Assembly (NCBI GenBank): GCA_038049695.1
Contig: CP142452.1
Span: forward strand, 36,072,501 to 36,136,500
Length of the DNA: 64,000 nucleotides
Direction: 5' to 3'
Source of the DNA: Cinnamomum chago
Taxonomy: Eukaryota; Streptophyta; Magnoliopsida; Laurales; Lauraceae
The notes beneath the pieces were generated by a model. That model made no database searches. It had not been told where the DNA came from and saw only the letters and a program-made list of their open reading frames with translations. Shown here in pieces: positions 1 to 64,000 of the stretch (positions are counted from its first letter, which is position 1; every line of letters starts with the position of its first letter). Position numbers and translations under genes: made by a program.

Positions 1-1792
1 AAGGTATAGGTCCAATCCATTAATATAATCCAAGTCTAAGTCCATCTTCAAATCCATTGCCAAGGCCCAACAATGCCAATGTCTTAGTCCAAATAGTCCA
101 AGTATAACATCCATGTCCAGTTCAATAGTATTCAGTCCATTCCCATTCATAAATGGGTCATGAGTTTACAACAACCATTCTCTACGTTCTAAGGTATCAC
201 AACCATCCATTCTTAGGCCATATGATGGCCCGCCTAGCCAAAGACATGGGTCATTAATCACCAATTCTTAACACCAAGTCACCACTAAATAATCGTAGGT
301 TCAGGTTATCTAATTTCCATTTAATTAATAGGTATTAACGATAGAAAGGATGCAAGAGTAACATCAATAAATGAAGCATATTAAATCTGCATGATCAAGC
401 CAATCAAAGAAAATAATCAAAGGTCCAACCTAAGTAATAGCCCCTGTTTTAGGTCCAGGTCCATGTCAGTCGATTTGATTCCTAAATGGAGTTTCAGATG
501 CCAATGATACTGTATTTTGGTGCTCCAGAAGTTACAAGCATTTTCGACAACATTTAAGATCGAATCGAAATTTAATCGATACACTAGACCTTACTTTAGT
601 AGTTGTCATGAGTCAAGGTTGAGCCACACCATTGACTCATTCTTGGCACATCAATAGAAGTCCATTTGGATGATCAATAGGCCCCACAACAAATCAAAAC
701 ATCGGAAACTGCAAAACTGGAGAACCTCAGTATGCAGTGTATTTGGTTTACATCCCCCAAGGGCCGGTCGACCGGGTATACTGGAAAGGTCAGGATTCTG
801 ACTCCCAGGTCGACATCCAGCACTGAGTATCCAGTCGACACCGTGGCCAGGATGTCGACCGGGTACACATGAAAAACTTGGTCAGTCACTTGGCAGCCTA
901 TAATTTTGTAGTGTGTTCGGTTGACCTCCTGGCCTGGATGTCAATCGGGTACATTTGATTTCTAAACCAAAAAGTCTTTCCAGTTCCCAGTTTAATCCTT
1001 AGAAATCCTTTGTATTCGGTCGACATCTAGCAGGGCCGATCGACCAGGTACACTGGATTTCTGGGACTATGGGAGAATTCAACTCCCAGTTATCTTCCTA
1101 AAATCTCTTTGTATTCGGTCGACACCCAGCATGGCCGGTCGATCGGGTACACTACAAATCCAGATTTCCAGATTTCTGGAACTTCTACCATCAAACCCAA
1201 TTTAAAAAAAAAAAAAAAACATATACAATCCCATCCATCCATCCATCATAGAAGCACCAACAAACATAAAAAAATACTCCAATCCTCATCCAACCATCCT
1301 CAATTGGGCCATTGATCTTCCAAATGAGAAATCTCATCCATCAATAGCCAAAAACCATGAAAACAAGATCAAAGGTAGATCCAAACAATCAATCATCAAT
1401 TGAATTGAAATTACAGAATCAACAGAAGGAAAACATGCATTCTATGCTTAATAGAAGAAAATAGAAAGATCCAAGATCCAAATAGAAATAAAAGTTTCTA
1501 AGGTCTTCCAATCACTCAATTACCCAAAAAATACAGATCTGAAGAGATCTCTAACACCTAATCCCAAATCCACAAGAGAATTACAATAAGGGAATCTAGA
1601 GAGAGAAAGAGAGATTTCTAAGAAAATTGAATTAGAAGAAGAGAAATACCTTGATTTGTAGAGAGATGAGAGATCTATAAGATAAAAGAGGTCCTTAGAG
1701 AAGATAGTAGCTAGAACTTGTAGTAGATCTCCTTCTTCTCCTTGCTAGGAGTTTAGATCTAGGGTTTCTAGAGAGAGAAAGGGAGAGAAATG

Positions 1793-4700
1793 TGAACATC
1801 CCGTCCCTCAATCTTCTATTAATTATAATTAATTGATTGTTAGGTAATTAAGTGTGTTTAGAATATTAGCGAGTCGAGTTTGATGTGTGAGTCACGCGTG
1901 CGAAGTTTTGCGTGATTTCGAGCTCGTTTGGGTTCAGTAAGGGTGTGTGTTGCAATTTCCGAAAAGTCCCGAAGGCTTTTTCGTATTTTCTATTTTTTGA
2001 GATTTTAGTACCATCAGATAGATTTCTTAATTTCTTGGACTTTGTCCTTCTAACTCATTCCGATCCGGACCCTCGAAACCTCTCAAAAACCTGACCTGAC
2101 CCAAACCCACTTTAGATTATTTTATTAATTTCCATTATACCCTTTTTCCCACCTTTTTATAATTCATGTGAGTCAAACACTCAAACCCCATCCCACCTCA
2201 CATCCACGTGCCCAGCCTCCATCTCTCCCTTATCCCATCCCACCTTACCACTCACGTGAGTCAAAGCCCACCTCACCTCACCTCACCTCACCTCACCTCC
2301 ATATGCATAGCCGCCCCAAATTTACTCTCCCTTATCCTCATTCCCTGTCTCTGTTTCTTTCTTTTATTTTTTTCTCTCTGTTACACTCTTTTTCTCCGAG
2401 ACTTCTTACTCGCTCACTGTCTCTCCTTTGCTGCCTGCTTAGCTGAACCCCACCAAGCTAAGAGGATCACCCTCATCGTCCTCCCCATGTTCCAACGACC
2501 TTGGGCGTCCCTTTCTCCAAGCCATCCATAAATTCTCCATCTCTAGGTAAGCTCCTAAGCATGTAGAAATTAGTGCTTTTTCCCCTCTTTGCTTGAAAAA
2601 ATGGTTTAGGAAAACTATTTACTACCCTTTGCATACATTCTTGTAGGTTGTTTTGGGTTTGAAAGGTTCTTCCCCAATTTGAGTTCAAATAGCGGGTTTT
2701 CTATTTTTTCCCTATTTTGGAGTGCATTCACCAAGGCAAGTGGATATCTATATTATGCTATGATATGCTGATGCTCTTTATGATTCTAGCATCTAATTTC
2801 AATTCTAGACACCCTGGTGCTCATTGTATGTCAAATTGGAAATTAATTGATAGGTTATGTTATATTTTGAATGAGTTTATTTTGGATGAAATGGTGATTG
2901 TCTAATGTATGGATGGAGAGGGCGTGGCCCATTTGCTATTTGATTGTAAGATGTATGGGTGTAGGGAAGAGCTTCTCATGTTTCAAATCTGACAGAACCC
3001 ATGTTACAGAACCCACCCATGTTACAGAACACAGGTCACATTTTGGTGAGGCCTCATGTAAATAATGAGTATGAATAAGAGAGGACTTTTGTTGGAAAAA
3101 TTATTAGAGAAACCAAAAGATATTTTTATGATTTCTTTATGCACCGTTTTGACAACTTTGCATTTCTTTATTAATTTCTAAACATTTGTTTATTGTCAAT
3201 TGACTGTACATGCTCATGCTTACTGAAGCCTCAATGTGACTGGGTGTTATGATCATTTTGAACTTAACTATAGTTGTATTTTTATATCGTGGATACTTTA
3301 GGACTTGTGGACTTTGGTGGGACCCTGACTACCCTTTTTGGACTCATTTGACTATATGTGATGATGTTTTGAGTCGACGTTCTTCATGGTTATTCTGGTT
3401 GCATCGGGATTCAACCTATCTCGATCTTGAATGGTACGAGACAACGAGATACCCTTCTTTGAATCTTTGCACGAAGATTGTTCTTCCGAGTATCGTGAAC
3501 CCTAATCCCTTTCGTTGACTGAGTAGGGATGTACGATACTTCGGGATTAACATTGTACTTAGGATTGGATTGTCTATCGCTTATGATTCTAGATTGTACC
3601 ATTTGGTACTCTCTACATGAAATGTCGATGTTCATTAGCTTCATTTATTTTGATTTGTTTGGGATTATATGAAGAACTTAGATGATGAACTTAGGATCCC
3701 TTTTGATGTTCCGTTTGTTTCAAAGTATGGTCGAAGTGTTGAGGCTAGACGGCTTTGATTGTAAAAGCTTGTTGAGAACTACCTATGATGATGATGTTTG
3801 AAGAAGTTTGATGATTTTGACATTGATTTGATGATGAAAAGGTAGTTTCTCTTTTGACTAATGAATCTTGCTCAAGCAGGAAAGTCTAGTCCCTCACTAT
3901 CGTATGTTTAGGACTTTTGTGTCAGGCACCACTCAGCTGTTAACGCCCAACACATTTTGGGCACCATCTGTGTGAGGACTTTGGATTGAATGTCTGCGCA
4001 GTACGACTTTTTATATTTTAGATGGATATACACCATCAGATACCCATTCTGAAAGAAGTATGATGTTTTGTTTTGTTTATTTTGTTATTAAGGGTATCAT
4101 TTGACTGTTTGTCGGGTTCTTATCGCGTGCCTATTATTTACTCTACCACAGCTCTCACGTTGAGCCGGAAGGGATAAGTGGAACTATCCCATGGTGATTA
4201 GCATATGTGGACTACCTATTTGTTTAGATGTTTGTTAATCTGTTCTTTGATTTTAATGCTATGCATTTCTTACGATCAGAATACTATGCATTTCATATGA
4301 TCTTATCTATTCGTTTACTCTTTAGTCTGCATATCTTTGGTGATTTATATATCTATCTTCTTGCCGACCTTCGTGTCTGATGATGCTACTCTTGGTGCAT
4401 AGGTACCGAGCCTTTCTACCCTAAAGAGGAGGCGATTCAGGCAGATCAATCTGATGACCTCTTAGACTATAGTACGGATGACCTTGTATAGCCGTATCAA
4501 CCCCGTACACGAGAGCCTTTATCTTTTGGACTAGCTTCATCTTTTGGTCCTTTTATCATTTTGATTAGGCCCGAGTTTTGTTGTGGCCTAATGTTGTAAT
4601 TAATACTTTTGTTAACAGTCTCAAACTTGAACTCTAGATATGATAATCAGTATTTGCTCTTAAACTATACATCTTTAAGATACCACTTGCATTTATAAAG

Positions 4701-4866
4701 CTTCCGCTATTTGTTTCATGTATTTGAGGAAATGTTTACACCTCATAGCGGTCTTCGATCTAGATGGGACATGATTGGGGCCAAGTTGTATTTGATTAAT
4801 GTTGAAATTTTTTTAATTGGCCCTAATCTCACGCATAACCCCGGTTTCACTTTCGGGGGCGTGACA
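1793..4866 (+). mobile_element. solo LTR B (Gypsy-type, about 3.07 kb)
   Basis: The element begins TGAACATCCCG and ends GGGGGCGTGACA. It is flanked by the 5-bp direct repeat AAATG (1788-1792 and 4867-4871). The sister LTR A at 21320-24822 lacks this insertion and shows the empty site, which confirms the borders. There is no internal gag-pol and no second LTR, so it is a solo LTR left by recombination. A TATA-like stretch lies near 2155-2165, followed by a pyrimidine-rich leader, a donor-like CTAG/GTAAGC at 2546/2547 and an acceptor-like TTGGTGCATAG at 4392-4402. Orientation is inferred from these signals and from the end resembling the ends of LTR A and the Gypsy at 33864-55186. Confidence 0.9.
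2547..4402 (+). other. putative intron inside LTR B
   Basis: The donor-like site is CTCTAG/GTAAGC. The acceptor-like site is CTTGGTGCATAG/GTACC, with a branch-like CTGAT about 20 bp upstream. The stretch behind the acceptor is 464 bp long to the LTR end and opens with a 28-codon acidic reading frame (4405-4491). LTR A and the Gypsy LTR have the same layout. Splicing itself is inferred, not seen. Confidence 0.4.
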
Positions 4867-5349
4867 AAATGAGAGAATTGGAGGGAAATTGAGAGAGATG
4901 AGATAAAAGAGAGGGAAATGAGAGAGAGAGAGAACATGGAGCTCGTTTGGAATGAGGGAGGTTCTTTTATAGTTTGTGTTAGGTGGTCTATTACTAAAAT
5001 ATCCCTCCTAGTTTATTAGAAAATGAAAATAAATACATAGGTATTTGGGTCATTTTTAGGAAAGTTAGAATATATTCAAGTAAAAACCCCTCCTATTAGT
5101 TCTAATTACTAGTTAGGGCTTCAAACTAACTAACAAACTCCTACAATTACAATAGACACCCCATAGAACCTATGAAACACAAAAAGAGACTAAATCCTAC
5201 AAAATAAGCTAAGAGCCTAAGAAAATACCTATCTACCCATACTAAACCCTACTAATTAGCATAATTAGATAATCCAAACTATAATTAATAATATTCAAAT
5301 CAAAGTGAGGGTCCACAAGGGGTGGGGCCTCACACATTGGACCCGAAAC

Positions 5350-5936
5350 AGAGGGAGGGTTTTTTCGAATTCTTGAAATCAAATAAGTATATACCCGGAT
5401 GGCTATGCAACGAACCTCTCGTGGTGTGAAACCTCGAAAAATGGCAGATTATCGGGTATGAAAAGTCACGACTATCATGTCCTCCTACAACATCTTTTTC
5501 CAGTTGGCCTACATGGTTATGTTGAGAAGGAGAATTCTATTTGAGTTGGGCAGTTTCTTTTAGGACCTCCACTAAAAAACATTGAAATAGAGTGATTTAA
5601 AAAAAAAATTAAAGGAACGGTGAGTGCTCATACTTTGCAAGTTCGAGAAGATTTTTCCTCCGGCATTCTTTGATGTAATGGTCCATTTGCTTGTTCACTT
5701 GCCACGTGAGGCCATGTTTGCTGGACCGGTGCAATATTGGTGGATGTACCCCATCGAAAGGTAACTTTTACCATCCAATGAAGTGTTATTCATGTAGTAG
5801 TGTGATTGTCTTGCATAAGTAATCTTAATACTAATGTCTTTAATTGAAGGTTTATAGGGACTTTAAAATGTTATGTTACTAACTGAGCACGACTCGAAGG
5901 TTCAATCGTCGAGGTTTACATTGTCAAAGACAGTTT
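5350..5936 (+). pseudogene. CACTA (En/Spm) TNP2-type transposase relic, first part
   Basis: Frame-shifted and stop-containing translation shows hallmarks of plant TNP2-like transposase: a KxPDGYATNLSRGV-like stretch, a HVLLQHLFPVG-like stretch, and FPPAFFDVMVHLLVHLPRE followed by GPVQYWWMYPIER. These belong to the region around DUF4218, upstream of the DUF4216 domain. The gene is cut after 5936 by the Copia element and continues at 14046. The join around the AGTTT duplication reads straight through a KDSLTF-like stretch. An A-run and several stops show that it is dead. The upstream half of the transposase is missing, replaced by LTR A. Confidence 0.8.
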
Positions 5937-7433
5937 TGAAAGTCCAAGATCGAATCCTAGAGGGGGGGGGGGGGGGGTGGGGGTGAATAGGGTGAGCTCA
6001 AAAGAACTAGACCAATTTTAAATCTTTTTGCTTTTAAGAAGATTAATCATATAATCAAACAAGAGAACAACATCCATGAAAAGAAAGCAAAAAGTCAATC
6101 ACCATAGTACAAGCATTTATAGTGGTTCGGCCAACATGCCTACATCCACTCCTGGTGTCCCTACCGGATTTCCACTAACTCAAATTTAGGTTTAGGTTCA
6201 CCTTCAACCTTACAAATACATCACTATGCTTTTCAAGGCTAAGCATGAACCTTTACAACACTATATATGCTTTTCAATGCTAAGCACCAACCTTTACAAC
6301 AAGAAGATTTTCTCTTAAAAAGATGCCTATGAATGCATGGATTAAGAGAACAATGTAAGTGCAATTTAATGCCTCTAAATAGGCTGATTTTAAAATGAAA
6401 TCTCACTCTCTAGACATGTGCATATGAATGGTAAAAGTTTATGATTCATGAATTTACTAGAAACTTTTCTATCTCCATTTAGAAAGAAGAAATTCTAAAT
6501 GATGCAAAGATGTTAATCCTTTATATAAGCAAAAGTTTTATGACAAGCACATGGGTTTTTCAAAATGGACTAACTTGATTTAAAGAAGTGAAACTTGAAT
6601 CTAGTAAGTTAGTTTTGAAACAAGAAAACAACTTCATGTGAAATACAAACTATATGTTGGATTCATAAAGCTATGAGATTTTAAAGTTCTAAGTATGTTA
6701 TGAAAAGCAACATTTCAAAAGATAGACATCTATTTAATCATGCATTAAAGAAAACAAAAATTTAGAAACTAAGCATGATTTTAGAACTTAGGATAAAAAG
6801 AGTACACCCATTAGAAGATCAAAGGTTGAATCAATGGATTGGCTTCATAATCCCTTCAATAATACTCTTGAAAAGTTATAAGTCCTTGACCTAAAAAATC
6901 CTCCAAAGTTCAGTAACTTTTTCCAAACAAAAAGCCACTTTTTATAAAAAAAAAAAGTTTCCAACGGCTAGCGCTCGGTCGACCTGGTACAGGGCCTGGT
7001 TGACCGGGTGCTCAATGGCTATAAAAATGCCCGTTGGAGAGACTAAACGGCCCAATTTCCTGGTCGACCCACAGTGTGCCCGATCGGGACCCGGTCGACC
7101 GACCACACAGGCAGGCCGACTTGGAGGTAGCCCTGTAATTCTAAAATTTAAGAAAGTTGAAACTAAGAGGGCTTCTTTCTAAGGGACTTGAGGCACATTG
7201 ATCAAGCTTGAATCATGATTTGAAAAAGGATGAAAATGAATTTTAATGACATAAAACATTCAAACCAAAATATGGATTTAAAGTGAAAACTTTTGGAAAG
7301 CTTGAAAAGATTTTCAAAGATAGAACTATTTGAGACTTGAAAAACTGAATGAAGAACTTCATGAGAGAATGAGAGGTCAACATATAAAAATGAATGCATC
7401 CTATCAAATTGCAACAAAACAAAAACTCTAACA
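5937..7433 (-). repeat. 3' LTR of SIRE-like Copia
   Basis: It matches 12607-14045 along its length, with small indels, so the insertion is not very recent. A long G run (about 5953-5976) follows the CCTAGAGG motif at the U5 end. Two hairpins with stems TGCTT/AAGCA and loop TTCAAGGCT lie near 6228-6290. A GGTCGACC-type cluster at 6975-7110 sits next to a TATAAAA-like site near 6940-6950. Confidence 0.95.
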
Positions 7434-7794
7434 ATCTCTCCCTTTGCAATTTGATGGCAACTCTAGAAGCTTGAACTCTCTCTCAATCTCCTTTGAAACT
7501 TGAACAACAACTTCTTTGGATATTGAAGGAGCTTTGGATGTTCGTGAGCATTTAGATATTTTGGAGCTTTGGATTTTCCTTGCGAGAGAGACGAAACTTA
7601 GAAACTACACAAATAAACTCTAGTCTTAGTTTCTCCCCCTCAATTGGTGAACACTTGATATTTCTCTCCCCCTTTGACATCTAATTGCAAAGGAGCCTGC
7701 CCATCAATGAGAAAACACACAACCTTATTAATAGCATATGTTTATAAGAGATATAAAAATAAAATATGGTAATAGGTGATTAGCCAATAAAAAT

Positions 7795-9024
7795 TTAGAA
7801 TTCAGGGCAAGGGCCAATGCCCAATCGATCATTTCCAAGGGGTTTAATAAATAAGTCAACCAATTGGGTATCTGTTGGAACAAAAATTAACTCAATAGTG
7901 CCTTGATCAGCATGATCACGCAAGAAATGATAGCGAATGTCAATGTGCTTAGTGCGAGAGTGCTGAACAGGATTTTTTGAAATACTAATGGCACTTGAAT
8001 TGTCACACATGATAGGCATGCATTGTTGTGGAACATTATAATCTAACAAGGTTTGTTTTATCCATAATAGTTGAGCACAACAGCTACCTGCAGCAATATA
8101 TTCAGCTTCTGCAGTAGACAAGGATACAAAATTTTGCTTTTTGCTATGCCAGGCTACTAAGCAGTTCTCTATGAAATAGCAGCAGCCACTAGTGTTTTTC
8201 TTATCTTCTATAGATCCTGCCCAATCTGCATCACTATATCCAATTAAATACAGAGTCGAGTCAAGGGGATACCAGATACCATAATGAGAAGTCCCATGAA
8301 TATATTTTATGATTCGTTTAACAGCTTTAATATGAGACTCTCGGGGATCAGATTGATACCTAGCATATATTCCAACACTAAAGATATATCTGGTTTGCTA
8401 GCAGAGAGGTAAAGAAGGCTTCCTATCATGCTCATATAAAGTTTCTGGTCAGCTTTCTTACCCTGAGGATCACTAGAGATTTTAGTAGTAGAGCCCATGG
8501 GATTGCAGCTAGTCTTAGATTCTCCTAAGCCAAACTTTTTCACTATTTCTAGAGCAAACTTAGATTGACTAAGAAAGATACTATAATCAGTATGACTAAC
8601 TTGTAATCCTATAAAGAATTGTAAGGGTCCTACCAGACTCATTTCAAAAGTGGAGCTCATCAATTGAGAAAATCCTTGAGCAAGTTGATTAGATGTGGAT
8701 CCAAAAACAATGTCATCAACATATATCTTTATCAACCTTTTTAATGAAGTGGGTCTTGTCTACATTTCCACACTCATATTCATTTTCAAGTAAGTGACTT
8801 GTAAGCTTCTCATAGCAGGCTCTTGGGGCTTGTTTCAATCCATAGAGAGCTTTCTTCAATTTAAATACATAGTTCGGGGGATGAGGATCCTCGAAACCTT
8901 GAGGTTGGGTAACATACACATCTTCCCCAATTTCACCATTTAAAAAGGTACTCTTCACATCTATTTGAAACAGTTTAATTTTCATGCTACTAGCATAAGC
9001 CAATAAAATTCGAATAGACTCCAA
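7795..9024 (-). pseudogene. Copia pol: reverse transcriptase and RNase H (broken)
   Basis: Reading right to left, the first piece (9024-8716) carries the reverse transcriptase stretch KLFQIDVKSTFLNGE and ALYGLKQAPRA. The next (8735-8307, shifted frame) opens with the catalytic YVDDI and includes GSLLYLSASKPDI. The last (8121-7795) is the RNase H end with STAEAEYIAAG, CDNSSAI and RTKHIDIRYHFLRD. A frameshift falls near 8716-8735, just before the YVDD motif, and stops lie between 8307 and 8121. In the SIRE/Maximus lineage this polyprotein copies element RNA into DNA within the particle. Here it cannot be made as one protein. Confidence 0.92.
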
Positions 9025-9221
9025 ACGAGCTACAAGAGCAAAGGTTTCCTCAAAATCAATTCCTTCAACTTGAGCTTACCCTTTGGCTACAAGTCTAGCT
9101 TTGTTCCTTATCACATTTCCTGATTCATCCAGCTTGTTCTTGAAAATCCATTTAGTGCCAATTTGACTTTTACCTTCAGGTAGAGGTACAAGATCCCACA
9201 CCTCATTCTTTTTAAACTAAT

Positions 9222-10730
9222 TTAGTTCTTCTTGCATGGCATCAATCCATTCAGACTTGGTTTCTTGGGCTCAATTTGTGAAACAAAAGAGTAGTGAGCA
9301 CACAGATTATGAACATGTCTTCTTGTCATGACCCCTTTTCTGATGTGTCCAATGATATTATCTAAGTTGTGATCTTTTAATAACTTTGTGGGCATAGTAG
9401 GAACAAAGGGGATTTCTTCTTCAATTTCAGATGGGATAGTCTGCTCAACTAAGAGCTTTCTTAATTTGATTAGTTTCATCAATGACAACATGAGCTGATT
9501 CCATAACAGTCATAGATCTGAGGTTGAACACTCTATATGCCTTGCTTTTATCAGAATACCCTAAGAAGATCCATTCATCTGATTTGGAATCAAACTTTTC
9601 CAACTGCTCTCTATCTCTTAAAATATTGCACTTACTACCAAACACTTTTAAATATCCCAGATTTGGTTTTCTTCCAAAATAAAGCTCATAAGGGGTTTTG
9701 TTAGTGTTCTTTGTCAGATAAACACGATTAATAAGATAGCAAGCAGTATTGATAGCTTCAGCCCATAAGTTGCGAGCGAGATTTTTCTCATTAAGTAAAG
9801 TTTTAGCCATTTCTTGGATAACTCTATTTCTTCTTTCGGCTACTCCATTTTGTTGAGGTGTTTTTGGAGCAGAAAATTGATGATTGATCCCATGACTTTC
9901 ATAGAAATCTGCAAATCTTTCATTTTCAAATTCTCCTCCTTGATCACGTCTTATCTTCTTAATTTTGTAATCCTTCTCAACTTGAATTTTCTTGCAAATC
10001 CTTATAATATTGTCTACTGCATCAGATTTAGCATGAAGAAAGGCTACCCATCCAAATCTAGAATAATCATAAACCATAACTAAGATATACTTTCTCCCAC
10101 CAATACTCTGCACAGATGCATGTCCAATGAGGTCCATATGAATGAGCTCAAGGAGACAAGAAGAGGATATATCTTTTATACCTTTAAAGCTTTTCTTGAT
10201 TTGTTTACCCATTTGACAAGCTTTGCACAATTCAGATTTATAATCATCTAATTTGGGTATTCCTCTACCAATTTCTTTCTTGGATAAGATCTTCATCAGT
10301 CTGTAATTTATATGACCCATTCTTTGATGCCACAATTGGTTTTCTTGAACTTTTTTCATTAAACACATGGATTCATTTTCACAACATTCTTCTATGGTGT
10401 AGATGTTATCTTTAGTCCGTAATCCAGCGAGTAGAACTCCGTGGGATTTCTCATCCAGAACTTTGCAAGATTTGCGATCAAATATAACTTTGTTTCCTTT
10501 ATCACATAACTGACTAATACTCAAAAGATTATGCTTTAAACCATCCACACGGAAAACATCTTTTAAGGTAGACATTTGATCTCCTCCAACACAACCTTTT
10601 CCAATAATCTGAGCCTTCCGGTTATCACCAAATGACACATTTCCTCCATCATAATTCTCAAGAGTGATAAATCTAGACCGGTCTCCAGTCATATGTTTGG
10701 AGCATCCACTATCCAAAAACCATCTAGAGT
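9222..10730 (-). pseudogene. Copia pol: protease, GAG-pre-integrase and integrase
   Basis: This is the longest open stretch of the element (423 codons from about 10716 to 9445). The aspartic protease motif WFLDSGCSKHMTG opens it. The integrase zinc region follows (WHQRMGHI and CKACQMGK). The catalytic core shows HMDLIG, then the YDYSRFGW stretch, then RRDQGGEFEN and TPQQNGVAERRNR, so the D-D-E residues appear present. PYELYFGRKPNL and WIFLGYSDKSKAYRVFN mark the C-terminal part. A shifted frame at 9491-9222 holds the linker towards reverse transcriptase. Protease matures the polyprotein and integrase inserts the cDNA. The domain order (integrase before reverse transcriptase) proves Copia. Confidence 0.93.
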
Positions 10731-10871
10731 TTTCCTTAACTTCTAGAGCGGTTTGAACTAGGAAGTTCTTGGCACTTTTCTCTTTTTCAATCCAAGTAGC
10801 CTTAATTAAAGTAGAGGTAGTGGTCTTGGGAACAAACTTAAAAGGAGCTCTAGAGGGATGATTTTGAGACA

Positions 10872-12528
10872 GCCTAATCTTAAAGGGACAATTGGGAACT
10901 AGATGACCTATTTGATTACAAAAGTGACAAGTCCATCAAGAGGTAAAGAAGTTTTTATCTATAGGTTTGAGATGAGTCCTAGTAATATGTTGAAAGCTAT
11001 TCTTGTTGCTACTAGAGGAGCATTCAAAGCCTATACCATTCTTGTTACCAAAAATTTTGTTCATTCCTAACATTTGATAAAATTTGTCATTTCCCAAGGT
11101 AAGTTTATCAACAACATGTTTTCCCTTTTTGAGTTTCATTTGTAGAGATTCTGATTCTTGTTGACTAGATTCTAGCAAACATTGTAATTTATGAATTTCG
11201 TTTTCAACTTTAGCTAGATTGTCATTAGAGGTAGTCAACTTAGATTGAACATTTCTTATCTGATTGTCTTTTAAGATTAATTGATCTTTTAAAACATTTG
11301 CATCATTCACAAGCCTTTTTTATTCAATTTTTAAACTTTTATTCTTCTTGGTTATGACTTCACATAGTTCATATAGATCATAGTAGGCTTGATGTATATC
11401 ATTTTCATCATTTACTTCTTCTATTAAGACATTATGATCTTCATTTTCTTCAATGGGAGTAAATAGAAGCCAAGAAGTGGAGTTATCATTATCTTCATCA
11501 TTTTGAAATTCATTATTGTCACTACTTTCATCTTCATCATCATCCCAAGTTATGTTCAAAACTTTCTTTCCTTTCTTATCTTTCTTTTCTGACTCTTTAG
11601 GGGAGGAACAATTATGAGCGATGTGACCAAATCCTTTACAATTGTAACATTGCACATCCTTCTTGGTAAATGATCCCCTAGAGTTCCTCTGAAAATTTTC
11701 ATTTCTAGAATCCTCAGAATTTCTGAAGTTCCTTTTGATTTTAAAGAAATTTTTAAACATCTTAGTAAGCAAGATTGTATTTTCATCATCACTCTCACTC
11801 TCATTATCATTTTCTTTATGTTGGGAGCTAAGAGCTACACCTTTCTTCTTGCTAGGGACTTCAAAATCTAATTCATAAGTGAGAAGATTTCCTCTGAGTT
11901 CTTCAATTTTGATCTTGTCAATGTCTTTACTCTCAGCTATGGCTACAACCTTGGGTTTGAACCTTTTGGAGAGAGATCTTTAGATTTTTCTAACAGCCTT
12001 GGATTCATCCATCTTTTCTCCTAGACCTATGAGGGAATTAACAATCTCCATAAATTTTGCATAGAACTCATCAAAGGTTTCTTCCTTTTGCATTTTGAGT
12101 TCTTCATACTTAGTTGTTAACATTTGGATTTTAGCTATTTTAACTTGATTAGTCCCTTCATGAGTGGTCTCTAAGGTATCCCAAACTTCCTTAGCTGTAT
12201 TACAGTTTACTACCCTGTTTAACTCTTCTTGAGACAAGGCATAATATAAGGCATTTTTAGTTTTAGCATTTAGATTTGCCCTATCTTTCTCTCCTTGAGT
12301 CTACTCTCTCTTAGGCTTAGGCTTGATAGATATAACATACCCTTCCGAATCTTGTTCAGTGATAGTGGGGGCATGATATCCTTCTTTAATGATATTCCAC
12401 ACATCTAGACTTTGAGACTCTAGGAAGACTTGCATCCTAATCTTCCAATAACGGTAATGAGAACCATTAAACAAGAGTGGTCTATTAGTGGCATGACCTT
12501 CTCCTAATTGGGCTTGCATTATGGCCAC
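10872..12528 (-). pseudogene. Copia gag (SIRE-type) with two zinc knuckles, broken
   Basis: The start is chosen at the ATG at 12528, just inside the primer-binding site. The first piece holds the capsid start (LFNGSHYRYWKIRMQVFL). The second (12237-11980) is the UBN2 part (KEVWDTLETTHEGTNQV). The third (11772-11320) has the CCHC knuckle CYNCKGFGHIAHNC followed by an acidic tail. The fourth (11310-10936) is a likely coiled coil. A second CCHC knuckle, CHFCNQIGHLVPNC, lies near 10890-10935 right before protease. The long gag with a coiled coil and a late second knuckle is a SIRE/Maximus trait. Stops near 12301, 11980 and 11320 break it. Confidence 0.88.
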
Positions 12529-12606
12529 AAAATCAAAAACTCACTCTAAGGATTCTAACTCTAGGTTGTTAGACCTAAACAAGAGCACCTAGGCTCTGAT
12601 AGCAAT

Positions 12607-14045
12607 TGAAAGTCTAAGATCGAATTCTAGAGGGGGGCGTGAATAGGGTGAGCTCAAAGAACTAGACCAATTTTAAATCTTTTTGCTTTTAAGTCTCTTA
12701 TGCTTTTAAGAAGATTAATCATAGAATCAAACAAGAGAGCAACATCCATGAAAAGAAAGCAAAAAGTCACTCACCGTAGTACAAGCATTTTTTAGTGGTT
12801 CGGCCAACATGCATACTTCCACTCCCGGTGTCCCTACCGGATTTCCACTAATTCAAATTTAGGTTTAGGTTCACCTTCAACCTTACAAATACATTACTAT
12901 GCTTTTCAAAGCTAAGCATGAACCTTTACAACACTATATATGTGCTTTTCAAGGCTAAGCACCAACATTTACAACAAGAAGATTTTCTCTTAAAGAGATG
13001 CCTATGAATGCATGGATTAAAAGAGAACAATGTAAGTGCAATTTAATGCCTCTAAATAGGCTGATTTTAAAATGAAATCTCACTCTCTAGACATATGCAT
13101 ATGAATGGTAAAAGTCTATGATTCATGCATTTACTAGAAACTTTTCTATCTCCATTTAGAAAGAAGAAATTCTAAATGAAGCAAAGATGTTAATCATTTA
13201 TATGAGCAAAAGTTTTATGACAAGCACATAGGTTTTTCAAAATGGACTAACTTGAGTTTTGAAACAAGAAAACAACTTCAAGTGAAATACAAACTATATG
13301 TTGGATTCATAAAGCTATGAGATTTTAAAGTTCTAAGCATGTTATGAAAAGCAACATTTCAAAAGATAGACATTTATTTAATCATGCATTAAAGAAAACA
13401 AAGATTTAGAAACTAAGCATAATTTTAGAATTTAGGATAAAGAGAGCACACCCATTAGAATATCAAAGGTTGAATCAATGGATTAGCTTCATAATCCCTT
13501 CAATAATACTCTTGAAAAGTTGTAAGTCCTTGGCCTCAAAAGTCCTCCAAAGTTCAGCAACTTTTTCCAAACAAAAAGCCACTTTTTATAAAGAAAAAGT
13601 TTCCAACGGCTAGCGCTCGGTCGACCTGGTACAGGGCGGGTCGACCGAGTGCTCAACGACTATAAAAATGCCCGTTGGAGAGGCTAAACGGCCCAATTTC
13701 CCGGTCGACCCGCAGTGTGCCCGGTCGACCGGGTCCCTTGGCCCGGTACTTCTGAAACTTAAGAAAGTTGAAACGAAGAGGGCTTCTTTCCAGGGGACTT
13801 GAGGCACATTGATCAAGCTTGAATCATGATTTGAAAAAGGATGAAAAATGAATTTTAATTACATGAAACATTCAAATCAAAATATGAATTTAAAGTGAAA
13901 ACATTTGGAAAGCTTGAAAAGATTTTCTAAGATAGAACTATTTGAGACTTGAAAAACTGAATTAAGAACTTCATGAGAGAATGAGAGGTCAAGATATGAA
14001 AATGAATGCATCCTATCAAATTGCAACAAAACAAAAACTCTAACA
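12607..14045 (-). repeat. 5' LTR of SIRE-like Copia
   Basis: It begins TGTTAGAG at 14045 and ends GACTTTCA at 12607 on the minus strand. A TATAAAAAG box, a GGTCGACC palindrome cluster just upstream of it (13615-13735) and two leader hairpins (about 12898-12965) mark U3 and R/U5. The U5 end (CCTAGAGGGGGGCGTGAATA and the following GGGTGAGCT) is shared with the Copia-type LARD at 36884-50630 and the solo LTR at 55329-57840. Confidence 0.95.
13582..13590 (-). promoter_or_regulatory. TATA box of Copia 5' LTR
   Basis: TATAAAAAG on the minus strand, about 455 bp into the LTR. GGTCGACC palindromes lie immediately upstream. The matching place in the 3' LTR (about 6941-6950) is also TATAAAA-like. Confidence 0.55.
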
Positions 14046-15076
14046 AGTTTGACTTTCTACTCAATGTACCTAAAAGGGATTGATCGAAACGAACGAAATG
14101 TTGGTCTTGAGTAAGTGGTCCTGGGATGGAGATCTTCACACAAAATGTCCGTCCCTTTGCACCGATCACAAGGGCACCGGATCCTTCTTAGAATGAACGT
14201 AACATGGCTCACTGGTTTGTATTGCCAAATAGTCCTGAATTAGAGCTATATCTTGAGTAAGTGCTTTGGCTTAAATACATGTGTGCGTAGATTGCGACCT
14301 TGTTGATTCTTCGTCTACTTTTACTTGCTTATGAATTGCATTTCCTTAAGTAGAGAGCACAAGAATACAATACAAAATCCAAAAGGGCATGAAATCAGTC
14401 AAATACAATGAGACACATTTCCAAAATGGTTCAAGCAACATGTAAGATATATGATGCCCTATTGACACGGTAAACATATTCTAACTAGGCCTCAATTGAT
14501 CGTGTAGATGAGTGATTTGCGAAACCAAGGGTCGCCAGAAGCAACTGATGAAATGTGGTCGTTAACAAATGGTCCCGGTTCAATAGTTTATTTGTATTCA
14601 GGGTGCATATTCAATGGTGTCCGATTCCACACCAGAAATCGCGAGAACGGACGTAAGTGCCAGAATAGTGGTTTGGTCGTGCAAGGGGAACATATTGGGA
14701 AGACAATGGACTTATATATGTACTTGTGTAAAGTCTGGGCATTGATATACATGCATGGGGGTAGAGTGGTTCTGTTCCAATGTGAATGGTACAACACCGG
14801 TACAAAAAAAAAACATACCAATCAACACGTAACAAGCATTGATGTTAGAGGTCAGTGGTATAAAGATGATCCATTTGTCCTACCAAGTCAAGCAATGCAA
14901 GTTTTCTATGTTAGTGATACTTGCAAAGGCAACAACTGGAGAATCGTAGAATGAGTCAAGCATTGGGGAGTGTGGAATGTACAAGAACAGGATGATGTGC
15001 CTAACGAGGCCTTCCAGCAACACGAAACCACCAATGTTGTCCCAATTTGTGTCGAAGATAGTGATATTCATTACTA
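14046..15076 (+). pseudogene. CACTA TNP2-type transposase relic, second part (DUF4216)
   Basis: This continues the relic left of the Copia element. After the duplicated AGTTT the translation gives a SLTFYSMYLKGID-like stretch. Later come FPKWFKQHV, then LTNGPGSIVYLYSGCIFNG with GVRFHTRNRE and CQNSGLVVQG, which are hallmarks of the C-terminal half of En/Spm-type transposases. The 14508-14954 part is open and matches the DUF4216 region (VVLFQCEWYNTG, DPFVLPSQAMQVFYVSD). Several stops lie in 14100-14500. No terminal CACTA repeat could be found nearby, so the limits of the host element are unknown. Confidence 0.82.
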
Positions 15077-16079
15077 GATGGAGGAAGATTAGAAAGTGCT
15101 TGTGCAACTAATGATGGAAAGATTTTCAAAAGTCCTTATCTTCTCTATTTTCCTCCTTAATTCTCTCTTTTTTCCTATTTTCACTCCCTTCATTTTCTTT
15201 TCCGTTCCTATTCTTTCTCCCCAAGCCTCAATTGCAATAAAATTTAAAAAATAAAGGGGGTGGATGTCCAATACTCTATCTTGTAGAAAAAAAAAGAAAA
15301 AAGAAAAAAAGAGAAAAGAAAAAGAAAACCATATCACACGACCCTCTTGTTTCTCCCATTCTCTCACACTCGCCCCCCATACATCTATTTTCTTTTCTTT
15401 TTATTTTGAAATAATTGTAACAACTTTTAATATAGAAGAAGATGAAGATGTATGGGATGGATGGCTGATTTGTGATCTAAAGAGAAGGTGAATATGTCTT
15501 TTATCTATTCTAAGGATAGACATGGTCAAATAAAAGGTTATTTTTAATTAATTATTGGTTCTTCATTATTATTTATGTTCCTTGAATTCTTATTTTCAGA
15601 AATAGATATAGGGATTGCTTGGAATCCTCTTGATAGTGAAGAGAATCCAACCTAAGTAGTCAATTTGAGAATTTAACATTTGATCTTCCCTTAGATTGGA
15701 TTCTAGTGGATATCTAAGCTATAGAAATTTTGGATCAATAGATCAAGTGGATTTAACTAATTTTCATTTAGTGCAATTGGTTATTTTGATCTTCTTGTTT
15801 GTGATTGCATCATTCTTTTTAGATTAGGGACTTTTAAATTAGGGATTTTTTATTGGGTTGTAACTATTGTAATTATTTTTTATTCAAAAGACATTCCAAT
15901 TGTATAGATTTTAATTAGGTTAACAAGTTGGTACTTTCATCCCTATGGGCCGGCCTCGGACTCACCGATATTTATTACTTTGTGGCAACCATACACTTGG
16001 AGTTTGCACATCGTTCGTACTGAAACACAGAGCTACAGTGACTTTGGCAGGGTTATAAGGCAGCCCGTTTTTTTATTTT
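15077..16079. other. no gene recognised
   Basis: AT-rich sequence with pyrimidine tracts (15130-15200) and an A-rich run (15285-15330). It may be the tail of the CACTA relic. I see no conserved domain, terminal repeat or RNA gene. Confidence 0.5.
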
Positions 16080-16665
16080 TTTCGATTTCTTGTGGGCCCA
16101 TAAATCATGATCCAAATCGTTCAACCTCTTCAAAATGAAAAACACGGCTAGGATGTCAAATGCCAGCCATTGGTTCGTTATGTATGAGATATTTTTGAAA
16201 ACGTCTAAACTAACAAATTACCATTTGTAGAATTTTGTGGGGCCTCATTTGCAAAATATGAACCATTTATCCTTTTTAGAAGGCCAAAAATAGCTAGATG
16301 GTGAATTTTAGTAACTTGATTCATCACAAATCATGAGAAAATTATGAAAAACTCTAGATTGTTGATCTACAATAGAGCGAAAAAGTGATTTCAGGTTGTG
16401 GGCCCCAAAAACATGATATGAACTGTTCACAATCTCCAAAAGGACAAGAAATGCTCAATTGGTCAAGTTTCTACTCTAGATTCTTCTTGTATCTTGAGAT
16501 AATTGCAAAAAGTCATTAATATAAAATTAAAACTTTTGGTTTCTATGGGCGGTTCATCATCTCTAGAATGCCAAAAAGGGTAGGGAGGCAAATTTTAGGT
16601 CATGATTCATCATGTATTGTGAGAAATTTGCAAAAGCATAGAACCGTTGGATGACATATAGTGTA
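16080..16665. repeat. diverged tandem repeat, about four units of 125-160 bp
   Basis: Units begin with a GTGGGGCC-like phrase followed by a CATGAT...GAACNRTTCA-like phrase. They recur at about 16093, 16238, 16396 and 16541. Each also has a CAAATTTTAGTNA/CATCATNNAT-type stretch and an AAATTGCAAAAA-type tail. Units are strongly diverged, so limits are approximate. Such arrays are common in plant non-coding repeats. The parent element is not identified. Confidence 0.4.
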
Positions 16666-16886
16666 GACAGTAGGATTCTACTGTGTTTGCCAACCATGGA
16701 TTTTAATTATTCTTCCCCTCAAATATCCTTACTATGGATAGCTCGGTTTCAAGGGAATGAAGGATCCTCTAGATAGTGGATTCCTATCTCTAGCAAGGAT
16801 GGTTACCAAATATGCCCTATAAGTTGCTATATCGCGAGCTATGCTGCTAATCTGACTTAGCTAAATCCTCCTTTTTTTCCCTTTTA

Positions 16887-17250
16887 GGTGTGTTCATGGG
16901 TCGGGCTAAGGCATATCTAGGCCTGACCCAAATTTAGAAACACTGACCCATGCCCGGCCTACCCAGCCCAAGCTTGACACGGGCTGTAAAAGTTAGGCTC
17001 GAGCCCGCCCATTTAATCAATCGGTCCGAGCCAAATCGGGCTTTTTATCGCTTTAATTTGAGGGCATTTAAGCAATTGTTTGGACTAATTAAATTACATG
17101 CATTTCTTACACGGGCCAGTCTGATCGTATCTTTGGGCTTTTATATTCTTAATCCAAGCTCGACCCAATTATTAAACGACTTTAATTACATATCCAAGCC
17201 CGACCCAAAGCAAGCTGAGGACGGATCGGGCTTGGGCTGGATTCCCATTT
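16887..17250. mobile_element. MITE-like element with GGGC-rich inverted ends
   Basis: A TGTTCATGGGTCGGGC left end and a right end rich in CGGGCTTGGGCTGGA enclose AT-rich DNA. GGGC/GCCC phrases are inverted around the centre. This resembles non-autonomous hAT-type elements. No clear 8-bp duplication was found, so both the class and the borders are tentative. Confidence 0.4.
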
Positions 17251-17882
17251 ACTCAAGAACCCTAACTCCTTTCTTCTCTTTTTACCATTCTACTCAAACA
17301 TATGTAACAGTTGAATTCCCAAGATTAAGTTATCCCTCTTTGCCAAAATTCTCTATCATTATTTAGGTTTTAGTGAGATCCTTTATAATTTTTTGGTGAA
17401 AATCCCTTGTTTTTTTAAAGGAAGGAGTATGTCAATATAAAATAGGGGAAATCCCAAAATATGCAACAAAAATAAAGAGCAAGTACTACTCTAAAATCCC
17501 AGAACCAATAAGGAAATTAGTAATACTGAAGTATATAGCGTCTTACGGCGTGCTAAGGAAAATAGAGTAAAAGAGAATCTCCATGGAAGAAAAACCCAAA
17601 AGAAGCCCAAATATTGGGTCTAATGAAATGACAAAAGCCATAACCCAGGCACAAAGCAAAAGCAAAGCCTACATATAAGTTGAAAAAAAAATCAAAACCC
17701 CAAAGTCCAAGCACAAGCAAAACCTAAGAGCTAAAAACTCATACAGAAGCAGGCTCCTCAGCAGAAACATGGGGAAGCACTTGACATAACCTCTTAAACG
17801 TCCTATTAAAGTGCCAAGAAAATAAAAGTGTGGCAAGGAATTGTTAGACTTGGGTGACCTAATCCTCGATTGATCAACCTCC
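17251..17882. other. no gene recognised
   Basis: A-rich sequence on this strand from about 17410 to 17830. The complement is T-rich like a LINE or transcript tail, but I found no reverse transcriptase or other domain. Confidence 0.4.
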
Positions 17883-19027
17883 TCACCGTTGATTCCTATT
17901 CCTTGAACTCACCTTGTGCTTCATCTTCAAGCTCAAGAGGATTTGAAAGCTCACATCATCAAAATCACATATTTCTAATGTTAGTGCATACTCACAAATT
18001 TTGACGATTGTTGCGAAATTCACTTCTAGGACCCAACCATCCTCATCAATGGCTCCCCCATGCTCATTGGCTTCCTTTTTCCTCGAGTCGTCCATGGTTG
18101 GATTTTCCTTAATGACTACCATCCTCACTTTGCAATCTAGTGCAATGTGTCTCGGCTTTCCGCATCAATCACACCCATTTACTTCTATGGATTTGAGCTT
18201 CTTACCTTTGTTGGCCTCTTCCCTTGGTTGTGAGTTACCTTTAGTTTTGCAGCGTGACTTTGACGTTAAACTCTTCGAAAACATGTCTCCACCTTGGCTT
18301 CAATTTTCAAAGATCCCACTTTGACGAGCATCATCTCGTAGCTAGTAAGGAGATTTTTCAACTCGTCAACAAAAGGCTATTTCTCCTATTTGGCGATGGT
18401 TGCCATATAAACCACATGCTCTGGCCGCAAGCCATTGCTTAGAAGTATCCACAACTTAGTATCTAAAATCTTGTTTACCAGATCTAATGCAAATAACTCT
18501 CGACATGCAGACTTTATCTTCTGCAAGTATTATGGAATTAATGATTTATCATGTATCAGACTTTCAATTTCCTTCTCCAACAATTACAGTTGATGTGTGT
18601 TCTGTTTTGCAAATAGACTAGCCCAAGCCTCCTCTAGAGTTTTCGTATCTCTTATGCAAAGATGCATGTCATCATCAAATAATTGCCTGATCAAAAAGAG
18701 AGCTCTTTCGACTTTTATGTTCCACTTTGCCTTTTCCGTGGGGTCTTTTGGTGGCGCGCAGTGTGCTATCACCAAAAAATTACGTTTGGATGTTTACAAA
18801 ATAAAATATTTACAGATTTAGATATTGCAAGAATAAGATAGTATAGAATAGAATAATGTAACATTGGTATATTATAACATTTTTATTGTTTGGCAATTTT
18901 TGAAGAATATTACAGATCTTCAAGCCTTAAAATATGACTCCATACTCATCTTCCACAAGTTGTAGTCTGACTTCGCTTTCCATCTGTACTAATCTCACAA
19001 AACTGCCTTGATTCTCTATACCACTAT
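17883..19027 (-). pseudogene. Copia gag relic with zinc knuckle
   Basis: Minus-strand translation gives a UBN2-type gag stretch: KAKWNIKVERALFLIRQLF, then DTKTLEEAWASLF. A CCHC knuckle CGKPRHIALDC follows near 18130-18170, with a stop inside its first CxxC. Several frameshifts separate the pieces. Upstream, at 19012-19023, a GTGGTATAGAGAAT stretch resembles a Met-tRNA primer site. It follows a possible LTR end GAGATCTACA. No protease, integrase or reverse transcriptase follows, so only the 5' portion of a Copia element remains. Confidence 0.65.
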
Positions 19028-19915
19028 GTAGATCTCGTTACCACAAGTGTGTAGGCAAAAACGGATCTCAAATCCGATTCCGGATGGCCCCGTAATCGTA
19101 GAATCAATTTCTAGGCTTGATATGGTCAAGCCCTCTTTTTTATTGTGATTTTCTAATGTTGATGTCAGCGGCCTCATCCGACTATGCTTGGGCTTGCTCC
19201 TTTCGCAGTGGGTCTGGCATAACCTAGACCAGACCCAACCCAATCGAAGACCTCCCAAATTCCTCGCCTATTACGAAACCTGCATATGAATAAAAGGTAT
19301 TATATCATATGAATAAAAGAAGCATTTCTATTTTCTATTTACTACCAAACAATAATATAGATGGGTCCCACTTAATTTGTGAAAATCTGATGGTCCATTC
19401 ATGAAAATTATCTTCTTTATCGGATATTTCACCCCCACAATCTACATTTAATGGGGCCATCATAGGCCCAAATCAATCAACAATAGTTTTTTATTTATGT
19501 TTTTTTTTTTCCCTTGATTATGTGACATGAAACTACTAATTTGAATATTAGTGCATTGCAATCACTTGAATGCTAGTGCACAAGAATAATGTAACTTGGG
19601 TTAGTCTTTCTAGATTTAGGAGAGCTTCAGGCTCCAGTTGCACAAAAAATCAGGTCTAGTGAGCATCTGGAACAAAGATGCAGATTAATCTTCTGCTTTT
19701 AAAAGAAATCAAGAATTTCTTAGGAATCCTACAAGATCAATTCGTTTCTTTTTCTTTAATAGATGGTTAGAACTTCATTTGGATTCGAATCCTATTGAGG
19801 GGTCGACTGGAGATTCAAAATTATTGAATAAACAGTAAGTGTTTAAAACCTATTCTTGTAGGAAAAGCCTTTTGTGAATCTTCTTTTCGGATTTAAACTG
19901 TGCAATTTTCCATTG

Positions 19916-19916
<1 letters not shown>

Positions 19917-19970
<54 letters not shown>
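19917..19970. repeat. (TG)n microsatellite
   Basis: 27 uninterrupted TG units, the longest simple repeat in the window. Confidence 0.97.
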
Positions 19971-19973
<3 letters not shown>

Positions 19974-20231
19974 CTTTCAAAATGTTGTAAGAAATGAAAT
20001 GTCACAATATTTTTTTCCACACTTATTTAGTTGATGGGAAATAAGTAATATCTTTTATATATACGCCTAGTTTGTCAATTTTGGAGATGATGCAAGAAAG
20101 ATGTCTGTGTATGACTGAAAAACTTTCCTAAGAATATCTATAAAATTATTAGGTTTATACCGATGAAAGGTACATCTTTGTAGTCATCATTTCATTGCCT
20201 TATATTGGACAACTAGCAACACTCAAGGGAC

Positions 20232-20233
<2 letters not shown>

Positions 20234-20262
<29 letters not shown>
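20234..20262. repeat. (AT)n microsatellite
   Basis: About 14 AT units without interruption. Confidence 0.95.
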
Positions 20263-21149
20263 TGCATGTAGTTAAATCCTCTCTTATTTGGTAGGGCAAG
20301 CCCCCTATTTTGTCACATGTCCTATTTAATTAGATAGGCTGTGATTTATAGCTCAAGTAGTAAGGATATTTATCATTTTTGAAAAAAGTAAAAGAGAAAA
20401 AAGACAAGAATCACAGTTTATGAGCAGTTGAAAAACCGCCAATCAAAGTGATTGGCTTATATTGTAAGAATAATTGACATGGTTAAATGTAGAAAAAATA
20501 AAAAGTGAAGGTGGTTTTGTGTAAAACTCACAAAAGGTAGGTAGTTATCTAGTTACCTATGAATTTCTCAAATTAAATTAACTTCTCATTTTCTGAAAAT
20601 ATATGGTAGGAAAGGTCATTAGCTGACTCTCCCAGTTCAAAGTTTGAAGAAGGGACAGGAGGGATGCAGAGTGACAATCAGTCTCATATTGGCAGAAGTA
20701 TCCAACAATTTCCCATTTGACTCTTCACCTTAATCTTTTGAACTAGCACCATAGCCCGTTCTAAGCACGATCACTTCTCTGCATTAAAAATGAAAAATAA
20801 ATAAAGATTAGGTGTAATACTATTGATATGTAGGGATGTAAAATGGGTTGGGCTGTGCACGAAAAGAATCTTGCATGGGCCATGCCCGGCTTGTTGACCG
20901 CACTGACCGTGTCGGCCTGGCGCAACCAATGGGACGGGTCGTGCTGGGCCAAGAGGCCCTGGGCCATGGCACGACCCATGGACATTGATGTGTTGTACTA
21001 GGCTAGGGTGCTTGGGCAACGGCGTGACACGACCCAACACGAGAAAAATGACCATGTAGGAGGTAGAAGTAGAAAGTCATCCTGAATCTGGTGGCTCATG
21101 TTAGGTAAAAAGAATCTGGTGGCCCATGTTCTTATGGAGTTTGGAATTG

Positions 21150-21319
21150 TTTTGAAGTACTTCATATTAATGATCCCACTGGAAGAATAGTGAAAAAGGC
21201 ACAATGTATCTTTTGCAAAGAACTTTACAGTTGCAAATCAATAGGTGGCACCGGCTACCTTAATAGACACGTAAAATGGTGTATGCCAAAACATACTGGA
21301 GGAGATGCCAATTTGGGGG
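21150..21319 (+). pseudogene. hAT 1 transposase, BED zinc finger part
   Basis: Translation gives a BED-type finger: CIFCKELYSCKSIGGTGYLN and RHVKWC, with the Cys-x2-Cys ... His-x(3-5)-Cys spacing of plant hAT (RICESLEEPER-like) transposases. The finger binds the transposon ends. The reading frame runs into the LTR A insertion and resumes in the same frame at 24823 (a DANLGA / VASKPNF junction), which confirms the insertion point. No start codon was assigned. Confidence 0.85.
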
Positions 21320-21670
21320 CAAGGGGCGGGGCCTCATGGACCCCCACTTTGATTTGAATATTATTAATTATAGTATGTGTTATCTAATTATACTGATTAA
21401 TAGGGATTAGTAAGGGTAGATAGGTATTTTCCTATGTTATTAGCCTATTTTCTAGGATTTAATCTCTTTTGGTATTTCATAGGTTCTATAGGGTGTCCTT
21501 TGTATTTGTAGGAGTTTGTTAATTAGTTAGAGGCCCTAGTCAGTAATTAGAACTAATAGGAGGGGTTTCCACGTGAGAATATTTCAAAAGACCTAAATGC
21601 CCATGTACCTATCTTCATTTTTTATTAAAGTATGAAGGACCTTTTAGTAATTGCCTCCCCAACACAAAAC

Positions 21671-21678
21671 TATAAAAC
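21671..21678 (+). promoter_or_regulatory. TATA box of LTR A
   Basis: TATAAAAC, followed after about 30 bp by a pyrimidine-rich leader. The same place is conserved in the reverse copy as TATAGTTTG on its sense strand (4963-4971), which is weaker. Confidence 0.5.
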
Positions 21679-21856
21679 TACACCTCCCATCCCAAAGTCC
21701 CTCATTCTCTATCTCTCATTTCCCTCCCTTTCTCTCTCTAGAAACCCTAAATCTAAACCCCTAGAAGGAGAAGAAGGAGATCTACTACAAGTTCCAGCTA
21801 CTATCTTCTCTAAGGACCTCTCCTATCTTATGTATCTCTCATCTCTACAAATCAAG

Positions 21857-24354
21857 GTATTTCTCTTCTTCTAGTTCAATTTCCTTAGAAATCTCTCTTT
21901 CTCTCTCTAGATTTTCTTCCTTATCACAATTCTCTTGTAGATCTGGGATTAGGTGTTAGAGATCTTATCAGATCTATGTTTTTGGGCTAATTGAGTGATT
22001 GGAAGACCTTAGAAGCTTGGATCTCTCTATTTTCTCTTATTTTCATTACAATTGATTTTAGGCAAGTACAATATACCTATTTAGCATAAAATGCATGTTT
22101 TCCTTTTGTTGATTCTGTAATTTCAATTCAATTGTTGACTAATTGCTTAGATCTACCTTTTGAGATTGTTTTCCTAGTTTTTAACCATTGATGGATGAGA
22201 TTTCTCATTTGGAAGATCAATGGCCCAATTGAGGATGGTTGTATGAGGATTGAAGTGTTTCTTATGTTTATTGATGTTTCAACGATGGATGGACGAGATT
22301 AGATGTGATTTTGATGGAAATTGGGTTGGATGGTAGAAGTTCCAGAATTCTGGAAATTTGGACTTATGGTGTACCCGGTCAACCGGCCCCATTGGGTGTC
22401 GACTTGATACAAAGTAAAATTCAGGAAATAACTGGGAGTTGAAATCTCCCATAATCCCAAAAATCCAATATACCCGGTCAACTGGCCCTGCTGGGCGTCA
22501 ACCGGATACAAAGGATTTCTAGGGATTCAACTGGGAACTGGAATGACTTTTTGGTTCAAAAATCCAGTGCACCCAGTCTACATCCAGGCCAGGAGGTCGA
22601 TCGAACACATTGTGGGATTTCAGGAAACAAGGTACTGCCCACCAGGTGAATGTCCCAGATTTCTTATGTACCCGGTCGACATCCTGGCCATGATGTCGAC
22701 CGGATATACTACAAAGGATGTCGACCTGGGAGTCAACATCCTGACCTTCCCAGTGTACCTGGTCGACCGGCCCTACTGGGTGTTGACCGGATACAAAGGA
22801 TTTTTAGGGATTCAACTAGGAACTGGAAGGACCTTTTGGTCCAGAAATCCAGTGTACCCGGTCGACATCCAGACCAGGAGGTCGTCCGGACACACTATGG
22901 GATTTCAGGAAATAGGGTACTGCCCACCAGCTGAATGTCCCAGATTTCTTATGTACCCGGTCGATATCCTGGCCATGATGTTGACTGGATATATTACAGT
23001 GAATGTCGACCTGGGAGTCAGCATCCTGACCTTCGCAGTGTACCTAGTCGATCGGCCCTTGGAGGATGTCGACCGGATACACTGCAGACTGAGGCTTTCC
23101 AGTTTTGCAGTTTCTATTGTTATGATCTAATGTGGGGCCTATTAACCATCCAAATTGACATCTATTGATGTGTTAGGCATGAGTTAACGGTGTGGCTCAA
23201 CCTTGACTAATGAGGGCCACTAAAGTAGAGTCTAATGTATTGATTGGATTTCGATTTGATCCTTAAATGTTGTCCAAGATGCCCATAACTTTTGGAGCAC
23301 CAAAATACAGTATCCTTGGCATCTAAAACTCCATTTAGGAATCAAATCGATTGATATGGACCTGGACATGAAAAGGGGGCTACTACTTAGGTTGGACCTT
23401 TGATTATTTCCGTTGATTGGCTTGATTATGGAGATTTAATATGCTTAATTCATTGTTGTTACTCTTGAATCCTTTCTATTGCTAATACTTGTTAATTAAA
23501 TAAAAATTGGATGACCTGAACCTATGATTACTTAGTGGTGACCTGGTGTTAAGGATTGGTGATTAATGACTTGTGTCTGTGGCTAGGCTGGCCATCATAT
23601 GGCCTAAGAATGGATGGTTGTGATACCTTAGAATTTAGAGGATGGTTGTTCTGAACTCATGACGAATGGGAATGAACTGAATACTATTGGACTAGACCTG
23701 GATGTTATACTAAGACAATGGCATTGTTGGGCCTTGGCAATGGATTTGATGGTGGATTTGGACTTGGATTGTATTTATGGATTGGACCTATACCTTGGAC
23801 CTCTTACGGACTTGATAGGACCAAGGCAAGCCTAGACAAACACAGACCTTTACTTGTTTCCTTGAGTCTGCATTAACATACACTCAGTTGTTATAAGCTT
23901 AGCTTTTGACTGATCATCACTGGTGAAAGCTATATTGGTTGTGGATTAGAGCTATCATAATGAGCTATGGCTAGACGGACGATGTGATTCTGGTTCTGGT
24001 CTATTGAGTATGAGAGTGTTGATATTGATGTCGTTATTATTAGCGGGGCTTGTCATCCTTTCCATTGTTACTTTATTTTCCCCGCTGCAACTGTTTACAA
24101 TATGGGAGGGCCGTGGCATAATATCTTGCGGTGTCCAACTTGTGTGAATGTGCCACATTGATGTATGGTTAAAATAGATGCTTACTTCCTTTTTTATTCT
24201 ATTTTCTATATCTTGCTCAATTGCCTAGAAATCGTACCATTGCTAATCTTATGATGACATGATCGTCTCTATTCTCTTTTATGCATACATCCTATGTTAC
24301 TTGTATGTTGTGCCTTGCTAGATCCTTGGATCTGACCCATCATTTGGTGTATAG
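21857..24354 (+). other. putative intron inside LTR A
   Basis: The donor-like site AATCAAG/GTATTT is conserved in the reverse copy at about 1644-1656. The acceptor-like site is TTTGGTGTATAG/GTATT, with a branch-like CTGAC about 22 bp upstream. It is followed by a 39-codon acidic frame (24357-24476). Distance from acceptor to LTR end is 468 bp, close to the 464-466 bp in LTR B and the Gypsy LTRs. Splicing is inferred. Confidence 0.42.
22512..23079 (+). repeat. two tandem copies of a 284-bp GGTCGACC-rich unit
   Basis: The phrase AAGGATTTYTAGGGATTCAA starts both units (22512 and 22796) and the rest matches almost base for base. The reverse LTR at 1-5332 has only one unit. The long open frame over this stretch is a by-product of the repeat, not a gene. 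Confidence 0.88.
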
Positions 24355-24822
24355 GTATTGACCCTGATCATGAGGACGACACGATCATCGAGGTGCTCGT
24401 AGCTGGAGACTACGGATGGGGACCGGCCAACCAAGAGGTCGAGCTAGAGACTGGAGAGCCCTCACTTGGGGTTTGAGTGCACTTTTCTTTTTGGGTTTGA
24501 GTGACATTTGTTGTGAGGAAGGGGTATTATTCATCTGATATTTACAGACTATATTTCTTACTTTGAGATAAGTAGACAGATGCCCTACTACATTTGATAT
24601 ATGATGGATTTGGTACCTTATGCTTCTGCTATTTTTTATATTGCTTCCACTATCTTTCTTATGCTTTCGCAAGTAACTGTTGATCATTATATTGTTTCAA
24701 AAGTTTTAAATTAGACCTCACCATGGACTATGATCTTGAAAGTTCTCAGATCTTTTGGGAAGTAGCGCGCCAATTTCGGGTATCTTGACGGTAAACTCGA
24801 CATTCAAAATTGGGGCGCTACA

Positions 24823-26408
24823 GGCAGTGGCGTCCAAACCCAACTTTCTCAAAGTTCTTCAACTAGTAGTTTAATAGTGTTTAATTATAACCCTCCTAAT
24901 GCTAGAGACCAACTTGTAAAATGGATTGTAATTAATCAATTACTATTTGCTCTTACTGAAAATCAATCATGTGAAGAATTTTTGCAATAATTGTTTGCCC
25001 CTGGATGGCAAAGGATTTCTAGAAATATTGCAAGAAACGATGTAGTAAAAGTGTTTAGAAAAGAAAAAGAAAATTTAACAAAAACTTTCAAAACATACCT
25101 GGAAAAATAACATTAACTTCATATTTATGGAACTCCAAACAAAATGTGGGGTACATTTCAATCACGTCTCATTATATTGATAATGATTGGGTTGTGTAAA
25201 AGAGAAACATCTTGTTCTCTTTATTTGGGTTCTAGCACATTGCTGCTAGCATAGAGTCTACTATCCTTGAAGAATTTAGAGAGTATAATATTAAAATAAA
25301 GTAATCTCTATAATTTTAGATAATGCAAGCTCCAGCAATAGCACAGTAGAGATACTAAAATGTGCACTTCAACTTAATTTAAATGGAGCTATCTTTCACA
25401 AGAAGGCTTAAAATTTATTAAGCCTACCTTAGAAGTAATTAAATACATTGTAATTTACATTCTTTTCATCTCCCTTAAGAAGACAACATTTGGGGGTAGA
25501 TTTGTGAAGTCTTAATAAATTCTAAAAAAAAATAAAAAATACAACCAAATGTAAAGCATAAGTAAAATTTTACTTGTAGAATGTTAAAAGAAACCTACAA
25601 TTATATATGTGCAGTGAATCAATATTGTGCTTTATATTTATCTCATGTACAGATTTCTATACCTGAAGAAAATTGACAAATTCTTGAAATAATAAAAGAT
25701 TTTTTTTAGAAGTTCTTCACAATGCAACCTTATTTTCTTCCGGGGTATATTATCCAACATCAATTCAAGCTTTGAAACATTTTTATGAAATTAGTATTGC
25801 TTTTGGAAAATATAGAGATGTACCGATTTTCAAGAATATGTGTGAAGCAATGGAGGTGAAGTTTTTACAATATTGAAAAAAATGCTCCATGAATATTTTA
25901 TTTAACTGTTGCAGTTGACCCTAGGTTGAAATTAGTAAGTGCAGAAACTTTACTTAATACGACAAATAATAATATGAATCAAACTAATATAAATGATATT
26001 TGTCAATCACGTCGTTAATGAATTAACGATGTATCTACAGATGGGTCTAATTGAAGTCTTGGATGATGATGTCGATTTTGACCTTTTGGCCTAGAGAAAA
26101 GCATGTGAAAGTAAATTTCTTGCGTTGTCCACCGTGGCCCAGGATTTATTAATAGTTCCAGTGTCAACAGTTGCATCGGAGCAAGCTTTTAGTGCAGGTG
26201 GACGCATCATTGACAACAAGTGGACGATGTTATTGGAAGAAACGGTGGAAACTTTCATGTGCCTGCGAGACTGGTTCCAAGCAGAGAGTAGAACACAACA
26301 TTTGATGGAGGAAGATGAAATAGAAGGCGAGCTTTCAACATTAGAAACTATCATCATAATTGTTCATGTTGTAACCTTTTATTTTTCTAGAATATCTTTA
26401 TACTTGTA
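24823..26408 (+). pseudogene. hAT 1 transposase, central and C-terminal part
   Basis: After the LTR the frame continues with a NARDQLVKWIVINQL-like stretch and VGYISITSHYIDNDW, part of the RNase H-like catalytic core of hAT transposases. The end (26060-26400) is the dimerisation domain, with PVSTVASEQAFSAGGRII and VETFMCLRDW. Stops and frameshifts are frequent (for example near 24990, 25190 and 26090). The protein would excise and insert hAT ends as a dimer. This copy is dead. Confidence 0.88.
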
Positions 26409-26768
26409 AAGCTGTATTTCTTGTTTTTTTAATTAAAACTTTCGTAAAGTAAGAATCTCATCAAACTTGTGATATTTTGAATCTTTGTAACTTCATTTCA
26501 AATGAATACAAATTATTTGATATCTTTTTTCAATGAATGTTTGTGCATTTATTTCAGTTCTTTTTTAAGTTGAACACCCTTATTATCTTTTTTTTAAAAA
26601 ACAAATTAAAACTTAAAAAAGGGGGCCGACCGTGGGTAGCACGGCACGACCAAAGCCGTGATGTGGGTTGTGCTGGGCCGGCCCGTGGCCAACTTGGGCA
26701 TGGTATGCCACAACGCATGAATTTTCATGGCCGGCCGGCACAACCCAGTTTACATCCCCATTGATAAG

Positions 26769-28023
26769 GGGTCAATTTTTAAAAAAAATAAATATTTCTA
26801 TTAATTGATAGTAATTGAGCTTTTATTGGCTTCAACTATTTAAAAATTAAAAATAGTAAAAAAATGAAAAACTTTATCTAAGAAATTAGTATAAATTTAA
26901 GGCGAAAGTTGTCAAAAAAAAAAAAAAGGAAAAGAAAAGAAAAGAGTATTGTTTATATGTTTAAGAACATGTATCAATGATGAAAAAAAAAAAGTTTTGA
27001 AACTCAAGGTAGGAAAAACTTTCTCCTGTGCACACACTTTTGTGAGAGCATGCATCAAGACCATCGCCAAAAGCAGAAGTCCCTTGAATTTTACTAGGTT
27101 CCACCTCACAAACTACACCCATGCACACTACTTAGGAATTGCATCCCTTTAAGGAATGTTAAATTCCGAAAAAAAAAAAAAAAAAAAAAAAAAAGGAAAG
27201 AAACTTGTAATCTTGTCCATGAGACATGGTGCCAAGAAAAACACAACAAATATGTGAGCCAAAACATAAAATTGGGTTGCATGCATTTAAATTTCCTGGC
27301 CAAATTCTAAACCATAAGCTTGAGCCCGGCCCAAGCCCTACTTGGTCCTAAGTGTTTGGCCCAACCCTAACTCCTCTAAAATAGGTTTACCTCAACCCCA
27401 AGCGGATTAGTTTTAGTTTTTTTTTTTTTAATAAACTATCCTAAGTTGCAGCCGAACCGATTGGGATGTTGTGTGTGTATGGGAGTGCAAGTGCTTGATC
27501 CCTCATTTTGGTAAAAAAAAGCATTGCTGTTGCTTCAAATGTATCTCTCATTCACGCAGGGCAGGGCTTCGGGCTTTCTACTAATGAATCCAAGCCCAGC
27601 ACATATATTAAAACCTAAAGGCTAAAGCTCAGGTCGGCCCAGAGCCGGCTGGGCTTAGTCGGACTTGGGCGGACCCTGTTCATTTACTCCCCTTATAAGA
27701 CAGCCTATTTGTCTTACTTTTATTGTAAGACCGTCTCATGTGAGGTGAAGGTTGGAATTTTTTACTTTTTATTTATTTTGGAGGCCGACAAGATTAGAGA
27801 ATGATGTATTTAGCAATTTCAATTTGAGAGGAATAGTTTGTTTGTTAGTTGTCTCAATCTATAAACTCTTTGATTCCTTATTTCCGTTCATACATATATG
27901 GAATACATAAAATCCTAATGAGTGAATGCAAAAGAAATTGTGTGAGCCAGATATAGCATATAATAATGATTTCTGATGTTGGTTATTTAAAATACAATAT
28001 TTTCATACCTTTTTTCTGAAATA
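26769..28023. other. no gene recognised; A-rich runs and a MITE-like stretch
   Basis: AT-rich DNA with A runs at 26911-26925 and 27169-27194. A GGGCC-rich stretch at 27310-27690 has inverted GCCCGGCCCAAGCCC / GGGCTTAGTCGG phrases like the element at 16887-17250. It is probably another non-autonomous element without recognisable duplications. Confidence 0.45.
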
Positions 28024-28039
28024 AATTGACACCATATTT

Positions 28040-28224
28040 TTTATTTTTTATTTTTTTTTGCTATTGGAGGGTTCTCAACCCTTTGGGCTGGACTAATCCC
28101 TCCGGGTGCAGAGATAAGCCGGGTAAGCTCCCCTATAACCCGAGTGTGGTAGTACAGTTTCGAACATACAACCTCTGGGTGCAAACCGTGGTCGTACGCC
28201 AACTGAGTTATCTCTTTAGAGGGT
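28040..28224 (-). mobile_element. tRNA-derived SINE with 16-bp target duplications
   Basis: On the minus strand the element starts near GATAACTCAGTTGGCGTACG (tRNA-like box A, TAACTCAGTTGG). Box B is GTATGTTCGAAAC, about 40 bp further on. It ends in an A-rich tail seen as T runs at 28040-28060. The flanking 16-bp direct repeat AATTGACACCATATTT is perfect (28024-28039 and 28225-28240). Internal polymerase III boxes, an A tail and long duplications define a SINE copied by a LINE reverse transcriptase. The family name is not known to me. Confidence 0.88.
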
Positions 28225-28240
28225 AATTGACACCATATTT

Positions 28241-29957
28241 AAAAGCGGGAGCTGCTCGCACCTCAAATTATTAGTAAAAAGTGGATCATGGACCCAGCTT
28301 GGCGATTTATTTTATTATTGTTAATCAGGTTACTTGCTTTCAATTGCTAATTTAATTTATTTTTCTTTTGTTGACAATGGAGTTGCAACATTTAGTTTTA
28401 TCAGTTTGATTTAGGATTAGTTTTAGTTTTAGATTTTATTTAATTTTTTGAGTTGTAATAGGTGTATAATTTTAATTCAGAGACATTATAAGTTAGATAG
28501 ATTTTTATTAGGCTAGTTATAAAGTTTGATTAGGTCATACTCTGTTACCACTTGCGAACAATATCAAGTTGTCAATAAAACTGCATGTGTCAGAAAAGAA
28601 TGGCAAATATCAAAAGACCAATTGACTAAATTACGTAATCCCTTATTATGCTCGTGGTGGCAGTGGCACCATTCTTCCAAACTTTGACCTCCATCGTCCA
28701 ACCTTCTGGCAACTAGTCTGGCCTTGGGTGCCAGAACTCTTCCTGCTCCTCTATTTTCTTCATTTGTCCCCTCTTTGATCATGTTGTCATGGGCTCTGAA
28801 GATCTATGGGGATCTCGGCATACAAATCCAACTCCATTGGTAAAGAAACGGATATTGGTTGTGGGTCACTAAATATAAGAAAACTTCGTGTTTGAACGAG
28901 TTAGATGATGAGTGGGATGACATTGTGTTATGGAAGAGGATAAAGAACAATAGTCTTTTTTGAATTCAGGCTTTCAATTTCTATAGAGCTTCTATGTAGA
29001 GAGACATATGAAGGAGCGCTTTTTAATTTGAGGTGATGATGCTTCTGGCCTGCCAAGCATTTACTGTATATGTGTCCTAATAGACCAAGAAGTAGAAAAT
29101 GGACAATGGGATAGTCCAAATTGTAGCATGTGAATGACCAGGAGGGGTGCATATTAGTCGTCATTGCTGAAAATTGGAATGACCAGGAGGGGAGCATTAA
29201 CTTGTGAGTAATAAATTGCAATTGCTAACTATGAATAGTGATGTCAATTGGATTGGTTGGTTGCATTTGGACTCTCCACAAATTAGTTTAGGATTGTTGG
29301 ATAAGAATACTGATTTTCCATTGCGCATAAATTAACTATTCTTGTGCATGAATCTAGTACAAAAGATTTTGTACACCCAGAAGATACGGAAAAGAATTAA
29401 AACCATTGATCTAGAAATTATTGACATCTTAGCCACCCATTTTCATGTTGGACGTGAGCAAACTTTTGATGAATTATATAATAGATTTGAACTTATAAAA
29501 AGGTATGGCGGATGAAAAGTTTTATGCTTTGATAGAGGGTCCACTAAATCTCATATTCAAGGATATGAGATGATGGAGATTACTACTTGCAATTGTGAAA
29601 AATGGAAACAGGGTGTTAGTGGGGGTTAGAGAAGGATCAAGACAAGATTCCATGACAACCAACATCCTAGCCATTTATTTTGAATGAATCTTCTTATTGA
29701 ATGTCCCCACCCCACTCCCGAAAAGAAAAATTAATAATAATAAACAATTCAATTTAAAAAAATGTTGGGTGAAACCCAATGTGCATAGATAGGTGAAATA
29801 GTTTTGAGGGAGCAAAAAGAAAAGACATGCAACTATACATGAGTACTAGTGTACATGCATGTGTAATTTGTGCTAGGCTTTGAGGCAAATGCTTCCTGCT
29901 TATGGTTAGAGGACATCATCCATTGATGGGTCAGATCAATGTTGCTCAACACCATCA
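28241..29957. other. intergenic, downstream of the RING-H2 gene
   Basis: Short open frames only, none with a recognisable domain. The last 150 bp probably hold the 3' untranslated region of the RING-H2 gene on the minus strand. Confidence 0.5.
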
Positions 29958-30743
29958 TTATGAATCTGAAGGAGCTTTTGGACTCTGAATCTTTCTACCC
30001 TGCTCAACATCAATACCAGTGGGACTACAAGCAATAACCCCTCTGCTCAAAAGCCTCTTTAGTGATCTCATTCGATTCGCTGATGGAGATTTCAACTCTT
30101 CCTCTGAAAACTGAACAGATGAAGCCGACGAAAATGAAAAGCTCGGGGTCAATTGCCTTGGGATATCAATCACTAGCTTTCCATTTCCCTCCAATGAAGC
30201 AGCAGCAGAAGAAGCAGCCGAAGAAGAAGAAGACCCATCTTCTTTCCGCGATTCTGCAGAACTCCCATCTTCTCGAATCACCTTAGGAGCCTGAATCTCA
30301 TCCGTTTCCAATTCAACCAGAGTTCTACAGAGAGGGCAGGTCGAATGCGACTGGAACCACATGTCTATGCAATTCAGATGAAACCCATGATTGCATTTGG
30401 GGAGCATTCGCGCTTTCTCTCCCTGAGAGAATTCGCAGAGGCAGACAGCGCATTCCAATCCATCCTTGAATTCGTTTGGGCGGTAGATAACAACCGGGAG
30501 TGACTGGATGATGGAAGGCTCCAAGCCTCTTTGCTGATCCAGAACGCTGTTGTTGTCAGAGTGGAAGAAAAACCGATGCCTGCTGCTCCGGGATTGGCCA
30601 TTTCGACGACGCCTAGTGATATGAAAAAAGACGGCAAAGACGACAGTCAAGAAGAGAAGGATAATGGCTGCAAACATGACTTGGCCGCCTATTTTTATGG
30701 CAATGGAGTCTTTTAATTCGTTTCTAGAATTCGGATCATCCAT
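29958..30743 (-). CDS. ATL-type RING-H2 E3 ubiquitin ligase
   Basis: A single-exon gene of 261 codons with a good start context (ACCATGGA). Residues 20-42 form one membrane helix, followed by a basic stretch (RRRR at 44-47). The GLE motif (73-75) comes before the RING, as in ATL proteins (usually GLD or GLE). The RING-H2 ligands are C98, C101, C117, H119, H122, C125, C136 and C139, with the typical W129 and a P after C136 (CPLCR). A Ser-rich tail (residues 159-220) follows. ATL proteins are membrane-anchored E3 ligases that recruit E2 enzymes, often in defence or carbon/nitrogen signalling. Length (usual range about 200-400) and all ligands are intact. It is the only apparently functional host gene here, and the exact ATL number cannot be told. 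Confidence 0.93.
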   Translation of the reverse strand: MDDPNSRNELKDSIAIKIGGQVMFAAIILLFLTVVFAVFFHITRRRRNGQSRSSRHRFFFHSDNNSVLDQQRGLEPSIIQSLPVVIYRPNEFKDGLECAVCLCEFSQGEKARMLPKCNHGFHLNCIDMWFQSHSTCPLCRTLVELETDEIQAPKVIREDGSSAESRKEDGSSSSSAASSAAASLEGNGKLVIDIPRQLTPSFSFSSASSVQFSEEELKSPSANRMRSLKRLLSRGVIACSPTGIDVEQGRKIQSPKAPSDS

Positions 30744-30928
30744 GGTTTGAACTCACTCTATCTCTCTCACAAATTCGAATGAACAAGCAGAAAGATTTTG
30801 TGGTTAAAAGCCAAGCACAGAAAGGATGAACACTTTCAAAACACAAACCTGAACAGAACGCAGATTAGAGTTTCTCTATCTCAATCAGAGTCCCTGTAAT
30901 AAGAGCAGACCCAGAATGGAGTTTACAG

Positions 30929-30929
30929 A

Positions 30930-30970
<41 letters not shown>
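30929..30970 (-). repeat. (GA)n tract in the RING-H2 gene leader
   Basis: On the minus strand this is a run of about 20 GA units some 190-230 bp before the start codon. A TATATG stretch lies just upstream (about 30976-30984), so the run may fall at the transcription start or in the 5' untranslated region. Such runs are common in plant leaders and can bind BPC/GAGA proteins. Confidence 0.6.
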
Positions 30971-30971
<1 letters not shown>

Positions 30972-32119
30972 ATCCACATATAAGAAGAAACCAACAAGTG
31001 AAACAACTCAAAAACGAATCTTTCAACTTTTTCATTCTCTGAAATTGAAATATACAGAGGATGAATGAACTATTCTCTCCCATTGTCCCAGAATCTTCCT
31101 ATTTTCAAAAGAGACGAGTTTCCTTTGACTAAACTTTCTCATGGTTTTAAATATCTGATTGGAATGATCTTTTTCCCCAAAGTCGTGTCCAAAATAAGAC
31201 CTTTTCGTCATGACTGCTTAGGCGGGACCCGTGGGAGGCTTAAATTATCTAGGGGTTTCCATGTATTAATCCTCTTTAAATTTGATTCTTTCCGATATCA
31301 TAATCAAAATTTAGATAATGTGACTGTGGTCATCATTTTTCTAAACCTTCTTTTTTTGTCATATCCCATGATATAATGGGATAGTACTGTAAAATCACAA
31401 AGATTTACCATTTTCGGTATCATACACTTTTTACAACAACCGAGCAAATTTGTTTTTTACGTAATAATAAAGATGACGTTTTCTAAAAACTAACCTCACA
31501 TCTAACCAACATTTCTAGAGACTTATCATTAAAAAAACTTTTCCTTGAGATGCCGCATAAATGCTAATGGGATTTATCAATTCCTAAGACATATATTGTT
31601 TCCATCATATAATAAGATATAAGGGAAAAAAAAGTTTTTATAAAAATATTAGCATTATCTAAATTTTGGTTATAAAATTGAAAAAAATGAATTTATGGAG
31701 GACTCATGTGACAAAACCCTGATTTATTTATGGCGATGGAATCTAAAGTATCTTTGTGAAAGACTGGAGAAGTTTCAAAGAAGGGGGTGGTGATGGGATG
31801 ACTTGACTGAAGAGGCGCTGGGAGCAGTCGCCACCATCTTTATCCATCGACGACCTCAAAGTTCAAACACGGCAACTCGGCATGTGTAGCACGATTTCTC
31901 TCCCGGCATTTACTACACGTCTTCTTTTTCTTGATGCGAGACTCGAAAGGTCTTTAGCTATTTCACTCATCTGCCTTCCAATTAAAACAAAGGCTATTTC
32001 AATCCACTTTGGTTTGGAGGCTATTTCTTTCACTCCCTTTCATTGGTCCCAGAAAGAAACGTTTCTTGGTTGACTTGTCTTCTTGGCCCGTCAACTTGAA
32101 TAATTTGTGCAATCGTGAC
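30971..32119. other. upstream region of the RING-H2 gene, no second gene
   Basis: Likely promoter of the minus-strand gene in its right-hand neighbour sequence. It has short AT-rich stretches and no domain-bearing frame. It ends at the target duplication of hAT 2. Confidence 0.45.
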
Positions 32120-32772
32120 CTGTGGGTTAGGGGTGAAAATCTGGCGGGCGGCCCAAGCCCAGCACGGGCTGGCACGAAAAACCGTGCCTGGCCGTGTTTG
32201 GGCATGACTTGGTCAATAGACCGGCCAGGGCTGCAAGGCCCGAGGCACGGCACGACATGGCTATAAACGGTCAAATTGGGGGGGGGGGGGGGTTTATTAG
32301 TGTCTTTTGATAATTTTTTACCATTATAACCCCCCAACTGCTATAAAACGGTCATATGAGGGGGTATTTTATGTCATTTTATCACTTAGGAATTATATAA
32401 ATAACCCTTATTTCTCTCATTTCTCTACACTCATCTGCTCTCTCATTTCTCACACTCCCTCTAAAGTTCTAAGGCTCTAAGCTTTCTTAAGTCTCATTCT
32501 AAAGTCTAAGCTCTCTATGCAAAGGTTTTCTAAGAAGTAAAAGTGAGGGTGACTTCTCTAAAGTGGAGGATTCAACTAAGAAGAACTTCTCCATTAGCTC
32601 TCCCTCTCTCATAAATGTATTTATTATATTTAATTTTGAGTTTTATTTAGTAATAATATACATAGTAATATTATATATTAAGTCTTATCTTCTCCCTTTT
32701 CTTATATAAATTATCACAAAAAACACATTATACATAATTATTTATTAAAAAAATTATCTTTTATTTAGAAAA

Positions 32773-33863
32773 ATGACTGGACCATCACAACCTTTCAACC
32801 TTGACTTCTTTCTAAATGAGGAAGATCCTGGATTTATATATTTAGATCAAAGTCAGGGCATAGAAGTAGATAAAAATTTTGAAAGAAAAAGAGAATTTAA
32901 AAAATATTTTTAAAAATTTACCTAGAAAAGTGGCTTTAACTTCAAATTTATAGACCTCAAATGTGGGGTACATTGCAATCACATCACATTATATTGATAG
33001 TGATTGGGTGATGCAGAAAAGAATGATTTCATTTTCAATGCTAGTATTTCCACACACTGGTGCTATGATAAGGTCCACCATCCTTGAAAAACTTAGAGAA
33101 TATAAAATTGAAAATAAAATAATTTCTATAACTTTAGATAATGCAAGCACTAACAATGTCGCAGTAGATTTACTAAAACATTCGATTCAACTTGATTTAA
33201 ATGGAGATCTATTTCACAATAGATGTGCATGCCACGTCATAAATCTTATCGTACAAATAGGGGTAAAATTAATTAGAGATGATTTCGAGATTATTAAATG
33301 GATTGTAGGATACATTTTTTGTTCTCCCTCGCGAAAACAATGGTGGAGGGACATATGTGTAAATTTGAATCAAAGACCAAAGAAAATATCATATGATGTA
33401 AAGCATAGATGGAATTTTACCTATAAAATGTTAAAAGAATCATGTGCCTATAAAATGACACTAAATCAATATTGTCAACTTTATTTGGAGCATGAAAATA
33501 TTTTTATAAGTGATGATAAATGGACCCTTCTTGAGATAATAAGAGATTTTTTAGAAGTTTTTCATTATGCAATATTGGTTTTTCCGGGGTATATTATCCC
33601 ACATCAAATCAAGCTTTAGCCCATTTTGATGAAATAAGTCTTACTTTTAAAAAGTATAGAGATTTTCCAATTTTTCAACTCATGTGTGTACAAATGGAGG
33701 CAAAGTATTCATCATATTGGAGAATAGCTCCTTTAACATTTTGTATAGCTGCTGCATTAAACCCTAGATTGAAATTACAAGGTGTAGAAACCATTCTTGA
33801 TGAAACAAACTCTAATATTAATACAACTAATATAAATGACATGACAACAATTAGGACACAATT
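32773..33863 (+). pseudogene. hAT 2 transposase, first part (BED finger missing)
   Basis: A short N-terminal piece starts at the ATG at 32773 (MTGPSQPFNLDFF) and hits a stop near 32910. No BED finger can be found. The frame goes from the N-terminus directly to VGYIAITSHYIDSDW of the catalytic core, with a Trp-to-stop change just before it, so an internal deletion removed the DNA-binding domain. The core continues with ITLDNASTNNVAVDLL and CACHVINLIVQIGVKLI, then YWRIAPLTFCIAAALNPRLK. The frame runs into the Gypsy LTR at 33864. Confidence 0.88.
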
Positions 33864-36676
33864 TGTCGCGACCTCGGAACGAACCCCGGGCCCGCGACGG
33901 TTGATTCTGTTTGTTTTCCCACAGGTTCCCGCGGTGAGGATTCCCGAGACACGTGGAATCTGTCTCACATGATCAAGTTAGCGGAAGCGTGCAGCAAATC
34001 ACATCAAGTTAGCACCAATAAATTTTTAAGTGCTATGACAATTAATAACGAGACATAGTATCAAAAGAGAGGAGTTAACATGACATTCCCATCATGATTC
34101 AAGTTATGAGACTAACACAAAAGTAAGTTAAGTTTAGTTACATCCCATAAGAGGCCAACAAAGGCCAATACAATTATCAAAGTAATAAAAGAACCCAATG
34201 ACAAAATGTAGTGAAACTCAAGAACCCGCCCGACGTCTAGTTGACATCGTCGGGTTGCCACTCTCTGACTGGGGGTGGCTCAAGAGCCTCCTCTGGACGC
34301 TCCTCCTCAAAGGCAACGTCACCTGCACCTGGGCACCAACATACAAGGGTCAAATACAACGGTTTGGCAGGTAATCAATTTAGGCATGAGCAAATAAGTA
34401 GTAAACGTTAAAGGAAGCATTTAAAGCCATTTTGCTGAATTGTAAACAGTTACATGACTAAGGTACATTTCAAAATACGAGCAAAACTGACATGAATACT
34501 TATAATATCATGAATAGTTACATTCCACAAGAGCCCATCCTTTCTCTATCATTTATAATGAAAAGAGCAAGCACGCACGACAAGTACGATATACATAATA
34601 TAATCACGACACGATTCCCATATATACGGGGATTCCGGCCGCGGAACCGGACACGAACGATGTGTAATAAAATACACGACCAGTCTGCAGACAGTCCACA
34701 TGTTTAAGGACCCCAGACAGTGGATCAAACTAAAAGGGCAGTCCAAGCTCAATGGTGTTCACTTAAATTCATGAATGCACAAAACACGCGAAACACTGTC
34801 TAAACATGTCGAGATAAAATGGGAGAATCACTTATCAAAACACGACAAGCACGACTAGCAAAAGGCATAATTAATATTCATAACACGCTTAGGAAGTGAC
34901 CCCTTTTTCTTGAAACAAATCTTCAAAATGAGCTTGTATTTAAACTTCAAAACGAGTACACAATGATATTCATTGTATCAAAACCAAAGCACGAACACAA
35001 AGCCTATAAAGCACATGTAAGGACCTTTGGTTGATCTTTGTGTAAATGAAGCCCAAATGTCGGAATTTAAAAGAGAATCGGTGCCCCGGAAGTTCAAAGA
35101 CATCTCAGGTTTCGAGTGCACAATATCAGGCTAAAGGTCACTTAACATGTTCTAGTTTTCATTCTTACAAATATTCTTCAAAATGGGCAATGGTGTCAAA
35201 TTCGGTTAGCTCGCGGTCAGATGTCGGCTAGATCTGGCGGCTAGCCGCTAGCTGACCGACAGGCTGACCGCTGGAAATCCAGGTCCAAACGCAGCTCTCT
35301 GGAAAAGGAACCGAACTGACTTCGGTTGGCTTACGGTTAACCGAAATGGGACCTGGCGGCTAGCCGTAAGCTGACCGCTGAACCCTGACAGCTTCTAGGA
35401 AAGGAACCGCCGAGCTCAGTCAGCTCGCGGTTAGCCGAAATGGGGATTTCGGCTAGCCGCCACCTGACCAGCGGCTGACCGAAACTGCACGGGAAGTGCA
35501 GTTCAATTCAGATTTCCACATTTTTTTCCTTTCTTCTTGTTTCTCATTCAACCTGTAACTCCCTGAGCCCACATGCTCTCCAAGGGGTAAAACACACATT
35601 CATAGCACAAATGGAGACATTACATTCCCATTCTCCAATCTAAAACAAAATCCCCAAATTTTCCATTCAAGACATAAATTTCAATGAAATGAGAGGAATG
35701 AAAAGAAAACAAATCAAATGCACACATGCTATCATCCATCCTAAATTGGTTACTTGCCTTAGTCAAAGATGTCACAACTTCTCCAAGCACTTCCATTCAA
35801 GCTAATCCAAAGACTACAAAACCCATGAAAACCAAACAACTCACTCAATCTTGAAAACAAGGAACTCATTTTCACAAAAGGGTTTGCAATATGAAAAACA
35901 AGATCTTTAGGAACCAAAAAGGCTTCATTAAGGAGATGGGTTGGAGCTCTTACCTAGAAAAGACCAAACAATAAAGAAGGAAGAAATTAGAGCTCTTGCC
36001 CAACTAGAAACTTCAAGAAATTTGTGTCAATGGAAAGCTTAGGATGAGAGGAAGAAGATGATGGTCTTGGAATTCCGTTTGGAGTCTTCTAACTTGATCA
36101 TTCAAGAGAAATGAAGTGGAGAGAAAAGGTTTCTCCTCTTGGCTGCTCTAGGGTTAGGGTTTGAGAGTGAAAGAGGGAAGGAAGGAAAGAGTTGACTTAA
36201 AACCTTAGCAAATGGGGCCCAATGGCCACTCATGATCTTGCGGGCCTCGAATGAACTCGACGAAAAAGGATAAAATGATCATTGAAATATTTAGTTTCCA
36301 AAAAATATATTTTTGACATGGTTTTGAGGTCTTGAAAATTGTGTCCAGATTTGTGTATAAAAGACAACTTTACCCTTTTTAGGCCAGAACTTGGGTTTTT
36401 GGGCTTCAAACATGAATGGGCTGAAAACGAAAGTTGTAACACATAGTAAAATCATTCAAATGAAATCAAAATTACAATTAAAAACGGAAACCAATACGAT
36501 CCTCCCAAGCTTACACGTGCATTCAGTCCTCCCTGAGTGTCTGACTAACACTAAACGTCCTCAAAATTTCCAAAGCTATATCCAGGACTAAACTAATTAT
36601 TTCTAACCCAACGACTACTAAACTCACTTAGGACTAAACATACACTAATCAAATTAGTCTGGGTCGGGTTCTAACA
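33864..36676 (-). repeat. 3' LTR of the Gypsy element
   Basis: 2813 bp, matching 52334-55186 with few differences. It carries the same donor-like site (near 35953), acceptor-like TTGGTGCCCAG (34329-34339) and GGCTAGCC-rich palindrome cluster (35194-35480). Confidence 0.95.
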
Positions 36677-36689
36677 TCCTCCACCCCTT
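36677..36689 (-). other. polypurine tract of the Gypsy element
   Basis: AAGGGGTGGAGGA on the minus strand directly next to the 3' LTR start TGTTAG. It would prime plus-strand DNA synthesis. The tract overlaps the end of the gag-protease frame, whose stop is at 36688-36690. Confidence 0.8.
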
Positions 36690-36883
36690 AGGACTGTTTA
36701 TCTTCCGTGATAAACGCAATAAATGCCTGACACCCACTCTGGACTAATCTGCTTGCCTTCAACACTGAATTAAATCCTGCCTGAGATTTCCTCTTGTTCT
36801 CCTGAAATACCAATTCTACCTGTGGTCCTTGGAATCTGAATGTTATGGTTTTACTAAAACAATCCATGGTGGCATGATATGCT
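36688..36883 (-). pseudogene. tail of the Gypsy gag-protease frame
   Basis: Continues in frame from 50631 across the Copia insertion. The first residues (YHATMDCFSK, TITFRF) are the usual stretch after the protease in plant Gypsy pol. The frame then closes at TAA beside the polypurine tract. The whole of reverse transcriptase, RNase H and integrase is absent, with about 50 codons between protease and tract. Confidence 0.85.
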
Positions 36884-37260
36884 TGTTAGGGATTTTGTGC
36901 ATTGCAATTTGATGGATGCATTATCATTTTAGCATCATTTGATTTACACACATATGCATTGATTTAGAAAAACTTGAAATCTTGTTTTATACATGCATTG
37001 TTTTTAAGATTTGTAGAAGTATTGATTTATGCATGTTTTTTTTTAAAACTTGGATGCATTTGTTTTAGAAAAGGAGGTTTTAGAAATCAAGCAAGCCTAT
37101 GTTTTAAACCCTTCAAATCTTTTTAGGCTTTTTATGTTTCATGTTTTAAAACCCTTAGAATGATTTAAAACATGTATTCAAGCTTGATTTAATGGCCCAA
37201 AAGTCCCCAAATAAAAACACTTTGAAAATATGCATTTTAGGGATTTTGGTCCCCAGGCCC

Positions 37261-37400
37261 AGGTCGACCCGCAGTGGGCTCGGTCGACCGGGTCCCCTGT
37301 CAAGCCGGTCGACCGAGCCCACTGCAGGTCGACCGGGATAGTGCCGTTGTGCCCTGTCAAACGGTCAGTTTTATGACCGTTGTGAAGGCCAGGTCGACCG
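37261..37400 (+). promoter_or_regulatory. GGTCGACC palindrome cluster upstream of LTR TATA box
   Basis: Five to six GGTCGACC/GGTCGACCG sites within 140 bp, ending about 30 bp before the TATA box at 37428. The same cluster is at 49124-49262 in the right LTR, and a related one lies upstream of the TATA box in the SIRE-like LTR. Placement suggests a promoter element. Function is inferred. Confidence 0.5.
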
Positions 37401-37427
37401 AGGAAGAGCCGTTGGGCACATTTTGGC

Positions 37428-37435
37428 TATAAATA
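37428..37435 (+). promoter_or_regulatory. TATA box of the LARD left LTR
   Basis: TATAAATA in a GGCTATAAATACT context, about 545 bp into the LTR. An identical box is at 49290-49297 in the right LTR. Confidence 0.7.
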
Positions 37436-38538
37436 CTAGTTCATTCCTTTGCCAAAAGTTGAGGATTTTTAGACCTTCCTTGAGAGGTTTTGAGGCAAAT
37501 AAAAGGGGAATGAACTAAGGGATGAAGGGGATCATTAGGAGAGCTAAAGCTTGGATTAATGAAGTTAAATTACAAATAAGCTTTACTTTTCTTAATCATA
37601 TATTTTCATGCTTTGCTCTAATTATTGGTAAATCTTTTCTAGCATGATAAACTATGATTTGTTGTGTCCTTAACATGTTTATGTTTTGAATTGATCTATT
37701 GTTTTGGATGCATCATCATTGATTCAATCCAAGTAGTACTTTAATTGGTAAATCTAAGTAGATCATGTTAATGAAAGAATCTTTGAAATTATATGTAACA
37801 TGATTCATATACTTGGTTGAATCTTTTTTTGTTGTTTTTCATCATAAGAAAATCACTTTCAAATCTATCTTATGTTTTGGATTCAACATCTTTACAAATC
37901 TATCTAATTTTGTTTTAAAGTTTCACAACTTGCTTTGCTTTGATAGGTATATCATTTTCAAGTTGTATTTATAATTACATATGATTTGTCCCCTAATTTC
38001 AATCAAATCTATTTTTATGTTTTATGAGCTACATTGTTGATTTGGTTGACATCCCTATGCATCACATGTTTTGTGCTTAGAATTTCACAACTTGTTTAGG
38101 ATACAAATGTATATCTTTTACAAGTTATTTTTAACATGTGATTTGCATTCTTTCCTCAATCATAAATGTTTTCATGTGCTAAAACTTTCAAAAGCCTTAG
38201 GCATACATTTATGAGCTTTCATTTTAAAAATGATTGAGGACATCATACATACACATTGAGCATTCATCTTTGCATTCATAGTGTGTGTGTGTATGAATTA
38301 ATTTTTCACTTCCATATCCGCCTAATAAAGAGGCATTGTAATGAGCTATAAATTGTATCTCCATCAAGTGTATTATAGACACTAATTAGAGAGATAACCA
38401 ACCATTGGTTGAAGAGATTATTGCTTAGCCTAGAAAAGCATCTTGTATAGGTTGATGTTGAGCCTTGAAAAACATCATTGTAAAGTTTATTGCTTAGCCT
38501 ATTGAAAAACATAAATAGTGGAAATCCGGTGGGGTGTT

Positions 38539-39180
38539 CACTACAACAAATGGGATTTTCAGCGACGAAAATATTTGCGTCGCAACCGAAAGTGTTGCAA
38601 AAAATAATTTTTTTGCAACATAAAATTAGACCCGTCGCAACAAGTTAAGTATTTGCGACACAAGACTCCATGCGTCGCAAATAGGTACTTTCAGCAATGA
38701 ATATAGTACGTCGCAAACAAATGCGTCAAAAAATCATTGGCGCCAAATGGCGGTAAAATTATTCGCGACGCCAGATAGTCATTTGCGACACAATCATCTG
38801 TCGTAAATAAGTGTCTCTATTTGCGACGCAATCCCCGTGTCGCAAATAATTTTTAGTCTGAGTTATGTCATAGAAAAGTTAAGGTTTTTTGCAATAGTTT
38901 CTTTTTTGCGTCACACATAATATCTTATTCGCGACGCTGATATATTTGCGTCGCAAATAATTAGTATTAGCGACCTCCATCATATGGTGTCATAAAAATT
39001 TTAAGCAAAAAAAATAACTATTTATTTGGGATGCAATTTTGACGTCCCAAAAAAATATTTAATTGCGACAGTATACATGCTGCGTCACAGATAATGTGTT
39101 TTTTTGCAACGTGCCTTTAAATGCGTCGTAGATAATAGTTTTATTAGCGACATTATTTTATAGCGTTACAAAAAAAAAAA
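38539..39180 (+). repeat. left subterminal repeats of the CACTA, GCGTCGCAAAT type
   Basis: More than ten copies of TTTGCGACGC or GCGTCGCAAA in both orientations within 640 bp. In CACTA elements such motifs are bound by the TNPA-like protein. Confidence 0.9.
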
Positions 39181-39230
39181 AGTCTCCCAATTATTTCCAT
39201 CTCCCGCCTTTTGTCTTCTTTTTTTTTTGT

Positions 39231-39920
39231 CACTACAACAATATGCACTTTTAGCGACGCTTTTCTAAATTCATCGGTAAAGATTACATTTTACCGACGT
39301 ATATCATTTCGTCGGTAAAGACAGACTTTTACCGACGTTTTATAAAAATGTCGGTAAAAAGTATCTTTATTAGCGACAATTTTTAGCGACGCTTTTCCAA
39401 ATTCGTCGGTAAAGATTACATTTTACTGACGTATATCATTTCGTCGGTAAAGACAGACTTTTACCGACGTTTTATAAAAAATGTCGGTAAAAAGTATCTT
39501 TACCGACGTTTTTAAAAGTTGAATTTTATCTTTAGCTTATTCTTCAGGGAAAATAAAATATATGCACTTTTACCGACGAAATATAAAATATCAAATTAAA
39601 TAAAAAATTATGGACTTTTACCGATGGAAAAAAACGTCGGTAAAAGTTTTTTGATAATTTTTTTATTTTTATTTATTATTAACGAGAATCTCTTTTACCG
39701 ACGAAAAAAACGTCGGCAAAAGTTTTAATAAATTTTTTTTTATTTATTATTAAGGTGAATGTCTTTTACTGACGAAAAACAACGTTGGTAAAAGTTTTTG
39801 ATAAATTTTTTAATTTTTATTTATCATTTTGCCAACGAAAAAAAATGTCGGTAAAAATATTTTTATATTATTTATTTTATTTCTTATTTTGCCGACGAAA
39901 AAAAAAAACGTCCGTAAAGT
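39231..39920 (+). repeat. second CACTA left end with ACCGACG subterminal repeats
   Basis: A new CACTACAACAA terminus starts at 39231. It is followed by about fifteen TTTACCGACG/CGTCGGTAAA motifs, a different family from the outer GCGTCGCAAAT repeats. No matching right end with this motif exists in the window. A 115-bp stretch is also duplicated (about 39246-39360 and 39382-39497). Confidence 0.85.
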
Positions 39921-40190
39921 TTTCACTTATTTTTTCCCACTCCCGCCTCCAAAACCCTATTTTCGCTCCCACTGACTTTCTCCCTCCAAAAGCCCTTTTC
40001 CTCGGTTCTCTTCTCTCATTCTCGCTCTCTCTGCTGTTATCTCACTCTAGCTCTCTGCTCTTCTCTCACTCCCGCTCTATCTTCCCTCGAAAGCCCTCTT
40101 TTGAGTCTTTTCTCTCTTTCATCTCTCTCTGTGTCTCTCGATCTCGATCTGCTCTTCTCTCTCTCTCGATTTGCTCTTCTCTCTCTCTCT

Positions 40191-40299
40191 CTCGCTCTTC
40201 TGATTTGGTTTGGGGTTTTTGGGGAATGCTCTCTCGATCTCGATCTGCTCTTCTCTCTCTCTCGCTCTTCTGATTTGGTTTGGGGTTTTTGGGGAATTT
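40191..40299 (+). repeat. 70-bp tandem repeat in a CT-rich leader-like stretch
   Basis: CTCGCTCTTCTGATTTGG recurs at 40191 and 40261, with the following TTTGGGGTTTTTGGGGAAT also repeated. The open frames here are caused by the CT repeats. Confidence 0.8.
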
Positions 40300-41045
40300 G
40301 GGTTTTTTGTTTTTAATAGTGTGGGAAGTAGAGATGACTTTTAAGTAGTGCCGTTTGGCACTGATTATCAGTATTATTTATTCTCAAGGGGGCTGTCACT
40401 GGGTGAGCAGTGGCGGAACCCTAAGCCTTCCTTATGGGAAAATTTTTGATTTCTGAGTTCACTACAACAACTTGCACTTTGATGGTAAGATTCTCCAAAT
40501 GGGGTTTTCTTTAGACCCTAACTGAAGTGGTTTGGTTTAAAAAATTATATATTTTTCTGTGGGGTGTTCAATAAAATGAAAGTGTTTGTTGCTTGCAATG
40601 TGTTTGATGAAATGCCTGAGACTGATTTGTTCTGTGGCAGTTGATGACTGGGTTCTTGGGTGGTGGTGGGGGTGGTGGGGCTTGTATTTGAACTGCAGAG
40701 TTGTTAGGAAAAAAAAAACACTTATATTTTAATGATAGAAATGGGATTTTAATTTAGTGATTTGGGGCTCTTGTGTCTGTTTCATTTCTTCCTGGAAACT
40801 TCAGTTGAATGTGCAGTGATTTGTGTTCCGGTTTTAGCATATCACTTTTGCTTATGCTAAGAATTCCATTTCAAGATGGTGGGTAGTTGGTTTGACAGAC
40901 GGCGGTCATTTTTCAACTTTAGTGAGGCTGGAGCCGATTTCTTGTGAACCCATTGAGCGCAGAAGGGGTGAAAAACCACTCACTTTAGTGCTATTACAAA
41001 TTCTTCTCCTTATTTTTTCTTCTTATCTTCCTCTAGCAATCAGCA

Positions 41046-41148
41046 ATGGCTATACTTGCTGAAACCAAATTCCATGTTCTAGTTGTTGATGACAGCCTTA
41101 TAGACAGGAAACTGATTGAAAGGCTTCTCAAAACCTCATCTTATCAAG
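41046..41148 (+). pseudogene. captured first exon of a type-A response regulator (ARR8/9-like)
   Basis: ATG at 41046 opens 34 codons containing [20 protein letters not shown], the start of the receiver domain with the acidic pair D15-D16. It then meets a donor-like CAAG/GTATAT. In type-A cytokinin response regulators exon 1 ends near this point. The phospho-acceptor aspartate lies in later exons, which are absent. A leader-like pyrimidine stretch precedes the ATG, so 5' untranslated sequence seems to have been captured too. Intron DNA was taken along, so capture was at DNA level. Confidence 0.85.
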
Positions 41149-42216
41149 GTATATTGTTATTCAAGGTATATTTCGTTTTCGTATGAAGTGAGAGTTTATG
41201 ATGATTCAGCTATTGCTATGCTATACTTTAGTTGTTCTTTCTTGTTTTGACTTTGCAATTATGGATGCAGGACCTGGAGCTCCATCAATATTCAATTGTG
41301 TAAGATACTAAACTCATTTTGTTCAAAATAACAGAAAGATACTTATAGTTAGACACTTTGATGGTAATTTGTTATGCCCAAGCTCCTGAATATTACCGTT
41401 GGAGTCTATTGGCTGGCTTCAAGCCATTGCATGCTGGCCATGCCATCCTTATCATATTTACTAAGAGTGAATTGAAAAAAAGAAAACTGGAAGAAGGGAA
41501 TGATGTCTTAAACATTTCAAATATTGGAGTCCCTAGAATTTATTAGTTAACGCATTATGCCTGTACTTGTTGATGACAGCCTCACAACTACGGTTTCATC
41601 CCTCAGACTCTTTGTGGGGATAATGGCCCAATGGATGTCTTGGTCCTCATGCAGGTATCCATTTCTCTTGCTACATGATTTCCATTTTGAAATTTATATT
41701 TGCAACATAGGTCTTCATGCAGTCACCAAGACACATAAGAGGTATTATTATAATGCCATCCTGAATTACAGTGTTTGCATATGGGCCTAGCATTCTGTAT
41801 GATTGGAAGCCCTTTTTCAGCAATATAAATCCTTCATTTTTGAGCTTCACCATAATCAGGAAATGGTGATTATTAATGCCATGCTATTTACATCAGATAT
41901 TTGAATTATGAATTTGTTCTTTTAAATCTGTGTAGCTTACATAAGCCTTACTGTAGCCAACGCCATACCTTACCTCTCTTATGCTCATAGGTCTGATAGC
42001 TTGTCAAACATACTTGGCCAAGCCTTTAGTTTACATAGAGTATCACATGAGATTTTATTCCACTTTCTATTTTCTGTTGGTTTCTAATCTCTATTTATTG
42101 TGCACCTTTAAGTTCTGCTAAGGAGGCCTGACCTTATCCATCAAGTTATTCCAACTTCCTATAATTATATGTTTTATTTATTTTCTTCTGCAATGCTTCT
42201 TCATATTTTCCATTAG

Positions 42217-42604
42217 GTATTCCCTGGAGCATGGACAGCAGTCTTAGTCTCACTTGACAATGTTGGAGTCTGGAATATTCGTGCAGAAAATCTCGATACT
42301 TGGTATCTTGGGCAGGAAGTGTATGTAAAGATAGTGAATCCAGAGAAAACTAACAAAACTGAATTGCCTATGCCAGATAATGCCCTCTTCTGTGGTGCCC
42401 TTGCACATTTGCAAAAGTATGTAGCCAGTATCTCAACTCTGTGCTTCTATCTATTCAATCATCTCCAATGAATGAACTCATTCTATATTTCAATTTTTCA
42501 GGCCACAGCATCACTCTACATCTTTTGCATCATCAATTGTGGCTGGAAGAGCCAAGTTATTCACACCTACGCTTCTCTTGGCCACAATTTCAATTCTATT
42601 TTGA
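42217..42604 (+). pseudogene. captured last two exons of an SKU5-similar (multicopper-oxidase-like) gene
   Basis: Exon A (42217-42416, after an AG acceptor) encodes the C-terminal cupredoxin part with FPGAWTAVLVSLDNVG and ENLDTWYLGQEVYVKIVNPE. Intron 42417-42501 has GT and AG ends. Exon B (42502-42604) ends with a hydrophobic tail and TGA, like the GPI-anchor signal of SKU5/SKS proteins. SKS proteins act at the cell wall in directional growth. Both exons are open and keep the splice phase. The first part of the gene is missing. Confidence 0.88.
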
Positions 42605-43396
42605 GCATCACTCAAACAGTACAGTCTGCTGAAAGGTTTTGGGTTAGAGGTGAATCAGTTGCTTGGGTTAGTTTCTGTTGTAATTGTTAGATGTGCGAAC
42701 CAGTCCTGTTTATATGAGTTTTTCAATTGTTTCTGTTGTAATACAGTTCTTGCAGATTTACCATTCTTTCTTGTTTCAGCTTTACAATTCTTTCTACAGA
42801 AAAAGTTTATGTATCAATGATTCACCGTTTTCAATCCTATTTACTTGCTTCTACCAGATTCATTTATCTATACTTCAGGTGCCCGCTATTCACACGTGTT
42901 AGCTAATTTACGTGCCGATATATTGTTTAATAAGTTTGGATTTGCTCTCTTGCAACTAATTCAGTTACCTATTTCTTGTTATAGAGTTTTCTTAAAGAGG
43001 TTAATAGGCAATTCCTTGGTAACTTCATTCATATATGGTGTCTATACTCTGCAATTCAGACTAATGTGTGCTCAGGTTTGTGTTTGGATTGAGTAATGTA
43101 GTGGAAAAAGTTTGAACCAGAACACAATTCTTGCAATCTAATTTCTCCTGTAAGGTATGGAACCCTAGTTGTGCAATGCTTCCATTTATATTTCTGTGCG
43201 AAGAACAAGACAACTGCAACGTGTGGCTGACTTACCTAAATGCACGAACCTTCATTTTTTTTTTCATTATTTGTATTCAGATACATCATGATGTGAATGT
43301 GATGTTGGTTTAATGATCCGGAGACAACGAGGAGGCTCACAATTTTAAGTTCTGTTTTTTTTTTAATCTAAATAATTATTGCTTGGGCAAATATAA

Positions 43397-43642
<246 letters not shown>

Positions 43643-43668
43643 TAATTACAGATATTTCTAAAAGTTTC

Positions 43669-43711
<43 letters not shown>

Positions 43712-44289
43712 TGGAAGTATCATCATATCATATTAAACTAACATATACCAGCAGTGCTTATACAAATGTACAGGTAAGAGCAGTTTGCTGTGCCCATAGG
43801 CCATGGGATGTTAAGAATTAAACGCAAGCTCTATGTGAAAATAACATCATGAAATCATACATTCAGATATTTGACCCACAAATATACCATGAATGTATCA
43901 TTGCCTGAATTCCGTCATGTACTTTTATTCATGTGTTTCTTGGGAGAAAAATGGAAAATAATTACCTCAGGTGGAGAGCGGTTTGCTCATGGTTGGAGTA
44001 ACCGTGATGGGGTTCCAAGAGGTTTACATGCAGGAAGTTCCGAGAATCGAATGCAAGCATTACTTCATATTCATGTGCTGGCAACACATTCATATTCTGT
44101 TGGGCTCTCTTATTTTCAGAAATCTGACATGCACGAAGTTACTAATGAGAGAGAGAGAGAGTGTCAGCTGTTTTATGTAAGGACACTTTTTTTAAAGTTT
44201 CATCTAATTAATTATTTCTTTTTTTCTTCAGTTTTTCTATACATTTCTAAATATTTATGTGAATTTTTTTCTTTTTTAGGATAAAATGA

Positions 44290-44480
44290 TTACACTCCAG
44301 TCGTAGCCCACAGAAGAAGATTCTCCCCATTGACAGATGATGAGATATGCAAATGAGTGTTGGGTACAAGGCCCGGATATGTCTGAGGTCTTGGGCATGG
44401 CGTCGTAGCCCCTCCATCCTCTTCAACAGGCCTTCACAATAATCAGCAGGTGGAAGAGCTTACTAAGAAGACAGCAGCAG
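44290..44480 (+). pseudogene. C-terminal stretch of plant CACTA (Ptta/En-Spm) transposase-associated protein
   Basis: One frame reads SPLTDDEICK, then VLGTRPGYV, a stop, and GLGHGVVAPPSS, followed by a short Gln/Glu-rich coiled-coil stretch (NNQQVEELTKKTAAAERQAQ). The EICxxVLGxRxGYVxGLGxG phrase is typical of the end of Ptta/En-Spm ORF proteins. Two stops interrupt it. It is the only transposase-related remnant inside this CACTA. Confidence 0.75.
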
Positions 44481-44919
44481 CTGAAAGACAAGCTCAAGAG
44501 TTGTCTCTTGGAAGAGCTTATTCGTTGTCTCTCCGTGATACATATCGAAGACCGCATTTCAGTTATTGTTTCTATGTTATATTGAGGCCAACTATTATAT
44601 AGTTTTATGTTTAACATAATTTTTTCAATATCTTCAGTAATAATTTGTGATGAGGACAACTGTTTTATTGCACTCAAATTCAATGAATTAATTTAGTTTA
44701 TGTTTTTACATCGATGGAGTGTTATTTTCGTACCTGAATTGCTACTTGGAGATATATATGATTGTGATGATCACCTGAGGATGACTTTGCAATGTAGATT
44801 TGTGAATGGATGTATTGTGAATGAATGATGAGATTATATTTGTATTGATTGGGTATCAAAAACAGGAATTTTTTTTCTTTATTTAAAAATATTAAAAAAT
44901 ATTTTTTTAGAAATTATTA

Positions 44920-45431
44920 TTTGCGGCGCTTTTATTGCATTGCAAATAATTAAATGTAACAAGATAAATATTATTTGCCACACCACATAAGCGTCGCAAA
45001 AAAAATAATATTTGCAACTTTATATGAGCGTCGCCTTTAATAATTTATTAACGACCTTTTAGAATCGTCGCAAATATAAATTATTGGTGACGCAATTTTA
45101 CCGTTACAAATAAATCATTATTTGCAACGTTTATAATACGTCGCAAATATAAATTAATTAGTGACGCAATTTTACCGTTGCAAATAAATCATTATTTGCG
45201 ACGTTTATAATACGTCGCAATTGATACGTAATTAGCAACGCTTTGAAACCGTTGCAAATACTCTCTTATTGCCACGCTGCAGTCTTTAGCGTAGCTAATC
45301 TTTTTGTGACCCCATTATTTGCGACCCCTCTGCGACGCCTAGTTTTTTGCGTCGCAATTACTTATTGCGACGTTTTTTATATTATTTGCGACGCTTTTTT
45401 GGCATCGCAAAAAGGCAAAATTGTTGTAGTG
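44920..45431 (-). repeat. right subterminal repeats of the CACTA
   Basis: TTTGCGACG/CGTCGCAAAT motifs recur about every 25-40 bp in both orientations up to the terminal TTGTTGTAGTG. The type matches the left end at 38539, proving that these two are partners. Confidence 0.9.
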
Positions 45432-45668
45432 GTTGGATCACAAGCCGGTAGTGGATGTAGGCATTGAGGCCGAACCACTATAAATCCTTGTGTGATGGTG
45501 CTTGCTTTGTGGTGATTGTTTTTATTAAGCTTCCGCATTTTGTTTGATAATCATCACTTGTGACTAGTTTAATTTAAAGAAGTTAAAATTGGTCTAAATT
45601 GATCATAATTGAAGCTCACCCTATTCACCCCCCCCCCCCTCTAGGGTTCGGATCTCCGGACTTTCAAT

Positions 45669-45680
45669 TGGTATCAGAGC
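45669..45680 (+). other. primer-binding site of the LARD
   Basis: TGGTATCAGAGC, complementary to the 3' end of initiator Met-tRNA, two bases after the LTR end at 45666. Confidence 0.9.
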
Positions 45681-45816
45681 AAGGTTACTCCATTTTAGGG
45701 CTTAACAACCCGGAGTTGATCCTTTCTAGATTAGAACCCTAGTGTTATGTTTTATTGCATATCTTTGTAGTGATTTCCACTATGATTGAAAATGAAATTT
45801 CCCTATAGTATCATTG

Positions 45817-48140
45817 CACCACTCTAAGACTTTTTTCTAGTTATATCTCCAAGAGTTGGTGAGTCCTCATGTGAACTCTCAAGGACATCCTTATCAAGAC
45901 CTTAGGTGAATCTTCATTGGTACACATTTAGACTAACCTTAAGGCCTTGATCCTCTCTAGACCAACCTATCCTTTTTAGTTAAATCTTTTTGTTGGTCAT
46001 GTTACATTTGCATTTTATTTCTTTATAGTCACATCTCTTAAAATGCAATGTTTCTTTGTGATCATTTGATTTTGTCTCCGTGAACTTTTAAGTTATATCT
46101 CATGGTTTTCAAAATACTTTTATTGCAATATTTTCATGATGGATTTGCATTTTGTTCATATAGTTATATCTCTTGTAGTGCATATCTATTCATGATCAAT
46201 TGATTGTGATTACAAAAGCTTTCATAGCTAGATTTTTCATGATCAATTGATGTTGGAAAATCATTTGATGAATGTCATAGTTAGATCTTTTTTGTAAATC
46301 AAATGATTTGAAGCAATTTAAGTTTTCCATTGATTTTTCAAGTTATATCTCTTGGTATGGAAAAATGTGTTCAATTTGTATGAGCGTCTATTGTCATTTT
46401 TAGAATACAAATTGAAAATTTATAATTGTACACTTCTTGTTTTTCAAAGTCGCTTGCTCATAATTTGAAATGGTTCTTTGTTGGGATTTTAAATATTGAA
46501 GTGATTTGAAAAACTTTGGAAAATGTTCTAAGCTTTATTGGTTGTATTTATAGAAGCAGTTTCCTTGAATTTATTTCCTTGTGCTTAATTATGATTATGT
46601 CATTTGGAAGGAAATAATTTTTACAAACAATTTGCATCTTTGCTCATTTAGTTACATTCTTTTTATGCAAATTGATTTTGATGTCTTACATTGAATGGTT
46701 GGATATGGTTTCATTGATTTGCATGTTTGTGCCTAACTTGGTATATATTTTCATTAATGCAAGTTGATGATTATGTATGTGCTAATTGGTATAATTATCA
46801 TATCTATTTTCCATTGCATTGTAAGCTTAGTACATTTGCTAAGAGTGGAGATATTGCATGATAGGTTAATGGATCATTTTAGATGAATTGGTATTAAACC
46901 ATTGTTCTTAATAGGTATATCCATTTATGTGATTCATCTTCATCTATATGTGATCCATGATGTCCCTCTAACTCCATAGTTTCTTGTGCTTGCATAGTTA
47001 TATTCTTTTTTGATGATATGGTATGAGTTAGATCTTGATTGTTGACTGATCCTCTCTATGCAAATGTCAAATCGTTCTATATATGGTTGTGATATTAGTT
47101 ATATTTGTAGAAACCATACTAGAACTCAAATCCATCCTCTATGCCTTCTAGTCATTTCTTTTTGGATGGTTATGATGTTGATTCATATATATTCTCTAAG
47201 TGATTTCATCCTTATACATGTTTCAACTTCATAGTAGTGATCTTGATCATATGAAACCCTTTGAAATCCATCCCTCGTATTTCTATATGTTTGATGGATA
47301 TCTTAGTTGTTGAATTCATATGATTTAGTCACTTTGAAAATTGCATGCATTACAAAGTTATATCCTTTTGCATTGCAATTTATCTTGTTCATCATTTTGC
47401 CCATTAGTTATATCTTTAAAAGTGATGAATATCCATTTATGATGCTTCATGGAATTTTGTGTTTGTCACATTCTTGCTCTTTATCATGTTGTCAAATTCA
47501 ATTGGTTTCAATTGGTATAATTTTTGATTGATTTGATTTCTTGTGAATGTGATAAACCTCGTGTATATTGGATTGAACTTAATAGTAATATATTTGTTCC
47601 ATGTCACACTCCATTAGCATCATAATTTTCATGTTTGCCACATCTCTTGCTCATATAGGTAAATCTCATGACCACCATGTTTATATATTCATAATCTTGG
47701 TTGGTTATTAGTTGAGGTTGGCTTCATGTTTGAATTTCATTTCACTCATCTTGCACTTTAATAGTCATATTTATTGATTGAATGAGATGATTTCAAAACT
47801 TTCATAGCATATGTTTTTCAAAGTTAAATTGATTAATGCTATGATTAATAAACCCCATTTCATCATAGATAGCTCTATTTTGGATTTATCTTAATCGTCA
47901 TATTCTTTATAACTCCAGTTTAGAGTGATTGTTTTAATAGACTTATCCTTGAATCTCAATTGGTATTCTTTGTTTTTCCAATTGGTATCCATGATCGCTT
48001 TTCTCCTTGACCTTGCTTTCTTTTGGTAATTTGATCATATTGAGCTCTATAGTTAAACATGTCTAATCCTTTCCTTGAAGTTTTTCCTCAATTGGTAAAA
48101 CCATCTTCTTCTTGAACCAAATAGTTATATCTTTGTCAAA
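45817..48140 (+). repeat. dispersed motif WAGTTATATCTYTT, often in loops of unrelated inverted repeats
   Basis: About twenty copies of the motif or close variants occur in 2.3 kb (for example 45840, 46090, 46161, 46280, 46340, 46650, 47096, 47357, 47406, 48122). Many are bracketed by inverted arms with a different sequence at each site. Examples: 46008-46017/46039-46048 (10 of 10), 46258-46269/46298-46309 (12 of 12), 46323-46330/46357-46364 (8 of 8), 46628-46637/46665-46674 (10 of 10), 47082-47088/47112-47118 (7 of 7), 47803-47810/47836-47843 (8 of 8). The pair 46370-46381/46405-46416 is 12 of 12 with a weaker loop motif. There is no open frame. A folded RNA role is inferred. Confidence 0.75.
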
Positions 48141-48339
48141 AGTTTGACAAAAGGAGAGAATGGATTGAGGGGGAGTGTAAACCTTCATAGGAAGTATTAG
48201 TTTTGATCAAATTCACCCTTGGATTGACTTTGAACCCTTAGAGACTGCTACCATACATGATAACCTGTTATGTATTTCATTTTCGATTTCTTTTGTTAAC
48301 AGGTGCTACTAAAAGGTATTTTCCTTGTTTCATGTGTGT

Positions 48340-48745
48340 AGGTACCTTTGCAATTTAATGTCAAAGGGGGAGAGAGCATTCAAGTTCTCTAAAGGGGAAG
48401 AGAATGTCCAAGCTTCCTAAGGGGAGATATTGTATGATCTTCTACAGGGGAGAGAATGCATATCTTGCCAAAGGGAGAGAGATGCATGGTCAAAGGGGGA
48501 GAGGCAGAAGAAAGAAAGCTTGGGAGCTAAAGAAGATGCTTGACTATAGAGAGAAATATGAAAAGAAAGCTTGAAGAATGATCAAGCTCCAAGCATCAAG
48601 AAGAATGAAGAAAAGGACCAAGAGCCCAAGCTAAGAGAAGAAGCATCCAAGAGATTTCAAGAATTGTCCAGCTTAGGGGGGGCTGAAGACTTAGTGTGTA
48701 AATTCAGTGGTGAGTGAGTTGCCATCAAATTGCAAAGGGGGAGAT
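48340..48745 (+). repeat. series of polypurine-tract-like runs ending in the true tract
   Basis: Runs such as AAAGGGGGAGAGAG, TAAAGGGGAAGAGA, TAAGGGGAGATA, AGGGGAGAGAA, AAAGGGAGAGAGATG and AAAGGGGGAGAGG recur before the final AAAGGGGGAGAT that abuts the right LTR at 48746. The last is the functional tract by position. Confidence 0.8.
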
Positions 48746-50630
48746 TGTTAGGGATTTTGTGTATTGCAATTTGGTGGATGCATTATCATTCTAGCATCAT
48801 TTGATTTACACACATATGCGTTGATTTAGAAAAACTTGAAATCTTGTTTTCTACATGCATTGTTTTTAAGATTTGTAAAAGTATTGATTTATGCATGTTT
48901 TGTTTTTAAACTTGGATGCATTTGTTTTAGAAAAGGAGTTTTTAGAAATCAAGCAAGCCTATGTTTTAAACCCTTCAAATCTTTTTAGGCTTTTTATGTT
49001 TCATGTTTTAAAACCCTTAAAATGATTTAAAACATGTATTCAAGCTTGATTTAATGGCCCAAAAGTCCCCATATGAAAACACTTTGAAAATATGCATTTT
49101 AGGGATTTTGGTCCCCAGGCCCAGGTCGACTTGCAGTGGGCTCGGTCGACCGGCCCAACAGGGGACCCGGTCGACCGAGCCCACTACGGGTCGACCGGGA
49201 TAGTGCCGTTGTGCCCTGTCAAACGGTCAGTTTTATGACCGTTGTGAAGGCCAGGTCGACCGAGGAAGAGCCGTTGGGCACATTTTGGCTATAAATACTA
49301 GTTCATTCCTTTGCCAAAAGTTGAGGATTTTTAGACCTTCCTTGAGAGGTTTTGAGGCAAATAAAAGGGGAATGAACTAAGGGATGAAGGGGATCATTAG
49401 GAGAGCTAAAGCTTGGATTAATGAAGTTAAATTACAAATAAGCTTTACTTTTCTTAATCATATATTTTCATGCTTTGCTCTAATTATTGGTAAATCTTTT
49501 CTAGCATGATAAACTATGATTTGTTGTGTCCTTAACATGTTTATGTTTTGAATTGATCTATTGTTTTGGATGCATCATCATTGATTCAATCCAAGTAGTA
49601 CTTTAATTGGTAAATCTAAGTAGATCATGTTAATGAAAGAATCTTTGAAATTATATGTAACATGATTCCTATACTTGGTTGAATCTTTTTTTGTTGTTTT
49701 TCATCATAAGAAAATCACTTTCAAATCTATCTTATGTTTTGGATTCAACATCTTTACAAATCTATCTAATTTTGTTTTAAAGTTTCACAACTTGCTTTGC
49801 TTTGATAGGTATATCATTTTCAAGTTGTATTTATAATTACATATGATTTGTCCCCTAATTTCAATCAAATCTATTTTTATGTTTTATGAGCTACATTGTT
49901 GATTTGGTTGACATCCCTATGCATCACATGTTTTGTGCTTAGAATTTCACAACTTGTTTATGATACAAATGTATATCTTTTACAAGTTATTTTTAACATG
50001 TGATTTGCATTCTTTCCTCAATCATAAATGTTTTCATGTGCTAAAACTTTCAAAAGCCTTAGGCATACATTTATGAGCTTTCATTTTAAAAATGATTGAG
50101 GACATCATACATACACATTGAGCATTCATCTTTGCATTCATAGTGTGTGTGTGTATGAATTAATTTTTCACTTCCGTATCCGCCTAATAAAGAGGCATTG
50201 TAATGAGCTATAAATTGTATCTCCATCAAGTGTATTATAGACACTAATTAGAGAGATAACCAACCATTGGTTGAAGAGGTTATTGCTTAGCCTAGAAAAG
50301 CATCTTGTATAGGTTGATGTTGAGCCTTGAAAAACATCATTGTAAAGTTTATTGCTTAGCCTATTGAAAAGCATAAATAGTGGAAATCCGGTGGAGTGTT
50401 GGATCACAAGCCGGTAGTGGATGTAGGCATTGAGGCCGAACCACTATAAATCCTTGTGTGATGGTGCTTGCTTTGTGGTGATTGTTTTTATTAAGCTTCC
50501 ACATTTTTTTTTATAATCATCACTTGTAACTAGTTTAATTTAAAGAAGTTAAAATTGGTCTAAATTGATCATAATTGAAGCTCACCCTATTCACCCCCCC
50601 CCCTCTAGGGTTCGGATCCTCGGACTTTCA
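48746..50630 (+). repeat. right LTR of the LARD
   Basis: 1885 bp, matching the left LTR (36884-38538 plus 45432-45666) with few differences. It carries the TATA box at 49290-49297 and the GGTCGACC cluster. Leader hairpins lie at 50280-50370. A C run precedes CTCTAGGG near the end. It is followed by the duplication ATGCT and the interrupted protease frame. Confidence 0.95.
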
Positions 50631-52172
50631 ATGCTTCTAACCAATCCATGCCTAAAATGACATCAAAATCATGCATGTCCAAAACAATGAGGTTCGCCGG
50701 TAAATTAACATCTCCTAACAAAACCGTACAGCTAGGGTAATAGGTTCTACACACAACTTGTTTCCTTACTGGTGTGGTTACTATCAGAATATAATCCAAT
50801 TTACTATGTGGTGCATCAATCATCTTAGCAAAACTAAGTGATGAAAACGAATGTGTGGATCCAGGATCAAATAAAATTTGAGCTTCTACCCCACAAACAT
50901 GAAGTTTACCATCCACCACGTCTCCTGCAGCTTCAGCATCCATACGGTTGAGATAATATAAATGTCCATGCATCTGTAGTCTATTCGGTGCTTGATTTTG
51001 CCTTCCTTGGCCATGTCTGTTCTGTTGTGGAGAACGAGCATTCTGATTCTGTGCTGATGGCCTAGCCTGCTGCTGCTGCTGAGGTAGTCTAACCTGATTA
51101 TGAACTGGTGCTTGATTCTGAGGAGCTACTTGTCTCTGCTGTTGGTTTCTGTTCCCTTGATTCGGAAGTTGTGGGCAATCCTTGATTGCATGGTTCATAG
51201 CCTCACATTTGAAACAGGCACCTGTGGCCTTACGACATTCATAAGTTTCGTGGTTCTTGCCACAATGGCCATAACCCTGTCTCACTTGACTTTGTTCTTG
51301 CCTTGGTTTCTTGTTGTGCTGCTGCTTCTGATTCTGCTGCTTCCTGTCTTGAACGATCAGGTTGTTAATATCTTCAAACTTATATGCCCGTTTGACCGCC
51401 TCATCATATGTAGCTGGTGGAACTACTCCTATAACACCTCTCATGATAATCGGATTCAATCCTTCCAAAAACTTCGTTATCTTCTTCTGCTCAGTGTCAA
51501 TCAACTCGGTAGCATATCGAGTCAAACTCTCAAACTTGGTGACATAGTCTAGCACAGTCATGCTGCCATGCTTGAGCTGCTGGGATTCAATAGCCTTCTG
51601 TCTCTTAACATGGGAGGGAATGTACTTATCCTAAAACTGTGTCTTGAACGCTGCCCACGCATCTTCGTTAGCCATTATCGTGTATGGGTCCTTAACTGTT
51701 TGCCACCACCGATCAGCAAGCCCATAGAATAGTGAAGTTGTGAGGTTGACCTACTGTCTCCCTGTGCACGTAAAGACATCAAAGATTTTCACGGTATTAG
51801 CTAGCCAGTCATCAGCAAATAACAGGTCCTCATTGCCCGAAAATTCCTTCGGTGCTCTCTTCCTGAGCTTCTCAAATAACGTGTTAGGGTCATGATCCCT
51901 ATTATGGATAACAATCTGTTGACCCAAAGGCTATGGAGCTAAGTTCCTGTTCTGAAGAACTTCCAAGAGTTGTCTTTGGACTTGAGCCATTTCTTCATCC
52001 TTCCTTGCTAGCTGTTCTTGAAATTTGGCTTGAGTCTCATTTGTCTGTGTTTGTTGTTCTATCATAGTTTGCATGAGTTCTTGGAACTGTGTACTGTTGG
52101 CGTATTAGTTGTGTTTGACTCATTCTGATTACTGCCTGAATCATTATTGTTTGGAAATTTCCTTGGAGGCAT
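50631..52172 (-). pseudogene. Gypsy gag and protease, broken
   Basis: The start ATG is at 52172 (MPPRKFPNN). Gag has a Gln-rich coiled stretch, then the retrotransposon gag domain (DDWLANTVKIFDVF, ADRWWQTVKD, LDYVTKFESLTRYA). A Q/N-rich linker and the CCHC knuckle CFKCEAMNHAIKDCP precede the protease, with the active site FDPGSTHSF and the later FDVILGMDWLEA. The CYS/HIS stretch YGHCGKNHETYEC just before may be a second knuckle. The stretch from 51561 down is open; upstream there is one frameshift and about three stops. The frame passes over the LARD insertion to 36883. Gag forms the particle and protease matures it. Confidence 0.9.
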
Positions 52173-52317
52173 GATGCTGTCAAACAAGGTGTTAGTACAC
52201 AATAAACATGGTATAAGGGTTTCTAAGGTCCTATACCAACGAATCTATCGAACTCACGAATCCTCGCCACGTTCCTAAGACCTTTCTAGTTTCTTTTAAG
52301 TGCCTGAAACATGTCCC

Positions 52318-52329
52318 GCTCTGATACCA
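52318..52329 (-). other. primer-binding site of the Gypsy element
   Basis: TGGTATCAGAGC on the minus strand, four bases after the 5' LTR end at 52334, matching initiator Met-tRNA. Confidence 0.9.
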
Positions 52330-52333
52330 GTCC

Positions 52334-55186
52334 TGTCGCGACCCCAGAACGAACCCCGGGCCCGCGACGGTTGATTATGTTTGTTTTCCCACAGGTTCCC
52401 GCGGTGAGGATTCCCGAGACACGCGGAATCTATATCACATGATCAAGTTTGCGGAAGCGTGCAGCAAATCAAATCAAGATTAGTACCAATAAATTTTTAA
52501 GTGCTATGACAATTAATAATGAGACATAGTATCAAAAGAGAGGAGTTAACATGGCATTCCCATCATGACTCAAGTTATGAGACTAACACAAAAGTAAATT
52601 AAGTTTAGTTACATCCCATAAGAGGCCAACAAAGGCCAATACAACTCTCAAAGTAATAAAAGAACCCAATGACAAAATGTAGCAAAACTCAAGAACCCGC
52701 CCGACGTCTAGTTGACATCGTCGGGTTGCCACTCTCTGACTGGGGGTGGCTCAAGAGCCTTCTCCGAACGCTCCTCCTCAAAGGCAACGTCACCTGCACC
52801 TAGGCACCAACATACAAGGGTCAAACACAAGAGTTTGGCAGGTAATCAATTTAGGCATGAGCATATAAGTAGTAAACGTTAAAGGAAGCATTTAAAGCCA
52901 TTTTGCTGAATTGTAAACAGTTACATGACTAAGGTACATTTCAAAATACGAGCAAAACTGACATGAATACTTATAATATCATGAATAGTTACATTCCACA
53001 AGAGCCCATCCTTTCTCTATCATTTATAATGAAAAGAGCAAGCACGACGACAAGCACGATATACATAATATAATCACGACACGATTCCCATATATACGGG
53101 GATTCCGGCCGCGGAACCGGACACGAAAGATGTGTAATAAAATACACGACCAGTCTGCAGACAGTCCACATGTTTAAGGACCCCAGACAGTGGATCAAAC
53201 TAAAAGGGCAGTCCAAGCTCAATGGTGTTCACTTAAATTCATGAATGCACAAAACACGCGAAACACTGTCTAAACATGTCGAGATAAAAGGGGAGAATCA
53301 CTTATCAAAACACGACAAGCACGACTAGCAAAAGGCATAATTAATATGCATAACAGCTTAGGAAGTGACCCCTTTTTCTTGAAACAAATCTTCAAAATGA
53401 GCTTGTATTTAAACTTCAAAACGAGTACACAATGATATTCATTGTATCAAAACCAAAGCACGAACACAAAGCCTATCAAGCACATGTAAGGACCTTTGGT
53501 TGATCTTTGTGTAAACGAAGCCCAAATGTTGGAATTTAAAAGAGAATCGGTGCCCCGGAAGGTCAAAGACATCTCAGGTTTCGAGTGCACAATATCGGGC
53601 TAAAGGTCACTTAACCTGTTCTAGTCTTCATTCTTACAAATATTCTTCAAAATGGGCAATGGTGTCAAATTCGGTTAGCTCGCGGTCAGATGTCGGCTAG
53701 ATCTGGCGGCTAGCCGCTAGCTGACCGACAGGCTGACCGCTGGAAATCCAGGTCCAAACGCAGCTCCTTGGAAAAGGAACCGAACTGACTTCGGTTGGCT
53801 TACGGTTAGCCGGAATGGGACCTGGCGGCTAGCCGTAAGCTGACCGTTGAACCTTGATGCACATGCCAGCTTCTGGGAAAGGAACCGCCGAGCTCAGTCA
53901 GCTCACGGTTAGCCGAAATGGGGATTTCGGCTAGCCGCCAGCTGACCAGCGGCTGACTGAAACTGCATGGGAAGTGCAGTTCAATTCAGATTTTCACATT
54001 TCTTTTTCCCTTCTTCTTGTTTCTCATTCAACCTACAACTCCCTGAGCCCACATGCTCTCCAAGGGGTAAAACACACATTCATAGCACAAATGGAGACAT
54101 TACATTCCCATTCTCCAAGCTAAAACAAAATCCCCAAATTTTCCATTCAAGACATAAATTTTAATGAAATAAGAGGAATGAAAAGAAAACAAATCAAATG
54201 CACACATGCTATCATCCATCCTAGATTGGTTACTTGCCTTAGTCAAAGATGTCACAACTTCTCCAAGCACTTCCACTCAAGCTAATCCAAAGACTACAAA
54301 ACCCATGAAAACCAAACAACTCACTCAATCTTGAAAACAAGGAACTCATTTTCACAAAAGGGTTTGCAATATGAAAAACAAGATCTTTAGGAACCAAAAA
54401 GGCTTCATTAAGGAGATGGGTTGGAGCTCTTACCTAGAAAAGGACAAACAAGAGAGAAGGAATAAAATGGAGCTCTTGCCCAACTAGAAACTTCAAGAAA
54501 TTTGCATCAATGGAAAGCTTAGGATGAGAGGAAGAAGATGATGGTCTTGGAATTCCATTTGGAGTCTTCTAACTTGATCATTCAAGAGAAATGAAGTGAA
54601 GAGAAAAGGTCTCTCCTCTTGGCTGCTCTAGGGTAAGGGTTTGAGAGTGAAAGAGGGAAAGAAGGAAAGAGTTGACTTAAAACCTTAGCAAATGGGGCCT
54701 AATGGCCAAATCTTGCATCAATGAAAACATGATCTTGCGGGCCTCGAATGAACTCGACGAAGAAGGATAAAATGATCCTCGAAATATCTAGTTTCCAAAA
54801 AGTATATTTTTGACATGGTTTTGAGATCTCGAAAATTGTGTCCAGATTTGTGTATAAAAGACAACTTTACCCTTTTTGGGCCAGAACTTGGGTTTTTGGG
54901 CTTCAAACATGAATGGGCTGAAAACGAAAGTTGTAACACATAGTAAAATCATTCAAATCAAATCAAAATCACAATTAAAAACAAAAACCATTACGATCCT
55001 CCCAAGCTTACACGTGCACTCAGGCCTCCCTGAGTGTGTCTGACTAACACTAAACGTCCTTAAAATTCCCAAAGCTATATCGAGGACTAAACTAATTATT
55101 TCTAGCCCAACGACAACTAAACCCACTTAAGACTAAACACACACTAATTACACACTAATTGAATTAGTCTAGGTCGAGGTCTAACA
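52334..55186 (-). repeat. 5' LTR of the Gypsy element
   Basis: 2853 bp. On the minus strand it has a pyrimidine-rich leader with CAAACCCTTACCCTAGAG (about 54630). The donor-like CTAG/GTAAGAG follows at 54434/54433. A GGCTAGCC/GCTGACCG cluster lies at 53680-53960, and the acceptor-like TTGGTGCCTAG at 52800-52810. Confidence 0.95.
52800..54433 (-). other. putative intron inside the Gypsy LTR
   Basis: Donor TTCTAG/GTAAGAG and acceptor TTGGTGCCTAG/GTGCAG. A branch-like TTGAC lies upstream of the acceptor. The 466 bp from acceptor to LTR end contain a short acidic frame (GDVAFEEERSEKALEPPP). Both LTRs keep these sites (34329-35953 in the other copy). Layout and distance match LTR A and LTR B. Splicing is inferred. 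Confidence 0.45.
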
Positions 55187-55328
55187 CAATTAGAAACACT
55201 TTATTTTGATTATGCTACCCGATTAGGTAGATCCATAGCACCCACGGTCCCAACAGGCCCTCCCCAAGTACATAAAGGAAAAAAGAAGGCTATTTGGAGT
55301 ATTATGCGGAAATCTCATGGAAGTAACT
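55187..55328 (+). pseudogene. hAT 2 transposase, middle piece
   Basis: Continues the frame left at 33863 after the CAATT duplication (LETLYFDYATRLGRS) and reaches the TAACT duplication of the solo LTR. It lies between the RNase H-like core and the dimerisation domain. No stop inside. Confidence 0.85.
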
Positions 55329-57840
55329 TGTAAGTTCATGGGGATCCGAACCCTAGAGGGGGGGTGAATAGGGTGAGCTTCAATTATGACCAATTAAGAC
55401 AAATTTTAATATCTTAACATAAACTAGTCACATGTGATGATTTATCATACAAGATGCGGAAGCTAATAAAAAAATCACCACAAAGCAATCACCATCACAC
55501 AAGGATTTATAGTGGTTCGGCCTCAATGCCTACATCCACTACCGGCTTGTGATCCAACACCCCACCGGATTTCCACTATTTATGCTTTTTACTAGGCTAA
55601 GCAATAACCTTTACAATATGCTTTCCAAGGCTAAGCAATAACCTTTACATTGATGTTTTTCAAGGCTTAACATCAACCTATACATTATGCTTTTATAGGC
55701 TAAGCAATAACCTCTTCAACCACAAGGTTGGTTATCTCTCTAATTTAGTATCTATAATACACTTGATGGAGATTCAATTTAGCTCATTACAATGCCTCTT
55801 AATTAGGCGGATATGGAAGTGAAAATCTAATACACACACACACTATGAATGCAAAGATGAAAGTACATGAGGTGTGTGTGTGATGTCCTCAATCATTTTG
55901 AAAATGAAAGCTCATAAATGTATGCCTAAGGCTTTTGAAAGTTTTAGCTCATAAAAACATTTATGATTGAGGAAGGAATGCAAGTCACATGTTAAAAGTA
56001 ACAACTTGTTAATGATGTCAAAGATACACAAGTTGTATGAAATGAATTAGCTCTAAACATGTGATGCATAGGGATGTCAATCAAATCAACAATGTAGCTC
56101 ATAAATCATAAATATAGATTTGATTGAAATATGGGGACAAATCATATGAACTTATAAAATCAACTTGAATATGATATACCAATCAATGCAAGGCAAGTTG
56201 TGAAACTTTAAAACAAAGTTACATATGATTTGTAAACATGTTGAATCCAAAACATAAGATATATTTGAAAAAGATTTTCTTATGATGGAAAACAACAACC
56301 AAAGATTCAACCAAGTATATGAATCATGTTACATCTAATTTCAAAGATGTTTCCATTAACATGATCTACTTAGATTTACCAAGGATAAAGTACTACTTGG
56401 GTTGAATCAATGGTGATGCATCCAAAACAATAGATCAATTCAAAATATAAAACATGCTAAGGATACAACACATCATAGGTTAACATGCTACTAAAGATTT
56501 ATCAAAGATAAAACAAAAACATGAAAACATATGATATGAAAAGATGTTGAATCCAAAACATAAGATACATTTGAAAGAGATTTTCTTATAATGGAAAAAC
56601 AACAACCAAAGATTCAACCAAGTATATGAATCATGTTATATATTTCATTAACATGATCTACTTAGATTTACCAAAGATAAAGTACTACTTGGATTGAATC
56701 AAATGGTGATGTATCCAAAACAATAGATCTATTCAAAATATAAGACATGCTAAGGATACAACACATCATAGGTTAACATGTTACTAAAGATTTACCAATG
56801 ATAAAACAAAACATGAAAACATATGATTTGTAAAGAAGTTGAGTCCAAAACATAAGATAGTTTTGAAAGTGATTTTCTTATGATGGAAAACAACAACCAA
56901 AGATTCAACCAAGTATAGGAATCATGTTACATATAATTTCAAAGGTTCTTTCATTAACATGATCTACTTAGATTTACCAATTCAAGTACTACTTGGATTG
57001 AATCATATGGTGTTGTATCCAAAATAATAAATCAACTCAAAACATAAAACATGTTAAGGACACAACACAAACATAGTTTAACATGCTAGAAATGATTTAC
57101 CAAAAATAAAACAAAGCATGAAAACATATGCTTAAGGAAAGTAGAGCCTACTTGGAGATTTAACTTCATTAATCCAAGCTTTAGCTTTCCTAATGCTCCC
57201 CTTCATCCCTTGGTTCTTTTCCCTTGTATATGCCTCAAAACCTCTCAAGGAGGGGCTTAAAATTCCCAACTTTTGGCGAAGGAAAGAACTCATATTTATA
57301 GCAAAAAGTGCCCAACGGCTAGTCCTCGGTCGACCGGCAAACAGGTCTCGGTCGACCGAGATCACACAACGGTCAAATTTCTGTCCGTTGGAGTACTTTG
57401 GCCCTGACGGCCTGCAGTGTTCTCGATCGACCGGGACCTCTGCGCCGGTCGACCGGCGACACTGCCGGGCCACCCCCCTTTTGACAAAAATTCTAATTTT
57501 TGCACATTTGAAGGTATTTCTTTGGGAGGATTTTTGGGCCACTAAACCAAGCTTGAATACATGTTTTAAATCATTCGAAGAGGTTTTAAAACATGAAACA
57601 TAAAAAGCCTAAAATGATTCAAAACTTTAAAACCAAAGGCTAGCTTGATTTGATAAAACTCTTTTCTAAAACAAATGCATCCAAGATTTAAAAACAAATC
57701 ATGCATGAATCAATACTTTAAAAACAATGCATGAATAAAACAAGATTTCAAGTTTATTTAAAACAATGCAAGTGTGTAAACTCAAATGATGCTTGAATGA
57801 TAATGCATCCATCAAATTGCAATCTACAAAATTCCTAACA
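55329..57840 (-). mobile_element. solo LTR of the LARD-related Copia group
   Basis: Minus-strand ends TGTTAGGA and CATGAACTTACA, with the 5-bp duplication TAACT at 55324-55328 and 57841-57845. It is related to the LARD LTRs along most of its length (leader, CCTAGAGG end, GGTCGACC cluster at 57325-57470). It carries four leader hairpins (55583-55706) and three tandem units of about 300 bp (from 56240). There is no internal region. Confidence 0.92.
56240..57130 (-). repeat. three tandem units of about 300 bp in the solo LTR
   Basis: The phrase GTTGARTCCAAAACATAAGA starts units at 56240, 56546 and 56838 (spacing 306 and 292). The LARD LTRs have one such unit. Confidence 0.85.
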
Positions 57841-58234
57841 TAACTCCTCTTCTTCTGGAGGATCTTACAAACTTAATGAATTAACAATGTACCTGGGGAG
57901 TGATCCTATTGCAATCTCAGATGATGAAGAAGATGATTTTGATATCTTGGCATGGTGGAAATCATTCGAAACTAAGTCTCTCGTGCTTTCCACCATAGCC
58001 CGTGATATACTAACAATACCAGCGTCTACAGTTGCATCAGAGCAGGCATTTAGTGCAAGTGAGCGCCTTATTGACCCCAGAAGGACTATGCTTACAGAAG
58101 AAACCGTTGAGGCCTGCATGTGCTTACGGGATTGGTATCAAGCACATGATAGGGAACAACACCTCGATTATGTTGAAATCGAGATAGAAGAAGAGCTAGC
58201 GGGGTTACATATATCACAGTATAATTTTTTTTAG
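57841..58234 (+). pseudogene. hAT 2 transposase, C-terminal dimerisation domain
   Basis: An open frame of about 115 codons. It shows ISDDEEDDFDILAWW, then IARDILTIPASTVASEQAFS, LIDPRRTMLTEETVEACMCL and RDWYQAH, the hAT C-terminal dimerisation region, ending at TAG near 58234. The frame joins the middle piece across the solo LTR. Only this last part is free of stops. Confidence 0.92.
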
Positions 58235-58845
58235 AATGTATAATAGGCTTTCAACTTGTAATTTATTTTCTAGAATGTATCACAGATTTTTAAAGTTGTA
58301 ATTTATTTTTTAGAATGTATCATAGGTTTCTAAAGTTGTAATTTATTTTTTAGAATGTATCATAGGTTTTTAAAGTTGTAATTATTTTTTCATTTATCAG
58401 AAGGTTTGAATTTCATTATATATATTGATCCAAGTTCAAACTTGCAAGTTTTTTGAACTTTTGTAACTTAAATTTCAAGGAAATACAATTTGTTTGAGGT
58501 ATTTTTTCAAAACATCATTAGTGTTATTCTACTTGTTATTTCTCTTAATTTCTTTATTTTAATGAAATTGGTCCAAGACCAAGAGAGAAGAGTCTAAGTC
58601 TCTAAGACTTAAAGAACTTACAAAAATTAAAAAAAAAGAAGGGGGAGGGGGATATGTGGGCCGCCCACGGGCTGCACGGCACGACCAGAGCCGTGCCCTG
58701 GGCCGTGCTGGGCTGACCCCAGAGGCATCGAGCCAGGCACGGCACGGCCCGCGTAATTATCATGGGTCGTGCCGGCCCGGCCCAGGCACGGCTGGGCCCA
58801 ACTTCAGTGGGCTGTGCCGTGCAGATTTTCACCCCTACTGTGGGT

Positions 58846-60525
58846 TGAGAGAATAGAGATGCAAATGGGTTGTTTAATTTCTGTTTGCACTCGGGTACTA
58901 CCGTCCTAGCCTCCTTCGCTGGGTTATAAAAAAATAAATAATAAAATAAATTCCAGGTAGGGTGCATGACTTGGGATGTCAATAGAACTTGGATTATCCA
59001 AAAGGACCTGATAATTTTCTTAATAATAAAGTTACTCTTATCTTTTTTTATAGAAATATTAGTATATCTTAAAAGCGATCGAGGTTGGAAAATTCTCTAA
59101 GTTGACTCTTCGCTCTCATGAGACATTTCATTTTGACGAAAGACCGAGTCAAATACAGGGGAGACTCAGCCGAATCGACTCATTTTAACAATTGTTTGCA
59201 CTCTAAACTATTTGTTAGGTAAATCTGATTTTAAATAATTAATATTTATTTTTAAGTAATTATACACGAGGTTTGAAGCCGACCCCAATAAAGTTGGGAC
59301 AAGACTTTTGATTATGATGATGTTGACATGAGATTTAGAAATAGTAATTTAGAAATGATGACTTATATTTGATCTTTTACATTCAATAGTTGGACTAATA
59401 AATTATATAATATGCAATATTTCATCTTTTATTGTTCTTATTAGAGTATTTTTCTTGTGTATATAAAAATTGCAAATTTGAATTGATTATCATGAATGCA
59501 TGTAAATAAGTATATTTTTTTTATTTTATAAGTGTTTAATTGATATTTAAATATCTTGAAATTACTTTAAAAATTACATGACTCTCTCGAGTCTCTAAAA
59601 GAATCCTAATCAAGAAAATGGATGTAAATGAGCAATAGATAATCTCCATGGGGAAGGCGGAGGAGCAACAAAAGAGAGTTTGTTGATCGAGAGGTGGGAT
59701 ATTCCATTTGTTAGCATAAGGAGATAGAAGAGTAAAGTATGAATAATTAATGCACGTAACTGTAACTCTATAGTATGTTGTGAAGCAGGTGAGAAAGATT
59801 GACATTATTACAACTGCCCCTATGAACATCAATTGGTTTGAACATCATTTAAATTGGAGTGATCTCCAAAAAACAATTGGAGAGCAACTCTTTTTTACTG
59901 TTTGTTGTTGGTGACGTAGATAGAAACAAAAAAAAACAAAAAAACAAAACCAAAGAACATTATATTGTTGAATTTGCGCTTTACTTTTTCACCAAACCGA
60001 AGAATTCTCATTTTCCAAGAAAAGCCAGAACAAGGATTCTACTGTCCAAGAAAAAAGTTGAGTTAGCATATTGGGAATCTACATTTCAAGAAACTATCCA
60101 AACAAACCCTCAGAAGATCAATTAGATAGGATAGATTTGAATTATCATATTACATATATATATATATATATTAAGATAATATTTCTTTTTATTGAACTAG
60201 AAAATCTAAGTAAAAAGAAATGAGAAGAAAGAAGACACAAAATTATTCAAGAGCAGTGGCATGGAAGAAGTTTCCTTGAAAAGCAAGGCATGTTGTCATT
60301 TGAACATTTGAGCCCGATTGTTCTTGCTACATTGACTCCTCTCCCTCAGACAAATTATCAGTGCTTCTGAAGCAGCATCTCCTTCTCAGTCTCACTCCCA
60401 TTGCTATCCCCTCTCTTTCATCTCCTCTCATGGTTTAAATCTTCACCTCATTCTCTATTCTACTTCATCTCATTAATCTTGATTTCATTCAAACTTGTTA
60501 CCCACTTAACTAGCATTCTTAAGCA
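58846..60525. other. no gene recognised
   Basis: AT-rich DNA. At about 59266-59325 the phrase GCCGACCCCAATAAAGTTGG followed by a TGATGATG tail resembles the 3' end of plant RTE-type LINEs or SINEs. A (TA)n run lies at 60150-60171. The last part leads into the FAR1/MULE gene. Confidence 0.4.
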
Positions 60526-63249
60526 ATGGACAAGCCAAAGGACAAGCAAATGATGGTTCCCAATCATTCTAACAGTGATGAGGTAAGCATATTCATCACG
60601 ATTTGTTTTTTTAGTTTGAGGCGAACCGTTTAGCCCTGCATGTTCGTTCCGTTGTGCTTTGGGTGGCATCACAATATCGAATAGTTCAACATTGAACGGC
60701 ACTATAATGTCGTACTAAAGAATTAATTGTCGGCCATTCATGACCGAACATAAGCAATACATGTGGTTGTATTTTTCATGCGCCTACTCAGAGCCGTGCA
60801 GTTGTATCATTTACATACTCTAACAAAATTGGTTCCATAGCAGTTTCATGCGCCTACTGAATACAACAAGGTTGGCTCAGAATGTATGGTGGACTATAGC
60901 AATGAGTTTATCACCCAAGAGGTAATAAATGTAGATGAGTCATTTGATATTTAAATTGATGTTGTCACTTGGTTCAATCTAATTTTGTTTGGTTATGTGC
61001 ATATATTCACAAGCCAAGAAGCCCTAATTAATTGGGCTCGTGATGTTGGGAGGAGAAATGGTTTCATTGTTGTGATGAAGACATTAGCAACGCCCAACAG
61101 AAGAAATAAACAACCAAGACTAACCATTGGGTGTGAGATGAGTGGGTCTTATAGAGACAAGAGGATAACTAAAGATGGGATTATAGGGAAGAAATTGAAA
61201 ATGACTGGCACAAAGAAATGTGGACGCCCATTCACGTTACAAGGCAAAGTGGTGGGCTCAAATGAGGAATGGATGTTGCATATAGTATGTGGTGTGCATA
61301 ATCATTCAGCTACAGATTTCCTAGAAGGGCACTCATTTGCAATGAGATTAACAAAGGAGGAAACTTCATTGTTGGTAGACATGTCCAAGAATATGGTTCA
61401 GCCAAAGAATATATGGGTGACATTGAAACATAAAGTGAGTTAAATGTAAGCACAATAAAGACCATTTACAATGCACATCATAGGTATAAAGTTGCGGAGA
61501 GGGCTGGATGGAGTCAGATGCAGCAACTGTTTCAATTATTGGCTGAGCATAAGTACATTAAGTGGCATAGGAACTGTCCTGAAATAGATACTGTCATTGA
61601 CTTGTTCTTCACACACCCTACTAGTCTAGACCTATTACATGTATTTCCTCATGTGTTGATAATGGATTGCAGTTACAAGACCAATCGGTATCAAATTCCC
61701 TTATTGGAGATTGTTGGGGTGACATCCACAGAGAAGACTTTGTTTAGTATGCATTGTATATCTCCAGAATGAACGCAAAGACTACTACTCATGGGCATTT
61801 GGTATTTTGCGCAAAGTTATTGGCGAGGGAGTTTTTCCTAGTGTTATTGTCACTAACAGAGAGATTGCTTTAATGAACGTCATATCTAATGTTTTCCCCA
61901 GTGTCAAACATCTTTTATGCAGATGGCATATCAACAAAAATATTTTGGCTAAATGCATGAAGTTGTTTGAAACGAAGGAAATGTGGGACTCGTTTACAAT
62001 GAGATGGAACATGTTTCTTCGTCCATAGAGGAATATTACAATCTACAATTCAACTTGTTTCAGAAGGAGTTCATCACCTATTCGGCAGCACTTCAGTATG
62101 TTAGAGGATCTTGATTAGACACATACAAGGACAGATTTATGGCTGCCTGGATAGACAAGGTCATGCATTTTGGGAACATTACAACAAACAGGGTGGAGAG
62201 TTCACATGCACAGCTGAAGCGGTAGCTTTGATGAAGCCAAGGGACTTTTGAAGACTCTTGGATGAAGATTCACAACTTACTTAAGTTGCAACATACAAAT
62301 ATAAAGGCATCATTTGAAAAAAGTAAGTTAGTTGTCCAACATAATTTCAAGCGTTCTGAATTCAAGGAACTTCGTGGGAATATTTCTATAAGTGCATTAG
62401 AAAAGATCTTGGCCGAGACAAAGCAAGCCACGTCAGTTGGTATTGATTAAGATACGTGTGGCTGTGTAACTCGACACACACACGACTTACCATGTGCTCA
62501 TGAGATCGCATAATACATAAGTGATGGGCGCCCTATTCCTCTAGATTGCATACATACACATTGGCGTAAGCTTGACCTGCTAACAACCGCTTCTACCCAA
62601 GAATCTAGCCTTCATTTGGATTGCATGCCAGAGATAGATTTAATTGTCGAACAGTTTAGAGGGTATGATTCGAGCAAAAAGTTACAAATCTTGAATAAGC
62701 TTAGGGAGCTAGCAAAGCCTGAGACCACCTCATTGATCGAACCAGAGGTGAAAACTAAAGTTAGGAAGCTCCCAAAACTGAAATTACATAATTCTACTAA
62801 ACGTGATCCCTCTGCCTTTGAATTGGTTGAATCTACCCAGGATAGTTACTCCCCTGCCTTGACTGGAGAGACTATTGTCAGTAGTGGCGCCTCCTTGGTG
62901 CCCACGAAGAGGTTGATGCCTAAGCAAAAGGTCATTCGCACAAGAAATTTGAAGCCAGTTTCTTATATTAACACACTCCCAGATGGTTTAAGGCCTTATA
63001 TTCATCATGTAAGAGACGTCACTGCTGATGGCAATTGTGGCTTTAGAGCCATTGCGGGGTTGATGGGACTTCGTGAGGGTTCGTGGCAATAGGTACGGAA
63101 AGATCTTTCGAGAGAGTTAGTGACTCATGCAGAACACTACAGACAATTGTATTGATCACACCAAAGGGTTGATGAACTTCTCCACATCATATCGTACCAA
63201 GGGGATTACCCTTTTTATGATCGGTGGATGACAATGTCGGACATGGGAC
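60526..63249 (+). pseudogene. FAR1/MULE transposase with SWIM and OTU regions, broken
   Basis: Possible exons 60526-60582 and 60841-60921 have GT/AG borders. The FAR1-type zinc domain is at 60985-61443 (SQEALINWARDVGRRNGF, GRPFTLQGKVV, CGVHNHSATDFLEGHSFA). The MULE transposase core follows (VLIMDCSYKTNRYQIPLLEI; then VTNREIALMN, where the family has VTDRE; then HLLCRWHINKN). The SWIM finger is near 62455-62510 (CGCVTRHTHDLPCAHEIA). The last part (62560-63249) has an OTU cysteine protease start, TADGNCGFRAIAGLMG, with its Asp and Cys. Stops and frameshifts occur near 61443, 61770, 62027-62230 and 63090. It is a Mutator-like element or its derivative, cut by an LTR at 63250. Confidence 0.85.
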
Positions 63250-64000
63250 TGTTGGAAATAAGTGGGCCTCATGGATAGGTTTTCAAAACTTTGACCCTCG
63301 AGGATCAAGTACCCATAAGGCCATAAAGCACATCCAGTATCCAAGAACCTCAAACTCATGATCAAGATCAATAAAACACTATCTCTAAAATAGATAAAAG
63401 CATTACAATGCATCCGTAACAAATCCATGACATGCAAGGAAGTAGATTATACCTTTGGAGCTCAGTTGTACTCTAATAGAGAAGAAGACAATTAGCTTGA
63501 ACAAGAACTCTTCTTGTAGCAAATTAGGATCTCCAAGACCTTATTGTCTTCCACGCTATGACCCGCTTCAGATCTCTTTTCTCAAGGAGAATGGTGGGAT
63601 CTCCAAAAGAAAACAACTAGAACCTCTAAGGAAAATCGGAAGAGAAACTAGAAGGAGGAGGAGAGGAGAAGTTGGCGTGCAACTCTTACACAAAGTATGT
63701 TGGGCGTGCACTTCCAGGAGGAATTAGTGTGGTAGACGTCCAACCCCTCTTCTCTTTTTATAGCTTTTGTAACCTCCACTTACTAATAATTATTAAAAGT
63801 CTCACTTCCATGAGAATTAGTAACTTTCTTCTTTCTAATTATTATTAGAAGTCTTACTTCTATGACAAGTAGTAACTTACTATTACCACTATTAGAAGTC
63901 TTACTTCCAATAGAAATAGTAACTTTCTATTTCCTTTCCTTTTAGAGTTCAACTAGAATTAGCAATGATCTAATCTTGGGCTAGCATGGGGGACCACTAG
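63250..64000 (+). mobile_element. start of an LTR element leaving the window
   Basis: Begins TGTTGGAAATAAGTGGGC inside the OTU region, right where the conserved frame (YDRWMTMSDMG) stops. A TTTATAGC box lies at 63758-63765, and repeated TTACTTCYAxxxxAATTAGT-like phrases follow (63770-63910). The TGTTGGAAAT start is common in Copia LTRs. The 5-bp flank is GGGAC. The other end is outside the window. Confidence 0.7.

Follow-up and report, generated by a model that had tools for sequence, protein, structure and literature searches.

How the RNA of gene-less LTR elements, LARDs for example, enters the particles of a helper is, to our knowledge, an open question. It is raised by a 64,000-nucleotide stretch of Cinnamomum chago DNA (contig CP142452.1, positions 36,072,501 to 36,136,500; hereafter the window), in which the non-coding interior of one LTR element holds an array of inverted repeats around a recurrent motif. 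Is this array a set of selected hairpins, and if so, what would recognize it? An initial annotation, made from the window alone, read the loops as possible binding sites for Gag or another protein, acting in packaging or nuclear export.

The element that carries the array

The array lies in a complete non-autonomous LTR element (36884-50630, plus strand; family A), bounded by the 5-bp target site duplication (TSD) ATGCT at 36879-36883 and 50631-50635. The two LTRs are 98.1% identical over 1656 aligned bases. The 5' LTR is split into a first part (36884-38538, found by self-BLAST against 48745-50400) and a second part ending in ...CTTTCA (45432-45666). The DNA transposon between them (38539-45431; CACTACAAC...GTTGTAGTG, TSD GTT) lies outside the array; we take it to be of the CACTA type from its terminal sequence, and at its right end are 37/74-bp repeats that fold strongly (z about -5 on either strand). 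The primer binding site zone ATTGGTATCAGAGC (45667-45680) is presumably of the initiator-tRNA type. The 3' LTR occupies 48746-50630, and the interior (45667-48745), 68% A+T, contains no frame of at least 150 aa. The name LARD, which the locus had been given at the outset, is correct for this copy: it has paired LTRs, a TSD, a primer binding site, a polypurine tract, and a long interior in which gag, pol, and env are all missing.

Four Sirevirus polypurine octamers AGGGGGAG start at 48168, 48365, 48494, and 48736 (48168-48743, plus strand). The last one (48736-48743) begins exactly 10 bases before the 3' LTR and is followed by AT and then by the TG at 48746; it is bordered by an inverted repeat with the perfect core CAAATTGCA/TGCAATTTG (48726-48734/48765-48773). 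The LTR contains three CGG..CCG palindromes, all within 49143-49198. The accessible text of PMC2829016 gives Sireviruses four AGGGGGAG octamers per element on average, and names as hallmarks the AT/TG after the last octamer, an inverted repeat that surrounds this octamer, and palindromic CGG-CCG boxes in the LTR, 8 to 18 of them in the few members given. Judged from the AGGGGGAG tracts, the AT/TG junction, and the inverted repeat at the last tract, the element is a gene-less Sirevirus derivative. Its relatives have gag and pol, as Sireviruses do; family A differs from Sireviruses in lacking both.

The family A element appears to be nested in another LTR element, given the flanking copies at 33864-36649 and 52334-55148, which are 95.5% identical. 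The surroundings also include a Ty3-type gag-protease frame (50605-51630, minus strand) and a further related LTR (55340-57850, minus strand), which is about 85-91% like parts of the family A LTR and contains internal duplications and a hairpin of the type found at 49624.

Motif copies and inverted repeats compared with controls

We counted the motif WAGTTATATCTYTT on the plus strand of 45669-48180, with dinucleotide shuffles as controls. Allowing at most three mismatches there are 20 copies (shuffle mean 3.4, maximum 11, 100 shuffles), which bears out the initial count of about twenty; 19 of them fall within 45838-48135, many in hairpin loops. At most two mismatches are found in 12 copies (shuffle mean 0.43, maximum 3). 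The motif has one orientation: 20 of 21 copies are in sense, and the lone minus-strand copy overlaps a forward one. AATTGGTAW words also recur in the array (46787-48095); by eye, they resemble the LTR/PBS junction CAATTGGTATC.

The same region contains 20 perfect inverted repeats with arms of at least 7 and loops of 14-35 (shuffle mean 6.0, maximum 13, 100 shuffles). Nine of these hold a motif copy with at most three mismatches in the loop (shuffle mean 0.15, maximum 1, 100 shuffles); the corresponding number of motif copies is eight of the 20, because repeats 46323 and 46333 enclose the same one. That the motif lies between inverted arms, as first proposed, is true of these nine repeats; the other 11 hold no motif at this threshold. 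In a sliding test over 45840-48150, in which motif and repeat positions were kept and only their mutual offset was changed, 6 of 2258 shifts reached nine motif-holding repeats (mean 2.5, maximum 10). Non-overlapping stems with a net score of at least 8 number 15 (shuffle mean 5.2, maximum 10, 40 shuffles), and 12 of them hold the motif at no more than four mismatches (shuffle mean 0.60, maximum 2).

Motif stems were absent from the pol coding part of the window (6 stems, versus 8.1 in 15 shuffles), from the gene-rich region 28000-31000 (4 versus 4.4 shuffled), and from the outer element's LTR at 33864-36649 (6 versus 2.5, maximum 6). The 3' LTR of family A has stems in excess (11 versus 3.9, maximum 9, 40 shuffles), a feature new beyond the initial annotation; among them are those at 49624-49666, 49787-49828, 49951-49988, and 50022-50076. 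Only two of the LTR stems hold the motif (shuffle mean 0.28, maximum 2).

The repeats could be chance products of AT-rich non-coding DNA, the interior being 68% A+T. However, motif-centred repeats are far commoner here than in the dinucleotide shuffles, the position shifts, and the control regions. These comparisons refute chance for the array as a whole, though not for each stem, and we consider this explanation extremely improbable.

Individual hairpins

We listed 18 hairpins of 34-60 nt each, all on the plus strand, and nine of the 17 gaps between them measure 4-13 nt. No listed hairpin falls in 46771-47081, 47432-47736, or 47845-48262 (about 300-420 nt each), though motif copies are present there. 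The four perfect pairs singled out initially (at 46008, 46258, 46370, and 46628) were recovered exactly, base for base.

At 45960-45998, GACCAAC/GTTGGTC closes a loop of 25 with AGTTAAATC; all 7 pairs persist in 20 of the 21 copies, with a G-U in one of them. The perfect 10/10 pair TTGCATTTTA/TAAAATGCAA follows at 46008-46048 (loop 21 with AGTCACATC). An imperfect stem, GATTTGCA/TGCATATC, surrounds the perfect motif copy at 46161 (46142-46186); it has one mismatch in the window and loses pairs in the sister family B described below, where there are two more. ATCAATTGATTGTGA/TCATGATCAATTGAT (46195-46251) has a loop of 27, and AAATCATTTGAT/ATCAAATGATTT (46258-46309) a loop of 28 with AGTTAGATC. 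The pairing probability in context is low, 0.35, for TTTTCCAT/ATGGAAAA (46323-46364, loop 26 with AGTTATATC). In TTCAATTTGTAT/ATACAAATTGAA (46370-46416) the loop motif is degenerate; it is intact in family B. TTATTTCCTT/AAGGAAATAA occupies 46571-46617, and CAATTTGCAT/ATGCAAATTG (46628-46674, loop 27 with AGTTACATT) is outcompeted locally, with a pairing probability of 0.00.

Further downstream, TATGGTT/AACCATA (47082-47118) has a loop of 23 with AGTTATATT. The loops of two neighbouring hairpins, AAATTGCA/TGCAATTT (47338-47381, loop 28) and TGTTCATCATTTT/AAAGTGATGAATA (47386-47431), both contain AGTTATATC, and that of TCATAGCAT/ATGCTATGA (47802-47844, loop 25) contains AGTTAAATT, which differs from the full motif at four positions. 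The last hairpin of the array is ACCTGTTA/TAACAGGT (48263-48304), with a degenerate loop core. The stems had been described as unrelated to one another, and this is so in part; several arms share ATTTGC or TTGCAT (46008, 46142, 46628, and 46711).

Related families in the genome

All copies compared come from this one genome (1.06 Gb, 14 contigs), which contains many of them; of 7623 first-look candidates for the whole-interior query, 40 were scored. Two families share the array, which the initial annotation had seen in one copy. In some copies the 5' array is 68-82% like family A (73-82% on realignment) and the 3' half 90-94%. Longer stretches show that these copies belong to a second family, B, whose LTRs are 74-78% like those of family A in L060, L061, and L062, and patchier in L059 (71-88%). 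LTR elements are known to switch templates between RNAs that share a particle. The two families are mosaics (3' half 90-94%, array 73-82%, LTR mostly 74-78%), a make-up that fits template switching between co-packaged RNAs and says nothing on what brought the RNAs together.

Family B lacks the capsid part of Gag and lacks pol; what it does have is a frame (L060 4034-5515), upstream of the same array, that resembles the C-terminal part of the Sirevirus-type Gag found in the window. The array of these sister elements begins where the frame ends, another feature new to this analysis; in L060, the frame terminates within the loop of the first hairpin. A CCHC knuckle, CIYCGIEGHFRFEC, was recognized by eye, and a Pfam search with the frame returned no match. 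Among the places listed for family B, 31 of 142 have uninterrupted frames of 479-491 aa. The frame is under purifying selection, because dN/dS is 0.25-0.44 among five distinct copies (L059, L060, L061, L040, and L043), three further rows of the dN/dS table being parts of these same five. Family B is therefore not a pure LARD, since it has kept the Gag C-terminal frame. Within that frame, hairpins show no clear excess (8 versus 4.0 shuffled, maximum 10, 60 shuffles).

The window also contains a pol-bearing relative (family C; 6016-14046, minus strand) with gag and pol fragments; its Pfam matches are to integrase and related domains only. Stop-free open frames of at least 1608 aa are present in 64 of the 150 listed relatives of this pol-bearing copy, and possible helpers therefore exist. 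The family C LTR likewise shows an excess of stems (8 versus 3.4, maximum 7, 40 shuffles), of which two hold the motif (0.30 in shuffles, maximum 2) and one lies at the position of the 49624 hairpin.

In L051, L053-L055, and the B1 copies (L039-L043, L066-L068), whole hairpins were lost repeatedly, each time between arms with ATTTG(CAT) in common; after such a loss, the new junction in several copies again forms a stem that encloses a motif loop, CATTTGCAT/ATGCAAATG being one example. Runs with a constant step of about 5.7 kb were found for family B and of about 6.9 kb for the pol-bearing family (C1:86188534-86206394, C5:35829834-35847844, and C1:39979809-40008010 are among them), as would be expected of head-to-tail LTR-interior arrays of the type reported for Cassandra. 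The linker signature of the clade also recurs at 3.4-kb steps (C1:39943570, 39946970, 39950370, and 39953770), which hints at tandem copies of an even shorter non-autonomous derivative.

Constraint on stems and loop core

Divergence between families A and B was determined with copies other than the window's own. Between L056 (family A) and L044 (family B), 21 of 158 stem sites in eight hairpins differ (13%), as do 9 of 68 sites in the nine-base core of eight motif copies; the corresponding numbers are 53 of 164 for other loop sites and 94 of 330 for spacers. Gaps in this comparison affect no stem site, 4 core sites, 5 sites of the loop flanks, and 40 spacer sites. Two other A/B copy pairs again gave 21 of 158 for the stems, and 11 of 70 and 13 of 70 for the core. 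Overall, the families differ by 13% in stems, 13-19% in the core, and 25-33% in loop flanks and spacers. For L056 and L044, Fisher p is 2.5e-5 for stems versus flanks plus spacers, and p is 0.003 for core versus flanks. The stems were picked as paired in the window, which creates no bias towards likeness with family B unless chance stems were picked.

These values bear on an origin without selected function, in which a tandem duplication of one hairpin decayed and the arms were matched by quasi-palindrome correction, the copying of one arm onto the other through strand switching in imperfect palindromes. Such a process would be in keeping with the ATTTGC/TTGCAT words shared by some stems and with the loss of hairpins between word-sharing arms in L051, L053-L055, and B1. 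However, quasi-palindrome correction predicts more change in the arms, and the arms differ by 13% compared with 25-33% elsewhere; it also leaves unexplained why the core is conserved while the flanks drift (9 of 68 versus 53 of 164). We regard this origin as unlikely.

Changes in pairing were tabulated for ten hairpins, eight from the interior and two from the LTR, in an alignment made by hand with the structure in view, which leans towards structure. Among 95 pairs, 82 are unchanged, four are changed on both sides, and nine on one side (three of these still pair). All four double changes are complementary: A-T to T-A at 46258, and T-A to C-G at 46370 (beside a required one-base bulge), 46571, and 49624. 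When the changes were dealt at random, 0.33 complementary doubles were expected, and four or more occurred in 4 of 20000 deals. Six pairs break and 89 of 95 are kept in family B, against a null mean of 83.0; this value was reached in 73 of 20000 deals. The table is conservative in that doubtful states were dropped or counted as broken. A first version had six doubles among 94 pairs, two of them resting on the states of some copies only; the outer pair of 45960 (state in 4 of 8 A copies) was dropped, and that of 49624 (the third inner one, with its state in 1 of 3 B copies) was counted as broken.

In a sequence-only alignment of the stems (five B rows and eleven stems, two with wrong coordinates, the arms being off by one base at gaps), 112 of 471 cells are broken at zero offset, 42 are one-sided, and none is double-changed; when slid, it gives 259-283 broken cells and 2-13 chance doubles. 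Double changes are absent here, and the covariation result therefore depends on the hand alignment. Misplaced rows (B1, shortened A copies, and some B2 at 46571) were left out of the stem-by-copy comparison. Across copies, six G-U versus three A-C pairs were seen in three or more copies (117 versus 40 cells). We gave no weight to this count or to stem conservation among copies, because the use of window-perfect stems introduces a bias and the G-U excess comes mainly from two hairpins. By eye, L063 has a further outer-pair change at 46571, from T-A to A-T, and in L059 the 49951 stem is retained around a loop that is much shorter.

Two outcomes had been named at the outset as speaking against selected structure: as many motif-centred repeats in shuffles, and related copies whose arms change while their pairing is lost. 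Neither came about. Copies with changed arm bases for the most part still pair: the stems differ half as much as the spacers, and the doubles in the hand alignment are complementary, though the sequence-only alignment shows none. Taken together, the structure of the array and its selection are well supported, and the hairpin structure is very probably under selection.

Folding and the level at which the array acts

Folding energies in 200-nt windows of the interior (17 per strand) give a mean z of -1.13 on the plus strand and -1.24 on the minus strand; the values for the LTR are -2.32 and -2.64. The interior values are modest, as AU-rich stems under large loops would lead one to expect, and bulk folding energy is weak evidence here. 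In local context with 60-nt flanks, 15 of 20 selected stems have a pairing probability above 0.8; it is near 0 for stems 46628 and 47118, and below 0.8 for 46323, 50022, and 50105. Since the fold energies are modestly below those of shuffles and equal on both strands, it is only by inference that we place the array at the RNA level.

An element acting as DNA, be it a cruciform, a hairpin in single-stranded cDNA used in integration or recombination, or a set of transcription-factor sites, would share several of these properties, as perfect Watson-Crick arms fold on both strands and the strand z-scores are equal. Its difficulties are the motif orientation of 20 to 1, the distance of the array from the LTR ends, and the variety of arms among the hairpins, which a single double-strand-binding protein could hardly recognize in every case. 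We judge action as DNA to be highly unlikely, and treat the hairpins below as candidate RNA structures.

An Rfam search of 45400-50700 gave seven matches with E values up to 1, all under the gathering scores, and no known RNA family was assigned; the three best matches fall on the LTR palindrome near 49117-49204. A kissing-loop or dimer site was rejected: the motif is nearly absent from the reverse strand (1 hit), and by eye the core contains no long self-complementary stretch.

A single hairpin after pol

In L069, a pol-bearing relative with a long open frame, the hairpin CACCTGTTTCTAA [tcttatatttatatctc] TTATAAGCAGGTG stands right after pol and contains the motif with one mismatch. When the 700 bases in question were shuffled 300 times, no like hairpin arose. 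It aligns with the last hairpin of the array (48263-48304) in families A and B, the one with the degenerate core. At the same place, the family C copy in the window has a differently stemmed hairpin, CATATTTTAT [ttttatatctctt] ATAAACATATG, with ten pairs, one bulge, and the motif at two mismatches; it was missed by the bulge-free scan and matched in 0 of 300 shuffles. The linkers of these two pol-bearing relatives contain no hairpin array, only one motif hairpin each.

The simplest history would be that one linker hairpin multiplied as pol was lost, a direction we infer because the two pol-bearing copies carry a single hairpin. The initial reading of the loops as binding sites, for Gag in packaging or for export, is plausible, and it gains from the presence of one such hairpin after pol in two pol-bearing relatives.

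Proposed function

We propose that the interior RNA folds as a series of hairpins, many of which would combine a stem of 7-12 bp with a loop of 21-30 nt that exposes a nine-base core close to AGTTAYATC. The pairing and the core would be preserved by selection, and the stem sequences would drift through paired changes. The ancestor may have been a single cis-acting hairpin, of the kind that still directly follows pol in relatives bearing this gene; the non-autonomous lineage would have lost pol and filled the space with many such hairpins. Their likeliest job would be recognition of the element's RNA by the Gag of a helper or by the Gag C-terminal protein that the sister family encodes, with many weak sites adding up to strong packaging in competition with the helper. 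For this reading as a whole, a selected array derived from one cis-acting hairpin and likeliest recognized by helper Gag or the Gag C-terminal protein, we see the chances as evenly balanced; Gag-mediated packaging, taken on its own, falls slightly short of that.

The same selected hairpins could have a different partner, namely a host RNA-binding protein, or could serve export, stability, a block to translation, or escape from silencing. The structural evidence applies equally to these roles. Many single-strand-binding proteins use U-rich sites in large loops; the motif is U-rich and lies in a large loop, and the single hairpin after pol sits in a 3' untranslated position. The Gag C-terminal frame that adjoins the array in the sister family points, though not conclusively, to a partner encoded by the element instead, and we find a host role rather doubtful.

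The element may be a parasite of a parasite: having lost pol, it would have multiplied the packaging hairpin of its helper (up to about 20 copies) so that its RNA is packaged preferentially, the sister family supplying its own Gag C-terminal RNA-binding protein. We offer this fuller scenario tentatively, as one that could well prove wrong.

Comparison with known systems

We searched the literature on LARDs, Sireviruses, retrotransposon packaging, and hairpin arrays, with most subscription papers outside the search, and did not find this layout described. The accessible descriptions of LARDs agree with family A in the LTRs, the primer binding site, the polypurine tract, the long non-coding interior, the lack of proteins, and the assumed mobilization in trans; those descriptions mention no array of hairpins with a common core on differing stems, such as family A has. 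According to the accessible part of PMC7215508, RNA secondary structure is conserved in LARDs. The linker motifs of Sireviruses described in the available text of PMC2829016 are polypurine tracts and the inverted repeat, not hairpins with a loop core. Cassandra TRIM elements resemble the present case, as far as the accessible part of PMC7215508 describes them, in that they are non-autonomous LTR elements, have RNA structure, and form tandem arrays of LTR and interior; however, what folds there is a super-hairpin made from the two LTRs together with 5S parts, rather than many small hairpins in a row.

The dispersed packaging sites known so far lie for the most part in genomes that code for proteins, and their loops are smaller. 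Those of ssRNA viruses and hepatitis B virus are, in the accessible parts of PMC3662417, PMC7612645, and PMC6281560, stem-loops with a short shared loop motif that serve as capsid sites, and the array is like them in its multiple stem-loops, common loop motif, and differing stems. Capsid binding has been measured in those systems according to the same texts, whereas the array belongs to a non-coding LTR retrotransposon and is a predicted binding site. By analogy, the array may work as such dispersed signals do in RNA viruses (PMC3662417, PMC7612645, in the parts accessible); the likeness rests on the one core, the differing stems, the nearly constant sense orientation, the borrowed particle, and the Gag C-terminal frame adjoining the array in the sister family.

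Implications

The clade is large, its linker signature occurring at 14,165 sites in the genome with at most two mismatches, compared with 32 sites when the reversed signature served as control. Should the array prove to be a multivalent recognition site, it would be a natural, countable, and testable packaging element for plant Copia elements, and it would exemplify cheating through the multiplication of a cis-signal.
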